Shown one piece after another: positions 1 to 64,000 of a DNA stretch of 64,000 bases. The stretch's first letter is position 1. Each line of letters begins with the position of its first letter. A program made the translations under genes and the position numbers. The notes under the pieces are model-generated. The model was not told where the DNA came from, did no database searches, and was given only the letters and a program-made list of their open reading frames with translations. The DNA is taken from contig NZ_CP168030.1 of NCBI RefSeq assembly GCF_041529975.1, forward strand, positions 1,736,001-1,800,000. The letters are read 5' to 3'. The DNA comes from Microbacterium maritypicum. Lineage in GTDB: Bacteria; Actinomycetota; Actinomycetes; Actinomycetales; Microbacteriaceae.

Positions 1-941
1 GCCTCGGCGCCGCACTCGCGCAGTCGATCGCGAGCTCGGGAGCCGTCCGCGCCGCTGAGATCGGCTCTGCCGAAGTGCTGTTCGATCCCCTCCCAGTGGC
101 TCGTCATGCGGGCATAGGAGATGATCGCGGTCTCCTTGCCTTCCCGCAGGTCCGAGAAGGGATCCTTGCCGTGTTCGTCGGGGTCGCCGAACACGGAGAG
201 CAGATCATCCTGCAGCTGATACGCGAGGCCGAGGTGTCGGCCGATCGTGGTGAGTCGCTGCTCGGTCGCCGCCGACGACCCTGCCAGCACGGCTGCGGCG
301 CGCAGCGGAAGCACGAACGAGTACGTCGCCGTCTTGTAGGCGCTCGTCGAGAGGATCGTTCGTAGATCCGGAGTGATCATGCCGTCGCTGAGAGCGACAT
401 CGGCATGCTCACCGGCGACGGTCTCGAGGATGGTCTGCTCCAGAAGCGAGAGCAGGCGATCGCGTGCGTGCACGGAGACGTCCACCCGGGCGAACCCCAG
501 CACCGCCGAAGTCAACAGGAGATCGCCGAGGAGGATCGCGCTCGATCGCGCCCAGTGCAGTTTCGGTGCGGCAGGGGCGTCCGGCCGACCCGCGACGAGA
601 GTGCCAATCAGGTTCGGTCCGCGCCGGCGGATGAGATCTCCGTCGATGACATCGTCATGCAGGAGGAAGGCGAAGTGCAGCAGCTCGACCTCGGCCGCGA
701 CATCGATCGCGGACTCGCTCGCCTCCGCCGAGAGCGGGTGCGGTGAGAGGGCCTGCGCCAGGTCGACGAGCAGTCGCGGCCGGATGAGTTTGCCGCCGAG
801 TGCGTGCTCGGCCGCCACCGTCCACAGCTCCGTGAACCCGGGGCCGTATTTCTCCGCCGCTGCCGTGTGCGCGGAGAAGCGTCGCCGCAGCGCGGCTTCG
901 ATCCGTGTACCGAGTGCTTCCTCGGTCGCCGTCGCGCTCAT
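1..941 (-). CDS. crtE: Polyprenyl (geranylgeranyl) diphosphate synthase, C-terminus beyond window
   Basis: Isoprenyl diphosphate synthase of the trans type, expected to condense isopentenyl diphosphate with allylic diphosphates to make GGPP for carotenoids or menaquinone. The ATG is at 941, 3 nt after the idi stop, and the reading frame stays open to base 1, so the end is missing. About 313 residues are visible. Seen in the translation: GGKLIRPR (residues 49-56), the first aspartate-rich motif DDVID (96-100) in a LLHDDVID context, KTATY (200-204), and a second motif QDDLLSVFGD (241-250). The second motif has the DDLLS form seen in actinobacterial IdsA/CrtE proteins rather than DDxxD. The gene is co-directional with idi, which fits an idi-crtE carotenoid operon continuing left of the window. 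The exact chain length of the product cannot be decided from sequence. Confidence 0.9.
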   Translation of the reverse strand, partial: MSATATEEALGTRIEAALRRRFSAHTAAAEKYGPGFTELWTVAAEHALGGKLIRPRLLVDLAQALSPHPLSAEASESAIDVAAEVELLHFAFLLHDDVIDGDLIRRRGPNLIGTLVAGRPDAPAAPKLHWARSSAILLGDLLLTSAVLGFARVDVSVHARDRLLSLLEQTILETVAGEHADVALSDGMITPDLRTILSTSAYKTATYSFVLPLRAAAVLAGSSAATEQRLTTIGRHLGLAYQLQDDLLSVFGDPDEHGKDPFSDLREGKETAIISYARMTSHWEGIEQHFGRADLSGADGSRARDRLRECGAE

Positions 942-944
942 GAT

Positions 945-1466
945 TCAGACCTCGCCGAGCCGTCGCAACAGCGGAAGCTGCTCGACGAGCCACGGGCTGA
1001 ACGCGAACGGTGCATGGGTGACGGCTTCGATCAGGGCGGGAACTTCGACCCACGTCCACTCGGACACCTCGTCCGGATCGGCCTCGGGTTCTCCGTCGAT
1101 GACGGCCACGTGCACCGGGCAGATCTCGTTCTCGACGATTCCGCTCGCGTCGACGGCGCGGTAGCGGTAGTCGGGCAGCGCGAGGCGAATACCCGTGAGC
1201 TGGACGCCGAGCTCGTCGATGCCGCGGCGCCGAACGGCGTCCGCCATCTCCTCGTCGGGTCGTGGATGACCGCAGAAGCTGTTCGTCCAGACTCCTGGCC
1301 AGGTCCGCTTCGCGAGGGACCGGCGTGTCAGGAGCAGACGCCCTCGTGCGTCGAAGACGTAGCAGGAGAAGGCGAGATGCAGCGGGGTATCGCTCGTGTG
1401 GACGTCGCTCTTCGGCAACGTGCCGACGGCGGTTCCGTCATCGGCCAGGAGGGTCACGTAATCCAT
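945..1466 (-). CDS. idi: Isopentenyl-diphosphate delta-isomerase (type I)
   Basis: Interconverts IPP and DMAPP, supplying the starter for the prenyl synthase encoded just downstream. The 173-residue product has the Nudix-like type I fold signature: a catalytic cysteine in NSFCGHP (C65), and the glutamates of the VENE stretch (E112/E114) that correspond to the second catalytic acid. The length matches bacterial type I enzymes. I chose the ATG at 1466 because GGGAG lies just upstream and the family begins at this point; an in-frame upstream extension to 1493 would add nine unsupported residues. It is probably transcribed with crtE and is divergent from a CrtR-like MarR gene, sharing the palindrome at 1498-1524. 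Confidence 0.93.
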   Translation of the reverse strand: MDYVTLLADDGTAVGTLPKSDVHTSDTPLHLAFSCYVFDARGRLLLTRRSLAKRTWPGVWTNSFCGHPRPDEEMADAVRRRGIDELGVQLTGIRLALPDYRYRAVDASGIVENEICPVHVAVIDGEPEADPDEVSEWTWVEVPALIEAVTHAPFAFSPWLVEQLPLLRRLGEV

Positions 1467-1497
1467 GGCATCTCCCTTGTTCGAGCCTCTCAAGATT

Positions 1498-1524
1498 GCT
1501 AACTTGGTGAGTAGTCAACTTAGC
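1498..1524. promoter_or_regulatory. Palindromic operator between idi-crtE and the MarR-type regulator
   Basis: Arms GCTAACTTG (1498-1506) and CAACTTAGC (1516-1524) form an inverted repeat with one mismatch around a 9-nt centre. On the minus strand the sequence contains TTGACT, which can act as the -35 element of the idi-crtE promoter, with a weak TCTTGA 17 nt further on. On the plus strand TAGCAT (1521-1526) could be a -10 element for the regulator. Position and symmetry fit a binding site for the divergent MarR/CrtR protein controlling both genes. The assignment is inferred. Confidence 0.6.
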
Positions 1525-1553
1525 ATGAAACTGTGGGTGTGTAACATGATCGC

Positions 1554-2204
1554 ATGGACACGGAGCCCGGCACCACCCCGCACGCGGGGTCGCCGGCGAT
1601 GAATCCGCCCGTCGACGGCGATACGAGCTCTGCTGACCGCACGCCGGATGGGTTGAGCCACGCAGCGATCTACGACGTCGATGCCAGTGATCCGCGAAGC
1701 ACACTGGTCGACCGAACCGGCGTGCCGCCAGAGGAACTGCGGCAGATCGCCCGCCTCATGGAGTCGCTCGCGGGGCTTCGAGAAGCGGAACAGACCCTCT
1801 CTCAGGCGTCACGCCGGTACATGCGGCTGAATGAGACAGATATGCGTGCGCTGCACTATCTGATCGTGTGCGCGAACCGGAGCCTGGTGGCGACACCGGG
1901 AGGGATAGCTCACCACCTGGATGTCTCGACGGCCGCGACGACCAAGCTCCTCGATCGGCTGGAGAAGGGCGGGCACATCACCCGCTCACCCCACCCGACC
2001 GACCGGAGGGCGCTCCGCATCAGCATCACGCCGGAGACGCGGCTCGCGGCGATGGAGACGGTCGGTCGACAGCAGGCGAAGCGCTTCTATGCGGCCGCCC
2101 GGCTCTCGCCGGCAGAACGCGATGTCGTGATCCGATTCCTCCAGGACATGACGGAAGAGATCACGCTTCGAGACGAAGCCTGGTTACAGCAGACGTCTGA
2201 TTGA
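1554..2204 (+). CDS. MarR-family transcriptional regulator, CrtR-like
   Basis: Winged-helix MarR repressor of 216 residues. The core runs from about residue 60 to the end. It has a recognition region around TPGGIAHHLDVSTAATTKLL and a wing around HPTDRRALRISIT (DRR signature). The first ~50 residues are Pro/Thr/Asp-rich and poorly structured. It is divergent from idi-crtE, the same arrangement as crtR in Corynebacterium, whose product represses carotenoid genes and is released by GGPP. By analogy this protein probably senses an isoprenoid diphosphate. That role is an inference from context plus family. The start at 1554 is the first ATG in frame, and a start inside the low-complexity N-terminus is possible. 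Confidence 0.85.
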   Translation: MDTEPGTTPHAGSPAMNPPVDGDTSSADRTPDGLSHAAIYDVDASDPRSTLVDRTGVPPEELRQIARLMESLAGLREAEQTLSQASRRYMRLNETDMRALHYLIVCANRSLVATPGGIAHHLDVSTAATTKLLDRLEKGGHITRSPHPTDRRALRISITPETRLAAMETVGRQQAKRFYAAARLSPAERDVVIRFLQDMTEEITLRDEAWLQQTSD

Positions 2205-2229
2205 GAGAACGGCCCACGAGGGGCCGAAC

Positions 2230-2577
2230 TCAGTGCGCTGCCTTGTACGCATCCAGGATCGGGGCGGGGATGCGTCCTCGCTCGGAGAGCGTGTAGCCGT
2301 TCTCATTGGCCCATGCCCGGATGGCGGCGACCTCGGGATTGCGTGCCGGTCGCTTGCGAGAAGATGAAGAGGAACGTGCGGTGCTGGAGGACCCGGCGCG
2401 ACGCCCTGCAGCGATATACGGCTCGAGAGCCTTTCGCAATTCCTCCGCATGCGCGGCATTCAAATCGATCTCGTAGGAGGCGCCGTTGACCGAGAAATGC
2501 ACGGTCTCGCCTTCTCCGACTTCGAGGACGCTGCCGTCGATGTCGTCGACCAGCTGGTGCACAATTCGTCTAGCCAT
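2230..2577 (-). CDS. lsr2: Lsr2-type nucleoid-associated protein
   Basis: H-NS-like protein that binds AT-rich DNA in actinobacteria and silences foreign genes. The 115-residue product starts MARRIVHQLVDDIDG, the usual Lsr2 dimerisation N-terminus. It has a Ser/Arg-rich linker (about 60-80) and ends with the C-terminal DNA-binding domain, including the RGR AT-hook-like element in LSERGRIPAP. I start it at the ATG at 2577, which matches the conserved N-terminus; an upstream in-frame ATG at 2616 would read through the promoter. The promoter elements at 2585-2613 place the transcription start at or very near this ATG, so the mRNA is probably leaderless. Confidence 0.95.
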   Translation of the reverse strand: MARRIVHQLVDDIDGSVLEVGEGETVHFSVNGASYEIDLNAAHAEELRKALEPYIAAGRRAGSSSTARSSSSSRKRPARNPEVAAIRAWANENGYTLSERGRIPAPILDAYKAAH

Positions 2578-2584
2578 GCGTGCG

Positions 2585-2613
2585 ACTTTACCTGCAGAAG
2601 CGAAATGCGACAA
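2585..2613 (-). promoter_or_regulatory. lsr2 promoter, leaderless type, in an AT-rich patch
   Basis: Read on the minus strand: TTGTCG (2613-2608), a 17-nt spacer, then TAAAGT (2590-2585), followed by 7 nt and the lsr2 ATG at 2577. Immediately upstream (about 2608-2640) is an unusually AT-rich stretch for this genome, including CAATTGAATATTG. That is the sort of DNA Lsr2 itself prefers, so autoregulation is plausible. Confidence 0.65.
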
Positions 2614-2655
2614 CAATTGAATATTGCATGGTCATAATCCGCTTCAGCGCTGGTC

Positions 2656-3513
2656 TCAGGGAAGAAGCCCCGCGCGGCGCGCTCGAGTGACGGCCGCATG
2701 ACGGGTGGAAGCGTCGAGTTTCGCCATCGCGGTGCCGAGGTATGCCTTGACCGTGCCCTCGCGCAGCCCGAGTTGCGCGGCGATCTCCGCATTGGTCGAT
2801 CCCAGCGCCGCGCAGGCGAGGACGTCGGTTTCACGGGGTGAGAGATGGATCGTAGGCACGGGGGCCGTCGTAGCGGGAGTCGAATCCCCGGCGAGTGCCA
2901 CGAGGCGCCGCTCGACCTCGGCGATCCGTGCCCGTATCGCCGCGTCGTCGACCGACGCCGCGATGCTGCGCAGCTCGGCGAAGCTCTCCCGGAGCGCCTC
3001 GCGCTGCGGGGGCGCCACAGCCTCACTTCCCAGCGGGCTCGTGTCCAGCCGTCGCTGTACCTCGTCGCGGATCCGCAATTCGTCGGCGACGGACTGGGCC
3101 ACCTGCATGGCTGGAGCGGTGGTGACGCCACCGACCTGTTCCTCATCCCACGCGCCGGCGTAGAGCACGCCGCGGGACCGGCCGTGGACGACGATCGGGA
3201 GGGCGAGGAGTGTGCGCAAACCTTCACCGAGGACGAAGACGTCGTAGTCGTGGGTGATCTGCTGCGACGAGCCGTAGTCGCTCGTCATCCGTGGGCGCAA
3301 TTCCATCATCGCGCGCCCGCCGAGACCGCGCTCCGGTCGCACTCGCAACCCGTCCAGGGATCGGGTTCGCGCGCCGACGATACTGGTCACGCTCACGACG
3401 CCCTCTTCGATGAGACCGCCGAATGCGACAGGGAATCGCGTTCGCCGCGCGAGCTCGCGCACCGCATGGGCGACGAGCTCCGACTCGGAACCGAGAGGGA
3501 CTGGGGCGCTCAC
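2656..3513 (-). CDS. GAF-LuxR transcriptional regulator, RamA-like
   Basis: 285-residue regulator. A GAF-like sensory region spans roughly residues 10-140 (VRELARRTRFPVAFGGLI ... RGVLYAGAW). A helical linker follows, and a C-terminal LuxR helix-turn-helix (about 222-285) contains LSPRETDVLACAALGSTNAE and GTVKAYLGTAMAKL. The GTG start at 3513 is the first residue of the conserved N-terminus. The gene is divergent from the DUF485/symporter pair. In Corynebacterium glutamicum the GAF-LuxR protein RamA controls acetate metabolism and the related uptake gene, so this protein probably controls the adjacent transporter. The similarity is in architecture and neighbourhood only; no ligand can be inferred. 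Confidence 0.82.
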   Translation of the reverse strand: MSAPVPLGSESELVAHAVRELARRTRFPVAFGGLIEEGVVSVTSIVGARTRSLDGLRVRPERGLGGRAMMELRPRMTSDYGSSQQITHDYDVFVLGEGLRTLLALPIVVHGRSRGVLYAGAWDEEQVGGVTTAPAMQVAQSVADELRIRDEVQRRLDTSPLGSEAVAPPQREALRESFAELRSIAASVDDAAIRARIAEVERRLVALAGDSTPATTAPVPTIHLSPRETDVLACAALGSTNAEIAAQLGLREGTVKAYLGTAMAKLDASTRHAAVTRARRAGLLP

Positions 3514-3620
3514 AATTACCTACTTCCGGGGTGACGACTGTGTTCCCCGTTTCGTAGCGTCGACTTTATCATCCGCACAGTTCCGCTGCGCGGGGACCGG
3601 ACATGTGGCAAGGAGGCCCC

Positions 3621-3968
3621 ATGAGTGATCAGACGCACGTCGATTCGAACGGTGAGATCGACTACATCGCCGTCGAGCAGTCTCCACGATTCCAGAGGTT
3701 GAAACGGACGCAGAGATCGTTCATCTTTCCGCTCGCCGTGTTCTTCCTGTTGTGGTATTTCGCCTATGTGCTTCTTGCGGCATTCGCGCCCGATTTCATG
3801 GGACAACGTGTGTGGGGCGATATCACCATCGGGCTCCTCCTCGGTCTCGGACAGTTCGTCACGACGTTTGGCATAACCATGGCGTACGTGTCGTTCGCGA
3901 ATCGGAAACTCGACCCGTTGGCGACGGAGATCCGTGAAGAACTCGAGAAGGCGCAGGGGCACGCATGA
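3621..3968 (+). CDS. DUF485 small membrane protein, symporter partner
   Basis: 115-residue YjcH-type inner-membrane protein with two predicted transmembrane segments (about 36-58 FIFPLAVFFLLWYFAYVLL and 70-95 TIGLLLGLGQFVTTFGITMA) and a charged C-terminus. DUF485 proteins are almost always encoded directly upstream of SSS-family acetate/monocarboxylate symporters, as here. The start at 3621 is chosen because AAGGAGG lies 5 nt upstream; an in-frame ATG at 3603 precedes that ribosome-binding site and is unlikely. The stop overlaps the next start (ATGA at 3965-3968), so the two are translationally coupled. Confidence 0.92.
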   Translation: MSDQTHVDSNGEIDYIAVEQSPRFQRLKRTQRSFIFPLAVFFLLWYFAYVLLAAFAPDFMGQRVWGDITIGLLLGLGQFVTTFGITMAYVSFANRKLDPLATEIREELEKAQGHA

Positions 3969-5602
3969 ACGCAATCCGCGCGGCGGTCGAGCCGGTCGCT
4001 CTCGATATCAACCCCGTCTTCAACATCTCGATCTTCCTGGCTTTCGTCGCGGTGACACTCTTCATCGTCATCCGCGCGAGCCGCAACAACAAGACCGCTG
4101 CCGACTACTACGCCGCCGGCCGTTCTTTCACGGGACCGCAGAACGGATTCGCCATCGCAGGCGACTATCTGTCCGCGGCGTCCTTCCTCGGCATCTGCGG
4201 CGCCATCGCGATCAACGGCTACGACGGATTCCTCTATTCGATCGGATTCCTGGTCGCCTGGCTCGTCGCACTGCTGCTGGTGGCGGAGCTGATGCGCAAC
4301 ACCGGGAAGTTCACGATGGCGGACGTGCTGTCGTTCCGCTTGAAGCAGCGCCCGGTGCGAATGGCGGCCGCGATCACGACGCTCGCTGTGTGCTTCTTCT
4401 ATCTGCTGGCGCAGATGGCCGGTGCCGGTGGGTTGGTATCGCTGCTGCTCGGCATCGACGGACGGCTCGGGCAGTCGATCGTGATCGCCGTGGTCGGCTT
4501 GCTGATGATCGTCTACGTCCTGATCGGCGGCATGAAGGGCACCACCTGGGTGCAGATCGTCAAGGCCGTCCTCCTGATCGGCGGCGCCGTCGGCATGACG
4601 ACCTGGGTGCTCGCGATCAACGGCTTCAGCCTGAACACCCTTCTCGAAGCCGCGGTCGCGAATTCCGACAAGGGCGATGCGATCCTGGCTCCGGGACTGC
4701 AGTACGGCGCGAACCCGTGGGACTTCCTGTCCCTCGGCATGGCGCTCGTGCTCGGGACCGCCGGCCTGCCGCACGTGCTCATGCGCTTCTACACCGTGCC
4801 GACGGCCAAGGAAGCACGCCGCTCGGTCGTCTGGGCGATCTGGCTCATCGGTGGTTTCTACCTGCTGACCCTCGTGCTCGGCTACGGTGCCGGAGCACTG
4901 GTCGGTGCGGATGTGATCGCGGCCGCTCCGGGCGGCGTGAACTCGGCGGCGCCGCTGCTCGCGCTCCGGCTCGGCGGTCCGGTGCTGCTGGGCTTCATCT
5001 CCGCCGTGGCTTTCGCGACGATCCTCGCGGTGGTCGCTGGCCTGACGATCACGGCTGCGGCGTCGTTCGCGCACGACATCTACGCCAATGTCATCCAGAA
5101 GGGGCGCAAGGATGCTGCCGGCGAGCCGGTCGCCGCAGATCCGAACGGCGAGGTGCGCGTCGCTCGTCGCACTGTGGTCGTGATCGGCATCCTGGCGATC
5201 CTCGGCGGCATCGGAGCGCAGGGGCAGAACATCGCATTCCTCGTCGCTCTCGCTTTCGCCGTAGCCGCTTCCGCCAATCTGCCGACCATTCTCTATTCGC
5301 TCTTCTGGCGGCGGTTCACGACCCGGGGCGCGGTGTGGAGCATGTACTGCGGGCTCGGGTCGGCGATCCTGCTCATCGTGCTGTCGCCGGTGTTCTCGGG
5401 AACCCCGACATCGATGATCCCTGGGATCGACATCGCCGTGTGGCCACTGAACAATCCCGGGATCGTCTCGATCCCGCTGGGTTTCCTCCTCGGCTGGCTC
5501 GGAACGGTGACGAGCTCCCGCAAGGAGTCTCCGCAGCTCGCCGCCGAGATGGAGGTGCGCTCGCTCACGGGGTTCGGCGCGGAGAAGGCGGTCGAGCACT
5601 GA
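3965..5602 (+). CDS. actP: Cation/acetate (monocarboxylate) symporter, SSS family
   Basis: 545-residue sodium/solute symporter with about 13 hydrophobic segments, expected to take up acetate, propionate or pyruvate with Na+ or H+. Features seen: an N-terminal loop with AADYYAAGRSFTGPQNG, typical of ActP/MctC proteins, GDYLSAASFLGI, and the repeated IAxNGYDG and GLPHVLMRFYTVPTAKEARRS signatures of the group. The length matches the family. It overlaps the DUF485 gene by 4 nt. The neighbouring GAF-LuxR regulator is the probable controller. Which monocarboxylate is the main substrate is not decidable here, and mctC would be an equally fair symbol. Confidence 0.92.
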   Translation: MNAIRAAVEPVALDINPVFNISIFLAFVAVTLFIVIRASRNNKTAADYYAAGRSFTGPQNGFAIAGDYLSAASFLGICGAIAINGYDGFLYSIGFLVAWLVALLLVAELMRNTGKFTMADVLSFRLKQRPVRMAAAITTLAVCFFYLLAQMAGAGGLVSLLLGIDGRLGQSIVIAVVGLLMIVYVLIGGMKGTTWVQIVKAVLLIGGAVGMTTWVLAINGFSLNTLLEAAVANSDKGDAILAPGLQYGANPWDFLSLGMALVLGTAGLPHVLMRFYTVPTAKEARRSVVWAIWLIGGFYLLTLVLGYGAGALVGADVIAAAPGGVNSAAPLLALRLGGPVLLGFISAVAFATILAVVAGLTITAAASFAHDIYANVIQKGRKDAAGEPVAADPNGEVRVARRTVVVIGILAILGGIGAQGQNIAFLVALAFAVAASANLPTILYSLFWRRFTTRGAVWSMYCGLGSAILLIVLSPVFSGTPTSMIPGIDIAVWPLNNPGIVSIPLGFLLGWLGTVTSSRKESPQLAAEMEVRSLTGFGAEKAVEH

Positions 5603-5633
5603 CCGCGGCCTCCTGAGGATCGAACCCGGGCAA

Positions 5634-5670
5634 GACGTGGACCCGGCGGCCTACTCGCCGGGTCCACGTC
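5634..5670. terminator. Perfect 15-bp hairpin between convergent genes
   Basis: Arms 5634-5648 and 5656-5670 are perfectly complementary (GACGTGGACCCGGCG) with a 7-nt loop. There is no T-run on either side. It lies between the convergent symporter and alkyltransferase genes, so it is probably a bidirectional terminator. Confidence 0.75.
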
Positions 5671-5683
5671 TGCGTCCGCTCGC

Positions 5684-6196
5684 TCAACCCGCCTCGAGGT
5701 CGAGCAGGTATCTCTTGCGCTCAGGGTGCGCGCCGTACTGGCCCACACTTCCGTCCGACCGGACGACGCGATGCACCGGCACGATGATCGAGAACGGCGT
5801 GAGCCGACACGCGGTGCCGACCGCGCGGGCCGCGCCGGGGTGTCCGGCACGGACGGCCACCTCTCCGTAGCTCATCGTCTCGCCCCATTCGATCGTGCAG
5901 ATCGTCTGCAGGGCGCTCAGGTGGAATCCGTCCACCAGCCGCCAGTCGAGCCGGAGGTGCTGGTCGAAACGCACCGGGTCGCCGTCGAAGTAGTCGGCCA
6001 GAAGATGCGCGAGCTCGTCGGCGGCCCCGGGGTCGGGCTCCGGAACGGCGCCCAGCTGTCGTGTGACGCCCTCGAGGAGCCAGGGAACGAGCGGGTCTTC
6101 GGATTCGGAGAGGTCGAATCGCACGATGCCCTCGTCCGAGAACACCGCGAGGGCATCACCGAACGGAGTCGGAGCGAAGTCATAGCGGAAGGTCAT
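5684..6196 (-). CDS. Alkyl-DNA alkyltransferase homologue (Ogt-like) lacking the catalytic cysteine
   Basis: 170 residues with both domains of O6-alkylguanine-DNA alkyltransferase: an N-terminal RNase H-like part and a C-terminal DNA-binding part with TMSYGEVAVRAGHPGAARAVG, which keeps the arginine finger region. The active-site motif PCHRV is instead PVHRV. The codon at 5774-5776 reads GTG (Val141) on the minus strand, not TGC/TGT. The usual upstream Asn-Pro is Thr-Pro. Without the cysteine it cannot carry out suicide alkyl transfer. It may act like alkyltransferase-like (ATL) proteins, which recognise lesions without repairing them, although ATLs carry Trp at this position and are usually shorter. 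A sequencing error is unlikely, since more than one base would have to change. Confidence 0.85.
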   Translation of the reverse strand: MTFRYDFAPTPFGDALAVFSDEGIVRFDLSESEDPLVPWLLEGVTRQLGAVPEPDPGAADELAHLLADYFDGDPVRFDQHLRLDWRLVDGFHLSALQTICTIEWGETMSYGEVAVRAGHPGAARAVGTACRLTPFSIIVPVHRVVRSDGSVGQYGAHPERKRYLLDLEAG

Positions 6197-6374
6197 GCGA
6201 CCATCCTGACCGGCATCGCCGTCCGGGGAGCACCGGCCTCCCGGGCGGGGTGGAGAACGTGACGGTCATCGCCACAGGGCAGGAGGAGTGCGGATCGGCT
6301 CTCGGAGGCGGATATTCGGCGGAAACCCGCCCGGGATACCCCAGCTCGCCCGGTCTCGCGCCTAGGGTGTCATT

Positions 6375-9300
6375 GTGTGGCGACGTGAAGACAAGACTGC
6401 GGAGAACACAGCGGCAGACGCTGCTGTGGCCATCGGCGATCTGCACGAGCCCACGACCGGCGTTGACATCGCCCATGCCGCTGAGGCTGAGCGCACCCGG
6501 CTGAGGGCGGAAGCGGCCGACCTCGGCGGCCCCTCTCCGCTGGTGAGCTTCCGCGACGGCCCGGAATCGGGCATCGACATCTCCAAGGCCCACCCCGGCA
6601 GCCTGCCGCAGTTCATCACCGGAAAATCGACCCTACTGTCGAACCTCTTCCGCGACGAGGTGGGTCTGCGCACCGCGCGGCTGGCCGCTGAGCGGATCAC
6701 CGCGAAGAACACCGAACTGCGCACCGTCCGTGGCATCGAGGCCGTGCACCTGGCCGTCGGAGTCGCCCGGTGGCGCATCGGCGGAGCAGGCTTCGCCGCG
6801 CCCGTGCTGCTGCGGCCGCTGGCGATCCGGCGGCATCACTCCGACTTCGAACTCAAGCTCCAGGGCGCGTTCGAAGTCAATCCCGAACTCGTCCGCATCG
6901 CCCGTGATCATTTCGGGCTGTCGATCGATGCCGCGTCCCTCGCAGCGCTCGCGTACGACGGTGGGATCTTCAAGCCGCAGCCGGTCATCGACAACCTGCG
7001 CGTGATGACCCGCTCGATCGACACCTTCTCCGTAGAGCCGCGGCTCGTGGTGTCGACGTTCGCCGACGTCTCCGGAGCGATGTCCCGCGACGCCGGAAGC
7101 CTCGATCACGTGCTCCTCAATGCGCTGGGCGGCCATGTGGGCGACCGCGAGCGTGTGACGGCGCCTCGCGCCACGCCGCACCACACCGGACCCGACGATC
7201 GGGCTCCCGCATCGGACAATCTTCTTCTCGACGCAGACGCCGAGCAGGAAGCGGTTCTCGCGCGCATCGCCGCCGGGCACTCGCTCACGGTGGCGACGCT
7301 CCCCGGCACGGGCGGAACGCAGACGGTGATCAACGCGCTCGGCGAACTCGTCCGCGCCGGCAAGCGCGTGCTCGTGGTCTCGGCGCGTCGTTCGACACTC
7401 GACGGCGTTCGTCATCGGCTCGCGGGTATCGGGCTCGACAGCCTCGCGATCTCGCCGGCCAGCGTGCGTCGCGACCTGGTCAGGGCGATCGGCCGCAACG
7501 AGAAGGCGACACCACCCAAGGTCAGTGAGGTCGACGACGCGCTGGTGCGCCTCCGGACCGTCCTGCGCGACTACCGCCAGGCTCTCACGGCTCCCATCGC
7601 GGGAGTGGATGCCTCGGTGCTCGACGCGACCCGCCAGCTCACCAGGCTCGCGTCGCTGCCGGTGCCGCCGTCCACCACCGCTCGGCTCGGCACCGACGCT
7701 CTCCGTCGCCTCGCGGCAGATCGCAGCGAGGCTGCAGAAGCCCTCGCTCAGGCCGCGCGTCTCGGGGAGTTCCGCTTCGGCCCGAATGATTCGCCGTGGT
7801 ACGGCGTGACCTTCACGAGCACCGAAGCGGCCAGAGCCGCGCACGAGCTCGCCGGTCGACTGCACTCGGACAGCGTCCCCGCTCTTCTCGAGCGCGGCTA
7901 CGAACTGATCGCCCAGACGCACATGCGACCGTTTGCGACGATCGACGAGCTCGGCGAATATCTGCGTCTGCTGCAGGGCATCCGCGATTCACTCGATCGC
8001 TTCAGCCCCACGGTCTTCGAGCGGCCGTTGGGCGAGCTCATCCAGGCGCACGGCTCGCGTCGCGACGCCCCCGGTCTCTCCGGAGCGAACCGGCGGCGGC
8101 TGCGGCGTCTGGCGAAGGAGTATGTCCGTCCGGGCGTCCACGTGACCGAGATGCATGAAGCGCTGCTGCGGATCCAGACTCAGCGCACGCAGTGGCAGCG
8201 GTACGTCGAGGCGGGGGTCGCCCCGGAGATCCCGCTCGGTCTCGCCGACGTGTACGTGGCCTGGCAGCGGGCCGAGGCGGAGCTCGCCGAACTGGATGCC
8301 GCGCTGGGCCGCCGCGAGCCGTTGGCGTCGCTCCCGGTCGCACGACTCGTCCGCACTCTTGCCGGGCTCGCCGCCAAGTCCGACGTGTTCGAGAACCTCG
8401 TGGAACGCGCGCAGCTGCGCGATCGCCTCGCGCTCCTCGGGCTCGAGCCGCTGCTCGCGGAACTTTCGGTGCGGCACGTGGCCGAATCGCAGGTGGGGGA
8501 GGAGCTCGAGTTCGCCTGGTGGCAGTCGCTCCTCGAGCGCGCGCTGCAGGATAACCGTGCTCTCCTCGGTGCGAACACCGCCGTCGTCGACCGGCTCGAG
8601 CGCGACTTCCGGCTGGTGGACGAGGCACACGCCGCGATGGCGGGCCCGCTCCTGGCCTGGCAGCTCGCCAACCAGTGGCGGATCGCGATCGTCGACGAAC
8701 CGCAGCAGTCGCAGCATCTCCGGCGCGCGCTGACTCAGCCCGCCGCGACCACTGCGCAGGTCGTCAGCGCCGCGCCGACCCTCGTCGACGTGCTCGCGCC
8801 CGTCTGGATCTCTTCCCCGTACCTCGTGCCGGAGATCCCGGAATCGGTCGAGTTCGACACCGTCCTTCTCGTCGATGCGGCCGCGATCAATCTGGCTGAG
8901 GCTGCACCGGCGATCTGCCGGGCACGCCAGGTCGTCGCGTTCGGCGATCCGGTCACGCAGCGTCCCACACCGTTCCACATCGCCGTGGACCCGGAGGACA
9001 CCTGGGAGGCGGAGGTGTCGTTCGACGACGTCTCGGTGTTCGAGCGCCTCTCCGAGCTTCTGCCCGTGATGACTCTGACGCGCAGCTACCGTGCCGGTGG
9101 CGAGGATCTCGCTGAGCTCATCAACGATGCGTTCTACGGCGGCGAGATCGTCTCCCTGCCGTGGGCGGGCTCCTATCTCGGTCGCGGCAGCCTCACGGTC
9201 GACTACGTCGAGGGCGGGACGGGTACCCCTGATCCGGTGTCCGGTGCGGTCGAGAGCCCCGATGCCGAAGTCGCGCGTGTGGTGACCCTCGTGGTCGAGC

Positions 9301-10094
9301 ACGCCGTTCACCGGCCCTCCGAATCCCTCATGGTGGTCACCGCCAGTGCGCGTCACGCCGAGCGCGTGCGTGCCGCTGTCACCTCCGCCTTCGCCGGGCG
9401 TTCCGACGTGGCGGACTTCGTCGGCCGTGATACCGCAGAGCCGTTCGCCGTCCTCACCCTCGAGGAATCCGTGGCGGAGAGTCGCGACCGCGTGATCTTC
9501 TCGCTCGGGTTCGGACTCACCAAGCACGGCCGTGTCCTGAGCGACTTCGGCGATCTCTCCACACCGGACGGCGAGCGTCTGCTCACGGTCGGGATGACCC
9601 GAGCCCGCCGATCGATGGTCCTCGTCTCGTCGATCCGCCCGTCCTCCTTCGACGATGGGCGCCTCGAGCACGGCGCAGCCACGCTCATGTCGATCCTCGG
9701 TGGTCTCGCCGCCCGCGGCAGGGATGCGCGGCTCGAGGATCTGGCTGACCCGCTCACTCTCGCCCTGGCCAGGGAACTGCGGCGGCTCGGCGCCTCCGTC
9801 GATGTCGACTACCGCGGACTGCTTCCGCTGGTCGCGCAGCACGGCGGCAAGGCGGTCGTGATCGAGCCCGACCCGGAATCGCGCGGTGAGTCCCTGCGCG
9901 AGACGCTGCGGCTGCGGCCGCACGTCCTCCGTCGCCTCGGCTGGCACTACGTGCGCGTGCACGCGTTCGATCTCTACAGCGATCCGGCGACCGTCGCGAC
10001 GCGCATCGCCGCCGTGTTGGGCATCTCCGACACCGTGCCCCGCGCCGAGAACGACACGCAGCCGCTCGATATCGCCGACACCCCGAATGACTGA
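6375..10094 (+). CDS. Giant UPF1-like SF1 helicase/nuclease homologue with degenerate motifs
   Basis: 1239-residue protein with the layout of the UPF1-like AAA_11/AAA_12 helicases that end in a Vsr-like REase_MTES_1575 domain, a family named from Microbacterium. Nucleotide-binding motif I is at about residues 308-320 and reads PGTGGTQT where PGTGKSQT is expected, so the Walker A lysine is missing. Motif II at about 826-838 reads LLVDAAAI instead of a DEAS box. GDPVTQRP replaces GDPKQLPP at about 857. Motif VI (GMTRARRSM, about 1073) is preserved. The C-terminal ~90 residues match the nuclease fold but lack the usual acidic metal ligand. The long middle (about 360-800) is mostly helical. The GTG at 6375 follows TAGGGT by 6 nt, so the mRNA is probably leaderless. 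Function is unknown; it is likely a non-catalytic or much-altered member. Confidence 0.8.
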   Translation: MWRREDKTAENTAADAAVAIGDLHEPTTGVDIAHAAEAERTRLRAEAADLGGPSPLVSFRDGPESGIDISKAHPGSLPQFITGKSTLLSNLFRDEVGLRTARLAAERITAKNTELRTVRGIEAVHLAVGVARWRIGGAGFAAPVLLRPLAIRRHHSDFELKLQGAFEVNPELVRIARDHFGLSIDAASLAALAYDGGIFKPQPVIDNLRVMTRSIDTFSVEPRLVVSTFADVSGAMSRDAGSLDHVLLNALGGHVGDRERVTAPRATPHHTGPDDRAPASDNLLLDADAEQEAVLARIAAGHSLTVATLPGTGGTQTVINALGELVRAGKRVLVVSARRSTLDGVRHRLAGIGLDSLAISPASVRRDLVRAIGRNEKATPPKVSEVDDALVRLRTVLRDYRQALTAPIAGVDASVLDATRQLTRLASLPVPPSTTARLGTDALRRLAADRSEAAEALAQAARLGEFRFGPNDSPWYGVTFTSTEAARAAHELAGRLHSDSVPALLERGYELIAQTHMRPFATIDELGEYLRLLQGIRDSLDRFSPTVFERPLGELIQAHGSRRDAPGLSGANRRRLRRLAKEYVRPGVHVTEMHEALLRIQTQRTQWQRYVEAGVAPEIPLGLADVYVAWQRAEAELAELDAALGRREPLASLPVARLVRTLAGLAAKSDVFENLVERAQLRDRLALLGLEPLLAELSVRHVAESQVGEELEFAWWQSLLERALQDNRALLGANTAVVDRLERDFRLVDEAHAAMAGPLLAWQLANQWRIAIVDEPQQSQHLRRALTQPAATTAQVVSAAPTLVDVLAPVWISSPYLVPEIPESVEFDTVLLVDAAAINLAEAAPAICRARQVVAFGDPVTQRPTPFHIAVDPEDTWEAEVSFDDVSVFERLSELLPVMTLTRSYRAGGEDLAELINDAFYGGEIVSLPWAGSYLGRGSLTVDYVEGGTGTPDPVSGAVESPDAEVARVVTLVVEHAVHRPSESLMVVTASARHAERVRAAVTSAFAGRSDVADFVGRDTAEPFAVLTLEESVAESRDRVIFSLGFGLTKHGRVLSDFGDLSTPDGERLLTVGMTRARRSMVLVSSIRPSSFDDGRLEHGAATLMSILGGLAARGRDARLEDLADPLTLALARELRRLGASVDVDYRGLLPLVAQHGGKAVVIEPDPESRGESLRETLRLRPHVLRRLGWHYVRVHAFDLYSDPATVATRIAAVLGISDTVPRAENDTQPLDIADTPND

Positions 10095-10293
10095 CCAGGT
10101 CGACCCCGATGCTCCGCGTCAACGTGTGGTGCGGGTCGCTGGATCGCGTCGTGCCCGACTGACTCCGGTGCCCGGAAGTGACCCGGCCCCGGAGACGGGG
10201 ACCGATCAGCCGACGCCGCCACGTGCCCGGCCGAAGGGCGCGAAAGGCCCGAACGACGATCAGCTCATCCAGGACGTGCCGCCGCACTACTGA
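10087..10293 (+). CDS. Small conserved hypothetical protein, basic and proline-rich
   Basis: 68 residues, starting ATG at 10087 inside the end of the helicase-like gene (8-nt overlap in another frame), so probably translationally coupled to it. The sequence is rich in Pro, Arg and Asp, has no hydrophobic core and looks disordered. It ends with GPNDDQLIQDVPPHY, a C-terminal motif I associate with a small protein conserved in Microbacteriaceae. The coupling suggests a partnership with the large protein, but no function can be assigned. Confidence 0.7.
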   Translation: MTDQVDPDAPRQRVVRVAGSRRARLTPVPGSDPAPETGTDQPTPPRARPKGAKGPNDDQLIQDVPPHY

Positions 10294-10322
10294 TCGTTCT
10301 TCACGAGCCCGAGCCGGAAAGA

Positions 10323-10360
10323 GAGACGCGCGGTCCCTCCGAAGAGGAATCGCGCGTCTC
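10323..10360. terminator. Hairpin between convergent genes
   Basis: Perfect 10-bp arms GAGACGCGCG (10323-10332) and CGCGCGTCTC (10351-10360) around an 18-nt loop. It lies between the small gene on the plus strand and mscL on the minus strand, so it probably terminates both. Confidence 0.7.
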
Positions 10361-10378
10361 GTGTCTGAGTGGAGGGCG

Positions 10379-10801
10379 TCAGGCGCCGCGCTGCGCCTTG
10401 AGCAGGTCGCGGATCTCCACCAGCAGCTCGGCCTCGCTCGCTGCGGCCGGCTCCTCCTCGGGCTCTTCGGCCGGCGTGCCTTTGCGTGCCTCGACGTGCG
10501 CCTTGAAGGTGTTCATCGGGAGTACGAAGACGAAGTAGACGACGGCGGCGACGGCGAGGAAGCTGATGATCGCCGAGATCAGGTCACCGATCGGGAACGT
10601 CACCGTCTCGCCGTAGATGTTCGGAACGGGGATCCCGAACTCCCCTGCGGCATCCGCCTTGAGGAAGAGTGAGATGAAGGGGTTGATGATGCTGTTGACC
10701 ACCGCGGTCACGATCGCGGTGAACGCCGTGCCGATCACGACGGCCACGGCCAGATCGATCACGTTCCCGCGCAGCAGGAAGTCCTTGAAACCTTTGAGCA
10801 T
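10379..10801 (-). CDS. mscL: Large-conductance mechanosensitive channel
   Basis: 140-residue MscL that opens under membrane tension to release solutes during hypo-osmotic shock. The N-terminus [21 protein letters not shown] is characteristic. TM1 is at about residues 15-45 and TM2 at about 75-100 ([19 protein letters not shown]). The C-terminal part is Glu/Ala-rich and ends in a helical bundle segment ([12 protein letters not shown]). GGGGG precedes the ATG. It is the third gene of a minus-strand run with 5-FCL and fmdB, separated from fmdB by 24 nt. Confidence 0.96.
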
Positions 10802-10825
10802 GGGAACCCCCAGTAGATCAGGGCC

Positions 10826-11098
10826 TCACGAAGAGGCCGGAGTCGACGCAGCCGCCGGTTTGGCGCTCGTCGTCGATTCCGTCTTCGATGATGCCGAAGC
10901 ATCCCCGGAACCGCCGGATTTGGCACGCGAGTCCGTGCGATAGAAACCGGACCCGTTGAAGGTGACGCCGATCGAGCCGTACTGCTTCCGCAGCTGGCCG
11001 CCGCACTCGGGGCACACCGTCAGGGCGTCATCCGCGAAGCTCTGCACGGCGTCGAACTTGTGTCCGCACGATGTGCAGGCATAGGCGTAGGTGGGCAT
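10826..11098 (-). CDS. FmdB-family zinc-ribbon protein
   Basis: 90 residues. The N-terminal half is a zinc ribbon with two CxxC pairs (YACTSCGHKF and VCPECGGQL) and the usual FmdB start MPTYAYACTSCG. GVTFNGSGFYRTDSR follows, matching the family core. The remaining ~35 residues are Ser/Ala/Lys-rich and disordered. AAGGA lies upstream of the ATG. The gene sits between 5-formyl-THF cyclo-ligase and mscL, a common actinobacterial order. FmdB proteins have been linked to regulation or translation, but no role can be fixed. Confidence 0.9.
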   Translation of the reverse strand: MPTYAYACTSCGHKFDAVQSFADDALTVCPECGGQLRKQYGSIGVTFNGSGFYRTDSRAKSGGSGDASASSKTESTTSAKPAAASTPASS

Positions 11099-11113
11099 GG
11101 GGGTCCTTGCAGG

Positions 11114-11710
11114 TCAGCGTCGCCGAGGCGACAGGGTGAGAGTCTGCGACGGCGTCACGATCCCGTTCACGGGCTGATCGTGCACCTCTCGCGGAAGTTC
11201 GTCGAGTACCTCGGAATCATAGATGACCGCGTAGACGGGCGGGCACTGCTCCATGGAGCCGATCGTCTTGTCGAAGTAGCCGCGTCCCCAGCCCATCCGC
11301 ATCCCGGTGCGATCGACGGCGGCGGCAGGGACGATCATCAGGTCCACGTCGTTGACGGCGATCGGACCGAGGACCTCACCGGTGGGCTCCGGCAGGCCGT
11401 GGAGTCCTTCGGAAACCTCGTCGTCGTCGGTGGCCACGGCCCAGTCCAGGAGACCGTCGGCGCGGGTGACCGGCAACAGGACGCGGATGCCGCGGCGCAC
11501 CGCCCTCGTCACGAAGTCACGGGTGCCCGGCTCGGTGGTGGTCGACAGGAAGCACGAGATCGACTGTGCGCCGAGCTCGTCGACCAGGGCGTCGAGGCGC
11601 TCGCCGATCGCCGTGGCCGCGGCCTCGCGTTGCGGATCGGAGAGGAGCTGGCGTCTTTCGCGCAGTTCGGCGCGGAGAGCGCGCTTGGCGTGTTCGACGT
11701 CATTCGACAT
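11114..11710 (-). CDS. 5-formyltetrahydrofolate cyclo-ligase
   Basis: 198 residues, ATP-dependent conversion of 5-formyl-THF to 5,10-methenyl-THF. Signatures seen: an N-terminal KRALRAELRERRQLL helix, and the C-terminal ATP/folate site MRMGWGRGYFDKTIG (GxGxGxYD type) near residue 145. The start at 11710 is preceded on the minus strand by TAGACT with a 7-nt gap, a leaderless-type promoter, and it is divergent from galU with only 41 bp between the two starts. fmdB follows after 15 nt, suggesting an operon. Confidence 0.93.
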   Translation of the reverse strand: MSNDVEHAKRALRAELRERRQLLSDPQREAAATAIGERLDALVDELGAQSISCFLSTTTEPGTRDFVTRAVRRGIRVLLPVTRADGLLDWAVATDDDEVSEGLHGLPEPTGEVLGPIAVNDVDLMIVPAAAVDRTGMRMGWGRGYFDKTIGSMEQCPPVYAVIYDSEVLDELPREVHDQPVNGIVTPSQTLTLSPRRR

Positions 11711-11751
11711 GGCTCCGAGTCTACGGCGACGCTCACCGCTAGGCTGGGAGG

Positions 11752-12639
11752 ATGGCTGACCACAAGATCAAAGCCGTCATTCCCGCGGCAGGACTGGGGA
11801 CTCGATTCCTTCCCGCGACGAAGGCGATGCCGAAAGAGATGCTGCCCGTCGTCGACAAGCCGGCGATCCAGTACGTCGTCGAAGAGGCTGCGGACGCCGG
11901 GATCGACGACATCCTCGTCATCATCGGCCGCAACAAGAACGCGATCTCCAACCACTTCGACTCGGTGCCCGAGCTCGAGGTGAGGCTCATGGAGAAGGGC
12001 GATACGGGGCGACTCGAGCGAGTGATGAAGTCGAGCGACCTCGCCGACATCCACTTCGTCCGGCAGGGCGAGCCGAAGGGTCTCGGACACGCGGTCCTGC
12101 GTGCACGTACCCACGTCGGCGACAGTTCGTTCGCGGTGCTGCTCGGCGACGATCTCATCGACGAGCGCGATCCGCTCCTCACCGACATGATCGCCGAGCA
12201 CGAGCGCTCCGGCGCCGCGGTGATCGCGCTGATGGAGGTCGACCCGGCCAACATCCACATGTATGGCGCCGCGGCGGTCGAGCCGATCGAGGGCCAAGCT
12301 GCCGTCCGGGTCACCGGTCTCGTCGAGAAGCCTGCGCAGGAAGACGCTCCGTCCAACCTCGCCATCATCGGTCGATACGTTCTTCCCGCGTCGGTTTTCG
12401 AGATCCTCGAGCGCACCGAGCCGGGCAAGGGCGGCGAGATCCAGCTCACGGATGCGCTGCAGGAACTCGCGACCGATCCCGACGGACCCGGCGTCGTCGG
12501 TGTCATCTTCGGAGGACGCCGTTACGATACGGGCGACCGCGTCGACTACATCAAGGCCATCGTTCAGCTCGCCTCGGATCGGGAGGACCTCGGCCCCGAG
12601 CTGCGGCCCTGGCTCAAGGAGTTCGCGGAACGCCTCTAG
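11752..12639 (+). CDS. galU: UTP-glucose-1-phosphate uridylyltransferase
   Basis: 295 residues making UDP-glucose, a precursor of cell-wall glycans and trehalose. The nucleotidyltransferase signature GLGTRFLPATKAMPKEMLPV sits at residues 14-33, with a VDKPAIQYV sugar-nucleotide contact region and GDDLIDE as the metal-binding aspartate region. Length matches the family. TAGGCT at 11740-11745 with a 6-nt gap to the ATG suggests leaderless transcription, although the gap itself is GGGAGG. A GNAT gene follows after 25 nt. Confidence 0.95.
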   Translation: MADHKIKAVIPAAGLGTRFLPATKAMPKEMLPVVDKPAIQYVVEEAADAGIDDILVIIGRNKNAISNHFDSVPELEVRLMEKGDTGRLERVMKSSDLADIHFVRQGEPKGLGHAVLRARTHVGDSSFAVLLGDDLIDERDPLLTDMIAEHERSGAAVIALMEVDPANIHMYGAAAVEPIEGQAAVRVTGLVEKPAQEDAPSNLAIIGRYVLPASVFEILERTEPGKGGEIQLTDALQELATDPDGPGVVGVIFGGRRYDTGDRVDYIKAIVQLASDREDLGPELRPWLKEFAERL

Positions 12640-12664
12640 GCGATCCTGCGGAGGTCGGTGCGGC

Positions 12665-13294
12665 ATGGAACTGGCGACGGGAATGCGACACGGACCGATC
12701 GAGCTGCGACTCGTGCGGGCGAAGGATGCCCGCCCGCTGCAGCATGAGCTGCTCGCGAACCGATCGTGGCTCCAGCCCTGGGAAGCGACCGTCCCGTACG
12801 GCTCCGTCTCGTTCGACATGAGGCTCAGCATCCGTCGTCTGCTTCAGCAGTACCGTGACGGATCGGGCTATCCGTTCGTCATGGAGTACGACGGCGAGGT
12901 CGCCGGGCAGCTCAATGTGTGGGGCGTCTCGCGCGGCTCCCTCTGCTCGGCGACCATCGGGTACTGGGTGAGCGAGCGTTTCGCGGGCCGGGGCATCACC
13001 CCCACCGCAGTGGCGCTGGCCACCGATGCCTGCTTCACGGAGTACGGGCTGCACCGGATGGAGATCTGCATCCGACCGGAGAACGCTGCGAGCCTTCGAA
13101 TCGTTCAGAAGCTCGGATTCCGCTACGAGGGTCTGCGCCGCCGCTACATCCATATCGACGGCGACTGGCGTGATCACTACGCGTTCGCGCTGACCCGCGA
13201 AGACGTCCCTCAGGGTGTGCTCGCACGCTGGCTCAGCGGTCAGGTGCCGCCTGACGCCGCGACGGTACCGCCGTCCGACCGAATCCCCCTCTGA
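12665..13294 (+). CDS. GNAT-family (RimJ-like) N-acetyltransferase
   Basis: 209-residue acetyltransferase with a RimJ-type GNAT core. Seen: an N-terminal IELRLVRAKDARPLQHEL, beta-strand 4 ending GYWVSERFAGRGITPTAVAL (the acetyl-CoA pyrophosphate loop, R/Q-x-x-G-x-G/A form), and NAASLRIVQKLGFRYEGL, the hallmark C-terminal region of RimJ/RimL proteins. The ATG at 12665 lies 25 nt after galU and has GGAGG about 10 nt upstream, so it is probably co-transcribed with galU. It could acetylate a protein N-terminus or a small amine. Confidence 0.9.
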   Translation: MELATGMRHGPIELRLVRAKDARPLQHELLANRSWLQPWEATVPYGSVSFDMRLSIRRLLQQYRDGSGYPFVMEYDGEVAGQLNVWGVSRGSLCSATIGYWVSERFAGRGITPTAVALATDACFTEYGLHRMEICIRPENAASLRIVQKLGFRYEGLRRRYIHIDGDWRDHYAFALTREDVPQGVLARWLSGQVPPDAATVPPSDRIPL

Positions 13295-13385
13295 GCCGGT
13301 GCTCGCCGGGCGATCCTGACGGACTCGCCGCGACACGCGCCCTTCTGTACGGCTCTGTCACCGCTGAACCCGTACCGTTGTCGAT

Positions 13386-14231
13386 ATGGACGGGCCGGTG
13401 CTGAGCGGGGGAGTGATCGTGCTCGTCGCCGTGCTCCTCTGGATGCTCTACCTGCTCCCTTCGTGGAGAGGCCGCTTCCAATACAACGCCGCGGAACGCA
13501 ACGCCGTTCGACTGAACCAGGCGCTCCGCATCCTCGCCGAGACGAGTGAGACTCCGGCCGAGGTGCACGTCGAGCTGAACGCCCGTACGGCGCTGGCACA
13601 GCAGAAGCTCGCCAAGCGGGTGCAGTCGGAACGCGAGGCCGCCGAGCTCGAGTCTCTTCGCGAGGAACTCGCAGCGACCAGGGCCGACCCGGTGATCCGT
13701 CGCGCTCGCGCCCGCCGCCGGGTGCGCATGGTCGCAACGATCTCTCTCCTGCTCGGTCTCGCCGTGGTCGCATTCGGCATCTGGCAGCTCGTGGCCGTCG
13801 GGACCTCGGTGCTGCTGTGGCTCGGCGGGTCGATGATCCTGCCCGCCGGCATCGCGCTCCAGAGGATGGCGGCGGTCGCGAACCGCGCGGCGCGCGCCAC
13901 GCATGAGGTGGCGCCACCCGTCAAGGAACGTGTCGCACCCGTGCTGCACGACCAGGGCCCGGCGACGTGGACACCGCGTCCGCTCCCAGAGCCGCTGGCG
14001 TCCGTGTCGGGATCGCGTGCGCAGGCTGCGCAGGCCCAGATCGAGGCGCAGGAGCAACGCCGCAAGGCAGCCAGAGTCGCCGCGCTGCGTGAGCGCGCCG
14101 AGCAGATGGCGCCGGCAGCACCGGTGCAGCTTCCTGCCGCGTCGTCGCCCTACGCGAAGATGGGCTTCGTCGACGATGCGGAGATCGAGGCGCACGTGCG
14201 GGAGTTGCTCTCGCGTCGCGCCGCGGGGTGA
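13386..14231 (+). CDS. Conserved membrane protein with coiled coil, function unknown
   Basis: 281 residues. One N-terminal membrane segment (about 7-25), a charged helical region likely to form a coiled coil (about 50-105, rich in Ala/Glu/Arg), then two further membrane segments (about 117-138 and 143-163). A long basic, Pro/Ala-rich cytoplasmic tail ends with AEIEAHVRELLSRRAAG. I recognise no catalytic motif. TACCGT lies at 13373-13378 with a 7-nt gap to the ATG, a leaderless-type promoter. The position after galU/GNAT and before a tRNA gene looks like ordinary core-genome order. Confidence 0.75.
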   Translation: MDGPVLSGGVIVLVAVLLWMLYLLPSWRGRFQYNAAERNAVRLNQALRILAETSETPAEVHVELNARTALAQQKLAKRVQSEREAAELESLREELAATRADPVIRRARARRRVRMVATISLLLGLAVVAFGIWQLVAVGTSVLLWLGGSMILPAGIALQRMAAVANRAARATHEVAPPVKERVAPVLHDQGPATWTPRPLPEPLASVSGSRAQAAQAQIEAQEQRRKAARVAALRERAEQMAPAAPVQLPAASSPYAKMGFVDDAEIEAHVRELLSRRAAG

Positions 14232-14283
14232 TCGTGGCAGACGCGAGCAACGCTTTCGTCGTGATAGCGTAGATCTCGTTCAC

Positions 14284-14356
14284 GGGCCTATGGCGCAGTT
14301 GGTAGCGCGCCTCGTTCGCATCGAGGAGGTCAGGGGTTCGAATCCCCTTAGGTCCA
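14284..14356 (+). tRNA. tRNA-Ala (CGC)
   Basis: 73-nt cloverleaf. Acceptor GGGCCTA pairs with TAGGTCC (one G-U), the anticodon stem CCTCG/CGAGG encloses TTCGCAT, so the anticodon is CGC reading GCG, and the T-arm contains GGTTCGAAT. The discriminator base is A; CCA is not encoded. Confidence 0.97.
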
Positions 14357-14364
14357 CAGAACAC

Positions 14365-14400
14365 GAAAGCCCCCGGTGAGAACCGGGGGCTTTCTTCTTT
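14365..14400 (+). terminator. Intrinsic terminator after tRNA-Ala
   Basis: Stem GAAAGCCCCCGGT (14365-14377) pairs with ACCGGGGGCTTTC (14382-14394) around a GAGA loop, and is followed by TTCTTT. A strong rho-independent terminator placed 9 nt after the tRNA. Confidence 0.92.
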
Positions 14401-14633
14401 CCTCCGGCGCTCTTTGCCTTCCCCCGTCCTCTTCACTTCATGTGCTTGCTCGAGTCGACGGTCGGACCGCGACGGGGGAGAGTGCGCGGCAACGCCGGTC
14501 CCTCTCTCTGCCGAATGCACCCGCGCCGTGACGTCGCGCCCGTACGGGCGATCGAGGGTGTGCTCTCGCCGTCCATCGAGGACGGCTCCGTGACGCGGGT
14601 TCTCGGGCGACACGCCCGGCGGTCAGCCCTGAT
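14401..14633. other. Non-coding stretch upstream of the rrn promoters
   Basis: No credible gene: the short open frames here lack a ribosome-binding site, domain or length. I see no repeat or RNA motif apart from the start of the rrn promoter region. Confidence 0.6.
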
Positions 14634-14662
14634 TTGCCCGATCCCCGGGATCCGCGTAACTT
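14634..14662 (+). promoter_or_regulatory. Candidate upstream rrn promoter
   Basis: TTGCCC (14634-14639), a 17-nt spacer, TAACTT (14657-14662). It lies about 430 nt before the 16S start. Weaker than the downstream promoter, and assigned by hexamer match and spacing only. Confidence 0.45.
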
Positions 14663-14809
14663 ATTACTTGTTCGCCCCAAACGGTTGAGCGGAGGTCCTC
14701 GGACCGGCTCCCGTCAAGCATCGAACACCTCCCGAATCTGAAACACTCACTGAGTGAAGAGGATGAAGGTGCTGGTCCGTTCCCACGGTCAGGCCGAAGA
14801 AACTCGGAC

Positions 14810-14837
14810 TTGACAACGGAAACGAGATCGGTAAGAT
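14810..14837 (+). promoter_or_regulatory. Main rrn promoter
   Basis: A consensus -35 TTGACA (14810-14815), 16-nt spacer and -10 TAAGAT (14832-14837). Transcription would begin near 14845, giving a leader of about 250 nt before 16S. Confidence 0.75.
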
Positions 14838-14844
14838 AGAGAAG

Positions 14845-15092
14845 TTGCCCTGCGGGCCTGGCTGTGATGGCTGGGTCGTGGGAGCATCCGATCCTTGAGA
14901 ACTCAACAGCGTGCACTTGTCAAATGCCAAATTATCCTCGTCTCCACTTCGGTGGGGGTGAGAATTCCTTTGGATCAAAGACCAACTCCTTCCGGGGGGT
15001 TGGCAATGGATGAAGTCAGCAATGAATTTGTCTCTTTGGTCAGCATCAAACTCGCTGCGTCATCGTTTTCCCGGTGTCGTATGCATTTCTTT
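14845..15092 (+). other. rrn leader with boxA-like element
   Basis: Transcribed leader of the rRNA operon with no protein-coding content. CTTGAGAACTCAA at 14894-14906 recurs, slightly changed, in the spacer after 16S (CTTTGAGAACTA, 16911-16922), each followed by an ACAGYG/GCG-containing stretch. The paired placement fits antitermination or processing signals of the boxA kind. Confidence 0.5.
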
Positions 15093-20150
<5,058 letters not shown>

Positions 20151-20258
20151 CACACCGTTTGTTGGTGCTACGCGTCCACTGAGTGGTTCTCGATGTACGG
20201 TCGAGAACCGCATAACAACAATGACTTTGTTATGTGTTTGATTGAAACATCAATAGTG

Positions 20259-20375
20259 TTTCGGCGGCCATAGCGTGAGGGAAACGCCCGGTTACATTCC
20301 GAACCCGGAAGCTAAGCCTCACAGCGCCGATGGTACTGCAGGGGGGACCCTGTGGGAGAGTAGGACACCGCCGGA
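20259..20375 (+). rRNA. rrf: 5S ribosomal RNA
   Basis: TTCGGCGGCCATAGCGTGAG at the 5' end pairs with the 3' CACCGCCGGAC. The internal CCCGGTTACATTCCGAACCC and GGAAGCTAAGCC are universal 5S features. About 117 nt; ends are good to 1-2 bases. Confidence 0.95.
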
Positions 20376-20386
20376 CTCCTTTTAGA

Positions 20387-20420
20387 CAAAATGGCCACCC
20401 ATCGATGGGTGGCCATTTTG
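20387..20420 (+). terminator. rrn terminator 1 (34-nt perfect palindrome)
   Basis: A perfect palindrome centred on ATCGAT, with the left arm CAAAATGGCCACCCAT, directly after 5S. The arms end in TTTTG. Confidence 0.85.
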
Positions 20421-20442
20421 CATTGTGCTGGAGAAGAACAGG

Positions 20443-20468
20443 AGAGCCATCCCTCGCGGGGTGGCTCT
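20443..20468. terminator. rrn terminator 2
   Basis: AGAGCCATCCC pairs with GGGGTGGCTCT around a TCGC loop (one wobble). It lies between the rrn operon and the convergent IclR gene, so it may serve both. Confidence 0.7.
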
Positions 20469-20500
20469 TCTGCGTTAACCCGCGCCGCGACGTCGTTGCT

Positions 20501-21283
20501 TCACCGCTTCAGACGAGCCTCGAGCATGGCTGCGCACTCCTGTACAGCTGTGGCCAGAAGATTCTCGTCCAGATCCATGCGACCCCACGTCACGGCGACG
20601 GCGGCCACCGGCCACCCGGCAGCGTCGAGAACCGCGGCGCCCACACTGCGCAGGCCATCCGCGATCTCGCTGTTCTCTGTCGCGTACCCTCGTGAGCGCA
20701 CCTCGCGGAGGAGCTCTCGCAGCTCTCGTGGTGAGCGCGGCCCGAGCCCCGTCCGGTCGGGGAATGCCGACAGATCCGGATACAGGGCCCGCACCTGCTC
20801 ACGGGGGAGTGCAGCGAGCATCGCTCGCCCCGACGCGGTGAGGTGTGCCGGCAGCCGTACACCGACGTCGGTCACGAGAGCGGGCCGTCGTGGCGCGCGC
20901 TCCTCGACGATGTAGAGCACATCGCCGCCGCTCATCACTGCAAGATGCGCGGTCTCTCCCAACCGGTCGGAGAGGGCGGCCACCAGAGGCCTGCCCCTCC
21001 GAGCGAGTGGCTGTTGGCGGGTGTAGCCGCCGGCCAGCTCGAATGCCGACGCGCCGAGCCCCCATCGCCGTTCCTCGCGCAGGTGCAGAACGAACCCGTG
21101 AGCGGCCAGCGTGCTGAGGAGGTGGTAGACGGTCGACCGGGGCAGATCGAGCTCGCGCGCGATCGCCGACGCCGCCACCGGAGCGGGCCGACCGGCGAGA
21201 AAACTCAGGATGCGGAGCGTGTTGTCTGCCGCAGGTACCGGCGTGCCGTCGACCGGTGATGCATCGGGTTTGTCTGGGATCAC
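20501..21283 (-). CDS. IclR-family regulator of the hut genes
   Basis: About 260 residues. The N-terminal winged HTH (about 20-85) has NTLRILSFLAG and SAIARELDLPRSTVYHLLSTL. The C-terminal IclR effector domain (about 100-255) has GETAHLAVMSGGDVLYI, LPAHLTASGRAMLAALP and RGYATENSEIADGLRSVGAAV. I place the start at GTG 21283. The next in-frame ATG (21343) would overlap the hutH start codon itself and add 20 residues not seen in the family; TTG at 21289 is the other option. It is divergent from hutH, so it most likely controls the hut operon in response to histidine or urocanate. That ligand is inferred. Confidence 0.85.
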   Translation of the reverse strand: MIPDKPDASPVDGTPVPAADNTLRILSFLAGRPAPVAASAIARELDLPRSTVYHLLSTLAAHGFVLHLREERRWGLGASAFELAGGYTRQQPLARRGRPLVAALSDRLGETAHLAVMSGGDVLYIVEERAPRRPALVTDVGVRLPAHLTASGRAMLAALPREQVRALYPDLSAFPDRTGLGPRSPRELRELLREVRSRGYATENSEIADGLRSVGAAVLDAAGWPVAAVAVTWGRMDLDENLLATAVQECAAMLEARLKR

Positions 21284-21290
21284 AGACAAA
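21269..21290. promoter_or_regulatory. Palindromic operator at the IclR start codon
   Basis: Perfect 8-bp arms TTTGTCTG (21269-21276) and CAGACAAA (21283-21290) around 6 nt. The right arm contains the GTG start of the IclR gene and lies 52 bp upstream of the hutH ATG. A bound dimer would block both the regulator and the hut promoter. A likely IclR-family operator. Confidence 0.6.
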
Positions 21291-21341
21291 GCATCGCACG
21301 AACGGGTGCCGCTCACGACACGTCGGGTGTGGAATCGAGTC

Positions 21342-22883
21342 ATGACTTTTCCTGTTCCCGTTGTCATCGGTGCAGCCCCGCTGTCGCCTGCCGAGGTCGT
21401 CGCCGTCGCCCGCCACGATGTCCCCGTGCAGATCGACGCGGATGCTCTCGGCCGCGTCGCAGAGACCCGTCGCGTGATCGACGGCCTCGCCGCAGACCCG
21501 CATCCGCACTACGGCGTCTCGACCGGGTTCGGTGCCCTCGCGACCACCTTCATCGCCCCCGACCGGCGCCTGCAGCTGCAGGCCAGCCTGATCCGCTCGC
21601 ATGCTGCCGGCACAGGAGCCGAGGTCGAGCGCGAGGTCGTCCGCGGCCTCCAGCTCCTGCGGCTGCAGACCCTCGCCTCGGGACGCACGGGTGTGCGCCC
21701 GGTCGTCGTCGACACGTATGCGGCCATGCTGAACTCCGGAATCACCCCCGTCGTGCGTGAGTACGGGTCGCTCGGGTGCTCCGGCGATCTCGCCCCCCTC
21801 GCGCACATCGCCCTCGGCGCGATGGGCGAAGGTGAGGTCCGCGACGCATCGGGTGCTCTCGTCCCCGCGTCCGAAGCGCTCGCGACGGCGGGGATCGTAC
21901 CGCTCGTGCTTGTCGAGAAGGAGGGTCTCGCCCTCATCAACGGCACCGACGGCATGCTCGGCATGCTGGTGCTTGCGCTGTACGACCTCGAGACGCTCTT
22001 GCTCACTGCCGACGTGGCTGCGGCGATGTCGGTGGAGTCTCAGCTCGGTACCGACGCGGTCTTCGCCGCCGACCTCATGGCCCTGCGCCCGCAGACGGGG
22101 CAGACCGCATCCGCCGCTAACCTTCGGGCGCTGCTGACGGACTCCCCGATGGTCGCCAGCCACAAGGGGCCCGAGGACGGGCGCGTGCAGGACGCCTATT
22201 CGCTGCGTTGCTCACCCCAGGTGCACGGCGCAGCCCGCGACACGCTCGCGCACGCAGCGATGATCGCCGGCCGCGAGCTTGCCAGCGTCATCGACAACCC
22301 GGTCATCACCGTGGACGGACGCATCGAGTCCAACGGCAACTTCCACGGCGCCCCGGTGGCTGCCGTCCTCGACTTCCTGGCCATCTCGGTCGCCGACGTC
22401 GCGTCGGTGTCGGAGCGCCGGACCGACCGCGCGCTGGATCCGGCACGCAGTCACGGCCTCCCTCCCTTCCTCGCCGACGAGGTGGGCGTCGACTCGGGCC
22501 TCATGATCGCGCAGTACGCGGCCGCGGGCATCGTCTCCGAGCTGAAGCGCCTGGCGGTGCCGGCATCCGTCGATTCGATCCCATCGTCCGCCATGCAGGA
22601 GGACCACGTCTCGATGGGGTGGGCCGCCGCGCGCAAGCTGCGCCGTGCGATCGACGGCCTCGGCCGCGTGCTCGCGATCGAGATCCTCACCGGCGCTCGC
22701 GCCCTCGATCTGCGCGCCCCGCTGCAGGCAGGACCCGCGACCGGCGCCGTACGCGACCTGGTCCGCACGGTTGCCGCCGGCCCCGGCCCCGACCGCTTCC
22801 TCTCCCCGGAGATGGAAGCGGTCACCGCCCTCGTCCAGTCGGGCGACGTCGCCCGCATCGCAAAGGAGCACATCGATGGCTGA
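21342..22883 (+). CDS. hutH: Histidine ammonia-lyase
   Basis: 513-residue enzyme removing ammonia from histidine to give urocanate, the first step of histidine breakdown. The prosthetic MIO group forms from three consecutive residues, which here read Cys146-Ser147-Gly148 in [14 protein letters not shown]. Actinobacterial enzymes commonly have this CSG form in place of ASG. The substrate loop [10 protein letters not shown] is at about residue 52, and the C-terminal [20 protein letters not shown] is intact. I choose the ATG at 21342 ([10 protein letters not shown]); an open frame extends upstream to 21210 but runs over the divergent regulator. The stop overlaps hutU by 8 nt. Confidence 0.95.
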
Positions 22884-24540
22884 GAACACGACCGCTGGGC
22901 CGCGTGCCGTCCGCGCTGCGCGCGGAAACACACGCACCGCGAAGAGCTGGGGCGCTGAAGCCGCCAAGCGCATGCTGATGAACAACCTCGACCCCGAAGT
23001 GGCCGAGCACCCCGAGGACCTCGTCGTGTACGGCGGGACGGGCAAGGCCGCCCGCAGCTGGGAGGCGTACGACGCGATCGTGCGCACTCTCGACGAGCTC
23101 GAACCCGACGAGACGCTGCTCGTGCAGTCGGGCAAGCCGGTCGGTGTGTTCCGCACCCACGAGTGGGCGCCGCGCGTGCTCATCGCCAACTCGAACCTGG
23201 TGGGGGACTGGGCGAACTGGCCGGAGTTCCGCCGTCTCGAGGAACTCGGCCTCATCATGTACGGGCAGATGACCGCGGGCTCCTGGATCTACATCGGCAC
23301 CCAGGGCATCCTGCAGGGGACCTATGAGACGTTCGCCGCGGTGGCACGCTCCCTCGGCCGGGATTCCCTGCGCGGCACCCTCACCCTCACCGGCGGTGCC
23401 GGCGGCATGGGCGGCGCCCAGCCCCTCGCCGTCACCATGAACGACGGCGCGGTGCTGATCGTCGACGTCGACGAGTCGCGTCTCTCTCGGCGGGTGGCGC
23501 ACGGCTACCTCGACGAGTACACGACCGATCTCGACGCGGCTGTCGCACGGGTCCTCGCAGCCAAGGCTGCCGGCGAGGCCCTCTCGGTCGGCGTCGTCGG
23601 CAACGCGGCCGAGGTCTTCCCCGAGCTGCGGCGTCGTGGCGTGCCGATCGACATCGTGACCGATCAGACCAGCGCGCACGATCCGCTCGCGTACCTCCCG
23701 ATCGGGATCGGCGTCGAGGAGTGGAAGGCCGAAGCCGAGCGCGACGCCGAGGAGTTCACTCGCCGGTCGCGCGCATCCATGGCGGCACATGTCGAGGCGA
23801 TGGTCGCGTTCCAGGACGCGGGAGCCGCCGTGTTCGACTACGGCAACTCGATCAGAGCCGAGGCGCAGCTCGGTGGCTACGACCGGGCCTTCGCCTTCCC
23901 CGGATTCGTGCCCGCCTACATCCGTCCGCAGTTCGAAGAGGGGCGCGGCCCGTTCCGCTGGGCGGCTCTCTCCGGAGACCCCGAGGACATCTACAAGACC
24001 GATCGCGCCATCGCCGACCTCTTCCCCGAGGACGCGGCCCTGCACCGCTGGCTGGAGAAGGCCGCGGAGAAAGTGCACTTCGAGGGACTCCCCGCACGCA
24101 TCTGCTGGCTCGGCTACAAGGAGCGGCACCTCGCGGGGCTCAAGTTCAACGAGATGGTCGCGTCGGGCGAACTCTCGGCGCCGATCGTGATCGGGCGGGA
24201 CCACCTGGACTCGGGCTCGGTCGCCTCGCCGTACCGCGAGACCGAGGCCATGAAGGACGGCTCCGACGCCGTCGCCGACTGGCCCCTGCTGAACGCGCTG
24301 CTGAACACGGCATCCGGGGCCTCCTGGGTATCGCTGCACCACGGAGGCGGTGTCGGCATCGGCCGATCGATCCACGCGGGTCAGGTGACCGTCGCCGACG
24401 GCTCGGCCCTCGCCGCGGAGAAGCTCGAACGGGTGCTCACCAACGACCCGGGCACCGGTGTGATGCGTCACGTGGATGCCGGGTATGAGCGCGCCCGCGA
24501 GGTCGCGCGCGAGCGCGGCCTGAACATCCCGATGCTCTGA
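22876..24540 (+). CDS. hutU: Urocanate hydratase
   Basis: 554 residues, hydrating urocanate to imidazolonepropionate using tightly bound NAD+. Seen: [20 protein letters not shown] near the N-terminus, [20 protein letters not shown] (glycine-rich NAD-binding loop, about 172-191) and VDESRLSRR. The C-terminal region has [22 protein letters not shown] sequence (here [17 protein letters not shown]). AAAGGAG precedes the ATG, which lies within the last codons of hutH, so the two are coupled. Length matches the family. Confidence 0.96.
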
Positions 24541-24574
24541 CACACTCGAAGGATCTCGAACGGGAGGAACAGCG

Positions 24575-25756
24575 ATGCGCACGCTGCTCACCAACATCGC
24601 GGAACTGACCACCAACGTCGCCGTCGACGGCGACCCGTGTGGAACCCTGAGCAATGCGGCCGTCCTGATGGAGGACGACCGCATCGCCTGGGTCGGCGCG
24701 GCCGCGGACGCACCGGCGTCCGATGGCACGGTGGATGCCGGCGGCCGGGCCGTGATCCCCGGATTCGTCGACAGCCACAGCCACCTGGTGTTCGCGGGCG
24801 ACCGCGCGGCGGAGTTCGAGGCGCGCATGGCGGGGCAGAAGTACGCGGCCGGCGGCATCCGCTCCACCGTCGCCGCCACCCGGGCAGCGAGTGACGAGGA
24901 GCTGCGCGCGCGACTCCGCGGGTTCCTCGCCGAGATGCTCGCGCAGGGGACGACCACCGTCGAGGTCAAGAGCGGCTACGGGCTGAGTGTCGCCGACGAG
25001 GAACGGCTCGTGCGTCTGGCGGCGGAGGTCACATCGGAGGTGACCTTCCTCGGCGCGCACGTCGTTCCCGCGGAGTACGCCGACCGCCCGGATGAGTACG
25101 TGGACCTGGTCACGGGCCCCATGCTCGACGCCTGCGCACCGTACGCGAAATGGATCGACGTGTTCTGCGAGACCGGTGCGTTCACGGTGACGCAATCACG
25201 GCGAGTGCTCGAGGCGGGGATCGCGCGCGGACTCGCGCCCCGCGTCCATGCGAGCCAGCTCGGACCGGGCGACGGCGTGCGCCTCGCGGTCGATCTGGGC
25301 GCAGCGTCCATCGACCACGGCACTTACCTGACGGACGCCGACATCGACGCGCTCGCCCAGAGCTCCACCGTCCTCACGCTGCTTCCGGGAGTCGAGTTCT
25401 CGACCAGACAGCCCTACCCCGACGCGCGACGCCTGGTCGATGCGGGCGTCACCGTGGCCCTCGCGTGCGACACGAATCCGGGATCGAGCTTCACCTCGTC
25501 GATGCCGTTCTGCATCGCGATCGCTGTGCGCGACATGGGCCTGACCCCGGCCGAAGCCGTCTGGGCGGCGACCGCAGGCGGCGCCCGTGCGCTGCGGCGC
25601 GACGACGTCGGGATCATCGCCCCCGGTGCCCGCGCCGACCTCGTGCTGCTCGATGCCCCTACCCGCGTGCATCTCGCGTACCGCCCAGGCGTGCCCCTGG
25701 TGCGTCAGGTGTGGAAGGACGGCGCGACCGTCGTGCGAGTCGTCGCCGTCGTGTGA
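24575..25756 (+). CDS. hutI: Imidazolonepropionase
   Basis: 393-residue amidohydrolase converting imidazolone-5-propionate to N-formimidoyl-glutamate. Metal ligands are visible: HSHLVF in [17 protein letters not shown] (about 67-75), the later GAHVVP, the [10 protein letters not shown] region (about 226), and [14 protein letters not shown]. All are typical of HutI. GGGAGG precedes the ATG, 34 nt after hutU. It is the last gene of the hutHUI operon and is convergent with hutG, with the two stops 1 nt apart. Confidence 0.95.
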
Positions 25757-25757
25757 G

Positions 25758-26690
25758 TCACCGACGGGCGGCGAGACCGGCGAGCAGTTCGAGCACGCAC
25801 AGCGCCGCGAGCCGGACCGTGCGGGCATCCTCGGCATCGGCCGTCGCGTCGACCTCGGCGATGTCGGCGCTCACGACGCGGGGATCCGCGGCCACGGCAC
25901 GGGTCAGCGCGCGCAGCTCCCATGCCTGGAGCCCGCCCGGCACACTCGCGGGGCAACCCGGTGCGACCGAGCGGTCGCACACGTCCACGTCGATGTCGAG
26001 GTGCACGCGGGAGTCCTCACCGGCGCCCGCGATCTCCAGGGCCTCCGCGACCACGTCGTCGACGCCGCGACGGCGCAGCTCGTCGAGGGTGATCACCCGG
26101 ATGCCCCACTCAGCGGCACGCTGCGCGTAGGCGGCGGAGTTCGCGAAGTCGGCGATGCCGATCTGCACGATCCTGGACGGATCGATGCGCGCGGTGCCGA
26201 GCGACGACACAGCAGGCACGTCTTCGACGAGGCGGCGCACCGGCGTGCCGTTGGAGATCCCGTCACGAAGGTCGAAGTGCGCGTCGAAGGTGATCAGCCC
26301 TGTCGCCTCGGCGCCGAGGGCCACCGGATAGGTGAGCGAGTTGTCGCCGCCGAGTGCGATCACGAGTTCTGTGGCACCGGTGAGCTTTCGCACGCGGGAG
26401 ATGACCCTCGCCTCACCGGCGGATCCGTCGGGATCGGTCACGTCGCCGGCGTCGGCGATGCGCAGAACGTCATCGAGTTCGACCACGGGCGGGCCCATCA
26501 GGGCGGTTCCGTATCGGGGGAGGGCTTCGCGGATCGCGGTCGGTGTCGCGTGCGCACCTGTCGGTGAAAGCGACGTGCGCCAGGTCGGTACGCCGAGCAG
26601 CACGGCATCGGCTGCACCGCTGAAGGCGGGCCAGGATCCGGCGCGCCGCCAGAGCGGGTCGTGACTCAGCTGTCGGGATGCGGGTGCCAT
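25758..26690 (-). CDS. hutG: Formimidoylglutamase (arginase-family hydrolase)
   Basis: 310 residues, expected to hydrolyse N-formimidoyl-glutamate to glutamate and formamide, completing the pathway. Arginase-fold metal motifs: GGDNS (first ligand position Asn in place of the more usual His), FDAHFD, and LDIDVDVCD near residue 230. It is encoded opposite to hutHUI with the stops 1 nt apart, and lies 1 nt after the DUF445 gene, so it is probably transcribed with DUF445 and not with the rest of the hut operon. Agmatinase or guanidino-acid hydrolase would be the alternative, but the neighbours strongly favour HutG. Confidence 0.9.
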   Translation of the reverse strand: MAPASRQLSHDPLWRRAGSWPAFSGAADAVLLGVPTWRTSLSPTGAHATPTAIREALPRYGTALMGPPVVELDDVLRIADAGDVTDPDGSAGEARVISRVRKLTGATELVIALGGDNSLTYPVALGAEATGLITFDAHFDLRDGISNGTPVRRLVEDVPAVSSLGTARIDPSRIVQIGIADFANSAAYAQRAAEWGIRVITLDELRRRGVDDVVAEALEIAGAGEDSRVHLDIDVDVCDRSVAPGCPASVPGGLQAWELRALTRAVAADPRVVSADIAEVDATADAEDARTVRLAALCVLELLAGLAARR

Positions 26691-26691
26691 A

Positions 26692-27969
26692 TCAGACTCC
26701 GGGGATCAGGGCGTGGGCGATCGTGAAGATGGCGAGGCCGGCGAGGGCGCCGACGAACGTGCCGTTCAGGCGGATGTACTGCAGGTCGCGTCCGACCATG
26801 AGCTCGATCTTCTCCGTGGTCTCGGCCGGGTCCCAGCGCTCGACGGTGTCGGTGATGATCGACGCGATGTCGTGGCGGTAGCGGTCGACGAGGAAAACGG
26901 CGGCATCGGACACCCAGGTGTCCACGCGGTTCTGCAGCGCGGCATCCGTCGTCAGGCGTTCGCCGACCTCCTGCAGCGCTTGCACCGCTCGTCGGCGCAG
27001 ACCGCTCTCGGGGTCGGCGAGAGCGGCGAGCAACCCGTTCTTCGCGGTGTTCCACGCCTCGGCGGCCAGGGCACCGACCCGAGGGCTGTCGAACAGCGAC
27101 GCCTTCGCGTTCTCGAGCTTGGCGCGGGTGGCGGGGTCGTTCTGCAGGTTGTCGGCGAGGCGGCCGAGGTAGCCGTCGACGGCGATGCGGGCCGGGTGCC
27201 GCGGGTCGGCCTGCACGGCGTGGACGAACTTGATCGCCTCGTTGTAGACGGTGTCGTCGACGAAGCGATGCGCGAGCTTCGGGACCCAGCCGGGAAGGCG
27301 CCGCGAGACGAGGCCCGAGAAGGACTCGGCGTTGGCCTCGAGCCAACGTCCGATGCTGTCGACCGCGAGATCGACGGCGCCGTGATGTGCGTCGGCCTCG
27401 ACGATCTTCTCGAGCCACGCGCCCGCGGGAGGGCCCCACTCCGGAGCGACGAGGTGCTCGCGCGCGAGGTCGGTGATGAGGTCGCGCACGTCGTCGTCGC
27501 TCAGCGCGTTGAGCACCGCTGTCGCGATGGTCGCCCCCTCGGCGCCGACACGCTCGGCGTGCGGAGCCTCGCGCAGCCATTCGCCGGCACGGAGGGCGAT
27601 CCGCGTGCTCGACAGCTTGGTGCGCACGACATCGCCCGCCAGGAAGTTCGTCTCGACGAACTCGCCGAGGCTCCGGCCGATCTCGTCCTTGCGGCTCGGG
27701 ATGATCGCGGTGTGCGGGATCGGCAGTCCCAGCGGGCGGCGGAACAGCGCGGTCACGGCGAACCAGTCCGCGAGCGCGCCCACCATGCCGCCCTCTGCCG
27801 CGGCACGGACATAGGCGAGCCAGTCGAACCGCTGCTGGAAGGCGAAGGCGAACACGAAGACCACGGCCATGAACACCAGCGCTCCGAGGGCGACGGCCTT
27901 CATCCGGCGGAGCGCGCGCAGGCGTTCCTGGTCAGCGGGCGAGAGCTGCGTCATCGGTGTTCGCGGCAT
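26692..27969 (-). CDS. DUF445-family membrane protein
   Basis: 425 residues. After a short charged start come one or two hydrophobic segments (about 27-50 and 63-80), with the family signature GGMVGALADWFAVTALFRRPLG and the following IPHTAIIPSRKDEIGRSLGEFV. The middle is a long, mostly helical soluble region, and the C-terminus ends in a membrane segment (NGTFVGALAGLAIFTIAHALIPG). Function of DUF445 is unknown. It overlaps nothing and is followed 1 nt later by hutG. It is divergent from the CsoR-like gene with only 34 bp between the starts. Confidence 0.88.
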   Translation of the reverse strand: MPRTPMTQLSPADQERLRALRRMKAVALGALVFMAVVFVFAFAFQQRFDWLAYVRAAAEGGMVGALADWFAVTALFRRPLGLPIPHTAIIPSRKDEIGRSLGEFVETNFLAGDVVRTKLSSTRIALRAGEWLREAPHAERVGAEGATIATAVLNALSDDDVRDLITDLAREHLVAPEWGPPAGAWLEKIVEADAHHGAVDLAVDSIGRWLEANAESFSGLVSRRLPGWVPKLAHRFVDDTVYNEAIKFVHAVQADPRHPARIAVDGYLGRLADNLQNDPATRAKLENAKASLFDSPRVGALAAEAWNTAKNGLLAALADPESGLRRRAVQALQEVGERLTTDAALQNRVDTWVSDAAVFLVDRYRHDIASIITDTVERWDPAETTEKIELMVGRDLQYIRLNGTFVGALAGLAIFTIAHALIPGV

Positions 27970-28003
27970 GACGTCATCCTTTCACGGGCGGTAGCCTCGA
28001 GAC

Positions 28004-28276
28004 GTGATCGAAGACATCAAGAAGCGCGCCCTGCACCGCACCAGCATCCTCGAGGGGCAGATGCGCGGCGTCGCGCGGATGATCGAGAACGAGGAGTACT
28101 GCATGGACATCATCACGCAGTCGCGTGCGATCCAGCGTTCCCTCGAGTCGCTGAACCGGCTGCTGCTCGAGAACCACCTCCGCACGCACGTCACCCACAT
28201 GTTCGATGCGGGTGGAGACGAACGCGACAAGGCCGTGGTCGAGCTGCTCAAAGCCTTCGACTTCGACTCCAAGTAG
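28004..28276 (+). CDS. CsoR/RcnR-family metal-sensing repressor
   Basis: 90-residue all-helical DUF156 protein. The N-terminus RTSILEGQMRGVARMIENEEYCMDII is typical. Candidate ligand residues are Cys33, His58 and His62, with His65 beyond. CsoR copper sensors have Cys-His-Cys, so the second cysteine is His here. The metal or electrophile sensed is therefore uncertain. The GTG start at 28004 has TAGCCT 6 nt upstream (27992-27997), indicating a leaderless mRNA. No efflux gene adjoins it; the divergent neighbour is DUF445. Confidence 0.85.
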   Translation: MIEDIKKRALHRTSILEGQMRGVARMIENEEYCMDIITQSRAIQRSLESLNRLLLENHLRTHVTHMFDAGGDERDKAVVELLKAFDFDSK

Positions 28277-28314
28277 CCGGTTCTCGTCCGCCCACCTGCG
28301 ACGGATTCGACGCC

Positions 28315-29709
28315 TTAGAGCACCGACTGCGCGCGCGTCAGCACGTCACGGAGGATCTGCTCGATCTCGCGGAACTCGGCCGGCCCGACGGTGAGCGGTG
28401 GCGCGAGCTGGATGACGGGGTCGCCGCGATCGTCGGCGCGACAGTACAGGCCCGCCTCGAACAGCGCGGGGGAGAGGAACCCACGCAGCAGCCGCTCGGA
28501 CTCGGCGCCGTCGAAGGTCTCCTTGGTGGCCTTGTCCTTCACGAGCTCGATGCCGAAGAAGTACCCGTCCCCGCGCACGTCACCGACCATGGGCAGGTCG
28601 AGCAGCTTCTCGAGCTCGGCGCGGAAGAGCGGAGAGTTCTCGCGGACATTCGCGTTGAGTCCCTCCTCGTCGAAGATGTCGAGGTTCTCCAGTGCGACTG
28701 CTGCGGAGACGGGGTGACCGCCGAACGTGTAACCGTGCGGGAACGAGACGTCTCCCTTCGAGAACGGCTCGTAGATGCGGTCGCTGACGATCGTCGCACC
28801 GATGGGGGAGTATCCGCTCGTCATGCCCTTGGCGCACGTGATCATGTCGGGCACGTAGCCGAGGCCCGTGCAGGCGAACGTGTGGCCGAGGCGCCCGAAG
28901 GCGCAGATGACCTCGTCCGACACGAGGAGCACGTCATGGCGGTCGCAGATCTCGCGGACGCGCGCGAAGTAGCCGGGAGGCGGCGGGAAGCAGCCGCCGG
29001 AGTTCTGCACCGGCTCGAGGAACACCGCGGCGACCGTGTCGGCACCCTCGAACAGGATCATCTCCTCGATGCGGTCTGCCGCCCAGCGTCCGAAGGCCTC
29101 GAGGTCGTCGGCGGGCGCGCCCATCTCGGCCGCGCGATAGAAGTTGGTGTTCGGCACGCGGAAGCCGCCAGGGGTGACCGGCTCGAACATCGACTTCATC
29201 GCCGGGATGCCGGTGATCGCCAGCGCTCCCTGCGGGGTGCCGTGGTACGCGACCGCCCGGGAGATCACCTTGTGCTTGGCGGGCTTCCCCTGCAGCTTCC
29301 AGTAGTGCTTCGCGAGCTTGAACGCGGTCTCGACGGCCTCGCCGCCGCCCGTGGAGAAGAAGACTCGGTTGAGGTCGCCCGGAGCCTCGTCCGCGAGACG
29401 GTCGGCCAGCTCGATCGCCGCCGGATGCGCATACGACCACAGCGGGAAGAACGCCAGCTCGGATGCCTGCGCGGCGGCCGCCTCCGCCAGCCTTCGCCGA
29501 CCGTGCCCGGCGTTCACCACGAACAGGCCGGCGAGGCCGTCGAAGTACTCCTTGCCCTTCGCGTCCCAGATCCGATGGCCGTCGCCTTTGACGATGATCG
29601 GGACACCGGACGCGGTCATCGTGGACTGCCGGGCGAAGTGCATCCAGAGATGGTCCTTCGCCATCGTCTGCAGCGCGGACTCCGACGGGATGGTGCGTGC
29701 GGTGTTCAT
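28315..29709 (-). CDS. Class III PLP-dependent aminotransferase (omega-amino-acid type)
   Basis: 464 residues, fold type I. Seen: the PLP phosphate-binding STGGGEAVETAFKLAKHYW (about 118-136), YHGTPQGALAITG, the aspartate motif LLVSDEVICAFGRLG (about 253), and the Schiff-base lysine in ITCAKGMTSGYSPIGA (about 287). Closest in pattern to putrescine/beta-alanine/4-aminobutyrate-pyruvate aminotransferases annotated as the aspartate aminotransferase family. The substrate cannot be fixed. The ATG overlaps the Lrp stop by 4 nt, so the two are coupled and the regulator probably controls it. Confidence 0.88.
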   Translation of the reverse strand: MNTARTIPSESALQTMAKDHLWMHFARQSTMTASGVPIIVKGDGHRIWDAKGKEYFDGLAGLFVVNAGHGRRRLAEAAAAQASELAFFPLWSYAHPAAIELADRLADEAPGDLNRVFFSTGGGEAVETAFKLAKHYWKLQGKPAKHKVISRAVAYHGTPQGALAITGIPAMKSMFEPVTPGGFRVPNTNFYRAAEMGAPADDLEAFGRWAADRIEEMILFEGADTVAAVFLEPVQNSGGCFPPPPGYFARVREICDRHDVLLVSDEVICAFGRLGHTFACTGLGYVPDMITCAKGMTSGYSPIGATIVSDRIYEPFSKGDVSFPHGYTFGGHPVSAAVALENLDIFDEEGLNANVRENSPLFRAELEKLLDLPMVGDVRGDGYFFGIELVKDKATKETFDGAESERLLRGFLSPALFEAGLYCRADDRGDPVIQLAPPLTVGPAEFREIEQILRDVLTRAQSVL

Positions 29710-30173
29710 CTGGTCCCCCAGTTGTAGAGCTGCTTCTGCAGCTTCGCGTAGATGAAGGTCTCGGTGGAGAGGACGCCGTCGATCGGGCGGATGACGTCGT
29801 TGATCAGAGACAGCAGGTCGTCGTCGTCCTCACAGACCACCTCTGCGAGGACGTCGAAGGAGCCGACCGTGATGACGACGTAGTCGACGGCATCGATCGC
29901 CGCCACGGCCTCGGCGACGTGTCGTGTATCTCCCGACACGCGGATGCCGATCATCGCCTGCCGGGGGAAGCCGAGCTGCATCGGATCGGTGACCGCGACG
30001 ATCTGCATCACCCCGGACTCCGTCAGTCGCTGCACGCGCTGCCGTACGGCGGCCTCGCTCAGGCCGACCACACGACCGATGTCGGAATACGAGCGGCGTC
30101 CGTCTTCCTGGAGCAGCTCGATGATCGTCTTGGAGATCGCGTCGAGTGTGGGATTCTTCTTCACCGGACCCAT
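29706..30173 (-). CDS. Lrp/AsnC-family transcriptional regulator
   Basis: 155 residues. The N-terminal HTH (LDAISKTIIELLQEDGRRSYSDI and AAVRQRVQRLTESGVMQIVAV) is followed by a RAM ligand-binding domain (about 80-150, TRHVAEAVAAIDAVDYVVIT ... GVLSTETFIYAKLQKQLYNW). It overlaps the aminotransferase gene by 4 nt and is upstream of it, which suggests it responds to the amino compound that the enzyme uses. Confidence 0.92.
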   Translation of the reverse strand: MGPVKKNPTLDAISKTIIELLQEDGRRSYSDIGRVVGLSEAAVRQRVQRLTESGVMQIVAVTDPMQLGFPRQAMIGIRVSGDTRHVAEAVAAIDAVDYVVITVGSFDVLAEVVCEDDDDLLSLINDVIRPIDGVLSTETFIYAKLQKQLYNWGTR

Positions 30174-30259
30174 GGTGCGATCTTCGCACTCGTCACCGCG
30201 TCAGGCAACCGATTCCGCGGTCGCGACGTGCTTCATCGACGGAACCGGCGGGAATGCGC

Positions 30260-31420
30260 TCAGGACTCGATCGGACCCAGCAGTGCGCTCGCCGCAGTGG
30301 AATGCGCGGATTCGGGGTCGGAGGGGTGGAAGGCACCCGCCAGCACGTCGCGATACAGCCGGGACAGCTCGTTCGCCGAGAAGTAGGAGCCACCGCCCGC
30401 CACGAGCATCGCCTCGTCGACGACGTGCTTGGCCATCGTGATCGCGCGGTGCTTGACGCCCGAGAGCAGCGGGAACCAGCGCGCCCCGTTGTCGACACGA
30501 TCGTCGACGTCGCGGGCGAGCGCCGCGATCTGCGGAGGCAGCGCGTCGTACGCGAGCCCCATGTCAGCGATGCGCCAGCGGATGTCGGGGTCCTGGCTGT
30601 ACGCCAGCCCGGTCTTCTTCGAGTGCCGCTTCTGCGCGGTGGCGATCGCCAGCTCGAGTGCGCGCCGGGCGATGCCGGTGTACACCGAGGCCAGGAGGAT
30701 CTCGAACACCGAGAAGATGCCGAACACGATCGGGTCGGGGCTGGGACCGGGATCGATGCGGCGCACCACGTGCGCGGCATCCGCCACTGCACCGTTCAGC
30801 CGCGTGGTGCGGCTCTGCGTTCCGCGCATGCCCAGGGTGTCCCAGTCATCGGAGGTGGTGACGGCATCCGTCCGCTCCACGAACGCGAACACCAGCTTCG
30901 GCGCGTCGGGGCTCGTGGTGTCGAGGCCGTGCAGTCCGAGCCGCGTCCACACCGGGGCGAGAGACGTGAAGATCTTCGTGCCGGTGAAGGCGTAGCCGCC
31001 GTCCCCGTCGGGCACGGCGGCGGTGTCGCTGCCGAACAGGACCAGGTCGTTGCCGCCCTCGCTGATCCCGAACGCGAAGACCTCGCCGGCGACCGCGCCG
31101 TCCTGCACGAACTCGAGGCCCGGAACGCCGCGGTCGGAGAACACCTTCGCCACCCCGGTCCACACCAGGTGCATGTTGACGGCCAGCGCCGTCGCCGGAG
31201 CGGCACCCGCCAGTCGCTGCTGGAGGAGCGCGGCCTCGGCGAGTCCGAGCCCGGCACCGCCGCGTTCGGTGGGCACCAGGATCGACAGGTAGCCGGCGGC
31301 GCGCAGCTCGTCGAGGTCCTGCCGGGGGAAGGTGTTCTCGCGGTCGTGGATCGGCGCGCGCTCCCTGATTCGTTCGAGAAGGTCGTCGGGCAGGAAGGCC
31401 GTGGGATCGAACGTGCTCAT
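30260..31420 (-). CDS. Acyl-CoA dehydrogenase-family flavoprotein
   Basis: 386 residues with the three-part acyl-CoA dehydrogenase layout: a helical N-terminal domain (IHDRENTFPRQDLDELRAAGYLSILVPTERGGAGLGL), a beta-barrel (about 120-215, GISEGGNDLVLFGSD and FTGTKIFTS), and a C-terminal helical domain. The usual catalytic glutamate region is not clear, so it may belong to the monooxygenase/hydroxylase-like branch of the superfamily. The alpha/beta hydrolase upstream overlaps it by 4 nt, so the two form an operon. Substrate unknown. Confidence 0.83.
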   Translation of the reverse strand: MSTFDPTAFLPDDLLERIRERAPIHDRENTFPRQDLDELRAAGYLSILVPTERGGAGLGLAEAALLQQRLAGAAPATALAVNMHLVWTGVAKVFSDRGVPGLEFVQDGAVAGEVFAFGISEGGNDLVLFGSDTAAVPDGDGGYAFTGTKIFTSLAPVWTRLGLHGLDTTSPDAPKLVFAFVERTDAVTTSDDWDTLGMRGTQSRTTRLNGAVADAAHVVRRIDPGPSPDPIVFGIFSVFEILLASVYTGIARRALELAIATAQKRHSKKTGLAYSQDPDIRWRIADMGLAYDALPPQIAALARDVDDRVDNGARWFPLLSGVKHRAITMAKHVVDEAMLVAGGGSYFSANELSRLYRDVLAGAFHPSDPESAHSTAASALLGPIES

Positions 31421-32175
31421 GCGAGTGCCTCCAGAAGCTGACGGACGGATTCGTCCGGGCGATCACGGTGCAGCGAATGTCCTGCACCCTCGACGACGGA
31501 CAGGGTGATCAGCGGATTCGCGGCGAGGACTTCCGCGGCGAGGTCCCCGGTGAAGATGCTGTAGACCGCGGGATCGGCGCCGATCACGTGCGTCGGCACG
31601 GTGAGGCGCGCGGCGTCGGCACGCACATCCCACGGCTGGTTCTGGACGCTGGTCTGCTCCACCGCCCAGGCGCTGGCGCGCAGGACGGCGTCGACTTTGA
31701 GCTCCTGGTCCTGCGGATGCCAGTGCGGGTGCTCCTGCTGCACGACCTCGAGCCGGGTGTCGGCGAAGGCGCGCTCCTGGCTCCGGCGGACGATGGCCGC
31801 GTCGCGTCCGTCGACATGGATCGCGGGATCGATGAGCACGAGGCGTCGCGTCCAGCCGGGGGAGGATGCGGCCGCGACCGTGCTCGCCGCGCCGCCGAGG
31901 GAGTGGCCGATGACCGCGTCCCAGGATCCGCCGTCCTCCGGATGAGTGGCGGCGAGGTCGGCACCGTAGGCGGCGACGGAGTAGTCGAGGGAGCGCGGGG
32001 CGTCGCCGTGACCCCGGAGATCGACGGCCGTGGCATGCCATCCGGCGTCGGCGAGAGCATCACCCAGGCGCCACATCAGCGCGCCCGAAGAGCCGAGACC
32101 GTGGACCAGAAGCGCCCGCCGCGAGGCCGACGGAGAACCCCAGGCGAGGCGGGGCAGCGTGAGCGGTGCAGGCAT
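31417..32175 (-). CDS. Alpha/beta-fold hydrolase
   Basis: 252 residues. The nucleophile elbow is GHSLGG (about residue 92), the oxyanion HG-type sequence is LLVHGLGSSGALMWRL (about 23-38), a candidate acid lies in GADPAVYS, and the histidine is in VEGAGHSLHRD near the C-terminus. The layout is complete. The ATG at 32175 has TAGGCT 6 nt upstream on the minus strand, suggesting leaderless transcription. The gene is coupled to the acyl-CoA dehydrogenase gene by a 4-nt overlap. Substrate unknown; ester or thioester hydrolase are equal options. Confidence 0.85.
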   Translation of the reverse strand: MPAPLTLPRLAWGSPSASRRALLVHGLGSSGALMWRLGDALADAGWHATAVDLRGHGDAPRSLDYSVAAYGADLAATHPEDGGSWDAVIGHSLGGAASTVAAASSPGWTRRLVLIDPAIHVDGRDAAIVRRSQERAFADTRLEVVQQEHPHWHPQDQELKVDAVLRASAWAVEQTSVQNQPWDVRADAARLTVPTHVIGADPAVYSIFTGDLAAEVLAANPLITLSVVEGAGHSLHRDRPDESVRQLLEALA

Positions 32176-32232
32176 GGCACCAGCCTACGACCGGGAGAGG
32201 CGACGGTCCCTGCGCGTATTGGCGGGGGAGTG

Positions 32233-33153
32233 TCAGTCGAGCGGCGGCAGTGCCGGCAGGTCCGCCGCGATCAGCAGCACTCTCTCGGCGGCGGCGTGGC
32301 CCGCGGAGAGGCGCGCGGCGAGGTCGGCGCCGTCGAGGGTCGCCGCCAGGAAGCCGGAGGCGAAAGCATCGCCCGCGCCGACCGGCTCGACCACGTCGAC
32401 CACCGGAGCGGGGACGAACACCGGCTCGGCATCGCCGTCGTACGCGGTCGCGCCGATGTCGCCGTCCTTGACGATCAGCAGCGCGCAGTTCGGCAGGAAG
32501 GCCCGGATCTCGGCCGCCGTCGCGGTTCCCCAGATGCGTTCGGCCTCGTCGCGTCCGACGAAGGTGATGTCGGCGGCGTCGGCCAGGCGGGCGAGGGTCT
32601 CGGCCGCGTCCTCTCGACTCCACAGGGGGCGGCGGTCGTTCACGTCGAAGGACACCAGCGCACCGGCTGTGCGCGCATCGGCGAAGAGCCGGTACACCAT
32701 CTCGCGGCAGGATGCGGAGAGCGCGGGCGTGATCCCGGTGGTGTGCACGATGCGCACGCCGTCGAGCCGCTCCGGCGTCAGGAACCCCGCCTCCATGCGA
32801 GAGGCCGCGGAGCCTCGGCGGTAGTAGTAGACGGAGGAGGACTCGACGCCCGGATCCTTGAACATCACGCCGGTCGGGGTGGTGTCGTCGCGCTCGACCC
32901 ACAGCTCCACGCCGCGACGCTCGAGCTCCGACGCGATGCGGTCGCCGAGCGGATCGGCGCCGAGCCGGGATGCCCACGCCACGCGGTGCCCGGTCGCGGC
33001 GACCCCGGCCGACACGTTCGACTCCGCCCCGGCGATGCCGATCGTCGCGTGACCGGCTGTCGCGAGTGCGGCATCGGTCGGTGTGATCAGCGCCATGGTC
33101 TCGCCGACGCAGACGATCTCGGGTGCGGAGACGGGGGAGGAGGTGGAGCTCAT
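32233..33153 (-). CDS. PfkB-family sugar kinase (2-keto-3-deoxygluconate kinase-like)
   Basis: 306 residues of ribokinase type. Seen: an N-terminal GxT-type start with VGETMALITP, GAESNVSAGVAATGHRVAWASRLGADPLGDR (PfkB signature 1 region), and the catalytic aspartate motif VEPVGAGDAFASGFLAA (about 250, signature 2). Substrate-loop features (ESSSVYYYRRGSAASRM) are of the KDG-kinase type. The upstream MFS gene overlaps it by 4 nt, so a sugar acid or ketose imported by that transporter is a likely substrate. The substrate is inferred from family and neighbour only. Confidence 0.85.
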   Translation of the reverse strand: MSSTSSPVSAPEIVCVGETMALITPTDAALATAGHATIGIAGAESNVSAGVAATGHRVAWASRLGADPLGDRIASELERRGVELWVERDDTTPTGVMFKDPGVESSSVYYYRRGSAASRMEAGFLTPERLDGVRIVHTTGITPALSASCREMVYRLFADARTAGALVSFDVNDRRPLWSREDAAETLARLADAADITFVGRDEAERIWGTATAAEIRAFLPNCALLIVKDGDIGATAYDGDAEPVFVPAPVVDVVEPVGAGDAFASGFLAATLDGADLAARLSAGHAAAERVLLIAADLPALPPLD

Positions 33154-34358
33154 GAGGGGGTGACCGCCAGGGGTTCGGTGTCGGGATACGGGCTCGCGTC
33201 GCGATGACGCAGGTCGGGGAAGGAACGGACGAAGACGATGGAGACGAGCAGGCCGACCGCGGCGAAGATCGTGGCGGCCAGGTAGGCGCCGCGCCAGTCG
33301 CTCGCATCGACGAGGAACCCGGCGACGGCGGATCCGGCTGCCGCGCCGATCAGCTGCCCGGTGCCCGCCCAGCCGAAGGCTTCAGCGGTCTCGCTGAACT
33401 TCACGCTGGCCGAGGTGATGGCGAAGAGCACGGCGAGGGCGGGAGCGATGCCGATGCCGGCGAGGATCAGGGTGCCGCCCAGCCAGAACACGTTGAGCAT
33501 GACCATCGTGAGGCCCAGGCCGATCGTGACGATCAGCAGGCGGCGCGCCATGGCCCACGGCCCGATCGGGATGTGGCCGAACGCCAGGCCGCCCGCCAGG
33601 CTCCCCGCCGAGAACACGGCGAGCACGAGTCCGGCCGCGAGACTGCCGTGCTCGAAGGTCGCGACGACGCCCACCTCGACCGCCGAGCAGGCGCCGATCA
33701 GCAGGAAGCCGATGACGGTCGCCAGCAGCACGGGAGGTTTGAGGACGACCTTGCCCAGCGCATTGCGGCTGCGCGGGATGCGCACCCGACCGACCTCGGG
33801 GGAGAGGATGAACCAGGCGCCGCCGCCGACGAGGATGATCGCCACCAGCAGCAGGCCCTCCGCCGTGCCGATCTGGGTGGAGACCAGGGTGATGACGACC
33901 GGCGCCAGCACCCAGATGATCTCCTGCAGCGAGGCGTCGAGGGAGAACAGCGGCGTGAGGTTCGAGGAGTTCACGAGCTTCGGGTAGATCGTGCGCACGG
34001 CGGCCTGCACGGGCGGGGTGGAGAGCCCCGCGACCATCCCGAGCAGCATGTAACCAGGCACGTCGAGCGGAAGCAGAGCGAGGCCGAGCACGGTGACGAC
34101 GCACACCGACAGGGTGAGGGTGATCACGCGTCGCATGCCCCAGACGCCCATCCACCGACTCGTGATCGGGCCGGCGACGGCCTGCCCCACGCTGGTCGCG
34201 GCTAGGACGAGGCCGGCGGAGCCGTACGACCCGGTCTGCTGCTCGACGTGCAGCAGGATCGCGAGGGACATCATGCCGTTGGGGAAGCGCGCGGTCAGCT
34301 GAGCCGCGATCATGCGCGCCACTCCGGGCGTGCGAAGAAGGTCCCGATATCCCGCCAC
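33150..34358 (-). CDS. MFS transporter
   Basis: 402 residues with about 12 hydrophobic helices and a central cytoplasmic loop near ILSPEVGRVRIPRSRNALGK. The loop 2-3 motif is present as TSRWMGVWGMRRV. I choose the GTG at 34358, which has TACCGT 6 nt upstream (leaderless type); the open frame extends further to 34424 without supporting features. The stop overlaps the PfkB start by 4 nt. Probably takes up the sugar phosphorylated by the downstream kinase; an exporter role cannot be excluded. Confidence 0.85.
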   Translation of the reverse strand: MAGYRDLLRTPGVARMIAAQLTARFPNGMMSLAILLHVEQQTGSYGSAGLVLAATSVGQAVAGPITSRWMGVWGMRRVITLTLSVCVVTVLGLALLPLDVPGYMLLGMVAGLSTPPVQAAVRTIYPKLVNSSNLTPLFSLDASLQEIIWVLAPVVITLVSTQIGTAEGLLLVAIILVGGGAWFILSPEVGRVRIPRSRNALGKVVLKPPVLLATVIGFLLIGACSAVEVGVVATFEHGSLAAGLVLAVFSAGSLAGGLAFGHIPIGPWAMARRLLIVTIGLGLTMVMLNVFWLGGTLILAGIGIAPALAVLFAITSASVKFSETAEAFGWAGTGQLIGAAAGSAVAGFLVDASDWRGAYLAATIFAAVGLLVSIVFVRSFPDLRHRDASPYPDTEPLAVTPS

Positions 34359-34748
34359 CAGACAACGGTACCGGGCCTCGAGTGTGGTCGTGGAAGAGGC
34401 CGTGCGGCGACACGCCCGCGACACGCCGAAAGTCCGATTCCACAGGAAACGAAATGTCTGAGGGGCGGCGTAGCGTGCCCCCTGTGGATGGATCGTTCAC
34501 AGGGGCTTCCCAGCCGCGATTTCTCGCGGTTCGCGAGCCTCGCGAAGGGGCCTCAGCCTGTGGAAGAAACGGTGGAGAACCTGTGTTGTATCTGTAGAGA
34601 ACGGTGGATAACTACACGGATGTAACTACTACCCCTTGTGGTCGCCCCCAATGTCGGTCCCCATATGTAGTATTGAAGTCCCGGCAGGGGGTCTACCGGG
34701 AAACAGCCTGATGAGAAGCAGGCCAGAGATTTGAGGGGTTACGAAAAG
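34359..34748. promoter_or_regulatory. nrd upstream region with candidate tandem NrdR boxes
   Basis: A 390-nt intergenic region ahead of the nrd operon. Two NrdR-like 16-bp elements are at 34626-34641 (CTACTACCCCTTGTGG) and 34658-34673 (TCCCCATATGTAGTAT). They resemble the ACACTATATATAGTGT consensus at about half to two-thirds of positions. Their starts are 32 bp apart, three helical turns, which is the spacing of known tandem NrdR boxes. TAGTAT (34668-34673) could be the -10. The nrdR gene itself is not in the window. Confidence 0.5.
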
Positions 34749-34982
34749 ATGTCGATCACGGTCTACACAAAGCCTTCCTGCGTTCAGTGCAACGCCACCT
34801 ACCGCGCCCTCGATGCCAAGGGCATCGAGTACGAGATCCTCGACCTTTCCGAGGACCCGACGGCGCTCGAGCAGGTCAAGGCGCTCGGCTACCTGCAGGC
34901 ACCCGTCGTCGTCACCGACGAGGGTCACTGGTCGGGTTTCCGTCCCGACAAGATCGACGAGCTCGCCTCCCGTCTGGCGTGA
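34749..34982 (+). CDS. nrdH: Glutaredoxin-like NrdH redoxin
   Basis: 77-residue thioredoxin-fold electron donor for class Ib ribonucleotide reductase. The redox motif CVQC is at residues 11-14 (TKPSCVQCNATYRAL), and WSGFRPDKIDELA matches the NrdH C-terminus. I start it at ATG 34749 (MSITVYTKPSC), the family start; a TTG at 34731 would add six residues. GAGGGG lies about 11 nt upstream. It is the first gene of nrdHIEF, with nrdI starting 6 nt after its stop. Confidence 0.95.
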   Translation: MSITVYTKPSCVQCNATYRALDAKGIEYEILDLSEDPTALEQVKALGYLQAPVVVTDEGHWSGFRPDKIDELASRLA

Positions 34983-34988
34983 CGCCCC

Positions 34989-35423
34989 ATGAGCGCCGTC
35001 GCGACCGCAGCGCCGCTCCTGATCTACTTCTCGAGCGTGTCGGGTAACACTGCGCGCTTCATCGAGAAACTCGGACTCCCGTCCCGACGCATCCCCCTCC
35101 ACCGGCACGAAGAAGATCTCGTCATCGACGAGCCGTTCGTGCTGGTCACCCCCACCTATGGCGGGGGCGCGGGGCGCGGCGTCGAGAAGGGCGCCGTCCC
35201 CAAACAGGTGATCCGGTTTCTCAACGACGAGCGCAACCGGCGCCACATCCGCGGAGTGATCTCCGCGGGCAACACCAACTTCGGCGATGCATTCTGCCTC
35301 GCCGGTGACATCATCAGCCGCAAGTGCCACGTGCCGCACTTGTATCGGCTCGAGATCTTCGGCACACAAGACGATGTGGATCGCGTGAGCGACGGATTGG
35401 AACGACGGTGGCAGCTTCAGTGA
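34989..35423 (+). CDS. nrdI: NrdI flavodoxin-like protein
   Basis: 144 residues. Supplies superoxide for assembly of the dimanganese-tyrosyl cofactor of NrdF. The flavin-phosphate loop is [16 protein letters not shown] (about 14-29), [11 protein letters not shown] is the FMN-binding loop, and [19 protein letters not shown] is a conserved NrdI segment. Complete. The stop overlaps the nrdE start. Confidence 0.95.
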
Positions 35424-37564
35424 CCGAGACAGTGGCATTCAAGGCGAACCCTGCATACGAGGGTCTCGACTATCACGCCCTCAACGCGATGCTCAACCTG
35501 TACGACGCGGACGGGAAGATCCAGTTCGACGCCGACAAGCGCGCGGCGCGGGAGTACTTCCTGCAGCACGTGAACCAGAACACGGTGTTCTTCCACTCGC
35601 TCAAGGAGCGTCTGGACTACCTCGTGGAGAAGGAGTACTACGAGGGTGCCGTCATCGAGAAGTACTCGATGGAGTTCATCCAGAAGCTCAACGATCTCGC
35701 CTACGGCAAGAAGTTCCGCTTCGAGACGTTCCTCGGCGCGTTCAAGTACTACACGAGCTACACGCTCAAGACCTTCGACGGCAAGCGCTACCTCGAGCGC
35801 TTCGAGGACCGTGTCGTCATGACCGCGCTCGGCCTCGCCGACGGTGACGAGAAGCTCGCGGTCGCCCTCGTCGAGGAGATCATCTCCGGTCGCTTCCAGC
35901 CCGCAACCCCGACCTTCCTCAATGCCGGCAAGGCACAGCGCGGCGAGCTCGTCAGCTGCTTCCTGCTGCGCATCGAAGACAACATGGAGTCGATCGCCCG
36001 CGGCATCAACTCCGCGCTGCAGCTCTCCAAGCGCGGCGGCGGCGTGGCGCTCCTGCTCTCGAACATCCGCGAGTCGGGTGCGCCGATCAAGCAGATCGAG
36101 AACCAGTCCTCGGGCATCATCCCCGTGATGAAGCTCCTCGAAGACAGCTTCAGCTACGCCAACCAGCTCGGTGCCCGTCAGGGTGCGGGTGCGGTGTACC
36201 TCAACGCGCACCACCCCGACATCATGCGCTTCCTCGACACCAAGCGTGAGAACGCCGACGAGAAGATCCGCATCAAGACTCTCTCGCTGGGTGTCGTGGT
36301 TCCCGACATCACGTTCGAGCTCGCCAAGAACGACGAGGACATGTACCTGTTCTCGCCGTACGACGTCGAGAAGGTCTACGGCGTGCCGTTCGGCGACATC
36401 TCGGTCACCGAGAAGTACCGCGAGATGGTCGACGACCCGCGCATCAAGAAGACCAAGATCAACGCGCGCGAGTTCTTCCAGACCGTCGCCGAGATCCAGT
36501 TCGAGTCCGGCTACCCGTACGTCATGTTCGAAGACACGGTGAACAAGGCCAACCCGATCAAGGGTCGGATCAACATGTCCAACCTCTGCAGCGAGATCCT
36601 GCAGGTGAACACGCCGACGACGTACAACGACGACCTGTCGTACGACAACATCGGCAAGGACATCTCCTGCAACCTCGGCTCGATGAACATCGCGCTGTCG
36701 ATGGATGCCGACGACCTGGGTCAGACCGTCGAGACGGCGATCCGCGCTCTCACCGCGGTCAGCGACCAGAGCCACATCGGCTCGGTGCGCTCGATCGAGG
36801 ACGGCAACGACCGCTCTCACGCGATCGGCCTCGGCCAGATGAACCTGCACGGATACCTTGCCCGCGAGCACGTGTACTACGGCTCCGAAGAGGGCATCGA
36901 CTTCACGAACATCTACTTCTACACGGTGCTGTTCCACGCGCTGCGTGCGTCGAACAACCTCGCCATCGAGCGCGGCACGACGTTCGACGGGTTCGAGGAC
37001 TCGACCTACGCGTCGGGTGCGTTCTTCGACAAGTACATCGACCAGGCGTGGGTCCCCGCGACCGAGAAGGTCAAGGAGCTCTTCGCCGGCAAGCACATCC
37101 CGACGCAGGATGACTGGGCCGAGCTGAAGGCGTCGATCCAGAAGCACGGCATCTACAACCAGAACCTGCAGGCCGTCCCGCCGACCGGGTCGATCTCGTA
37201 CATCAACAACTCCACGTCGTCGATCCACCCGATCGCGTCGAAGATCGAGATCCGCAAGGAAGGCAAGCTCGGTCGCGTGTACTACCCGGCGGCGTTCATG
37301 ACGAACGACAACCTGGAGTACTACCAGGACGCATACGAGATCGGCTACGAGAAGGTCATCGACACGTACGCGGCTGCCACGCAGCACGTCGACCAGGGTC
37401 TGTCGCTGACGCTGTTCTTCAAGGACACCGCCACCACGCGTGACATCAACAAGGCGCAGATCTACGCATGGCGCAAGGGCATCAAGACGATCTACTACAT
37501 CCGCCTGCGTCAGCTGGCGCTCGAGGGCACCGACATGGCCGAGTGCGTCTCGTGCATGCTCTGA
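35408..37564 (+). CDS. nrdE: Class Ib ribonucleoside-diphosphate reductase, alpha subunit
   Basis: About 718 residues, reducing ribonucleoside diphosphates to deoxy forms. The N-terminal ATP-cone is absent, as usual for NrdE. Active-site cysteines lie in VSCFLLRI and in [25 protein letters not shown] is the conserved 3'-end motif, and the redox pair is in the C-terminal ECVSCML. The start is either GTG 35408 (with GGAACGAC upstream) or GTG 35420, which gives a GTGA overlap with the nrdI stop. Both are in frame and I prefer the first by a small margin. Confidence 0.95.
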
Positions 37565-37572
37565 CCTGTTGA

Positions 37573-38589
<1,017 letters not shown>

Positions 38590-38774
38590 CCCGTTGTGCG
38601 GCGTCGCGCATTGCGGCGCCGCACCTCGCTGAAGTTGGCGCAGCCAACCATACGTGGCACTGATTCGACAGTTGGCACAACGGTCGCAGCGCGTCTGAAC
38701 TATTGAAAGTAAAGGTGGTAGCAGACATTGCGTTCAACACGTTGCTCGGCGGGCGACTCCCGTTGCGCGTCTGA
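38590..38774. other. Junction between nrdF and the accessory region, no gene
   Basis: I see no coding sequence, RNA motif or clear terminator here. The region lies exactly between the last core gene and a broken SDR gene, and is the most likely breakpoint of the insertion or deletion that joined them. Short inverted pieces such as GTTGGCGCAGCCAAC (38633-38647) are present but without an obvious role. Confidence 0.5.
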
Positions 38775-39110
38775 GGTCTGATGCCGGTGGTTAACATGGC
38801 GGCATACTCGGCGACTAAGGGCGCGATTGCGTCGTTCACTCACTCCATCGCACTCGAATATGCGAAGCAGGGGCTGCGTGCCATCAACATCGTGCCCGGC
38901 GGCATAGAAAGTGGCATCACGAGCACTACCGCGCAAACCCTCCCCGCGGACACGGACTGGTCTCTGTTCGGTAATTCGCAGGCTCAACTCAACGACGGTC
39001 GTCAGGGGACGCCGGAAGATGTCGCCGGAGTCATTGCCATGCTCATCTCCAGCGACGGGGCCTTCATCACCGGTACCGAGATCCGCGTCGATGGCGGAGC
39101 CCACATGTAG
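38775..39110 (+). pseudogene. Short-chain dehydrogenase, C-terminal remnant
   Basis: The last ~109 residues of a classical SDR survive: the active-site MAAYSATKGAIASFTHSIAL (Tyr9 and Lys13 of the remnant, YxxxK), GLRAINIVPGGIESG, and TEIRVDGGAHM at the end. The first ~140 residues, including the TGxxxGIG cofactor loop and the catalytic serine, are absent. An in-frame TGA stands only 6 nt before the first ATG of the frame (38781). The gene is therefore broken at the 5' side and should be non-functional. A good marker of rearrangement. Confidence 0.82.
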
Positions 39111-39239
39111 TGCAAGCGTGGCTGTTCAGCGAGATGTCCGGCCAGAGGCGGATGTGCGGGATGTGCCTTGGGGTACTGGGCACGCTCAATTTGGCGCCCG
39201 CGACGATGAGGCTTTCGGGAAGCGCAGGGGCACAAGGCG

Positions 39240-40172
39240 TCAGCGCGCTGGTGGATCGACGATAGGCGTCGGTGCCGGCCCCAACTGTTCGATCTTCGCC
39301 CACAGCTCCGACGGAACCGTCTGACGCTGTAGCTCGTCCAGCTCGTCCAGGCGCCGAGGTGAGGAGATGCCGACGACTGTCGAGTCGATGAGAGATGACT
39401 GGAGGGAGAAGGCCAGGGCGACTGCGGGGAGGGAGAGGTCGTGCTCCCTGCACAGCAGCTCGAGAGCACGCGTCCAGGTCAGGAGCTCTGCCGAGGCAGG
39501 CAGGTAAGCATAGCGCGCATCCTGCCGCGGACCGGCGGCGAGAAGGCCTGCGCCGAACGGTGCGGCGTTGAAGACGACCATGCCGCGGCGGCGAGCGTCC
39601 TCGAACAGTGCCGTTGCGCTCTGGTCAACGAGGGTGAATCGGTTGTGACAGAGCACCGCATCGAACACGCCGCTCGACACGTAAGCGCTCATCATCGGGA
39701 TCGGGCCGCCGGCGACACCGATGGCCCCCACTGCACCCGAGTCGCGAAGTTCCACAAGACCTTGGACTGCTCCTCCGGGCCCCAGGGCTTCCGACATCGA
39801 GAGCATGTCCGGATCATGGAGGTGCAGGAGGGGGATCGTATCGATCCCGAGCCGCGCGCGACTCTCATCGAACGAGCGCCATACACGGTCCCGGTCGAAG
39901 CGCCCTGTGACGGGATCGACATCGACCTTGGTGATGATGTCTGCAGAACGGGTGGGCCCCAGTCGAGTCGCTGCAGCACCGAGGACTGCTTCGGAGCGGC
40001 CGCCGGCGTAGTTGCTCGACGTGTCCACGTATGTGTGGCCGGAGGCGAGCGTGAGCTCTGCGAAGTCGATGGCACCGCGTTCCTCGACGGAGCCGACGGT
40101 CGTGCTTCGCCCGAGATTCGACAGCCCCAGGGTGAGGGAAGAAGGGGTCCTCAGACGAGCTTCGGCGGTCAT
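39240..40172 (-). CDS. Aldo/keto reductase
   Basis: 310 residues of (beta/alpha)8 AKR fold. The catalytic tetrad can be placed: Asp in YVDTSSNYAGGRSE, with the Tyr following, Lys in ITKVDVD, and His in LLHLHDPD. The C-terminal NADPH-binding part includes VVGISSPRRLDELDEL. It resembles L-fucose/D-threo-aldose (galactose) dehydrogenases in layout, so oxidation of a deoxy-sugar or galactose-like sugar is possible. It is downstream of and co-directional with the TetR gene, 100 bp apart. Confidence 0.88.
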   Translation of the reverse strand: MTAEARLRTPSSLTLGLSNLGRSTTVGSVEERGAIDFAELTLASGHTYVDTSSNYAGGRSEAVLGAAATRLGPTRSADIITKVDVDPVTGRFDRDRVWRSFDESRARLGIDTIPLLHLHDPDMLSMSEALGPGGAVQGLVELRDSGAVGAIGVAGGPIPMMSAYVSSGVFDAVLCHNRFTLVDQSATALFEDARRRGMVVFNAAPFGAGLLAAGPRQDARYAYLPASAELLTWTRALELLCREHDLSLPAVALAFSLQSSLIDSTVVGISSPRRLDELDELQRQTVPSELWAKIEQLGPAPTPIVDPPAR

Positions 40173-40272
40173 CGACGACTCTTTCGTTCCGTGGATGGGT
40201 GTGTGGTCACCCTACGGTAAAAACCGAACAGTTGTCACACATTTAGTGCGGCGTGCCAAAGGTAGGGGGTCG

Positions 40273-40917
40273 TCATGAATGGGCGGAAGCATCCATCCCC
40301 GTCAGCGCCTCGGGGACGGCCGACTCGAAGAACAAGACCATGGCGGCACTCATGTCCGCGGACGGGTCGATGAGCCACTGGAGCTGCACCCCGTCCCATG
40401 TTGCGATGAGGAGGCGGCCCAGCAAGTTCGCGTCGCGCTCAGGGTTGATGCGACCCTGCTTCTGGTCGTATGCGAAAGCGGCCGCAAGTTCCTTCGCCTT
40501 GCGTTCATAGCGGGTGACGAACCAGTCGTGCGCGGGGTGGGTCGGTGCTGACGATTCGGCCGCCAGGATCGCGAACAACCTCAGCAACTCCGGTCGTTCG
40601 ACGCTGGAACGCACTCGTTCGAGCGTTGCAGGAACGATGCCGCGCTCGATGCATGCCGCGTTGAAGTCGAAGGCCTCGTTGCCCGAAGTTGTCCCATCGG
40701 ACCTCTCCAAGACCGCCTCAAGAAGCTCGTACTTCGTGCCGAAGTGATGGACCACGCTGGTCAGGGCTACATCCAGTTGGCGGGCGATGTCTCGCAATGA
40801 ACCGCCGTGGTAACCGTGCGTGCCGAACACCGTCGTCGCTGCATCCAGGATGTCGTTGGAGCGCTGAGCGGACTTGGCGTACGGTCCGCGGGTGCCAGCG
40901 GATTTCGGTCCAGTCAT
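40273..40917 (-). CDS. TetR-family transcriptional regulator
   Basis: 214 residues. The N-terminal HTH (about 15-62) has ILDAATTVFGTHGYHGGSLRDI and RQLDVALTSVVHHFGTKYELL, a clear TetR pattern. The C-terminal ligand domain is helical with no recognised motif. The ATG at 40917 is chosen over an upstream one at 40953 because MTGPKSAGTRGPYAKSAQ is a plausible N-terminus leading to the HTH. It is divergent from the sugar ABC transporter operon (157 bp between starts), so it probably represses that operon, itself and possibly the aldo/keto reductase. Confidence 0.88.
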   Translation of the reverse strand: MTGPKSAGTRGPYAKSAQRSNDILDAATTVFGTHGYHGGSLRDIARQLDVALTSVVHHFGTKYELLEAVLERSDGTTSGNEAFDFNAACIERGIVPATLERVRSSVERPELLRLFAILAAESSAPTHPAHDWFVTRYERKAKELAAAFAYDQKQGRINPERDANLLGRLLIATWDGVQLQWLIDPSADMSAAMVLFFESAVPEALTGMDASAHS

Positions 40918-41015
40918 GAACGCGACCCTACCGACTTCCTTCACCCACGTCACGCCCGCGCGCCCCGACCCGCGCGTCGAAACGAAAATGTAGCACTTGT
41001 TCCAAATTCGATGTA

Positions 41016-41029
41016 TGGTGACTTCACCA
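41016..41029. promoter_or_regulatory. Inverted repeat before the ABC transporter operon
   Basis: TGGTGA (41016-41021) and TCACCA (41024-41029), separated by 2 nt, form a perfect 6-bp inverted repeat 46 bp before the binding-protein ATG and within the TetR divergent region. A candidate operator only. Confidence 0.35.
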
Positions 41030-41074
41030 AGGGTGGCCCGCGTCCGGGCTTGCCATGTTCACAAGGAGGTTGAC

Positions 41075-42412
41075 ATGACTACACGCACGTCCCGCGCACG
41101 GCGAAGGGTCGCCGTTCTCGGCTCATTCGTAGCCGCTTCGGCTCTACTCGCCGGGTGCACCGGTGGAGGCGCCGGAGGGAGCAGTTCCGGAGACACCACG
41201 CTCGACGTCATGGTCGGAGCACAGGATCTGTCTGAGGAGCAGATCGCAGCGTTCGAGAAGGACAACCCGGGCATCAAGATCAAGATCGTTCTGTACGACC
41301 TCACGCGCCTGAACACGATGCTCACGTCCGGAAACACGCCGGACATTGCGTTCGGAAACGCGGTCGGCAGCGCGAACTTCAACGCCCGTGGTCTGGCCAC
41401 CGACCTCACGCCGTACCTCGAAAAGAGTGAGGTGCTGAAGGAAGACGACCTGCAGCCGGTAAACGACGCATTCCGCTGGGACGGCTCTAAGAGTGGTGAG
41501 GGCCCCATCTACGGCATCGTGAAGGACTGGAGCCAGGACAACGCGCTCTGGTACAACACGGCGCTGTTCGATGCCGCCGGCGTCCCGTACCTCAGCGACA
41601 CGGAACCGATCACGTACGACGAACTGCTCGACATCTCGAAGAAGCTCTCCAAGTTCGAGGGCGGTACAACCACCGTGTACGGCCTGGGCATGGAGTGGCA
41701 GTGGACCCTCTACGGTCCTCTCGCTGCGATGGTCGAACAGCAGGGCGAGAGTCTGTTCAACGACGACCTGTCCGAGATCGACTTCACGTCTGACGCTGCT
41801 CAGAAGGCCCTCCAGTGGTTTGTCGACTACGGACAGTCCGGCGTCGGCCCGACGTCTCTCAACCCGCTCCCGGACGGTTCGGATTACTCGACCTTCGCCG
41901 CCGAGCGCATGGCAATCAGCCAGGACGGCTACTGGTTCGGAGGCAACTTCGCCGGCGACGACGCGCTGAAGACGGTGCGCTTTGCACCCGCACCCACTAT
42001 GGGCGACACCCCCGCAGCGATGAGCTTCGGCGGCGCGGGAATGTGGATCCCCGAGCAGGCGAAGGACAAGGACGCCGCCTGGAAGTTCATGGAGTACTTC
42101 ATGGCGGGGGAGCCTGCCGAGGCGCGTGCCTCCAGTGGCTGGGGCCTCCCGTCGCTGAAGTCCCTGTCGGACAAGCTGCCGCAGGAACAGCCGTTCCAGC
42201 AGCAGGCGTACACGGTCGTGCAGTCGCAGTTGGACCACACCGTCCCGCTGCCCGACTCGCCCTACATTTCGGCAGGGCTGCTGCAGGACACCATCGACAA
42301 GTATCTGCAGCTTGCCATCAAGGGCGACCTCAGTGTCGAAGAGGCCGGCTCGCAGCTGACCGATGAGTTGAACGACGCGCTCGCCAAGGGCGTCGACCAG
42401 ATCAAGGAGTAG
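41075..42412 (+). CDS. Sugar ABC transporter substrate-binding lipoprotein
   Basis: 445 residues. The N-terminus is a lipoprotein signal: basic RARRRVAVLG, a hydrophobic core, and the lipobox LLAGC with Cys near residue 27. The mature part is a family 1 extracellular binding protein (DVMVGAQDLSEEQIAAFEKD, NTPDIAFGNAVGS, MEWQWTLYGPLAA, AAWKFMEYFMAGE). AAGGAGG stands 5 nt before the ATG. It heads an operon with two permeases, GH1 and GH3, so it should capture a beta-linked oligosaccharide. No ATPase gene is in the cluster; a shared MsmK-type ATPase elsewhere would be needed. Confidence 0.93.
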   Translation: MTTRTSRARRRVAVLGSFVAASALLAGCTGGGAGGSSSGDTTLDVMVGAQDLSEEQIAAFEKDNPGIKIKIVLYDLTRLNTMLTSGNTPDIAFGNAVGSANFNARGLATDLTPYLEKSEVLKEDDLQPVNDAFRWDGSKSGEGPIYGIVKDWSQDNALWYNTALFDAAGVPYLSDTEPITYDELLDISKKLSKFEGGTTTVYGLGMEWQWTLYGPLAAMVEQQGESLFNDDLSEIDFTSDAAQKALQWFVDYGQSGVGPTSLNPLPDGSDYSTFAAERMAISQDGYWFGGNFAGDDALKTVRFAPAPTMGDTPAAMSFGGAGMWIPEQAKDKDAAWKFMEYFMAGEPAEARASSGWGLPSLKSLSDKLPQEQPFQQQAYTVVQSQLDHTVPLPDSPYISAGLLQDTIDKYLQLAIKGDLSVEEAGSQLTDELNDALAKGVDQIKE

Positions 42413-42416
42413 TTTG

Positions 42417-43352
42417 ATGGCTCGCAAGTGGACCCGGTACCCGAAACGGACGTTCTATGCGTTCGTCGCACCGTGGGCGATTGGTTTCCTGCTGCTGACC
42501 GCAGCGCCCATGGTGTACGGGTTCGTTGTGAGCCTGACCAACTTCGATGGAAGCTCGCCCCGTTTCAAGTGGGTGGGGCTAGCGAACTACATCGAGCTGT
42601 TCTCCGACAGCGACGTGTGGGCGGCACTTCTGAGAACGCTGGGTTTTGCAGCGCTCGTGGTGCCGCTCACCGTCGGCGGATCCCTGGGCCTGGCCGTCCT
42701 CATCAACCGTCGGCTGAGAGCGGTGGGTCTGTGGCGCACCGTCTTCTTCCTCCCCTCGGTCGTGCCCGTGGTGGCGATGGCCATCATGTGGAAGCTCGTC
42801 TTCAATAAAGACTCAGGCATTCTCAATGCCATCCTCGGGACGGTCGGGATCGACCGCATCGCGTGGCTCATCGACCCGATGGTGTTCTACTCGCTCATCA
42901 TCCTCATGCTGTGGGGATTGGGAGGCGGCATGATCATCATGCTCGCAGCGCTCCAGGGCGTTCCCGCTGAGCTCGAGGAAGCAGCCATCGTCGACGGCGC
43001 CGGGCGGTGGACGGTCTTCCGCCACGTGACGATTCCGATGATCTCGCCCATTCTCTTCTTCCAGCTGGTCACCGGTGTCATCACCGCGCTGCAAGTGTTC
43101 GTTCAGCCCTTGTTGCTGACGAACTCCTCCGGGATCTCCGCCGCAAACGGCGTCCCCGACAGCACCAAGCTCTACATGGTGCAGGTCTACCAAGAATTCT
43201 TCCTCAGCAACCGATTCGGTTACGGCTCGGCGATGCTCTGGATCTTCTTCATCATCATCCTCGGCCTCACCCTCGTCCTGCTGCGCTCCAGCAAGTCCTG
43301 GGTCTACTACGAAGTTGACACCGAAGCCGAAAGCGAAGGAGCAAAGCGATGA
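42417..43352 (+). CDS. Sugar ABC transporter permease (MalF type)
   Basis: 311 residues, about six membrane helices (first at 15-37, AFVAPWAIGFLLLTAAPMVYG). The conserved EAA loop is EEAAIVDGAGRWTVFRHVTI near residue 185. The start is ATG 42417, with AAGGAG about 7 nt upstream. It follows the binding-protein stop by 4 nt and overlaps the next permease by 4 nt (43349-43352). Confidence 0.93.
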   Translation: MARKWTRYPKRTFYAFVAPWAIGFLLLTAAPMVYGFVVSLTNFDGSSPRFKWVGLANYIELFSDSDVWAALLRTLGFAALVVPLTVGGSLGLAVLINRRLRAVGLWRTVFFLPSVVPVVAMAIMWKLVFNKDSGILNAILGTVGIDRIAWLIDPMVFYSLIILMLWGLGGGMIIMLAALQGVPAELEEAAIVDGAGRWTVFRHVTIPMISPILFFQLVTGVITALQVFVQPLLLTNSSGISAANGVPDSTKLYMVQVYQEFFLSNRFGYGSAMLWIFFIIILGLTLVLLRSSKSWVYYEVDTEAESEGAKR

Positions 43353-44257
43353 CCATGGAAGACACCTCTACGCGAGCGATGGTCGCGCCAGCCGCTCGCC
43401 GCACACCTCGTCGGCGCAACGTTCTCACGAACGCCAAGAAGCGACCAACGGCATGGACGTACATCCTTATCCTCGCGCTCACTGCCTTCTTCGTCGGCCC
43501 ATTCATCTGGCTCGTCCTTGCCGCGCTGAAGACCCCTGCCGAGTGGGCCTCGCTACCCATTTCCATCCTCCCTGAGGAGGCGCAGTGGAATAACTTCGTT
43601 TCCGCCTTCGCCGATATGAACTTCATCGGGTACGCGGGGAACTCGCTCTTCGTGGCGACGACGTACTCAGTCCTGATTACTCTGTCCAGCGCCGCCGTCG
43701 GGTTCGGGTTCGCCCGACTCCGTGCTCCCGGCAAGAAGGCCTTGTTCCTGGTCGTTCTCGCGACGATGATGATTCCGCAGATTCTCACCCTGCTCCCGAC
43801 GTACGTGATGTTTGCGCGCATCGGACTGCTGAACACCTACTGGCCGTGGGTCCTGTGGGGCCTGGCTGCCTCGCCGTACATGGTTTTCCTCTTCCGTCAG
43901 TTCTTCTCCTCGCTGCCCAAGGAACTGGAAGACGCAGCCATCATCGACGGCGCGGGATGGTTCCGCATCTTTGCGACCATCTTCCTCCCGCTGTCCCGGC
44001 CTATCCTCATCACCTCATTCCTGCTGTCATTCACATGGACCTGGGGTGACTACATCGCCCCGGCTCTGTTGCTCGACTTGGACCGAACGACGCTCGCTGT
44101 GGCCATCACAGCCTGGTATCAGGACCCCAACGGGAACGTGATTCCGACGATTCAGGCGGCGGCCGCGGTGATGTACATCATCCCTGTACTGCTGATCTTC
44201 TTCTTCGCCCAGCGCTACTTCGTCCAGTCGAACGTCTCCTCCGGGATTAAAGGCTGA
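43349..44257 (+). CDS. Sugar ABC transporter permease (MalG type)
   Basis: 302 residues with six predicted membrane helices (first at about 36-56, ILILALTAFFVGPFIWLVL). The EAA loop is EDAAIIDGAGWFRIFATIFL near residue 197, and it ends with FVQSNVSSGIKG, a usual end for this family. It starts in the ATGA overlap with the first permease; a second ATG two codons in is equally possible. Confidence 0.93.
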   Translation: MTMEDTSTRAMVAPAARRTPRRRNVLTNAKKRPTAWTYILILALTAFFVGPFIWLVLAALKTPAEWASLPISILPEEAQWNNFVSAFADMNFIGYAGNSLFVATTYSVLITLSSAAVGFGFARLRAPGKKALFLVVLATMMIPQILTLLPTYVMFARIGLLNTYWPWVLWGLAASPYMVFLFRQFFSSLPKELEDAAIIDGAGWFRIFATIFLPLSRPILITSFLLSFTWTWGDYIAPALLLDLDRTTLAVAITAWYQDPNGNVIPTIQAAAAVMYIIPVLLIFFFAQRYFVQSNVSSGIKG

Positions 44258-44263
44258 TCATCT

Positions 44264-44295
44264 CCCGGCCGGGCCGTATTGACAGCCTGGCCGGG
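44264..44295 (+). terminator. Hairpin between permease and GH1, possible attenuator
   Basis: CCCGGCC (44264-44270) pairs with GGCCGGG (44289-44295) around an 18-nt loop that can add GGC/GCC pairs. There is no T-run. It lies in the 107-nt gap inside the operon and could reduce expression of the downstream glycosidases. Confidence 0.4.
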
Positions 44296-44364
44296 GCACC
44301 ACCCCGAGCCGCCCGCGACCAGCGGATTCTCGGACTCGTCACACAACCGACAGGAACTGTCTTC

Positions 44365-45846
44365 ATGCATGACCACCTGATCCGAAACGGGACCCTCACG
44401 TTCCCGCCCACCTTCACTCTGGGGGCGGCGACCGCGGCGTACCAGATCGAAGGCGGCGCCACAGAAGGTGGTCGTGCGGCATCTATCTGGGACACGTTCA
44501 GTCACACGCCGGGGAAGACGGCGGGCGGCGCCACCGGTGACGTGGCTGCTGATCATTACCACCGCGTGCCGGAAGACCTAGGGCTCATGGAAGCCCTCGG
44601 TCTCGACGCGTATCGTTTCTCCATCTCCTGGTCGCGCGTCATGCCGCTGGGGGAGGGCGACGTCAACCCGGCAGGTATCGAGTTCTACTCCACCCTCATC
44701 GACGGCCTCCTCAGCCGCGGTATCGACCCGGTGGTCACGCTGAACCACTGGGACCTCCCGCAAGCGTTGGAGGACAAGTACGGCGGATGGCGTGGTCGGG
44801 AAACGGCCTACGCGTTCGAGAAGTACGCCGAGGTGGTCGGCGCGGCGTTCGGAGATCGGGTCGCGATCTGGAGCACGCACAACGAGCCGTGGAACAACTC
44901 CTTCTCCGGCTACGGAAGCGGCGCATTCGCGCCAGGAGGCACCAGCCACGAGGACGCGCTGAAGGCTGCGCATCACCTCAACCTTTCCCATGGTCTGGCA
45001 ATGCAGGCGCTGCGGCGTACCATCACCCGACCGGATGCGCGGCTGTCCGTTGCGCTGAACATCTTCCGGGTCCAGGCGCAGACGCCGGCTGACGAGGACG
45101 CCGCTCGACGTTTCGACGCGGTCGCGAATCGCGTCTTCACCGGACCGATGCTCCGCGGTGAGTATGACGCCGACCTTCTCGAGGACACGCGCATGTTCAC
45201 CGACTGGGCGTTCGTCGAAGCCGGCGACCTCGAGGTCGCGCACCAGCCGCTAGACCTCCTCGGTGTGAACTACTACGAGGTCATGCATATCCGTCAGGCG
45301 CCGGGATTCGTGCCCGGTAGCGAGACAACTGGAGGCACGGCATTCCCCGGTTCGGAGCAGGTCGAGTTTGTGCGCCGAGGCGATCTCGCGCGAACCGGAA
45401 TGGACTGGGGTATCGAGCCGCAGGGACTGGAAGAGCACCTGGTGGCACTGTCCGCACAGTTCCCCGACCTGCCGATCATGGTGATGGAGAACGGAACAGC
45501 CTTCCCCGACGAGGTCGTCGTCGTCAACGGCACTCGCACAGTCCTCGACCTGGACCGCACCAGCTACCTCGCAGACCATGCAGCCGCCACCCATCGCGCC
45601 CTGTCACGAGGCGCGAACGTCGTGGGGTATTTGGTGTGGTCTCTCCTCGACAATTTCGAGTGGGCGGCCGGATACGGCCCGCGTTTCGGCATCATCCACG
45701 TGGACTACGAGACGCTCGAGCGCACCCCGAAGCTGAGCGCTCATTGGCTCACCATGCTCTGCTCGACACGCACGGTGCCGGTGTTGTCCTCGTCCGGCTC
45801 CCCGGAGCTCAACGCTCAGCTGGCAACAACGTCTGCGGACCGCTGA
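44365..45846 (+). CDS. GH1 beta-glucosidase
   Basis: 493 residues, family 1 glycosidase without signal peptide, so cytoplasmic. The N-terminal FTLGAATAAYQIEGGATEGGR is the GH1 signature. The acid/base is in STHNEPWNN (about residue 175) and the nucleophile in IMVMENGTAF (about 376). YLVWSLLDNFEWAAGYGPRFG is the conserved aglycone region. It lies in the ABC transporter operon, so it likely splits the imported oligosaccharide. The C-terminal ~25 residues (Ser/Thr-rich) are an unusual extension. Confidence 0.94.
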   Translation: MHDHLIRNGTLTFPPTFTLGAATAAYQIEGGATEGGRAASIWDTFSHTPGKTAGGATGDVAADHYHRVPEDLGLMEALGLDAYRFSISWSRVMPLGEGDVNPAGIEFYSTLIDGLLSRGIDPVVTLNHWDLPQALEDKYGGWRGRETAYAFEKYAEVVGAAFGDRVAIWSTHNEPWNNSFSGYGSGAFAPGGTSHEDALKAAHHLNLSHGLAMQALRRTITRPDARLSVALNIFRVQAQTPADEDAARRFDAVANRVFTGPMLRGEYDADLLEDTRMFTDWAFVEAGDLEVAHQPLDLLGVNYYEVMHIRQAPGFVPGSETTGGTAFPGSEQVEFVRRGDLARTGMDWGIEPQGLEEHLVALSAQFPDLPIMVMENGTAFPDEVVVVNGTRTVLDLDRTSYLADHAAATHRALSRGANVVGYLVWSLLDNFEWAAGYGPRFGIIHVDYETLERTPKLSAHWLTMLCSTRTVPVLSSSGSPELNAQLATTSADR

Positions 45847-45913
45847 GGGACGAACAGTTGTGACATCGGCGCACCACGGGGTGCGCCGCCTGACTAGGGA
45901 TAAGGGAACTGCA

Positions 45914-47770
45914 GTGAAACCGACTCAGGCCGTGACCGAAGACGGAGTGGCTTACCGAGACCTCAATGGCAACGGGGTGATGGACCCGTACGAGGACCCT
46001 CGGTTGTCGCCTGAGGACCGCGTCGCAGACTTGCTGCCCCGTCTCTCGCTGGAGGAGAAGGTGGGCCTCCTGTTCCAGACCGTCATCGAAGTCGGCCCCG
46101 GCGGAACCCTTCTGGAAACGTCAGGTCACATCAGTAAGTCGCCCACGTCGACCGTGGTTCGGCAGAAGCACATCAATCACTTCAACGTGCACAAGCTCGA
46201 ATCCGCGGCAGAGGCCGCGTCCTGGAACAACGCACTGCAGGCCCTCGCCGAACAGAACCCGCACGGGATCCCGGTGACGATCTCGACCGACCCTCGGCAC
46301 TCGTTCACAGAGAACAGCGGTGTGGCATTCTCCGCGGGCCCGTTCTCGCAATGGCCGGACGCACTGGGGCTTGCTGCCCTGGACGACGATGATGCGATCC
46401 ATGATTTTGCCCGACGTGCAGGGAACGAGTACCGCGCCGTCGGGATTCGCGCGGCGCTGCACCCCCAGATCGACCTGGCCACGGAGCCGCGCTGGGCGCG
46501 GCAGCTGCAGACGTTCGGAGCGGATGAGGAGCGGGTGTCGCGATACACGCGTGCGTATCTGTCCGGGTTCCAGGGTGATGCCTTGGGACCGGGCAGCGTG
46601 GCATGCGTCACGAAACATTTCCCTGGCGGTGGGCCACAGAAAGACGGAGAGGACGCCCACTTCCCCTATGGCCGTGAGCAGGTCTACACCGCCGAGGCTT
46701 TCCAGACTCATCTTCAGCCGTTCATCGCAGCTATCGAGGCCGGCACGGCAGGCATCATGCCTTACTACGGCATGCCCATCGGTTTGACGATAGACGGCGA
46801 ACAGATCGAGGAAGTCGGGTTCGGCTACAACCGACAGATTCTCACCGGTCTTCTGCGTGAGAAGCTAGGATTCGACGGGGTCATCCTCACCGATTGGGAG
46901 CTGGTGAATGACAACTACGTCGGCGAGCAGGTGCTTCCTGCCCGGGCTTGGGGCGTAGAGCACCTGGACGCCCGCGGCCGAATGCTGAAGATCCTGGAAG
47001 CCGGCGCTGACCAGTTCGGTGGGGAAGAGTGCACGGACATCCTTCTTGACCTTGTCCGCATCGGCCTGGTCGACGAACAACGACTCGATCAGTCGGCTCG
47101 TCGCCTCCTTCTCGTGAAGTTTCAGCTCGGCCTGTTCGACAACCCTTACGTGGACGTTGACCAAGCGGTCGCAGTGGTCGGCTCTGCGGAGAACGCTGCG
47201 GCAGGGCTGCGGGCTCAAGCGCGCTCGCTGGTCATCCTCGAGAATCGCGACCAGTTCCTTCCGCTCCGCGGCATGCCACGAATCTACGTCGAGGGTGTGG
47301 ATCCGGTCGTCCTCGAAGGACGTGCCTACGTAGTGTCAGACCCGGGTGAGGCAGACCTTGCCATCGTCCGGGTCAGTGCGCCGTTCCAGCCCCGAAACGA
47401 CCTCTTCCTCGAGGACTACTTTCACCAAGGGGACCTCGAATTCGCTCCCGGTCTCATCTACCGTCTGCAGCAGATCGCACACAGCACCCGCCTTCACGTA
47501 GACGTTGCCCTCGACCGTCCGGCAATCCTTACACCGCTGACGGAGTTGGTGTCCGGACTCACCGTCAGCTTCGGGGTCAGCGACGAGGCACTGTTGCTCG
47601 CCCTCACCGGGGGTATCGAACCACGGGGGGTTCTCCCTGTCGAGATTCCACGGTCGATGCACGCGGTTCGTGCGTCCCACGAGAGCATCCTGGGCACGGT
47701 GAACCCGCTGTACAGCGTCGGCGATGGACTGCGTCTCGGCTCGGACAGCGATGCACCTGGTCGGACCTAA
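45914..47770 (+). CDS. GH3 beta-glycosidase, short two-domain form
   Basis: About 618 residues with GH3 N- and C-terminal domains. The nucleophile is Asp327 in VILTDWELV. VACVTKHFPGGGPQKDGEDAH is the KH-type motif before it, and QIDLATEPRWARQLQTFG is a GH3-N feature. No FnIII domain follows, and no signal peptide is visible. GTG 45914 is preferred because AAGGGA stands 6 nt upstream; a GTG at 45860 is also in frame. The gene follows GH1 by 67 nt and is probably its partner in hydrolysing beta-glucosides or beta-xylosides. Confidence 0.92.
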   Translation: MKPTQAVTEDGVAYRDLNGNGVMDPYEDPRLSPEDRVADLLPRLSLEEKVGLLFQTVIEVGPGGTLLETSGHISKSPTSTVVRQKHINHFNVHKLESAAEAASWNNALQALAEQNPHGIPVTISTDPRHSFTENSGVAFSAGPFSQWPDALGLAALDDDDAIHDFARRAGNEYRAVGIRAALHPQIDLATEPRWARQLQTFGADEERVSRYTRAYLSGFQGDALGPGSVACVTKHFPGGGPQKDGEDAHFPYGREQVYTAEAFQTHLQPFIAAIEAGTAGIMPYYGMPIGLTIDGEQIEEVGFGYNRQILTGLLREKLGFDGVILTDWELVNDNYVGEQVLPARAWGVEHLDARGRMLKILEAGADQFGGEECTDILLDLVRIGLVDEQRLDQSARRLLLVKFQLGLFDNPYVDVDQAVAVVGSAENAAAGLRAQARSLVILENRDQFLPLRGMPRIYVEGVDPVVLEGRAYVVSDPGEADLAIVRVSAPFQPRNDLFLEDYFHQGDLEFAPGLIYRLQQIAHSTRLHVDVALDRPAILTPLTELVSGLTVSFGVSDEALLLALTGGIEPRGVLPVEIPRSMHAVRASHESILGTVNPLYSVGDGLRLGSDSDAPGRT

Positions 47771-47864
47771 GGAAGTCAGGGTGCCTGCAACCCTGCCGTA
47801 AAGCGGTGGGCTGGCAGCGTCCGCCTTGCGGGGGCGTGTCAGCGAACGCGGCCAGCGGTTCGGG

Positions 47865-47905
47865 GCGGGGTGGGCGAACAGAGAAAGCCTGCTCGCCCAC
47901 CCCGC
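47865..47905. terminator. Perfect 13-bp hairpin between GH3 and GH10
   Basis: GCGGGGTGGGCGA (47865-47877) and TCGCCCACCCCGC (47893-47905) with a 15-nt loop, between convergent genes. Probably bidirectional. Confidence 0.8.
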
Positions 47906-47908
47906 TGA

Positions 47909-49552
47909 TCAATCCACCGTCACGACGACGGGTTCAGATGAGGTTGAGCCGTTCGCGTTCGTGAACGACACGGTCAGCGTGTGCGCTCCGGGGGCGACAC
48001 CTTCCAACGTGAGCGATGCGGTCTGCGCATTCGGGGTCGCTGCGCTCAGCTCGCCAGCCCCGACCTCCACACCATCGAGGAAGAACGCATACGAGGTGGC
48101 GTTGGTTCCCCACCACAGGTTCGCGGTCGCGATGAAGTTCCCATCGCGGTCCCAGTTGTCCGTACTGACCACCGGCTGTGCCGGTGCGGCGTCGGTGACG
48201 ATCACTGTGACAGAAGACGTGTGGGTGACGCCTTCTGAGTTGATGAGCTCGGCGCGGTACGTGTACGAGCCGTTCGCTTTGCCCGAGAACTCCGTTGACG
48301 CCGTCTGGGACGTGACATCCACTGCATTCAGCTGCTGGCCGTCTACAAGAACGTCGTTCTCGTAGAGTCGGTAGTAGCTGCCGGGTGTCCCATGCCACAG
48401 GTTCATCTCGATGTTGTAGTTACCGTCGCGGAGCCCGTTTGCCCACCCTGCAGTGCTCGACAAAACTGCCGCGCTGGGTGCGGATTCGTTGTGGATGTAG
48501 GACTTGAGCGCGTCGCGAACCGCTACGAAGGCCGGCTTCGGATTGAACTCCTCGTCGAACATCGTCGGCTTCGCGCCGGGAAGCCAGGTGTAGAGGTGCT
48601 TGTCCGTGAAGCCCCACACGCTGATGTCGGTCACCCCAGCCGCGAGTGCTTCAGCGACGACATCTCCGTAGATCTGAGCCTGCGAGATGGGGTCGTAGGT
48701 GTGCACATCGAGCTCGGCGATGGTGACCTCGAGTCCGAGCGCGCGATAGTCGTTGATGATGTCGGTGAGCACTCCAGGCGTCGGGCCGACATATGTCTCA
48801 TGCATCTGCAGGGCCACGCCATCGAGGGGGACGCCATCTGCGACCATGCCTGCGACAAGGTCGTAGAGCTCCTGCCGCTTGGCGGGATAGAACTCGACCA
48901 TGTTCTCGTTGATGAAGAGTTTCGCCGTCGGGTCTGCGGCATGCGCGATGCGCAGCGTTTCGGCGACGTAGTCCGGGCCCATGCGCTCATAGAACAGGTT
49001 GTGTTCGAGGCCCTCGCCGCCGAAGGTCGTGAACATCTCCGTGACGATGTCCCACCGATCCATCTTTCCGCTGTAGCGCGGCATGATGGTCTCGAAATGC
49101 TCGACGACGGCGGCCCGGAACTCTGCCGGATCGGTCTTGGCGACCAGATAGTCGGGGTTGAACGACCGGGAGATGCCGCTGTGAGCTTTGACCTCCATGT
49201 CATGCTCCTGTGCGAAGGCAACGAGACGGTCGAGGCCGGCGAAGTCGAAGACGCCCTCCTCCGGTTGCACCATGTTCCACTTGAACTCGTTCTCAGGTGA
49301 CAGGCTGTTGAACTGCTCGGACAGCGTTGCCCCATAACGGGGGTCCGTGAAGTAGTTGGCGGGGCGGTCGTCCGTCGTGGATTCTGAGGCCTTCACCGAA
49401 CCAGAGCCGAAAAGGATGCCTGCTTGATCGGCAAGCTCTCGAATGGTTGGTCCGGAATCGTTGGTGTTGTCTGCCATGGCGGGTGCGGAGGTGATGAGGG
49501 ATGCTCCAAGGAAGAGGGTAGATACAAGGGCGAACGTCTTGCGTGTTCTCAT
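47909..49552 (-). CDS. Secreted divergent GH10 protein (xylanase-like) with two Ig-like repeats
   Basis: 547 residues. A signal peptide covers residues 1 to about 29 (TRKTFALVSTLFLGAS ... APAMA). The catalytic domain (about 45-355) has the GH10 scaffold, with acid/base Glu172 in WDIVTEMF and nucleophile Glu280 in TIAELDVH. Clan GH-A enzymes have Asn before the acid/base (WDVVNE), but Thr171 replaces it. The usual HTLVWH motif is EVKAHSG. Residues about 364-453 and 462-547 are two copies of a chitinase-type Ig-like domain with NLWxG cores. The start is ATG 49552, ahead of the signal. It probably acts outside the cell to provide oligosaccharides for the ABC transporter; whether it is xylan-specific is uncertain. 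Confidence 0.85.
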   Translation of the reverse strand: MRTRKTFALVSTLFLGASLITSAPAMADNTNDSGPTIRELADQAGILFGSGSVKASESTTDDRPANYFTDPRYGATLSEQFNSLSPENEFKWNMVQPEEGVFDFAGLDRLVAFAQEHDMEVKAHSGISRSFNPDYLVAKTDPAEFRAAVVEHFETIMPRYSGKMDRWDIVTEMFTTFGGEGLEHNLFYERMGPDYVAETLRIAHAADPTAKLFINENMVEFYPAKRQELYDLVAGMVADGVPLDGVALQMHETYVGPTPGVLTDIINDYRALGLEVTIAELDVHTYDPISQAQIYGDVVAEALAAGVTDISVWGFTDKHLYTWLPGAKPTMFDEEFNPKPAFVAVRDALKSYIHNESAPSAAVLSSTAGWANGLRDGNYNIEMNLWHGTPGSYYRLYENDVLVDGQQLNAVDVTSQTASTEFSGKANGSYTYRAELINSEGVTHTSSVTVIVTDAAPAQPVVSTDNWDRDGNFIATANLWWGTNATSYAFFLDGVEVGAGELSAATPNAQTASLTLEGVAPGAHTLTVSFTNANGSTSSEPVVVTVD

Positions 49553-49704
49553 GAGTCTCTGATTCTTGTTCTCCGCGCGCAAACCAGCGTCCGCGCACGG
49601 TAGGGAAACTGCAGGGAGGGAACTCGAAAATGTGCGTTGCGGGGCGTCGCAGATCCTTTCTGACTCATCTTTGAGTGGGATCGAGAGCCGCCGGCACACT
49701 CATC

Positions 49705-50277
49705 ATGCTGACGGTTGGAGAAAATGTAGCAGACGTACGGATTTCAAAGAACCGCCTGTTGCGCTCTCACGGCACGGTGGATGAAGTCGCGGGCGGTTAC
49801 GCTCAGCGAATGGATGATGACGGTGTCGGTGACGCTCAGCGTTCGATGAAGATCCTCGTGAACAAGCAGTACGAGGCGCACCAGTTCGCGCTGGTCGACG
49901 TCGCTCAGCTCCGCGCGTGGTGGGAGTCGCCAGTGAATGACGTCATGCGGGATCTCCATCGATGTCGAGCGGAGTGCACCGACCGACATGACCCTGCCTG
50001 TCAGTATGTGCAAGACATCGATGCCCAGGCAGCCGTGGAAGATGCGGCAGCGTATATAAGAAGTCTTCGCGGCGAGGGCGTCATCCCGCTGTTCATCGAC
50101 TCGGCGACCGTCGGTGCCAGGGCTCATGAAAGATCGGCGCAAGCGCGTTTGACGCTGTCCTTGATCCTCGACCCGCTTGTCGTAAATGGGGAGGGGCGAT
50201 TCGGAGAAGGCCGACACCGGTTGCGCACGATTCTGGGTGAGGGTGTTACGGGGGACGTTCCTGTGATCGTCGGGTGA
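49705..50277 (+). CDS. Hypothetical protein with a ParB-like C-terminal motif
   Basis: Up to 190 residues from ATG 49705; later ATGs at 49810 and 49849 are possible. I do not recognise a family. The C-terminal DPLVVNGEGRFGEGRHRLR followed by GVTGDVPVIVG resembles the substrate loop of ParB-like nucleases (LVVDGxHRL ... VPVIV). A cysteine pair pattern (CRAEC, and CQYV) lies mid-protein. Codon choice (tat-ata-aga-agt) is less GC-rich than that of its neighbours, a sign of foreign origin. It stands alone between the two glycosidase modules. The opposite-strand frame over the same bases was judged a shadow. Confidence 0.5.
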   Translation: MLTVGENVADVRISKNRLLRSHGTVDEVAGGYAQRMDDDGVGDAQRSMKILVNKQYEAHQFALVDVAQLRAWWESPVNDVMRDLHRCRAECTDRHDPACQYVQDIDAQAAVEDAAAYIRSLRGEGVIPLFIDSATVGARAHERSAQARLTLSLILDPLVVNGEGRFGEGRHRLRTILGEGVTGDVPVIVG

Positions 50278-50375
50278 CACGCGTCCCGGGTTGTTTCCGC
50301 GACCAAGGATGTGTGCCGCTCATTGCCCGCGGCTCCGGAGAGCACGAGCGAGCTCAGCACGCACGCGACATAGGT

Positions 50376-50404
50376 TTGACGCGCGTCAATATTCGTGATT
50401 ATCT
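50376..50404 (+). promoter_or_regulatory. LacI operator and promoter before GH78
   Basis: TTGACGCGCGTCAA (50376-50389) is a perfect 14-bp palindrome. Its first six bases form the -35 hexamer, with 17 nt to TTATCT (50399-50404) as -10. The same element occurs before GH2 and lacI, so this is very probably a site for the LacI protein encoded at 61713. Confidence 0.75.
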
Positions 50405-50469
50405 GACAGAGTCCTCGTGTCGTTCGCGCGGGGATCACGCTACGGCGAGGCGCACAGAAGGGCCCCGAC

Positions 50470-52956
50470 ATGACCACGACCCACCCCGTCCTTTCTCCCG
50501 AGGCACAGTTCATCTCGGCAGCGAGCGTAAGCGAGGAGGGGGATCCGGCGCCGTACTTCCGCCGAGAGTTCCAGGTGAGCGAGGGCCTGCGCTCGGCCAC
50601 GTTGCGCGTAACCGCACTCGGGATCGTCACCAGCTTCGTGAACGGACGACGGGTGGGCGAGGATGTCCTCGCGCCGGGATGGACCGCGTACCAACACCGC
50701 ATCGCCGTTTCCACGTACGACGTCACCGAACACATCACGCCGGGTGACAACGCGCTCGGAGCGATAGTCGCGGAAGGTTGGGCGGTGGGCAAAATGGGGT
50801 TCGAACTCAAGCGCCATCACTACAGTGACCGCCCCGCTCTGTCGGCTGAGCTGGTGTTGGAGTACGAAGACCGAACCGAAAGCATCACGACGGATCAGAC
50901 CTTCCGCGTCGGTGAAGGCGCGGTCCGCTCCGCGAGTATCTACGACGGTGAGGTGTACGACGCTCGGCTGCAGTCGACCGGATGGGATCTGCCCGGATTC
51001 GACGATTCCGCTTGGGAGCCGGCGACCGTGCATCCGCAGGACGTCTCCGTGGTGACGGCGGACGGCCCACCGCCCATCCGCCGCACCGAGGAGCTGCCTG
51101 TTGCCTCCATCATCTCCACGCCAGGCGGCCGCACGGTCGTGGACTTCGGACAGGTTCTCACCGGGTGGGTCCGCATTCGCGTCAGCGGGGAAGAGGGGCA
51201 GACCGTGGTTCTGCGCCACGCTGAGCTTCTCAATGCGCACGGCGAACCAGAGTACGAGACTCTTCGCACCGCTAAAGCAACCGACACCTACACGCTCAAA
51301 GGCGACGACGAGGAGACCTGGGAGCCGGACTTCACCTTCCACGGTTTCCGATATGTCGATGTCGAGGGCTGGCCTGGTGAGCTCGACGCGGCCGCTCTGA
51401 CCGCGGTGGTCGTCCACAGCGAGATGAACCGCACCGGGTGGCTGGATACCTCGGATAGCTTGCTGAACCGCCTGCACCAGAACGTGGTGTGGTCCATGCG
51501 TGGAAACTTCCTCGGTGTTCCGACTGATTGTCCGCAGCGCGACGAGCGACTGGGTTGGACGGGTGACCTCCACGCCTTCGCGCCGACAGCCGCATTCCTG
51601 TGCGACGTTCGCGGAGTACTCGGATCCTGGATGAAAGACGTTGCTGCCGAGCAACGTGAGAAAGGGTACGTGCCCTTCTACGTGCCGGACGTATCGACGA
51701 CGCCCTCGGCGCCGACCGCGCTGTGGAGCGACGTGGTCGTCGGGTTGCCGTCGATTCTCTACCGGGAATACGGTGACGTCGAAATCCTCCGCCAGAACTG
51801 GCCGGCGATGACAGCCTTCGTGGACCAGGTCGAGGCCCTCCTCGACCCGACGGGTCTGTGGGGATCGGGCTTCCAGTTTGGCGACTGGCTTGACCCGGAT
51901 GCACCGGCTGACGATGCCAGCGGCGGCAAAACGGACCGGCACCTGGTGGCCTCAGCGTGCTTCGTGAAAACGGCGCAACAAATGGCGGATGCCGCGCGCG
52001 CACTCGGACTCGTCGACGAAACAGCGCGGTACACGGAACTGGCCAAGCGCACCCGCACCGCCTTCCGTACCGAGTACCTGGCCCCGTCTGGACGCCTCGT
52101 GAGCGACTCGGCGACGGCCTACGCGCTCGCAATCTGCTACGACCTGCTGGACACCGAGCAGCGAGTGCGTGCCGGTGAGCGGCTAGCGCAGCTCGTTACC
52201 AAGAGTGGCTACACCGTGTCCACGGGTTTCGTGGGAACACCGTTGGTCGCACACGCGCTCTCCGACACCGGGCACGTCGATACCGCCTACCTCCTCCTTA
52301 CGGAGAAGGAGTGCCCCTCCTTCCTCTATCCGGTGACTCAGGGCGCAACGACCATCTGGGAGCGATGGGATGCGGTCCGTCCTGACGGAACTCTGAACTC
52401 CACCGGCATGACCTCTCTCAACCACTACGCGCTAGGATCCATCGCACACTGGATGCACCGTGTCATCGGCGGTCTTGAGGCCGTGGAGCCTGGATACCGT
52501 CGTATGCGTATCGCCCCGCAGCCAGGTGGGGATCTCACGTCTGCACTCCTCGTGCACGACACGGTCCTCGGCGAGGTCCGCATCGCATGGAACATCACCG
52601 AGGGACAGGTCTCGATGACGGCGACGGTGCCCGAGGGAGCCTCTGCGGAGGTCGTGCTGCCCAACCATCCGGATGGTCTCGAACTGGAGGTGGGGGCGGG
52701 AACGCACACCTGGTCCTATGGCGTCGGCGTCGAGGAGCACGAGGACTATACGTTCGACACGTCTCTGAAGACCCTGGCCGAGGATCGCACGGCGTGGCGA
52801 GCGCTGACTCAGGTCTTCAAGAAGCACCTTCCGTTCCCCATCGATGCATCAGGGCCTGACGCAGCGCACGTCAATCTCAACATCCTGCTGGCCGCAGTCC
52901 CGCACAGCACCCCGGAGCTCGAACGAGACCTCCGTGAGACGTTGGCCGCGCTGTGA
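50470..52956 (+). CDS. GH78 alpha-L-rhamnosidase
   Basis: 828 residues with the full GH78 domain order: an N-terminal lectin-like beta-sandwich (YFRREFQV ... TSFVNGRRVGEDVLAPGWTAYQ), a second beta domain, a CBM67/rhamnosidase concanavalin-like domain (VVDFGQVLTGWVRIRV), an (alpha/alpha)6 barrel and a C-terminal beta domain. The catalytic-domain signature TDCPQRDERLGWTGD is at about 350, and TTIWERWD at about 627. No signal peptide, so cytoplasmic. The ATG is at 50470 and the stop overlaps the GH43 start by 4 nt. It should remove terminal alpha-rhamnose from plant glycosides or pectin fragments. Confidence 0.95.
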   Translation: MTTTHPVLSPEAQFISAASVSEEGDPAPYFRREFQVSEGLRSATLRVTALGIVTSFVNGRRVGEDVLAPGWTAYQHRIAVSTYDVTEHITPGDNALGAIVAEGWAVGKMGFELKRHHYSDRPALSAELVLEYEDRTESITTDQTFRVGEGAVRSASIYDGEVYDARLQSTGWDLPGFDDSAWEPATVHPQDVSVVTADGPPPIRRTEELPVASIISTPGGRTVVDFGQVLTGWVRIRVSGEEGQTVVLRHAELLNAHGEPEYETLRTAKATDTYTLKGDDEETWEPDFTFHGFRYVDVEGWPGELDAAALTAVVVHSEMNRTGWLDTSDSLLNRLHQNVVWSMRGNFLGVPTDCPQRDERLGWTGDLHAFAPTAAFLCDVRGVLGSWMKDVAAEQREKGYVPFYVPDVSTTPSAPTALWSDVVVGLPSILYREYGDVEILRQNWPAMTAFVDQVEALLDPTGLWGSGFQFGDWLDPDAPADDASGGKTDRHLVASACFVKTAQQMADAARALGLVDETARYTELAKRTRTAFRTEYLAPSGRLVSDSATAYALAICYDLLDTEQRVRAGERLAQLVTKSGYTVSTGFVGTPLVAHALSDTGHVDTAYLLLTEKECPSFLYPVTQGATTIWERWDAVRPDGTLNSTGMTSLNHYALGSIAHWMHRVIGGLEAVEPGYRRMRIAPQPGGDLTSALLVHDTVLGEVRIAWNITEGQVSMTATVPEGASAEVVLPNHPDGLELEVGAGTHTWSYGVGVEEHEDYTFDTSLKTLAEDRTAWRALTQVFKKHLPFPIDASGPDAAHVNLNILLAAVPHSTPELERDLRETLAAL

Positions 52957-54728
52957 CGAATCGAGGCGACATCAACGTCTTCTGCAACCCCCTCGATCTC
53001 GCATACCGGTACCAGGACTTTGCCCGCGGACCGTTGCGCGCGGTCTTCCGGGAGGCGGCCGACCCCTCGGTGGTGCGGTTCCAGGACCACTTCTATATGT
53101 TCGCGTCGATGAGTGGCGGGTTCTGGCATTCGGCTGATCTGCGTCAATGGCATTTCGCCGCCGCGCCTGACCTGCCCGCAGGGGACTACGCGCCAGACGT
53201 CCGCGAAGTCGACGGGGCGCTCATCGTCACGGCGTCGAGGCGGAAGCCCGGTAGTCCCATCTTCCGGTCGCGCGACCCTCTCGGCGAAGGCTTCGAGCAG
53301 ATCAGCGAAAGTGCCTTCGCGTGGTGGGACCCGAACCTGTTCCAGGACCTTGATTCTCGAACGTATCTGTACTGGGGGTGCTCGAACAAAGAGCCGTTGC
53401 GAGGCGTCGAAGTGTCTCCGGACTCTCTCCGCCCGCTTGGGGAACCCGTCGACGTCCTGTCGGGTGACATCTCTGCGTACGGCTGGGAGCGAAACGGCGA
53501 AAACAACCGGATGGCTCCTCCCGTGACGCTGGGCGAGAAGTTCAGTGCGAAAGCCTTCGGTACGCACAGCCCGTCTCCATATCTGGAAGGCGCATGGATG
53601 ACGCGCCACAAAGACACGTACTACTTCCAATACGCAGGGCCGGGCACCGAATACAACGTGTACGCCGACGGGTATTACACGGCTCCATCCGCCCTCGGAC
53701 CATTCACTCCGTCGCCGCACAACCCGTTCTCGTCCAAGCCCGGCGGATTCATCACCGGCGCCGGCCACGGCAGCACCTTCCAGGACGCGTACGGGAACTG
53801 GTGGCACGCAGCCACTATGCGTATCTCCGTCAATCACCGGTTTGAGCGCCGCCTGGGTATCTTCCCCGCGGGGTTCGACGATGACGGCGTGCTCTTCTGC
53901 AATCAGACCTTCGGCGACTATCCGACGGCTATCCCCGACGGTCCAGCAGACCCATGGACAGCGAGTACGGGATGGATGTTGCAGTCGTACCGTGCGCGTG
54001 TGGCCGCGAGCTCTGCAACTCCAGTCCATGGGCCGGAACTGGCTGTAGATGAAGACGTTCGCACCTGGTGGGTGGCTGGCGATGAGAGCCCAGGGGAGAC
54101 GCTGACCCTCGACCTCGAGCAACCGCGTGAGGTGCATGCCATCCAAATCAACACTGCTGACCACCAGCTCGCTCGCCGGAAGCCCCGCCGGCCCCGCCGC
54201 GGTCCGGACGAGCAGCCTGTCGCACTGCGGGCCGTCCATCCGCAGGACCATCCGGTGCGGTACACCCTGGAGGTATCCGTCGACGGGGACGCCTGGTCGA
54301 TGCTGCACGACGGACGCACCGATGCATCGGATCGCCCGCATCGTCTCCTCGTCCTGGAACACCCGCAACTGGTGCGTTTCGTGCGCATCACGGGCGTGTC
54401 GTCGCCCTGGAACGCGCCTCTCGCGCTGAGCGGCGTCCGGGTGTTCGGACACCACACGGTGCCGGCACCGCCTCAAGCTGAAGCGACCGCGCGACGGACC
54501 GGTCCTCTCGACGCTGAAGTGACCTGGAAGGCTGTGCCTGAGGCTGATGGCTACAACGTCCGGTATGGCTTGCGCCCGGACCGGCTGTATCACTCCTGGC
54601 AGGTACTCGCGGCCGAGTCGCTCACCCTCTCTACCCTCAACGCCGGGGAAGAGTACTGGGTCGCCGTGGACGCGTACGGTCCTGGTGGAGTTACGGCTGG
54701 CGACCCAGTACTCATCGCAGACGAGTAA
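52953..54728 (+). CDS. GH43-like glycosidase with discoidin (F5/8C) and FnIII domains
   Basis: 591 residues. The five-bladed propeller of GH43 covers residues 1 to about 330, and the catalytic triad can be placed as Asp37 (AADPSVV), Asp82 (YAPDV) and Glu212 (YLEGAW). Residues about 350-495 have a discoidin-like sandwich, and about 500-590 an FnIII domain (VTWKAVPEADGYNVRYG). It starts with GTG in a GTGA overlap with GH78. No signal peptide, although carbohydrate-binding add-ons usually appear on secreted enzymes. Arabinofuranosidase or xylosidase activity is usual for the family; the substrate here is not known. Confidence 0.88.
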   Translation: MTNRGDINVFCNPLDLAYRYQDFARGPLRAVFREAADPSVVRFQDHFYMFASMSGGFWHSADLRQWHFAAAPDLPAGDYAPDVREVDGALIVTASRRKPGSPIFRSRDPLGEGFEQISESAFAWWDPNLFQDLDSRTYLYWGCSNKEPLRGVEVSPDSLRPLGEPVDVLSGDISAYGWERNGENNRMAPPVTLGEKFSAKAFGTHSPSPYLEGAWMTRHKDTYYFQYAGPGTEYNVYADGYYTAPSALGPFTPSPHNPFSSKPGGFITGAGHGSTFQDAYGNWWHAATMRISVNHRFERRLGIFPAGFDDDGVLFCNQTFGDYPTAIPDGPADPWTASTGWMLQSYRARVAASSATPVHGPELAVDEDVRTWWVAGDESPGETLTLDLEQPREVHAIQINTADHQLARRKPRRPRRGPDEQPVALRAVHPQDHPVRYTLEVSVDGDAWSMLHDGRTDASDRPHRLLVLEHPQLVRFVRITGVSSPWNAPLALSGVRVFGHHTVPAPPQAEATARRTGPLDAEVTWKAVPEADGYNVRYGLRPDRLYHSWQVLAAESLTLSTLNAGEEYWVAVDAYGPGGVTAGDPVLIADE

Positions 54729-54757
54729 CGGCGCGTCGGCATCACCGCCGCACATCA

Positions 54758-54797
54758 AAGAAGGCGGTCCTACGCGAAACGCGGGGACCGCCTTCTT
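54758..54797. terminator. Terminator between GH43 and GH1
   Basis: AAGAAGGCGGTCC (54758-54770) pairs with GGACCGCCTTCTT (54785-54797), with CGCGAAACGCG able to form an inner stem. It lies between convergent genes and has T-rich ends in both directions. Confidence 0.88.
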
Positions 54798-54804
54798 CGC
54801 TCAC

Positions 54805-55974
54805 TCAGAGCGCGTTTGCGCGGGCTACAGCACCGAGCCAGTCCAGGCTCGGCTTCGGGTGACGCTCGAAGGTCTCCCGGTCTACTGCGACCAGTCCGAA
54901 CGTGGGACCCCAGTGGCCCCACTCGAAGTTGTCGAGCAGGCTCCAATGGAGGTAGCCGCGTACGTCGATTCCCTCGGCGATGGCCGACGACAGGTCTGCG
55001 AGCGCCTGCGATGTGTAAGCGATCCGGGTGTCATCGTGCGCCGTGGCGATGCCGTTCTCGGTGACGAGGATGGGCACGTCAGGGCCGACGACCTCGCGAG
55101 CGTGACGGACGGCGATACCGAGAGCGTCGGGACGATACGCCCAGCCCATCAGAGTGTTGTCGTCGGCTGCCGGGTGCGGAACGATGCCGTCTGCATCCAC
55201 AGGCTGGCTCGTGTACGACTGCGTCCCGACGAAATCATCATCGCGAGATACCTCAAGGTACTTGTCCTCGATGAGGTACTGCACCTCGGCGTACTTCTCC
55301 TCGTTGCCGGGCGTCGAGGTCAGCGCCTGGTTGCCAATGGTCCAGCCAACTCGAGCCTTCGTGAGACGGAGAACCACGGCCTTCGCGGCACGGTGGGCCG
55401 CAATCAGCACATCGCCGATCTCCTGATCAGGGAGACCGTTCTTCGGGTACTCGTTTCCCAACGCGACCTGTCGCTGGCCGCCATGAGTGATGGCCAAGAT
55501 GTTGGGCTCGTTGATGGTGATGACCCACTCGACGTCCTCAAGAATCGTGCAGGCCTGCTCGACATATCGCTTGAAAGCGTCGACAGCACCTTCCCCCAGC
55601 CATGCCCCGCGGTCTTCGAACCACAGCGGGTGGGTGAAGTGGTGAAGAGTGACGATGGGCTCTAGTCCCAGCTCGCGCGCGGTGAGGATCATGCGTCGAT
55701 AGTGCGCGAGCTCCGCACGAGAGAACTGGCCAGGGAGCGGTTCGATGCGCGACCACTCGAGGCTGAACCGGTATGCGGTGAAACCGCGGTCCGATAGCAG
55801 CTGCATGTCCTCGCGGTACCGGTGATAGCTGTCCAGCGCGTCCCCGCTGGACTGGACACCATAGTCGGCGGCCACCTGCTCGAGCCGCCACCAGTCGTTG
55901 TTGAGATTGTTGCCTTCGACCTGATGCGCGGCTGTGGCTGCGCCCCAGAGAAAGTTCTCGGGGAATTCTGACAT
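54805..55974 (-). CDS. GH1-family glycosidase, compact type
   Basis: 389 residues, shorter than the 493-residue GH1 above. It has FLWGAATAAHQVEGNN at the start, the acid/base in VITINEPN (about residue 157) and the nucleophile in ILVTENGIA (about 297). It ends with SLLDNFEWGHWGPTFGLVAVD. The length matches the short GH1 branch. The start is ATG 55974 with AAGGATGG upstream. It is the last gene of the GH2-GH3-SDR-GH1 operon, 23 nt after the SDR gene. Beta-glucosidase or beta-galactosidase specificity cannot be fixed. Confidence 0.92.
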   Translation of the reverse strand: MSEFPENFLWGAATAAHQVEGNNLNNDWWRLEQVAADYGVQSSGDALDSYHRYREDMQLLSDRGFTAYRFSLEWSRIEPLPGQFSRAELAHYRRMILTARELGLEPIVTLHHFTHPLWFEDRGAWLGEGAVDAFKRYVEQACTILEDVEWVITINEPNILAITHGGQRQVALGNEYPKNGLPDQEIGDVLIAAHRAAKAVVLRLTKARVGWTIGNQALTSTPGNEEKYAEVQYLIEDKYLEVSRDDDFVGTQSYTSQPVDADGIVPHPAADDNTLMGWAYRPDALGIAVRHAREVVGPDVPILVTENGIATAHDDTRIAYTSQALADLSSAIAEGIDVRGYLHWSLLDNFEWGHWGPTFGLVAVDRETFERHPKPSLDWLGAVARANAL

Positions 55975-55997
55975 GTCGGAACCATCCTTCGTTCTGC

Positions 55998-56786
55998 TCA
56001 CAGCACTGAAGCCATCTGCTTCGCGATGAGGTTCGTGGTCCAACGCGGGGCCAACCTCACCAACCGGTCGAGGGCCTTCGCGTCATTGCCGACCACGATT
56101 CGGAATGAACCGCGCTCGATGCCGCGAACGATGGCGACGCCTGCATCACGTGGTGTCGTGGCTCGAACCTTCTTCGATCCCGCATCAAGCATCGCTACGC
56201 CGGAGTTCTTGCTGATCTCGGTCGAGATGTTCCCGGGGTAGATGGCGCTCACCTGCACGTTCTCGCCGCGGAGCTCCTGATACAAGCCTTCGGTGTACTG
56301 CTTGACGGCGCCCTTGCTGGCCCCGTAGAACGTCTGTCCTGCAAAGGCGACGAGAGCCGACAAGCTGGACATGTTCGTCAGCGAGGCTTCCGGCCGCTGT
56401 CGGAGTGTGGGTAGGAACGCGCGGCACATGTTGACGGTGCCCCAGTAGTTCACTGCGAACACGCGCTCGTGCTCCTCCTGGGTGAGATCGGAGGAGTGGG
56501 CGAAACGGTGAATGATTCCGGCGATGTTGACCAGGCCGTCCACGTGACCGTGTACGGCTTCGATGGCGCCGGGCAGCTTGGCGGCGCCGGCGGCGTCAGT
56601 GACGTCGCCCCGGTGGATACTGACGCGGTTCGGGACGATGGCCAGAGCCGCAGTTTGGGCGAGTGCCACTTCGTCACGGTCGATAGCCGCGACACGCGCG
56701 CCTTTTCGTACCAGCTCGAGTGCGATCTCGCGTCCCATGCCGTTTCCAGCCCCGGTTACGGCGAACACTTTTCCTTCGATCTGCAT
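55998..56786 (-). CDS. Short-chain dehydrogenase/reductase in the glycosidase operon
   Basis: 262 residues, classical SDR. The cofactor loop is VTGAGNGMGREIAL (about 10-23) and IDRDEVA suggests NAD(H) preference because Asp ends strand 2. The catalytic Ser is in TNMSSLSALVAF (about 140), Tyr and Lys in YGASKGAVKQY (about 154-158). Complete. It is between GH3 and GH1 in a tight operon (14 and 23 nt gaps), so it probably acts on a released sugar or aglycone. An SDR among glycosidases suggests metabolism of the non-sugar part of a plant glycoside, which is only a hypothesis. Confidence 0.9.
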   Translation of the reverse strand: MQIEGKVFAVTGAGNGMGREIALELVRKGARVAAIDRDEVALAQTAALAIVPNRVSIHRGDVTDAAGAAKLPGAIEAVHGHVDGLVNIAGIIHRFAHSSDLTQEEHERVFAVNYWGTVNMCRAFLPTLRQRPEASLTNMSSLSALVAFAGQTFYGASKGAVKQYTEGLYQELRGENVQVSAIYPGNISTEISKNSGVAMLDAGSKKVRATTPRDAGVAIVRGIERGSFRIVVGNDAKALDRLVRLAPRWTTNLIAKQMASVL

Positions 56787-56800
56787 ATCAACTCCGATGA

Positions 56801-59008
56801 TCAGTGTGTACGGTCGGCGAGCAGCTGCAGCGCCTCGAGCGGCACGGGCAGGCCCGAGATGCGGACGAACTGCCGCATCGTCATAGAGCGCACCTGAGCC
56901 ATCTGTTCAGCGGGCACTTCTACGGACGCGAACCCCAGGGTCTGGTTCGTCTCCTCCCCGATGGAGGGGTGGTCCAGCCATGCGGCAATCGCGCTGTCGA
57001 GCGTGACTGCGCTTGCGGACTTATCGCCTTCAAGCTCAATCGCTACTTCTCCACAGACACTGGATGCGTCGTCCGCAAGCTGCACGCGATATTCGCCCTC
57101 CTTCACACTCCAGTCGGCGCGCTCCACGTCCCAGTAGGCGAAACTGCGCCTATCGAGTTCGAACCGCACTTCCCGCGACTCTCCAGGATCGAGAGGGACC
57201 TTCTCGAAAGCCCGCAACTCGCGCGTGGGCCGACGCACGTCACCCGCATCGGTGGAGACGTACACCTGCACCACGTGCGCGCCAGCCCGCTCGCCCGTGT
57301 TGCGGACGCTCACAGTGACGGTCGCGGAGTCGGACCCCGTCACCTCGACGGAGTCGAGCGAAGAATCGAACGAGCTGTAGGAGAGCCCGTACCCGAACGG
57401 GTAGCGCACCGGCGTCCCTGAACTGGAGAAGTAGCGGTATCCAACGAGCACTCCTTCGCCGTACCGAACGTGGCCCTGCTCCCCGGGGAAGTTCACCCAC
57501 GACGGGTGATCCTCGAGGCGCAGCGGGATCGTCTCCGCCAGCCGTCCGGATGGGTTGACCGCTCCCGTGAGGATGCGAGCAATGGCGCGTCCGCCGCCCT
57601 GGCCGAGTACGAAAGCATCGAGGATCGCATCGACGTCGTCGTGCCAGCCCTCCAGGCTCACGACACCTCCGTGGGAGAGCACGACGACCGTGCGCGCAGC
57701 AGTGGCGGCGACCCGACGGATCAGGTGGATCTGATCTGCGGGGAGGTCCAGCGTGTTCCTGTCGAAGCCCTCGGACTCCTGTTCCTCTCCAAGGCCCGCG
57801 AAAACCACCGCGACATCAGCGCGACGCGCGACGGCGATGGCCTCGTCTGCAAGAGACTCGGCGTCCGGGCTGCCGACGAGACTGTACCCGGCTGCGTAGG
57901 TGACGGTCGATCCCTCACGCTCGAGCAGCGTTCGCAGCTCGGCGAGAGGCTCATCAATCTTCGTGGCGTTGACGTTCGCGCTCCCACCGCCCTGGAAACG
58001 GGGCTCGGTCGCGAGAAGTCCGATGACAGCGACGTCCACTCCCTTGGGAAGCGGCAGGACGTCGTGCTCGTTACGGAGAAGTACTGGGCAGCCTTCAGCC
58101 ACGTCCTGCGCGAGGGCATGGTGGACGTCCACGTCAATCTCGACTCGCTCGGGGCGGGGTCGGGCCGCCAAAGCGGTCAAGAGAGCGACGGCAGCATCGA
58201 CGGCGTCCATGCTGAGCGCCCCGGATTCTGCCGCCGCACGCAACTGCTCGATGTGCTCGGGCTCGGCGGGCATGGCGAGGTCGAGGCCCGCCTGCACGGC
58301 GGCGACCGGGTCGGTGACGGAGCTCCAGTCCGAGACGACGACGCCGTCAAAGCCCCACTCGTCACGCAGTACCTGAGTCAACAGCCACGGGTTAGCCCAG
58401 GCGTGAACACCGTTGATCTTGTTGTACGCCGCCATCACCGAGCCCGGTCGAGCGTCCCGCACCACGCGCTCGAAAGCGGGGAGGTAGATCTCGCGCAGCG
58501 TCCGCTCGTCAACGTCCGAGCTGATGGTCTGCCGGTTTGTCTCTTGATTGTTCGCCGCAAAATGCTTGACGGACACCGACGGGCCCTCGGCTTGCAGGGC
58601 CGTGGTGTACGCAGCGCCGAGGACCCCAGAGATGAGCGGATCCTCTGAGTAGTACTCGAAGTTCCGCCCGCACAATGGGGTGCGCTTGATGTTCACCCCA
58701 GGTCCGAGCACGACATCCACGCCCTGCGCGACGGCCTCGCGACCGACCGCGGTGCCGACGCGTGCAGCCAGCTCCGGGTCCCAGCTGGAGCCGACGGCCA
58801 CACCAGGAGGGAAGCAGGTGGCGGGATCACTGGCGAAGATCGCCAGATTGTCGTGCTGGCCGGACTGGTGTCGCAACCCGTACGGGCCGTCAGCGAGGAA
58901 GAGTGGCCGGATGCCGGCGGAAGGCACCGAGTGGGTCTCCCAGAACGTGGCGCCTGACAGTAGCGCGAGCTTGTCATCCAGCGGGATGTCCGGGGTGGAA
59001 TCAGACAT
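56801..59008 (-). CDS. GH3 beta-glucosidase with FnIII-like domain
   Basis: 735 residues in the full-length GH3 order: N-terminal barrel, sandwich domain, FnIII-like C-terminal domain. The nucleophile is Asp227 in VVVSDWSSV. GPGVNIKRTPLCGRNFEYYSEDP and SVKHFAANNQETNR are diagnostic. The sandwich domain has AVVFAGLGEEQESEGFDR, and an FnIII-like portion lies at about 560-640. The start is ATG 59008 with AGGAGA 6 nt upstream. No signal peptide. It is the second gene of the LacI-controlled operon, 20 nt after GH2. Confidence 0.95.
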   Translation of the reverse strand: MSDSTPDIPLDDKLALLSGATFWETHSVPSAGIRPLFLADGPYGLRHQSGQHDNLAIFASDPATCFPPGVAVGSSWDPELAARVGTAVGREAVAQGVDVVLGPGVNIKRTPLCGRNFEYYSEDPLISGVLGAAYTTALQAEGPSVSVKHFAANNQETNRQTISSDVDERTLREIYLPAFERVVRDARPGSVMAAYNKINGVHAWANPWLLTQVLRDEWGFDGVVVSDWSSVTDPVAAVQAGLDLAMPAEPEHIEQLRAAAESGALSMDAVDAAVALLTALAARPRPERVEIDVDVHHALAQDVAEGCPVLLRNEHDVLPLPKGVDVAVIGLLATEPRFQGGGSANVNATKIDEPLAELRTLLEREGSTVTYAAGYSLVGSPDAESLADEAIAVARRADVAVVFAGLGEEQESEGFDRNTLDLPADQIHLIRRVAATAARTVVVLSHGGVVSLEGWHDDVDAILDAFVLGQGGGRAIARILTGAVNPSGRLAETIPLRLEDHPSWVNFPGEQGHVRYGEGVLVGYRYFSSSGTPVRYPFGYGLSYSSFDSSLDSVEVTGSDSATVTVSVRNTGERAGAHVVQVYVSTDAGDVRRPTRELRAFEKVPLDPGESREVRFELDRRSFAYWDVERADWSVKEGEYRVQLADDASSVCGEVAIELEGDKSASAVTLDSAIAAWLDHPSIGEETNQTLGFASVEVPAEQMAQVRSMTMRQFVRISGLPVPLEALQLLADRTH

Positions 59009-59028
59009 GGTTTCTCCTGGGTTGTGGG

Positions 59029-61476
59029 TCACGCGAGGCGTGGCGCCTCGTGGCTGACAGATGCGTCGGATGAGATGGCCCGCAGGGTGGCGGTCGTCTC
59101 CCCGTGGTGGCGAGAGCGCGCGGTGATTCGCACCTCGCCCGTCTCCCCGGTCGAGCGAACAATTGCAAGCGCCCGCCCTCGGTAGGTCGTCGTGCGCGCC
59201 GAGAGGAACGAGTCCACAGGCGCCGGATTCGCAGTGCCAAACCCGACGAGTTCGGCGGGTCCGCTGACTTCGAGGTCAACGTGGTCATCGTCGAGCATCT
59301 CGACGACACCGTCCGCGTCGGCCAGCTCAACGTGCACGAAGGCGAGGTCGTCGCCGTCGGCGAGAAGCGTGTCTGCTTCGGGACGCAACTGCACGCTCAC
59401 GTCGGACGCAGAACTCAGCTCAGTGCGGCTGACCTCTATGCCATCTCGGTAAGCGATAGCGCGCACGGTTCCGCTCTCCCACCGAGTAGTGAACGAGAAG
59501 CGGAACTCTGTGTTCCGTCCGGCACGCCGACGCCCGATAGAGCGATCACCCACTACCAGCTCGATCTCGTCGGCGGTGCTGTACACCGTGATCTCCGCGC
59601 GCTTTCCTTCGCTGCCGCGCCATGCCCAGCTTTCCACCGCGTCCGTGACACGCCACGCTGACCGGACGTAGGGTTGGCCGGCGCGGTCGAGTGGGCGAAC
59701 AGTGATGACGGGCGCGTCCAGCACACCCCAAGCCGCCTGAGCGAGGCGAAGAGACGCGTCGGGCCGACCAGTGAGATCGAACATCCCGGGGCCCGCGACA
59801 ACATACGGGTACGGTTTCGCCAGTCCGGCCTTCTTCCCTGGCACCCACACGGCCACTCCGGCCTCGCCGAGATACTCCCAGCCCGCCCACACGAAGTCGC
59901 CGATCACGGCGGGGATCTCCTGAGCAAGGCGCCACGCCTTCGCAACATCGCTGGGTAGTGTCTCTGAGCCCAAGATGACGCGGTGCGGGTAGCGTTGCGC
60001 ATCGCCTTTGTAGCGTGCGATCCCGTAGTTGTATCCGGCGACGTCGACCGTGGCGAACGCGTCGCGGGAGGCGCGGTCTGCGCGCGGGAGGCGGGAGACG
60101 ACGCTCATTAGCCGGCCGATGTGATTGATCATCACATTCGCTTCGGTGCTTCCCGCCATCGCCTCCTCGGAGCGATCTCCCTTCGCGCTGTAGGGCGACG
60201 CGTTCATCGAAACCATCGCGTTCAGGAAGAGATTGATGGCTACGGTGACCGGCCTAGTGGGGTCCGCGGTGTGGAAGTACTCCGTGATCTCGCGCGACAG
60301 CTCAACGCCCGCGGCGGTGGCTGTCTCCGGGATCTCGTTACCCGAGGCGTACATGATGACGCTGGCGTAGTTGCGGTCTTTCGCAATGAGCGCGTCAGCA
60401 TCGTGGCGCCATGTGTCACGGAATCGGTCCGAGTGGTCGAACCGTGACTTGCGCACGAACCAGTAGTCGGCGAGCTCGTCCAACACGTACATCCCGAGTT
60501 CGTCACACGCGTCGAGAAGATCCCGCGATAGCGGATTGTGGGCGCTGCGAATCGCGTTGAATCCCGCGTCTTTGAGGATACGGATCCGCCGGTACTCAGC
60601 TGCGCGATGGGTCGCCGCACCGAGGAGGCCGTTGTCATGGTGGATGCAGGCTCCGGCGAGGAGTACTCGCTTGCCGTTGATGCGAAGCCCTTGGTGAGCG
60701 TCGACACTCACCGTTCGAAGCCCGACTCTGCCTCTCCACTCGTCGAGAACGTCGTCGGCTGACTCTGCGCTCACGAGTAGCTCGTAGCGGAAGGGCGTGT
60801 CTGCGCTCCACGGGCGGGGATCAGCGACGTCGAGATGAATAGCGCCGGACGCGCCGTGAAGCAGCCCCTGCGCGACGGTCTCGCCGTTCGCGCTCAGTCG
60901 AGCGGTCACGCGTGTCGAAGCCGGCGCCTCCCCGGACATGCGCACATCAACGCGCACACCGGCGCGTGCGCTCTCGATCTCGGTGGTCGTCACTCGCACG
61001 GAGTCGAGGCCGAAGTGTGTCAGCGGTCGAGTGATCACGTGGACGGGCCTGTACAGTCCGGAGCCCGGATACCATCGCTCTGCGGGCTGATCACGGTGGT
61101 GGACGATGACGCGGATGGCGTTGACCTCGCCGCGTCTCACGACGTCCGTGATTGTCAGCTCTGTCTCGGTGTACCCGCTTCGCACGGTCCCGACGTTCTC
61201 GCCGTTGACCATGACTTCTGCGTCACCCTGGACGCCTTCGAAGACGAGCACGACATCCCCGTCTCCGTGCGGGGCGCTCCACTGTGTCACGTAGTCGTAG
61301 TCGCCCCCGCGGAACCAGCCGGTCTCGGCGCCGCCGCTCGCCTCTGGGTCACGCCCAGCTCGCAGCATCGCATCATCGGGGAGGCGGACGGTGACCTCGG
61401 TCCCATCGTCCGAAGTAACACGCCACGTGGACAACAGCGTGTCGGACCGCGCAGCGGTGGGGCGCATCAAAGTCAT
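59029..61476 (-). CDS. GH2 beta-galactosidase-type glycosidase
   Basis: 815 residues. A jelly-roll sugar-binding domain, an Ig-like domain and a TIM barrel with acid/base Glu381 in ASGNEIPE and nucleophile Glu505 in LGSETLPSD. Beyond the barrel is a DUF4982-type domain and a further Ig-like part (SVQLRPEADTLLADGDDLAF). WYPGSGLYRPVHVI is the typical GH2-N motif. The start is ATG 61476 with GAGG six bases upstream; ATG 61467 is an alternative. No signal peptide. It is first in the GH2-GH3-SDR-GH1 operon, and its promoter carries a LacI operator. Beta-galactosidase is the usual activity, though other beta-glycosidases share this layout. Confidence 0.93.
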   Translation of the reverse strand: MTLMRPTAARSDTLLSTWRVTSDDGTEVTVRLPDDAMLRAGRDPEASGGAETGWFRGGDYDYVTQWSAPHGDGDVVLVFEGVQGDAEVMVNGENVGTVRSGYTETELTITDVVRRGEVNAIRVIVHHRDQPAERWYPGSGLYRPVHVITRPLTHFGLDSVRVTTTEIESARAGVRVDVRMSGEAPASTRVTARLSANGETVAQGLLHGASGAIHLDVADPRPWSADTPFRYELLVSAESADDVLDEWRGRVGLRTVSVDAHQGLRINGKRVLLAGACIHHDNGLLGAATHRAAEYRRIRILKDAGFNAIRSAHNPLSRDLLDACDELGMYVLDELADYWFVRKSRFDHSDRFRDTWRHDADALIAKDRNYASVIMYASGNEIPETATAAGVELSREITEYFHTADPTRPVTVAINLFLNAMVSMNASPYSAKGDRSEEAMAGSTEANVMINHIGRLMSVVSRLPRADRASRDAFATVDVAGYNYGIARYKGDAQRYPHRVILGSETLPSDVAKAWRLAQEIPAVIGDFVWAGWEYLGEAGVAVWVPGKKAGLAKPYPYVVAGPGMFDLTGRPDASLRLAQAAWGVLDAPVITVRPLDRAGQPYVRSAWRVTDAVESWAWRGSEGKRAEITVYSTADEIELVVGDRSIGRRRAGRNTEFRFSFTTRWESGTVRAIAYRDGIEVSRTELSSASDVSVQLRPEADTLLADGDDLAFVHVELADADGVVEMLDDDHVDLEVSGPAELVGFGTANPAPVDSFLSARTTTYRGRALAIVRSTGETGEVRITARSRHHGETTATLRAISSDASVSHEAPRLA

Positions 61477-61517
61477 CGTCGTCCTCAATCTGGTGCGAGG
61501 CCGAGGGGCCTCATCTG

Positions 61518-61547
61518 CATCAAATCACGAACATTGACGCGTGTCAA
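61518..61547 (-). promoter_or_regulatory. LacI operator and promoter before the GH2 operon
   Basis: On the minus strand, TTGACACGCGTCAA (61547-61534) supplies the -35 TTGACA. A 17-nt spacer and TTTGAT as -10 follow. The stretch from the operator to CGTGATT is near-identical to the GH78 promoter at 50376. Confidence 0.75.
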
Positions 61548-61645
61548 AGCCGATGATTCCACGCGCCGGAGAGGAGTCTGGGGGAGGGGCCTCGATGATT
61601 CCGTGACGGCGGCTTCGAAACCGGGGCGGTGACGGGGCTAGGATG

Positions 61646-61674
61646 TTGACACGCGACAATGGCGCGTGGAGATT
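61646..61674 (+). promoter_or_regulatory. LacI operator and promoter before lacI (autoregulation)
   Basis: TTGACACGCGACAA (61646-61659), one base off perfect symmetry in the outer arms. The -35 TTGACA is inside it, with GAGATT (61669-61674) 17 nt on as a weak -10. It suggests the regulator represses its own gene. Confidence 0.65.
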
Positions 61675-61712
61675 TTCTCGTAAACTGGCGAAGGCGCCAG
61701 AAGGAGACCGAC

Positions 61713-62672
61713 ATGACCAACAGTGCGGACGTGGCTGCGAGAGCAGGGGTCTCTAGGTCGACCGTGAGCCAGATTCTGAACGGCCACGGACACCGGTTTC
61801 GCCCGGACATGGTCGACCGCGTGCAGTCAGTCGCGCGAGAGCTCGGGTATCGACCGTCCATCGCAGGTCGAGCCCTCGCCAGGGGGACCAGCGACATCGT
61901 CATCACGCTCCTGCCCAATATCTCGCTCGGTCCGCGCCTGCGGGAACTCATCGACAGGGTCACTGACGAACTCGCACAAGCGGGCCGCACTAACCTCATC
62001 AGGTTGTCCTCTGGCGACGCGCAGATCGACGAAGCCGTCCTTGCGTTACGGCCCGCGGGGCTATGGAGCGTGGCGCCGCTGGCGCCAACCCAGCGCGCTC
62101 GCCTGGACGAAGCGAACGTGGCAGTAGTTGATCCGCCGCGTGAGTACCAGGAAGCCATCGACCGTGAAATCGGCGCGATGCAAGCACGTCACCTCATCGA
62201 ACGGGGCTACACAGCCGTGGCTATCGCAACTCCCGAGGCGCTGCGCGAGCAGCCTTACGCGACGGCCCGTGAGCGAGGAGCGCTGGAGGAATGTCAGCGG
62301 GCGGGCGTCGCGGTGTTGCCGACCATCCGCCTTTCCCTCGAGCGGGGCAGTAGTCAGCAGACGGCCGAGATGCTGCGGGGGCAGAGCGTCGGCATTGCAG
62401 CGTACAACGATGATGTCGCGCTTGCCGTCATGTCGGCAGCCATTCGCGCCGGGCGCAACGTGCCGGACGATATCGGAGTCATCGGGGTGGACAACACGAT
62501 TGCGTCAGGGGTGACGGAACCGTCGCTGACCACAATCGACATCGATGTGCGCTTCAGCGCCCACGAGATCGTGCGGGCGCTTCTCGACGGGCCGGAGGTC
62601 TTCACCCTCGACGAGCTTGACACCATGAAGTCGTCGGTCTCGGTGGTCGACGGAGGTAGCACGGCGCGCTGA
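61713..62672 (+). CDS. LacI-family transcriptional regulator
   Basis: 319 residues. The N-terminal HTH (about 1-48) is SADVAARAGVSRSTVSQILNG followed by the hinge-helix region ELGYRPSIAGRALARG. The periplasmic-binding-like effector domain follows, with GIAAYNDDVALAVMSAAIRA and DDIGVIGVDNTIASGVTEPSLTTI typical of the C-terminal lobe. The start is ATG 61713 with AAGGAGA 6 nt upstream. It is divergent from the GH2 operon. It likely represses GH78-GH43, the GH2 operon and itself through the shared operator, and its inducer should be a sugar released by these enzymes. Confidence 0.94.
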   Translation: MTNSADVAARAGVSRSTVSQILNGHGHRFRPDMVDRVQSVARELGYRPSIAGRALARGTSDIVITLLPNISLGPRLRELIDRVTDELAQAGRTNLIRLSSGDAQIDEAVLALRPAGLWSVAPLAPTQRARLDEANVAVVDPPREYQEAIDREIGAMQARHLIERGYTAVAIATPEALREQPYATARERGALEECQRAGVAVLPTIRLSLERGSSQQTAEMLRGQSVGIAAYNDDVALAVMSAAIRAGRNVPDDIGVIGVDNTIASGVTEPSLTTIDIDVRFSAHEIVRALLDGPEVFTLDELDTMKSSVSVVDGGSTAR

Positions 62673-62676
62673 CGTC

Positions 62677-62715
62677 GGAAGGGCTGGGAGATCGAGGCGA
62701 TCTCCCAGCCCTTCC
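62677..62715. terminator. Perfect 18-bp hairpin between lacI and GH3
   Basis: Left arm 62677-62694 and right arm 62698-62715 are exactly complementary with a 3-nt loop (AGG). It lies between convergent genes and probably stops both. Confidence 0.88.
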
Positions 62716-62725
62716 TCTGCGCGGT

Positions 62726-64000
62726 TTAGACCTCGGTGACCTGCGTCAGGAGCGTCTGCGGCAGATCGGCTGGCAGAGCGCCTTGGCTGTACATCACGAG
62801 TTGATCGAGCGTGAGACCGATGGCCTGCGCCAGTGTCTCTTCGTCGGCGCCGTTCAGGGCGTCAGACAACACTGCCCGTCCCCGGGGGTGACTCAACCAG
62901 TCCCCGATGGTGCTCGCGGAGGTCAACGCCGGAACCGCCACCTCCACGCGCGCAACCTCGACGACATCGGTCAGCTCGCCATCCACAGTGACGGTGCTCC
63001 AGAGCGCTCGGTTACGAGAGCAATGGTGAACTTCGCCACTCAGCTCGACACTGCCCTTCAGGGGCGTGGATGCGGACGACCCGCCGATGAAGAGGCGGAG
63101 GGCTCCCGGTTCGACCACCCAGCCTTCCCGGCGGTCCCACAACGCGAACATCTCCGAGGGGATCTCGACCAGCACCTGTCGCTCTTCACCCGCGCGGAGG
63201 AAGACTCGCTGGAAACCCAGCAGCACGCGAGATCGACGAACGACTCGCGCCACCAGGTCGCGACCGTACACCTGAACGACTTCGTCGCCGTCTCGGTCGC
63301 TCGTGTTCGAAACGGTGAATGTGCAGCGGATCACGCCGTCGGTTCCGACTTGGGGTGCCTGGAATGCGAGATCACGGTATTCGAACTGGCTGTAGCTGAG
63401 TCCGTGTCCAAAGGGGAACACCGCGCGTGCCGAGCCGTCGACATAGCTGTCGTTGCTCTGCAGCGTCCTCCAGTAGGGAACGGGCGCGGAGCCAACATTC
63501 TCCAGCATGGCGATAGGGAGCCTGCCTGCCGGGTTCACGTCGCCGAAAAGCACGGCGGCGGTCGCGGCTCCGGCTTCCTCTCCGCCGAGCCAGGCAGAGA
63601 CGATTGCCGGAGCACGGTCTGCGAGCCAGCCCAGCACGTACGGGCGCGCATGGCTGAGCACGACGATGGTCGGTGTGCCCGTGTCCAGGACTGCTTCCAC
63701 CAGCTCGCGCTGCACGCCCGGTAGCTCGCATGTAGCGCTGTCGAGTCCCTCTCCGACTGTCCCGAAGCCGTTGATGCCAGCCTGGTCGCCGACAACAAGG
63801 ACGGCGAGATCGGAGCGTCGGGCTGCGTCGACGGCGGCCGGGATGTCTGAGCGGTCCATGCGCTCGACCGGGCACCCCACTTCGTGCAACACGGTTGCCG
63901 CGTCACCAGCGCGCTCGCGGATTCCCTGGAGGAAGGTGACGAGCGGCACGGTGTCCACGAGGAGATCGGCGTCGTCGGCGCCGGTCTTGCCACGCAGCTC
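62726..64000 (-). CDS. GH3-family glycosidase, C-terminal part (start beyond window)
   Basis: The frame is open to the right edge, giving 424 visible residues. The sandwich domain has DLAVLVVGDQAGINGF (the GH3-C GDxxG region), IVVLSHARPYVLGWL and AGRLPIAMLENVG. SYVDGSARAVFPFGHGLSYSQF leads to an FnIII-like domain (IRCTFTVSNTSDRDGDEVVQVYG). An extra C-terminal ~90 residues contain WLSHPRGRAVLSDAL. The catalytic N-terminal barrel and nucleophile lie outside the window. It converges on lacI, with the hairpin at 62677 between them. Confidence 0.92.
   Translation of the reverse strand, partial: ELRGKTGADDADLLVDTVPLVTFLQGIRERAGDAATVLHEVGCPVERMDRSDIPAAVDAARRSDLAVLVVGDQAGINGFGTVGEGLDSATCELPGVQRELVEAVLDTGTPTIVVLSHARPYVLGWLADRAPAIVSAWLGGEEAGAATAAVLFGDVNPAGRLPIAMLENVGSAPVPYWRTLQSNDSYVDGSARAVFPFGHGLSYSQFEYRDLAFQAPQVGTDGVIRCTFTVSNTSDRDGDEVVQVYGRDLVARVVRRSRVLLGFQRVFLRAGEERQVLVEIPSEMFALWDRREGWVVEPGALRLFIGGSSASTPLKGSVELSGEVHHCSRNRALWSTVTVDGELTDVVEVARVEVAVPALTSASTIGDWLSHPRGRAVLSDALNGADEETLAQAIGLTLDQLVMYSQGALPADLPQTLLTQVTEV

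Follow-up and report, generated by a model that had tools for sequence, protein, structure and literature searches.

A 14-bp LacI-type palindrome at four transcription units points to an inducible glycoside regulon in Microbacterium maritypicum

The 64,000-nucleotide stretch of Microbacterium maritypicum DNA analysed here (the window), together with the sequence just beyond its end, very probably holds an inducible glycoside regulon controlled by a putatively autoregulated local LacI repressor through one 14-bp palindrome at four transcription units, with binding, repression, inducer and substrate all being predicted. The original prediction of a LacI-type operator common to the GH78, GH2 and lacI genes is borne out by the genome-wide rarity of the site, its conservation in four genomes, its co-occurrence with the local LacI in 366 genomes and a residue, Gln at AA-20, which this LacI alone carries among 33; a constant promoter spacing is observed as well. 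The design of the switch is of a well-known type, of which this is a clear new case, and a motif found by eye has become a regulon that can be tested and whose members, a transporter among them, are named.

The three 14-mers reported earlier lie at the positions and on the strands given for them, with correct letters. Operator A (TTGACGCGCGTCAA, 50376-50389, plus strand) contributes its first six bases as the -35 hexamer of the GH78 promoter and recurs without change in M. oxydans BEL4b, EYE_78 and G467; operator B (TTGACACGCGTCAA, minus strand, 61547-61534) does likewise for the GH2 promoter; operator C (TTGACACGCGACAA, 61646-61659, plus strand) ends 53 bases before the lacI ATG. The shared pattern TTGACRCGYGTCAA is exact for the GH78 and GH2 copies, while the lacI copy is off by one base. 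A genome scan for further members, proposed with the motif, returned one, operator D, an exact TTGACACGCGTCAA upstream of an MFS-GH35-GH3 unit at 68538-68551 in window-extended coordinates (L006:9038-9051), 4.5 kb past the window end. Operators A, B and D are even palindromes matching the pattern with a central CG, operator C has one more base changed, and each half of the four operators has T at NT-6.

The motif is not scattered at random: the 3.9-Mb genome holds five places within one mismatch of the pattern (three exact, two with one mismatch), against none for the reversed-pattern control, and four of the five fall inside 18.2 kb around lacI. A one-mismatch place at C1:2884014 has no central CG and is located close to where a UDP-glucose dehydrogenase ORF starts; it was therefore rejected as an operator, as was the one-mismatch place C22:4032 in M. 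oxydans. At up to two mismatches the genome count (21 places) does not exceed that of the control (28), so the 16 further two-mismatch places are background. Within the window, the two exact sites and the one-mismatch site are above chance, and the scan at up to three mismatches is at chance level (10 sites, 10.8 expected). In a family sample of 299 genomes, its own included, two others have one exact site each. A literature text search of limited scope gave no match to the 14-mer in three spellings.

The self-contained regulon of at least six catabolic genes plus regulator proposed at first is supported, with its size corrected upward to nine target genes and lacI in four transcription units. 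The first unit consists of the GH78 alpha-L-rhamnosidase gene (50470..52956, plus strand; Pfam Bac_rhamnosid6H, 1.4e-120, and three more rhamnosidase domains) and a GH43-F5/8C gene (52953..54728, plus strand), which overlaps it by 4 bases in the same operon. The second, on the minus strand, is headed by the GH2 gene (59029..61476, ATG at 61476), a homolog of which is present in 20 of 24 lacI loci of 20 kb; it continues with a GH3 gene (56801..59032; top NCBIfam model exo-alpha-(1->6)-L-arabinopyranosidase at 783 bits, under the cut-off of 1300) and an SDR oxidoreductase gene (55998..56786; Pfam adh_short, 5.9e-45), and ends with a short GH1 beta-glucosidase gene (54805..56043; Pfam GH1, 8.8e-62; start codon uncertain), whose protein has 8kap SGR_2426 and 9u98, then 4r27, as nearest solved structures. 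The third is lacI itself (61713..62672, plus strand), preceded by the RBS-like AGAAGGAGACC and encoding 319 aa with PF00356 (LacI HTH; 45.6 bits, cut-off 27), PF13377 (Peripla_BP_3; 95.8 bits, cut-off 26.5) and the recognition helix SRSTVSQ. The fourth includes a minus-strand GH3 gene, the 3' part of which occupies 62726..64000 and which extends to 65335 (window-extended), and an MFS transporter gene (67106-68440, window-extended) behind operator D; the view that the module lacks a transporter is thereby overturned, since this gene with its exact operator sits just beyond the window end. No site under 3 mismatches was found in the 300 bp upstream of GH10, the ABC binding protein, GH1 (44365), MMPL and the second GH35, nor in those upstream of the GH2 of L151 and of the two steroid dehydrogenases, and these island genes were therefore not assigned to the regulon. 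The enzyme set is probably one for stripping sugars off plant glycosides.

Site and regulator occur together across the genus. Among 366 genomes, a LacI at >=70% identity was found in four, and the same four carry three exact sites each; the other 362 have one exact site (14 genomes), two (one genome) or none (347). The chance of this coincidence is 1/C(366,4) = 1.4e-9 if the two are independent and relatedness is ignored. The same-species genome G495 has neither a LacI match at E 1e-50 nor a site. In EYE_78 and G467, the GH78, GH2 and MFS sites are identical at 14/14 bases, with merely 8-16/40 matches (ungapped) in the 40 bases upstream of them. The site before lacI varies, having one mismatch here and being a degenerate second site with two mismatches in G467; in EYE_78 lacI has no separate site and shares that of GH2.

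The residue at AA-20 of the recognition helix also bears on the pairing. Gln stands there in one of the 33 LacI-family proteins of the genome, the local one. Across 37 homologs, grouped by AA-20 residue by eye and then recounted by script (the set omits L069 and L035, which both have the same LacI as L011; L036, from the same genome as L071; and L040, a weak match), a site with up to two mismatches lies in the 250 bp before the own gene in 21 of 26 homologs with Gln or Glu and in 0 of 11 with other residues, compared with 55 of 4000 random 250-bp stretches. In the wider order, 25 further homologs (of 54 homolog rows, 5 had been tested earlier and 24 were without a locus) gave such a site for 2/7 with Gln (1/6 outside the family) versus 2/18 others. 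Gln at AA-20 goes with the operator in the family, and only weakly so in the wider order. G150, at 50% identity the nearest homolog in a different genus of the family, has only a 3-mismatch site, and a homolog outside the family at 52% identity (L158) has no site under 6 mismatches. The exact 14-mer also precedes lacI genes not orthologous to the local one, which encode Tyr (G388, two copies) or Ala (L177) at this position. The motif is therefore not exclusive to the local regulator; together with the weak wider-order association, these cases rule out a strict rule by which Gln at AA-20 would equal this operator.

It might be argued from G388 and L177, where the same 14-mer adjoins a different LacI, that some other LacI-type protein encoded in the genome recognizes the palindromes and that the local lacI stands there by accident. 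We consider this improbable, because three-site presence tracks the local LacI exactly in the 366 genomes, the helix SRSTVSQ occurs in no other LacI of the genome, and a near-copy of the site precedes lacI itself.

The overlap of the operator with the -35 box at a 17-nt spacing, originally claimed for all three promoters, holds for GH78 and GH2 and is also seen at the MFS promoter outside the window, but is not supported for lacI, where a 17-nt spacing leads to GAGATT with no TG before it and where EYE_78 has no separate site. The -10-like hexamers 17 nt from the -35 are TTATCT (GH78) and TTTGAT (GH2), each preceded by TGA, giving extended -10-like boxes at 50396..50404 (plus strand) and 61519..61527 (minus strand), both of the form TGN-TTNNNT in 4/4 genomes, at the same 17-nt spacing for GH78. 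These -10 boxes match TATAAT poorly. As had been noted, the GH78 and GH2 promoters agree past the operator, with the common tail TCAATRTTCGTGATT. With -35 and -10 assigned from sequence alone, the arrangement TTGACR-N14-TGN-TTNNNT is kept in 12/12 structural promoters (GH78, GH2 and MFS in four genomes), which amount to about nine independent cases since those of the window and M. oxydans are near-identical; the pattern was drawn from nine promoters, and the three of G467 were seen afterwards. The lacI promoter does not keep it. Because TTGAC is part of the palindrome, a -35-like hexamer at the operator edge is no independent evidence, whereas its constant spacing from the TGN-TTNNNT box is.

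According to the proposed mechanism, the LacI would bind TTGACRCGYGTCAA before GH78-GH43, GH2-GH3-SDR-GH1, lacI and MFS-GH35-GH3. In each of the three structural promoters, the left operator arm would double as the -35 hexamer and lie 17 nt from a weak extended -10, so that RNA polymerase would be kept out once the repressor is bound. Repression may be lifted by a sugar or glycoside set free from the substrate after its import or partial degradation, and enzymes, transporter and regulator would therefore be induced together; the substrate is presumably a plant glycoside, perhaps a steroidal one, that carries rhamnose along with several other sugars. That the LacI is instead an activator, or a PurR-like protein needing a co-repressor, seems slightly less probable still than binding by another LacI: weak -10 boxes could need help and PurR-type ligand logic is known in the LacI family (PMC4052901), yet the operator lies over the -35, where a bound activator would stand in the way of polymerase, and the targets are catabolic. 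Least credible is the notion that the repeats are no operators but simply strong -35 sequences or the product of promoter copying, for although the left arm is a near-perfect -35 and two promoters agree past the 14 bases, the right arm, of no use to a -35, is equally invariant (14/14), the palindrome is kept where flanks differ in EYE_78 and G467, and the pattern is nearly absent elsewhere in the genome and in the family sample.

The predicted regulon agrees with local LacI sugar-use regulons described previously (Ravcheev et al. 2014, PMC4052901), among which autoregulation is common, in the even palindrome with central CG, site position and sugar-use targets; that study places more than 75% of LacI-family sites at 140-30 bp before the start codon and gives 72% as autoregulated, and its main text has no word beginning with "Microbacteri". 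RhmR, predicted for a rhamnosidase operon of Chloroflexus aurantiacus (PMC3870299), likewise pairs LacI-type control of a rhamnosidase with that of an uptake system, but it belongs to a distant bacterium and the transport system is RhmEFG instead of a single MFS protein; LacI rhamnose motifs are called 20-bp palindromes there. By gene content, the locus resembles the steroidal glycoalkaloid deglycosylation clusters of Arthrobacter and Glutamicibacter (PMC9597252), with GH2, GH3 and GH78 in both, whereas the Microbacterium set adds GH43, GH1, GH35, SDR and MFS; the word "regulator" is absent from the main text of that paper.

The regulon sits on a 49-kb segment missing from a same-species genome and appears to be set on movable DNA, which suggests that regulator, operators and enzymes move between species as one unit. 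GH2, GH3 and GH78 occur together in one locus, and steroid-ring dehydrogenases adjoin the GH genes: L006:18384-20000, truncated by the edge of the locus, scores 861.6 bits to NF009479 (3-ketosteroid-delta-1-dehydrogenase, cut-off 793), and L006:16722-18335 has 4at0 (3-ketosteroid-delta4-5alpha-dehydrogenase) as nearest solved structure. Their place on the segment hints at steroidal glycosides as substrate; against this, no homolog of them is present in the EYE_78 and G467 loci compared. Induction of the regulon could itself serve as a convenient assay to identify the substrates of the enzymes.

The TVSR class of LacI regulators (Camas et al. 2010, PMC2978694) shares the HTH type, the 14-bp half-site geometry and the link of NT-6 to AA-20, but it has Arg at AA-20 and G at NT-6, where the Microbacterium LacI has Gln and its operators T; the recognition code given there is restricted to TVSR, covering Arg only, and "TVSQ" is absent from its main text. 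A wider reading, which we put forward tentatively and think rather doubtful, would combine a horizontally moved, self-regulated steroidal-glycoside island with a LacI class TVSQ (Gln at AA-20, T at NT-6, C at NT-3) that lies outside the published TVSR code and, across many genera of the family, switches an oppositely oriented GH2 gene. The homologs compared also form a collection of naturally occurring LacI proteins, with candidate sites, beyond the Arg class from which the LacI recognition code was derived. As a separate observation, two LacI proteins of the same genome that carry Asn (L131, L135) likewise show T at NT-6 in their upstream palindromes.

The 14-mers predicted as LacI operators were found at all three promoters by sequence match: TTGACGCGCGTCAA at 50376 (plus strand, GH78), TTGACACGCGTCAA at 61547-61534 (minus strand, GH2) and TTGACACGCGACAA at 61646 (plus strand, lacI), the last being one base off the pattern that the original prediction gave to all three. 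In the complete chromosome (a single contig of 3,895,529 bases, with the window at 1736001-1800000), TTGACRCGYGTCAA with at most one mismatch occurs at only five places, and its reversed control gave none; four of the five fall inside 18.2 kb. The fourth of the clustered sites is an exact copy of TTGACACGCGTCAA at chromosome position 1804538, 4.5 kb beyond the window end and upstream of an MFS transporter unit on the minus strand. Up to two mismatches, the whole chromosome held 21 places vs 28 in the control. The fifth place (2884014) was not counted: it has no central CG and is close to the beginning of a UDP-glucose dehydrogenase ORF. Apart from the own genome, just two genomes in a 299-genome family sample carried an exact site, one each.

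The minus-strand unit behind the fourth operator encodes an MFS transporter, a GH35/DUF5597 protein and a GH3 protein, the last from the gene whose 3' part ends the window (62726-64000). The module had been thought to lack a transporter, which is contradicted by this MFS gene. Because the GH3 gene closing the window belongs to this unit and an operator precedes its MFS gene, the regulon would comprise four transcription units (GH78-GH43, GH2-GH3-SDR-GH1, lacI and MFS-GH35-GH3), i.e., the regulator and nine predicted target genes, with operon membership assigned from spacing and strand. LacI (61713-62672), sitting on the -35 region, would most likely repress all four units, and a sugar or glycoside from the presumed substrate would most likely free it from the operators. 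In type, this is a classical local LacI regulon.

The structural promoters (GH78, GH2 and MFS) share one architecture in the window genome, M. oxydans BEL4b, Microbacterium sp. EYE_78 and G467, another relative: TTGACR, the first six operator bases, is followed by 17 nt and a TGN-preceded TTNNNT in 12/12, corresponding to about nine independent cases, as the window and M. oxydans sequences are almost identical. The pattern was derived from nine promoters, and the three of G467 conformed to it afterwards. TGN ahead of the -10 is the extended -10 arrangement. These boxes are TGA-TTATCT, TGG-TTATCT, TGT-TTACCT and TGA-TTGCCT at GH78 in the four genomes, TGA-TTTGAT (two genomes), TGA-TTCGAT and TGT-TTCCAT at GH2, and TGG-TTCCCT and TGC-TTCCCT (two genomes each) at MFS; TGNTTNNNT is found at 4/1898 AT-rich positions, and 0.014% of all positions, in the window and loci L036 and L098. 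The tail common to the GH78 and GH2 promoters, previously noted as a match beyond the operator, is present; since TGN-TTNNNT stands at this fixed spacing in 12/12 structural promoters, it is best read from sequence as the -10 region rather than an operator extension. The -35 hexamer within the operator and its 17-nt spacer to a -10 hold for GH78 and GH2 and are not supported for lacI, whose promoter is unlike the structural ones (GAGATT at 17 nt, no TG). EYE_78 lacI has no site of its own and would share the GH2 site, which begins 59 bp before lacI; G467 has a second, degenerate site TTGACGCGCAACAA ahead of lacI.

LacI with at least 70% identity occurs in 4/366 genus genomes (100% in M. oxydans BEL4b, L035; 71% in EYE_78, L036; 74% in G467), and precisely these four hold three exact sites apiece; the remaining 362 comprise 347 genomes without an exact site, 14 with a single one and G388 with two. 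Because site coordinates coincide, G421 was equated with G299 (M. oxydans BEL4b) and G556 with G300 (EYE_78). In EYE_78 and G467, the GH78, GH2 and MFS operators match those of the window genome at 14/14 positions despite diverged flanks (8-16/40 identical in the ungapped 40 bases upstream), and all four genomes carry TTGACGCGCGTCAA at GH78 and TTGACACGCGTCAA at both GH2 and MFS. Five other genus genomes (L084, L087, L090, L091, L092) have a single exact site in a similar, orthologous-looking flank, with no homolog of the cluster within 1.5 kb.

The same-species genome G495 has neither a LacI match at E 1e-50 nor an operator site. There, window position 38594 joins 87608 (window-extended) directly with a 4-base overlap, and 49,013 bases with the entire regulon are missing; this ~49 kb island spans 38595-87607 (chromosome contig C1:1774595-1823607). 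M. oxydans is 97% identical to the window genome in island parts 40217-52238 and 61742-79580, vs 83-86% in the longer pieces of adjacent backbone (short ones 90-93%), which favours recent transfer, although loss in G495 plus recombination could be the explanation instead. No integrase was found among the part of the island's ORFs scanned.

Among the 33 LacI-family proteins of the window genome with an HTH above the Pfam cut-off (a 34th match lies under it), the window LacI alone has Gln at recognition-helix residue AA-20 (helix SRSTVSQ; L146 was read by hand). According to Camas et al. 2010 (PMC2978694), AA-20 is linked to operator base NT-6, Arg being paired with G, in a code limited to TVSR proteins (1490/2639 domains); unlike that code, the window LacI has Gln and its operators T at NT-6. 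Across 37 homologs, a site with at most two mismatches lies within 250 bp before the own start in 21/26 with Gln/Glu at AA-20 and 0/11 with other residues (Fisher 5e-6, relatedness ignored), the background being 55/4000 random 250-bp stretches of fetched loci, true sites included. A relaxed pattern, derived from those same sites, gave 24/26 vs 1/11, and 15 of the 26 (15 loci out of L013-L020, L023, L025, L029, L073, L074, L076-L078) carry a pair of relaxed operators at a distance of 30-36 bp (roughly three helical turns) within 250 bp upstream of lacI. Another 25 homologs, from the wider order, gave such a site (up to two mismatches) ahead of 2/7 Gln proteins (1/6 outside the family) vs 2/18 others. 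One exact copy precedes a LacI with Ala at AA-20 in L177, and two precede a LacI with Tyr in G388; with the wider-order counts, these speak against a strict Gln-to-operator rule. The G388 copies (L102:9024-9079) both read TTGACGCGCGTCAA and lie 42 bp from each other, with an ABC binding-protein gene on one side and this different LacI (helix SEAAVSY) on the other, followed by a presumably GH13-like gene; a predicted non-orthologous repressor is here beside an identical operator. No description of the regulon or of any Gln-class operator set was found in the portions of literature searched, which is no proof of absence.

A GH2 homolog is present in 20/24 lacI loci (20-kb stretches), always on the strand opposite to lacI, with the two starts <600 bp apart in 12 of the 20. 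The loci without it (L037-L040, of Arthrobacter, Frankia and MAG origin) have LacI helices without Gln. Homologs of GH1, MFS, GH3 and GH78 also recur in the lacI loci of homologs.

The island glycosidases inside the regulon (GH78, GH43, GH2, GH1, GH35 and two GH3) and those without operator (GH10, GH1, GH3, a second GH35 and a second GH2) fit a branched plant glycoside. For the regulon's short GH1, the closest solved structure is SGR_2426 (8kap), an enzyme with a preference for sophorose; next comes 4r27, the Microbacterium sp. Gsoil167 enzyme BGL167, active on glucosides from ginsenoside Rb1 (PMC12369401). Beyond the window, the island encodes two FAD dehydrogenases of steroid type, a 3-ketosteroid-delta-1-dehydrogenase over the curated cut-off (L006:18384 into L151) and a protein nearest to 3-ketosteroid-delta4-5alpha-dehydrogenase (L006:16722-18335). 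In the Sphingobium saponin pathway, deglycosylation precedes delta4-dehydrogenase action, and GH10 is among the ginsenoside-cleaving families (PMC10653915). A steroidal glycoside is a lead only, with roughly even chances, because both dehydrogenase genes lack an operator upstream and have no counterpart by homology in the loci fetched from EYE_78 and G467.

In EYE_78 (L066:7645-14192), GH78-GH43 is followed in the same orientation by an MMPL transporter gene that may belong to the regulon there; the window genome's MMPL gene (L006:10934-13129) has no operator upstream. No GH35 match was found between MFS and GH3 in EYE_78. The GH10 gene (47909-49699), searched for an operator with none found, is divergent to GH78, and its 77% homolog adjoins GH78 in EYE_78. 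The island also carries an operator-free block (40997-47770) with GH1, GH3 and an ABC sugar transporter made up of a binding protein and two permeases; in G467, homologous DNA together with GH1 and GH3 immediately precedes the MFS unit.
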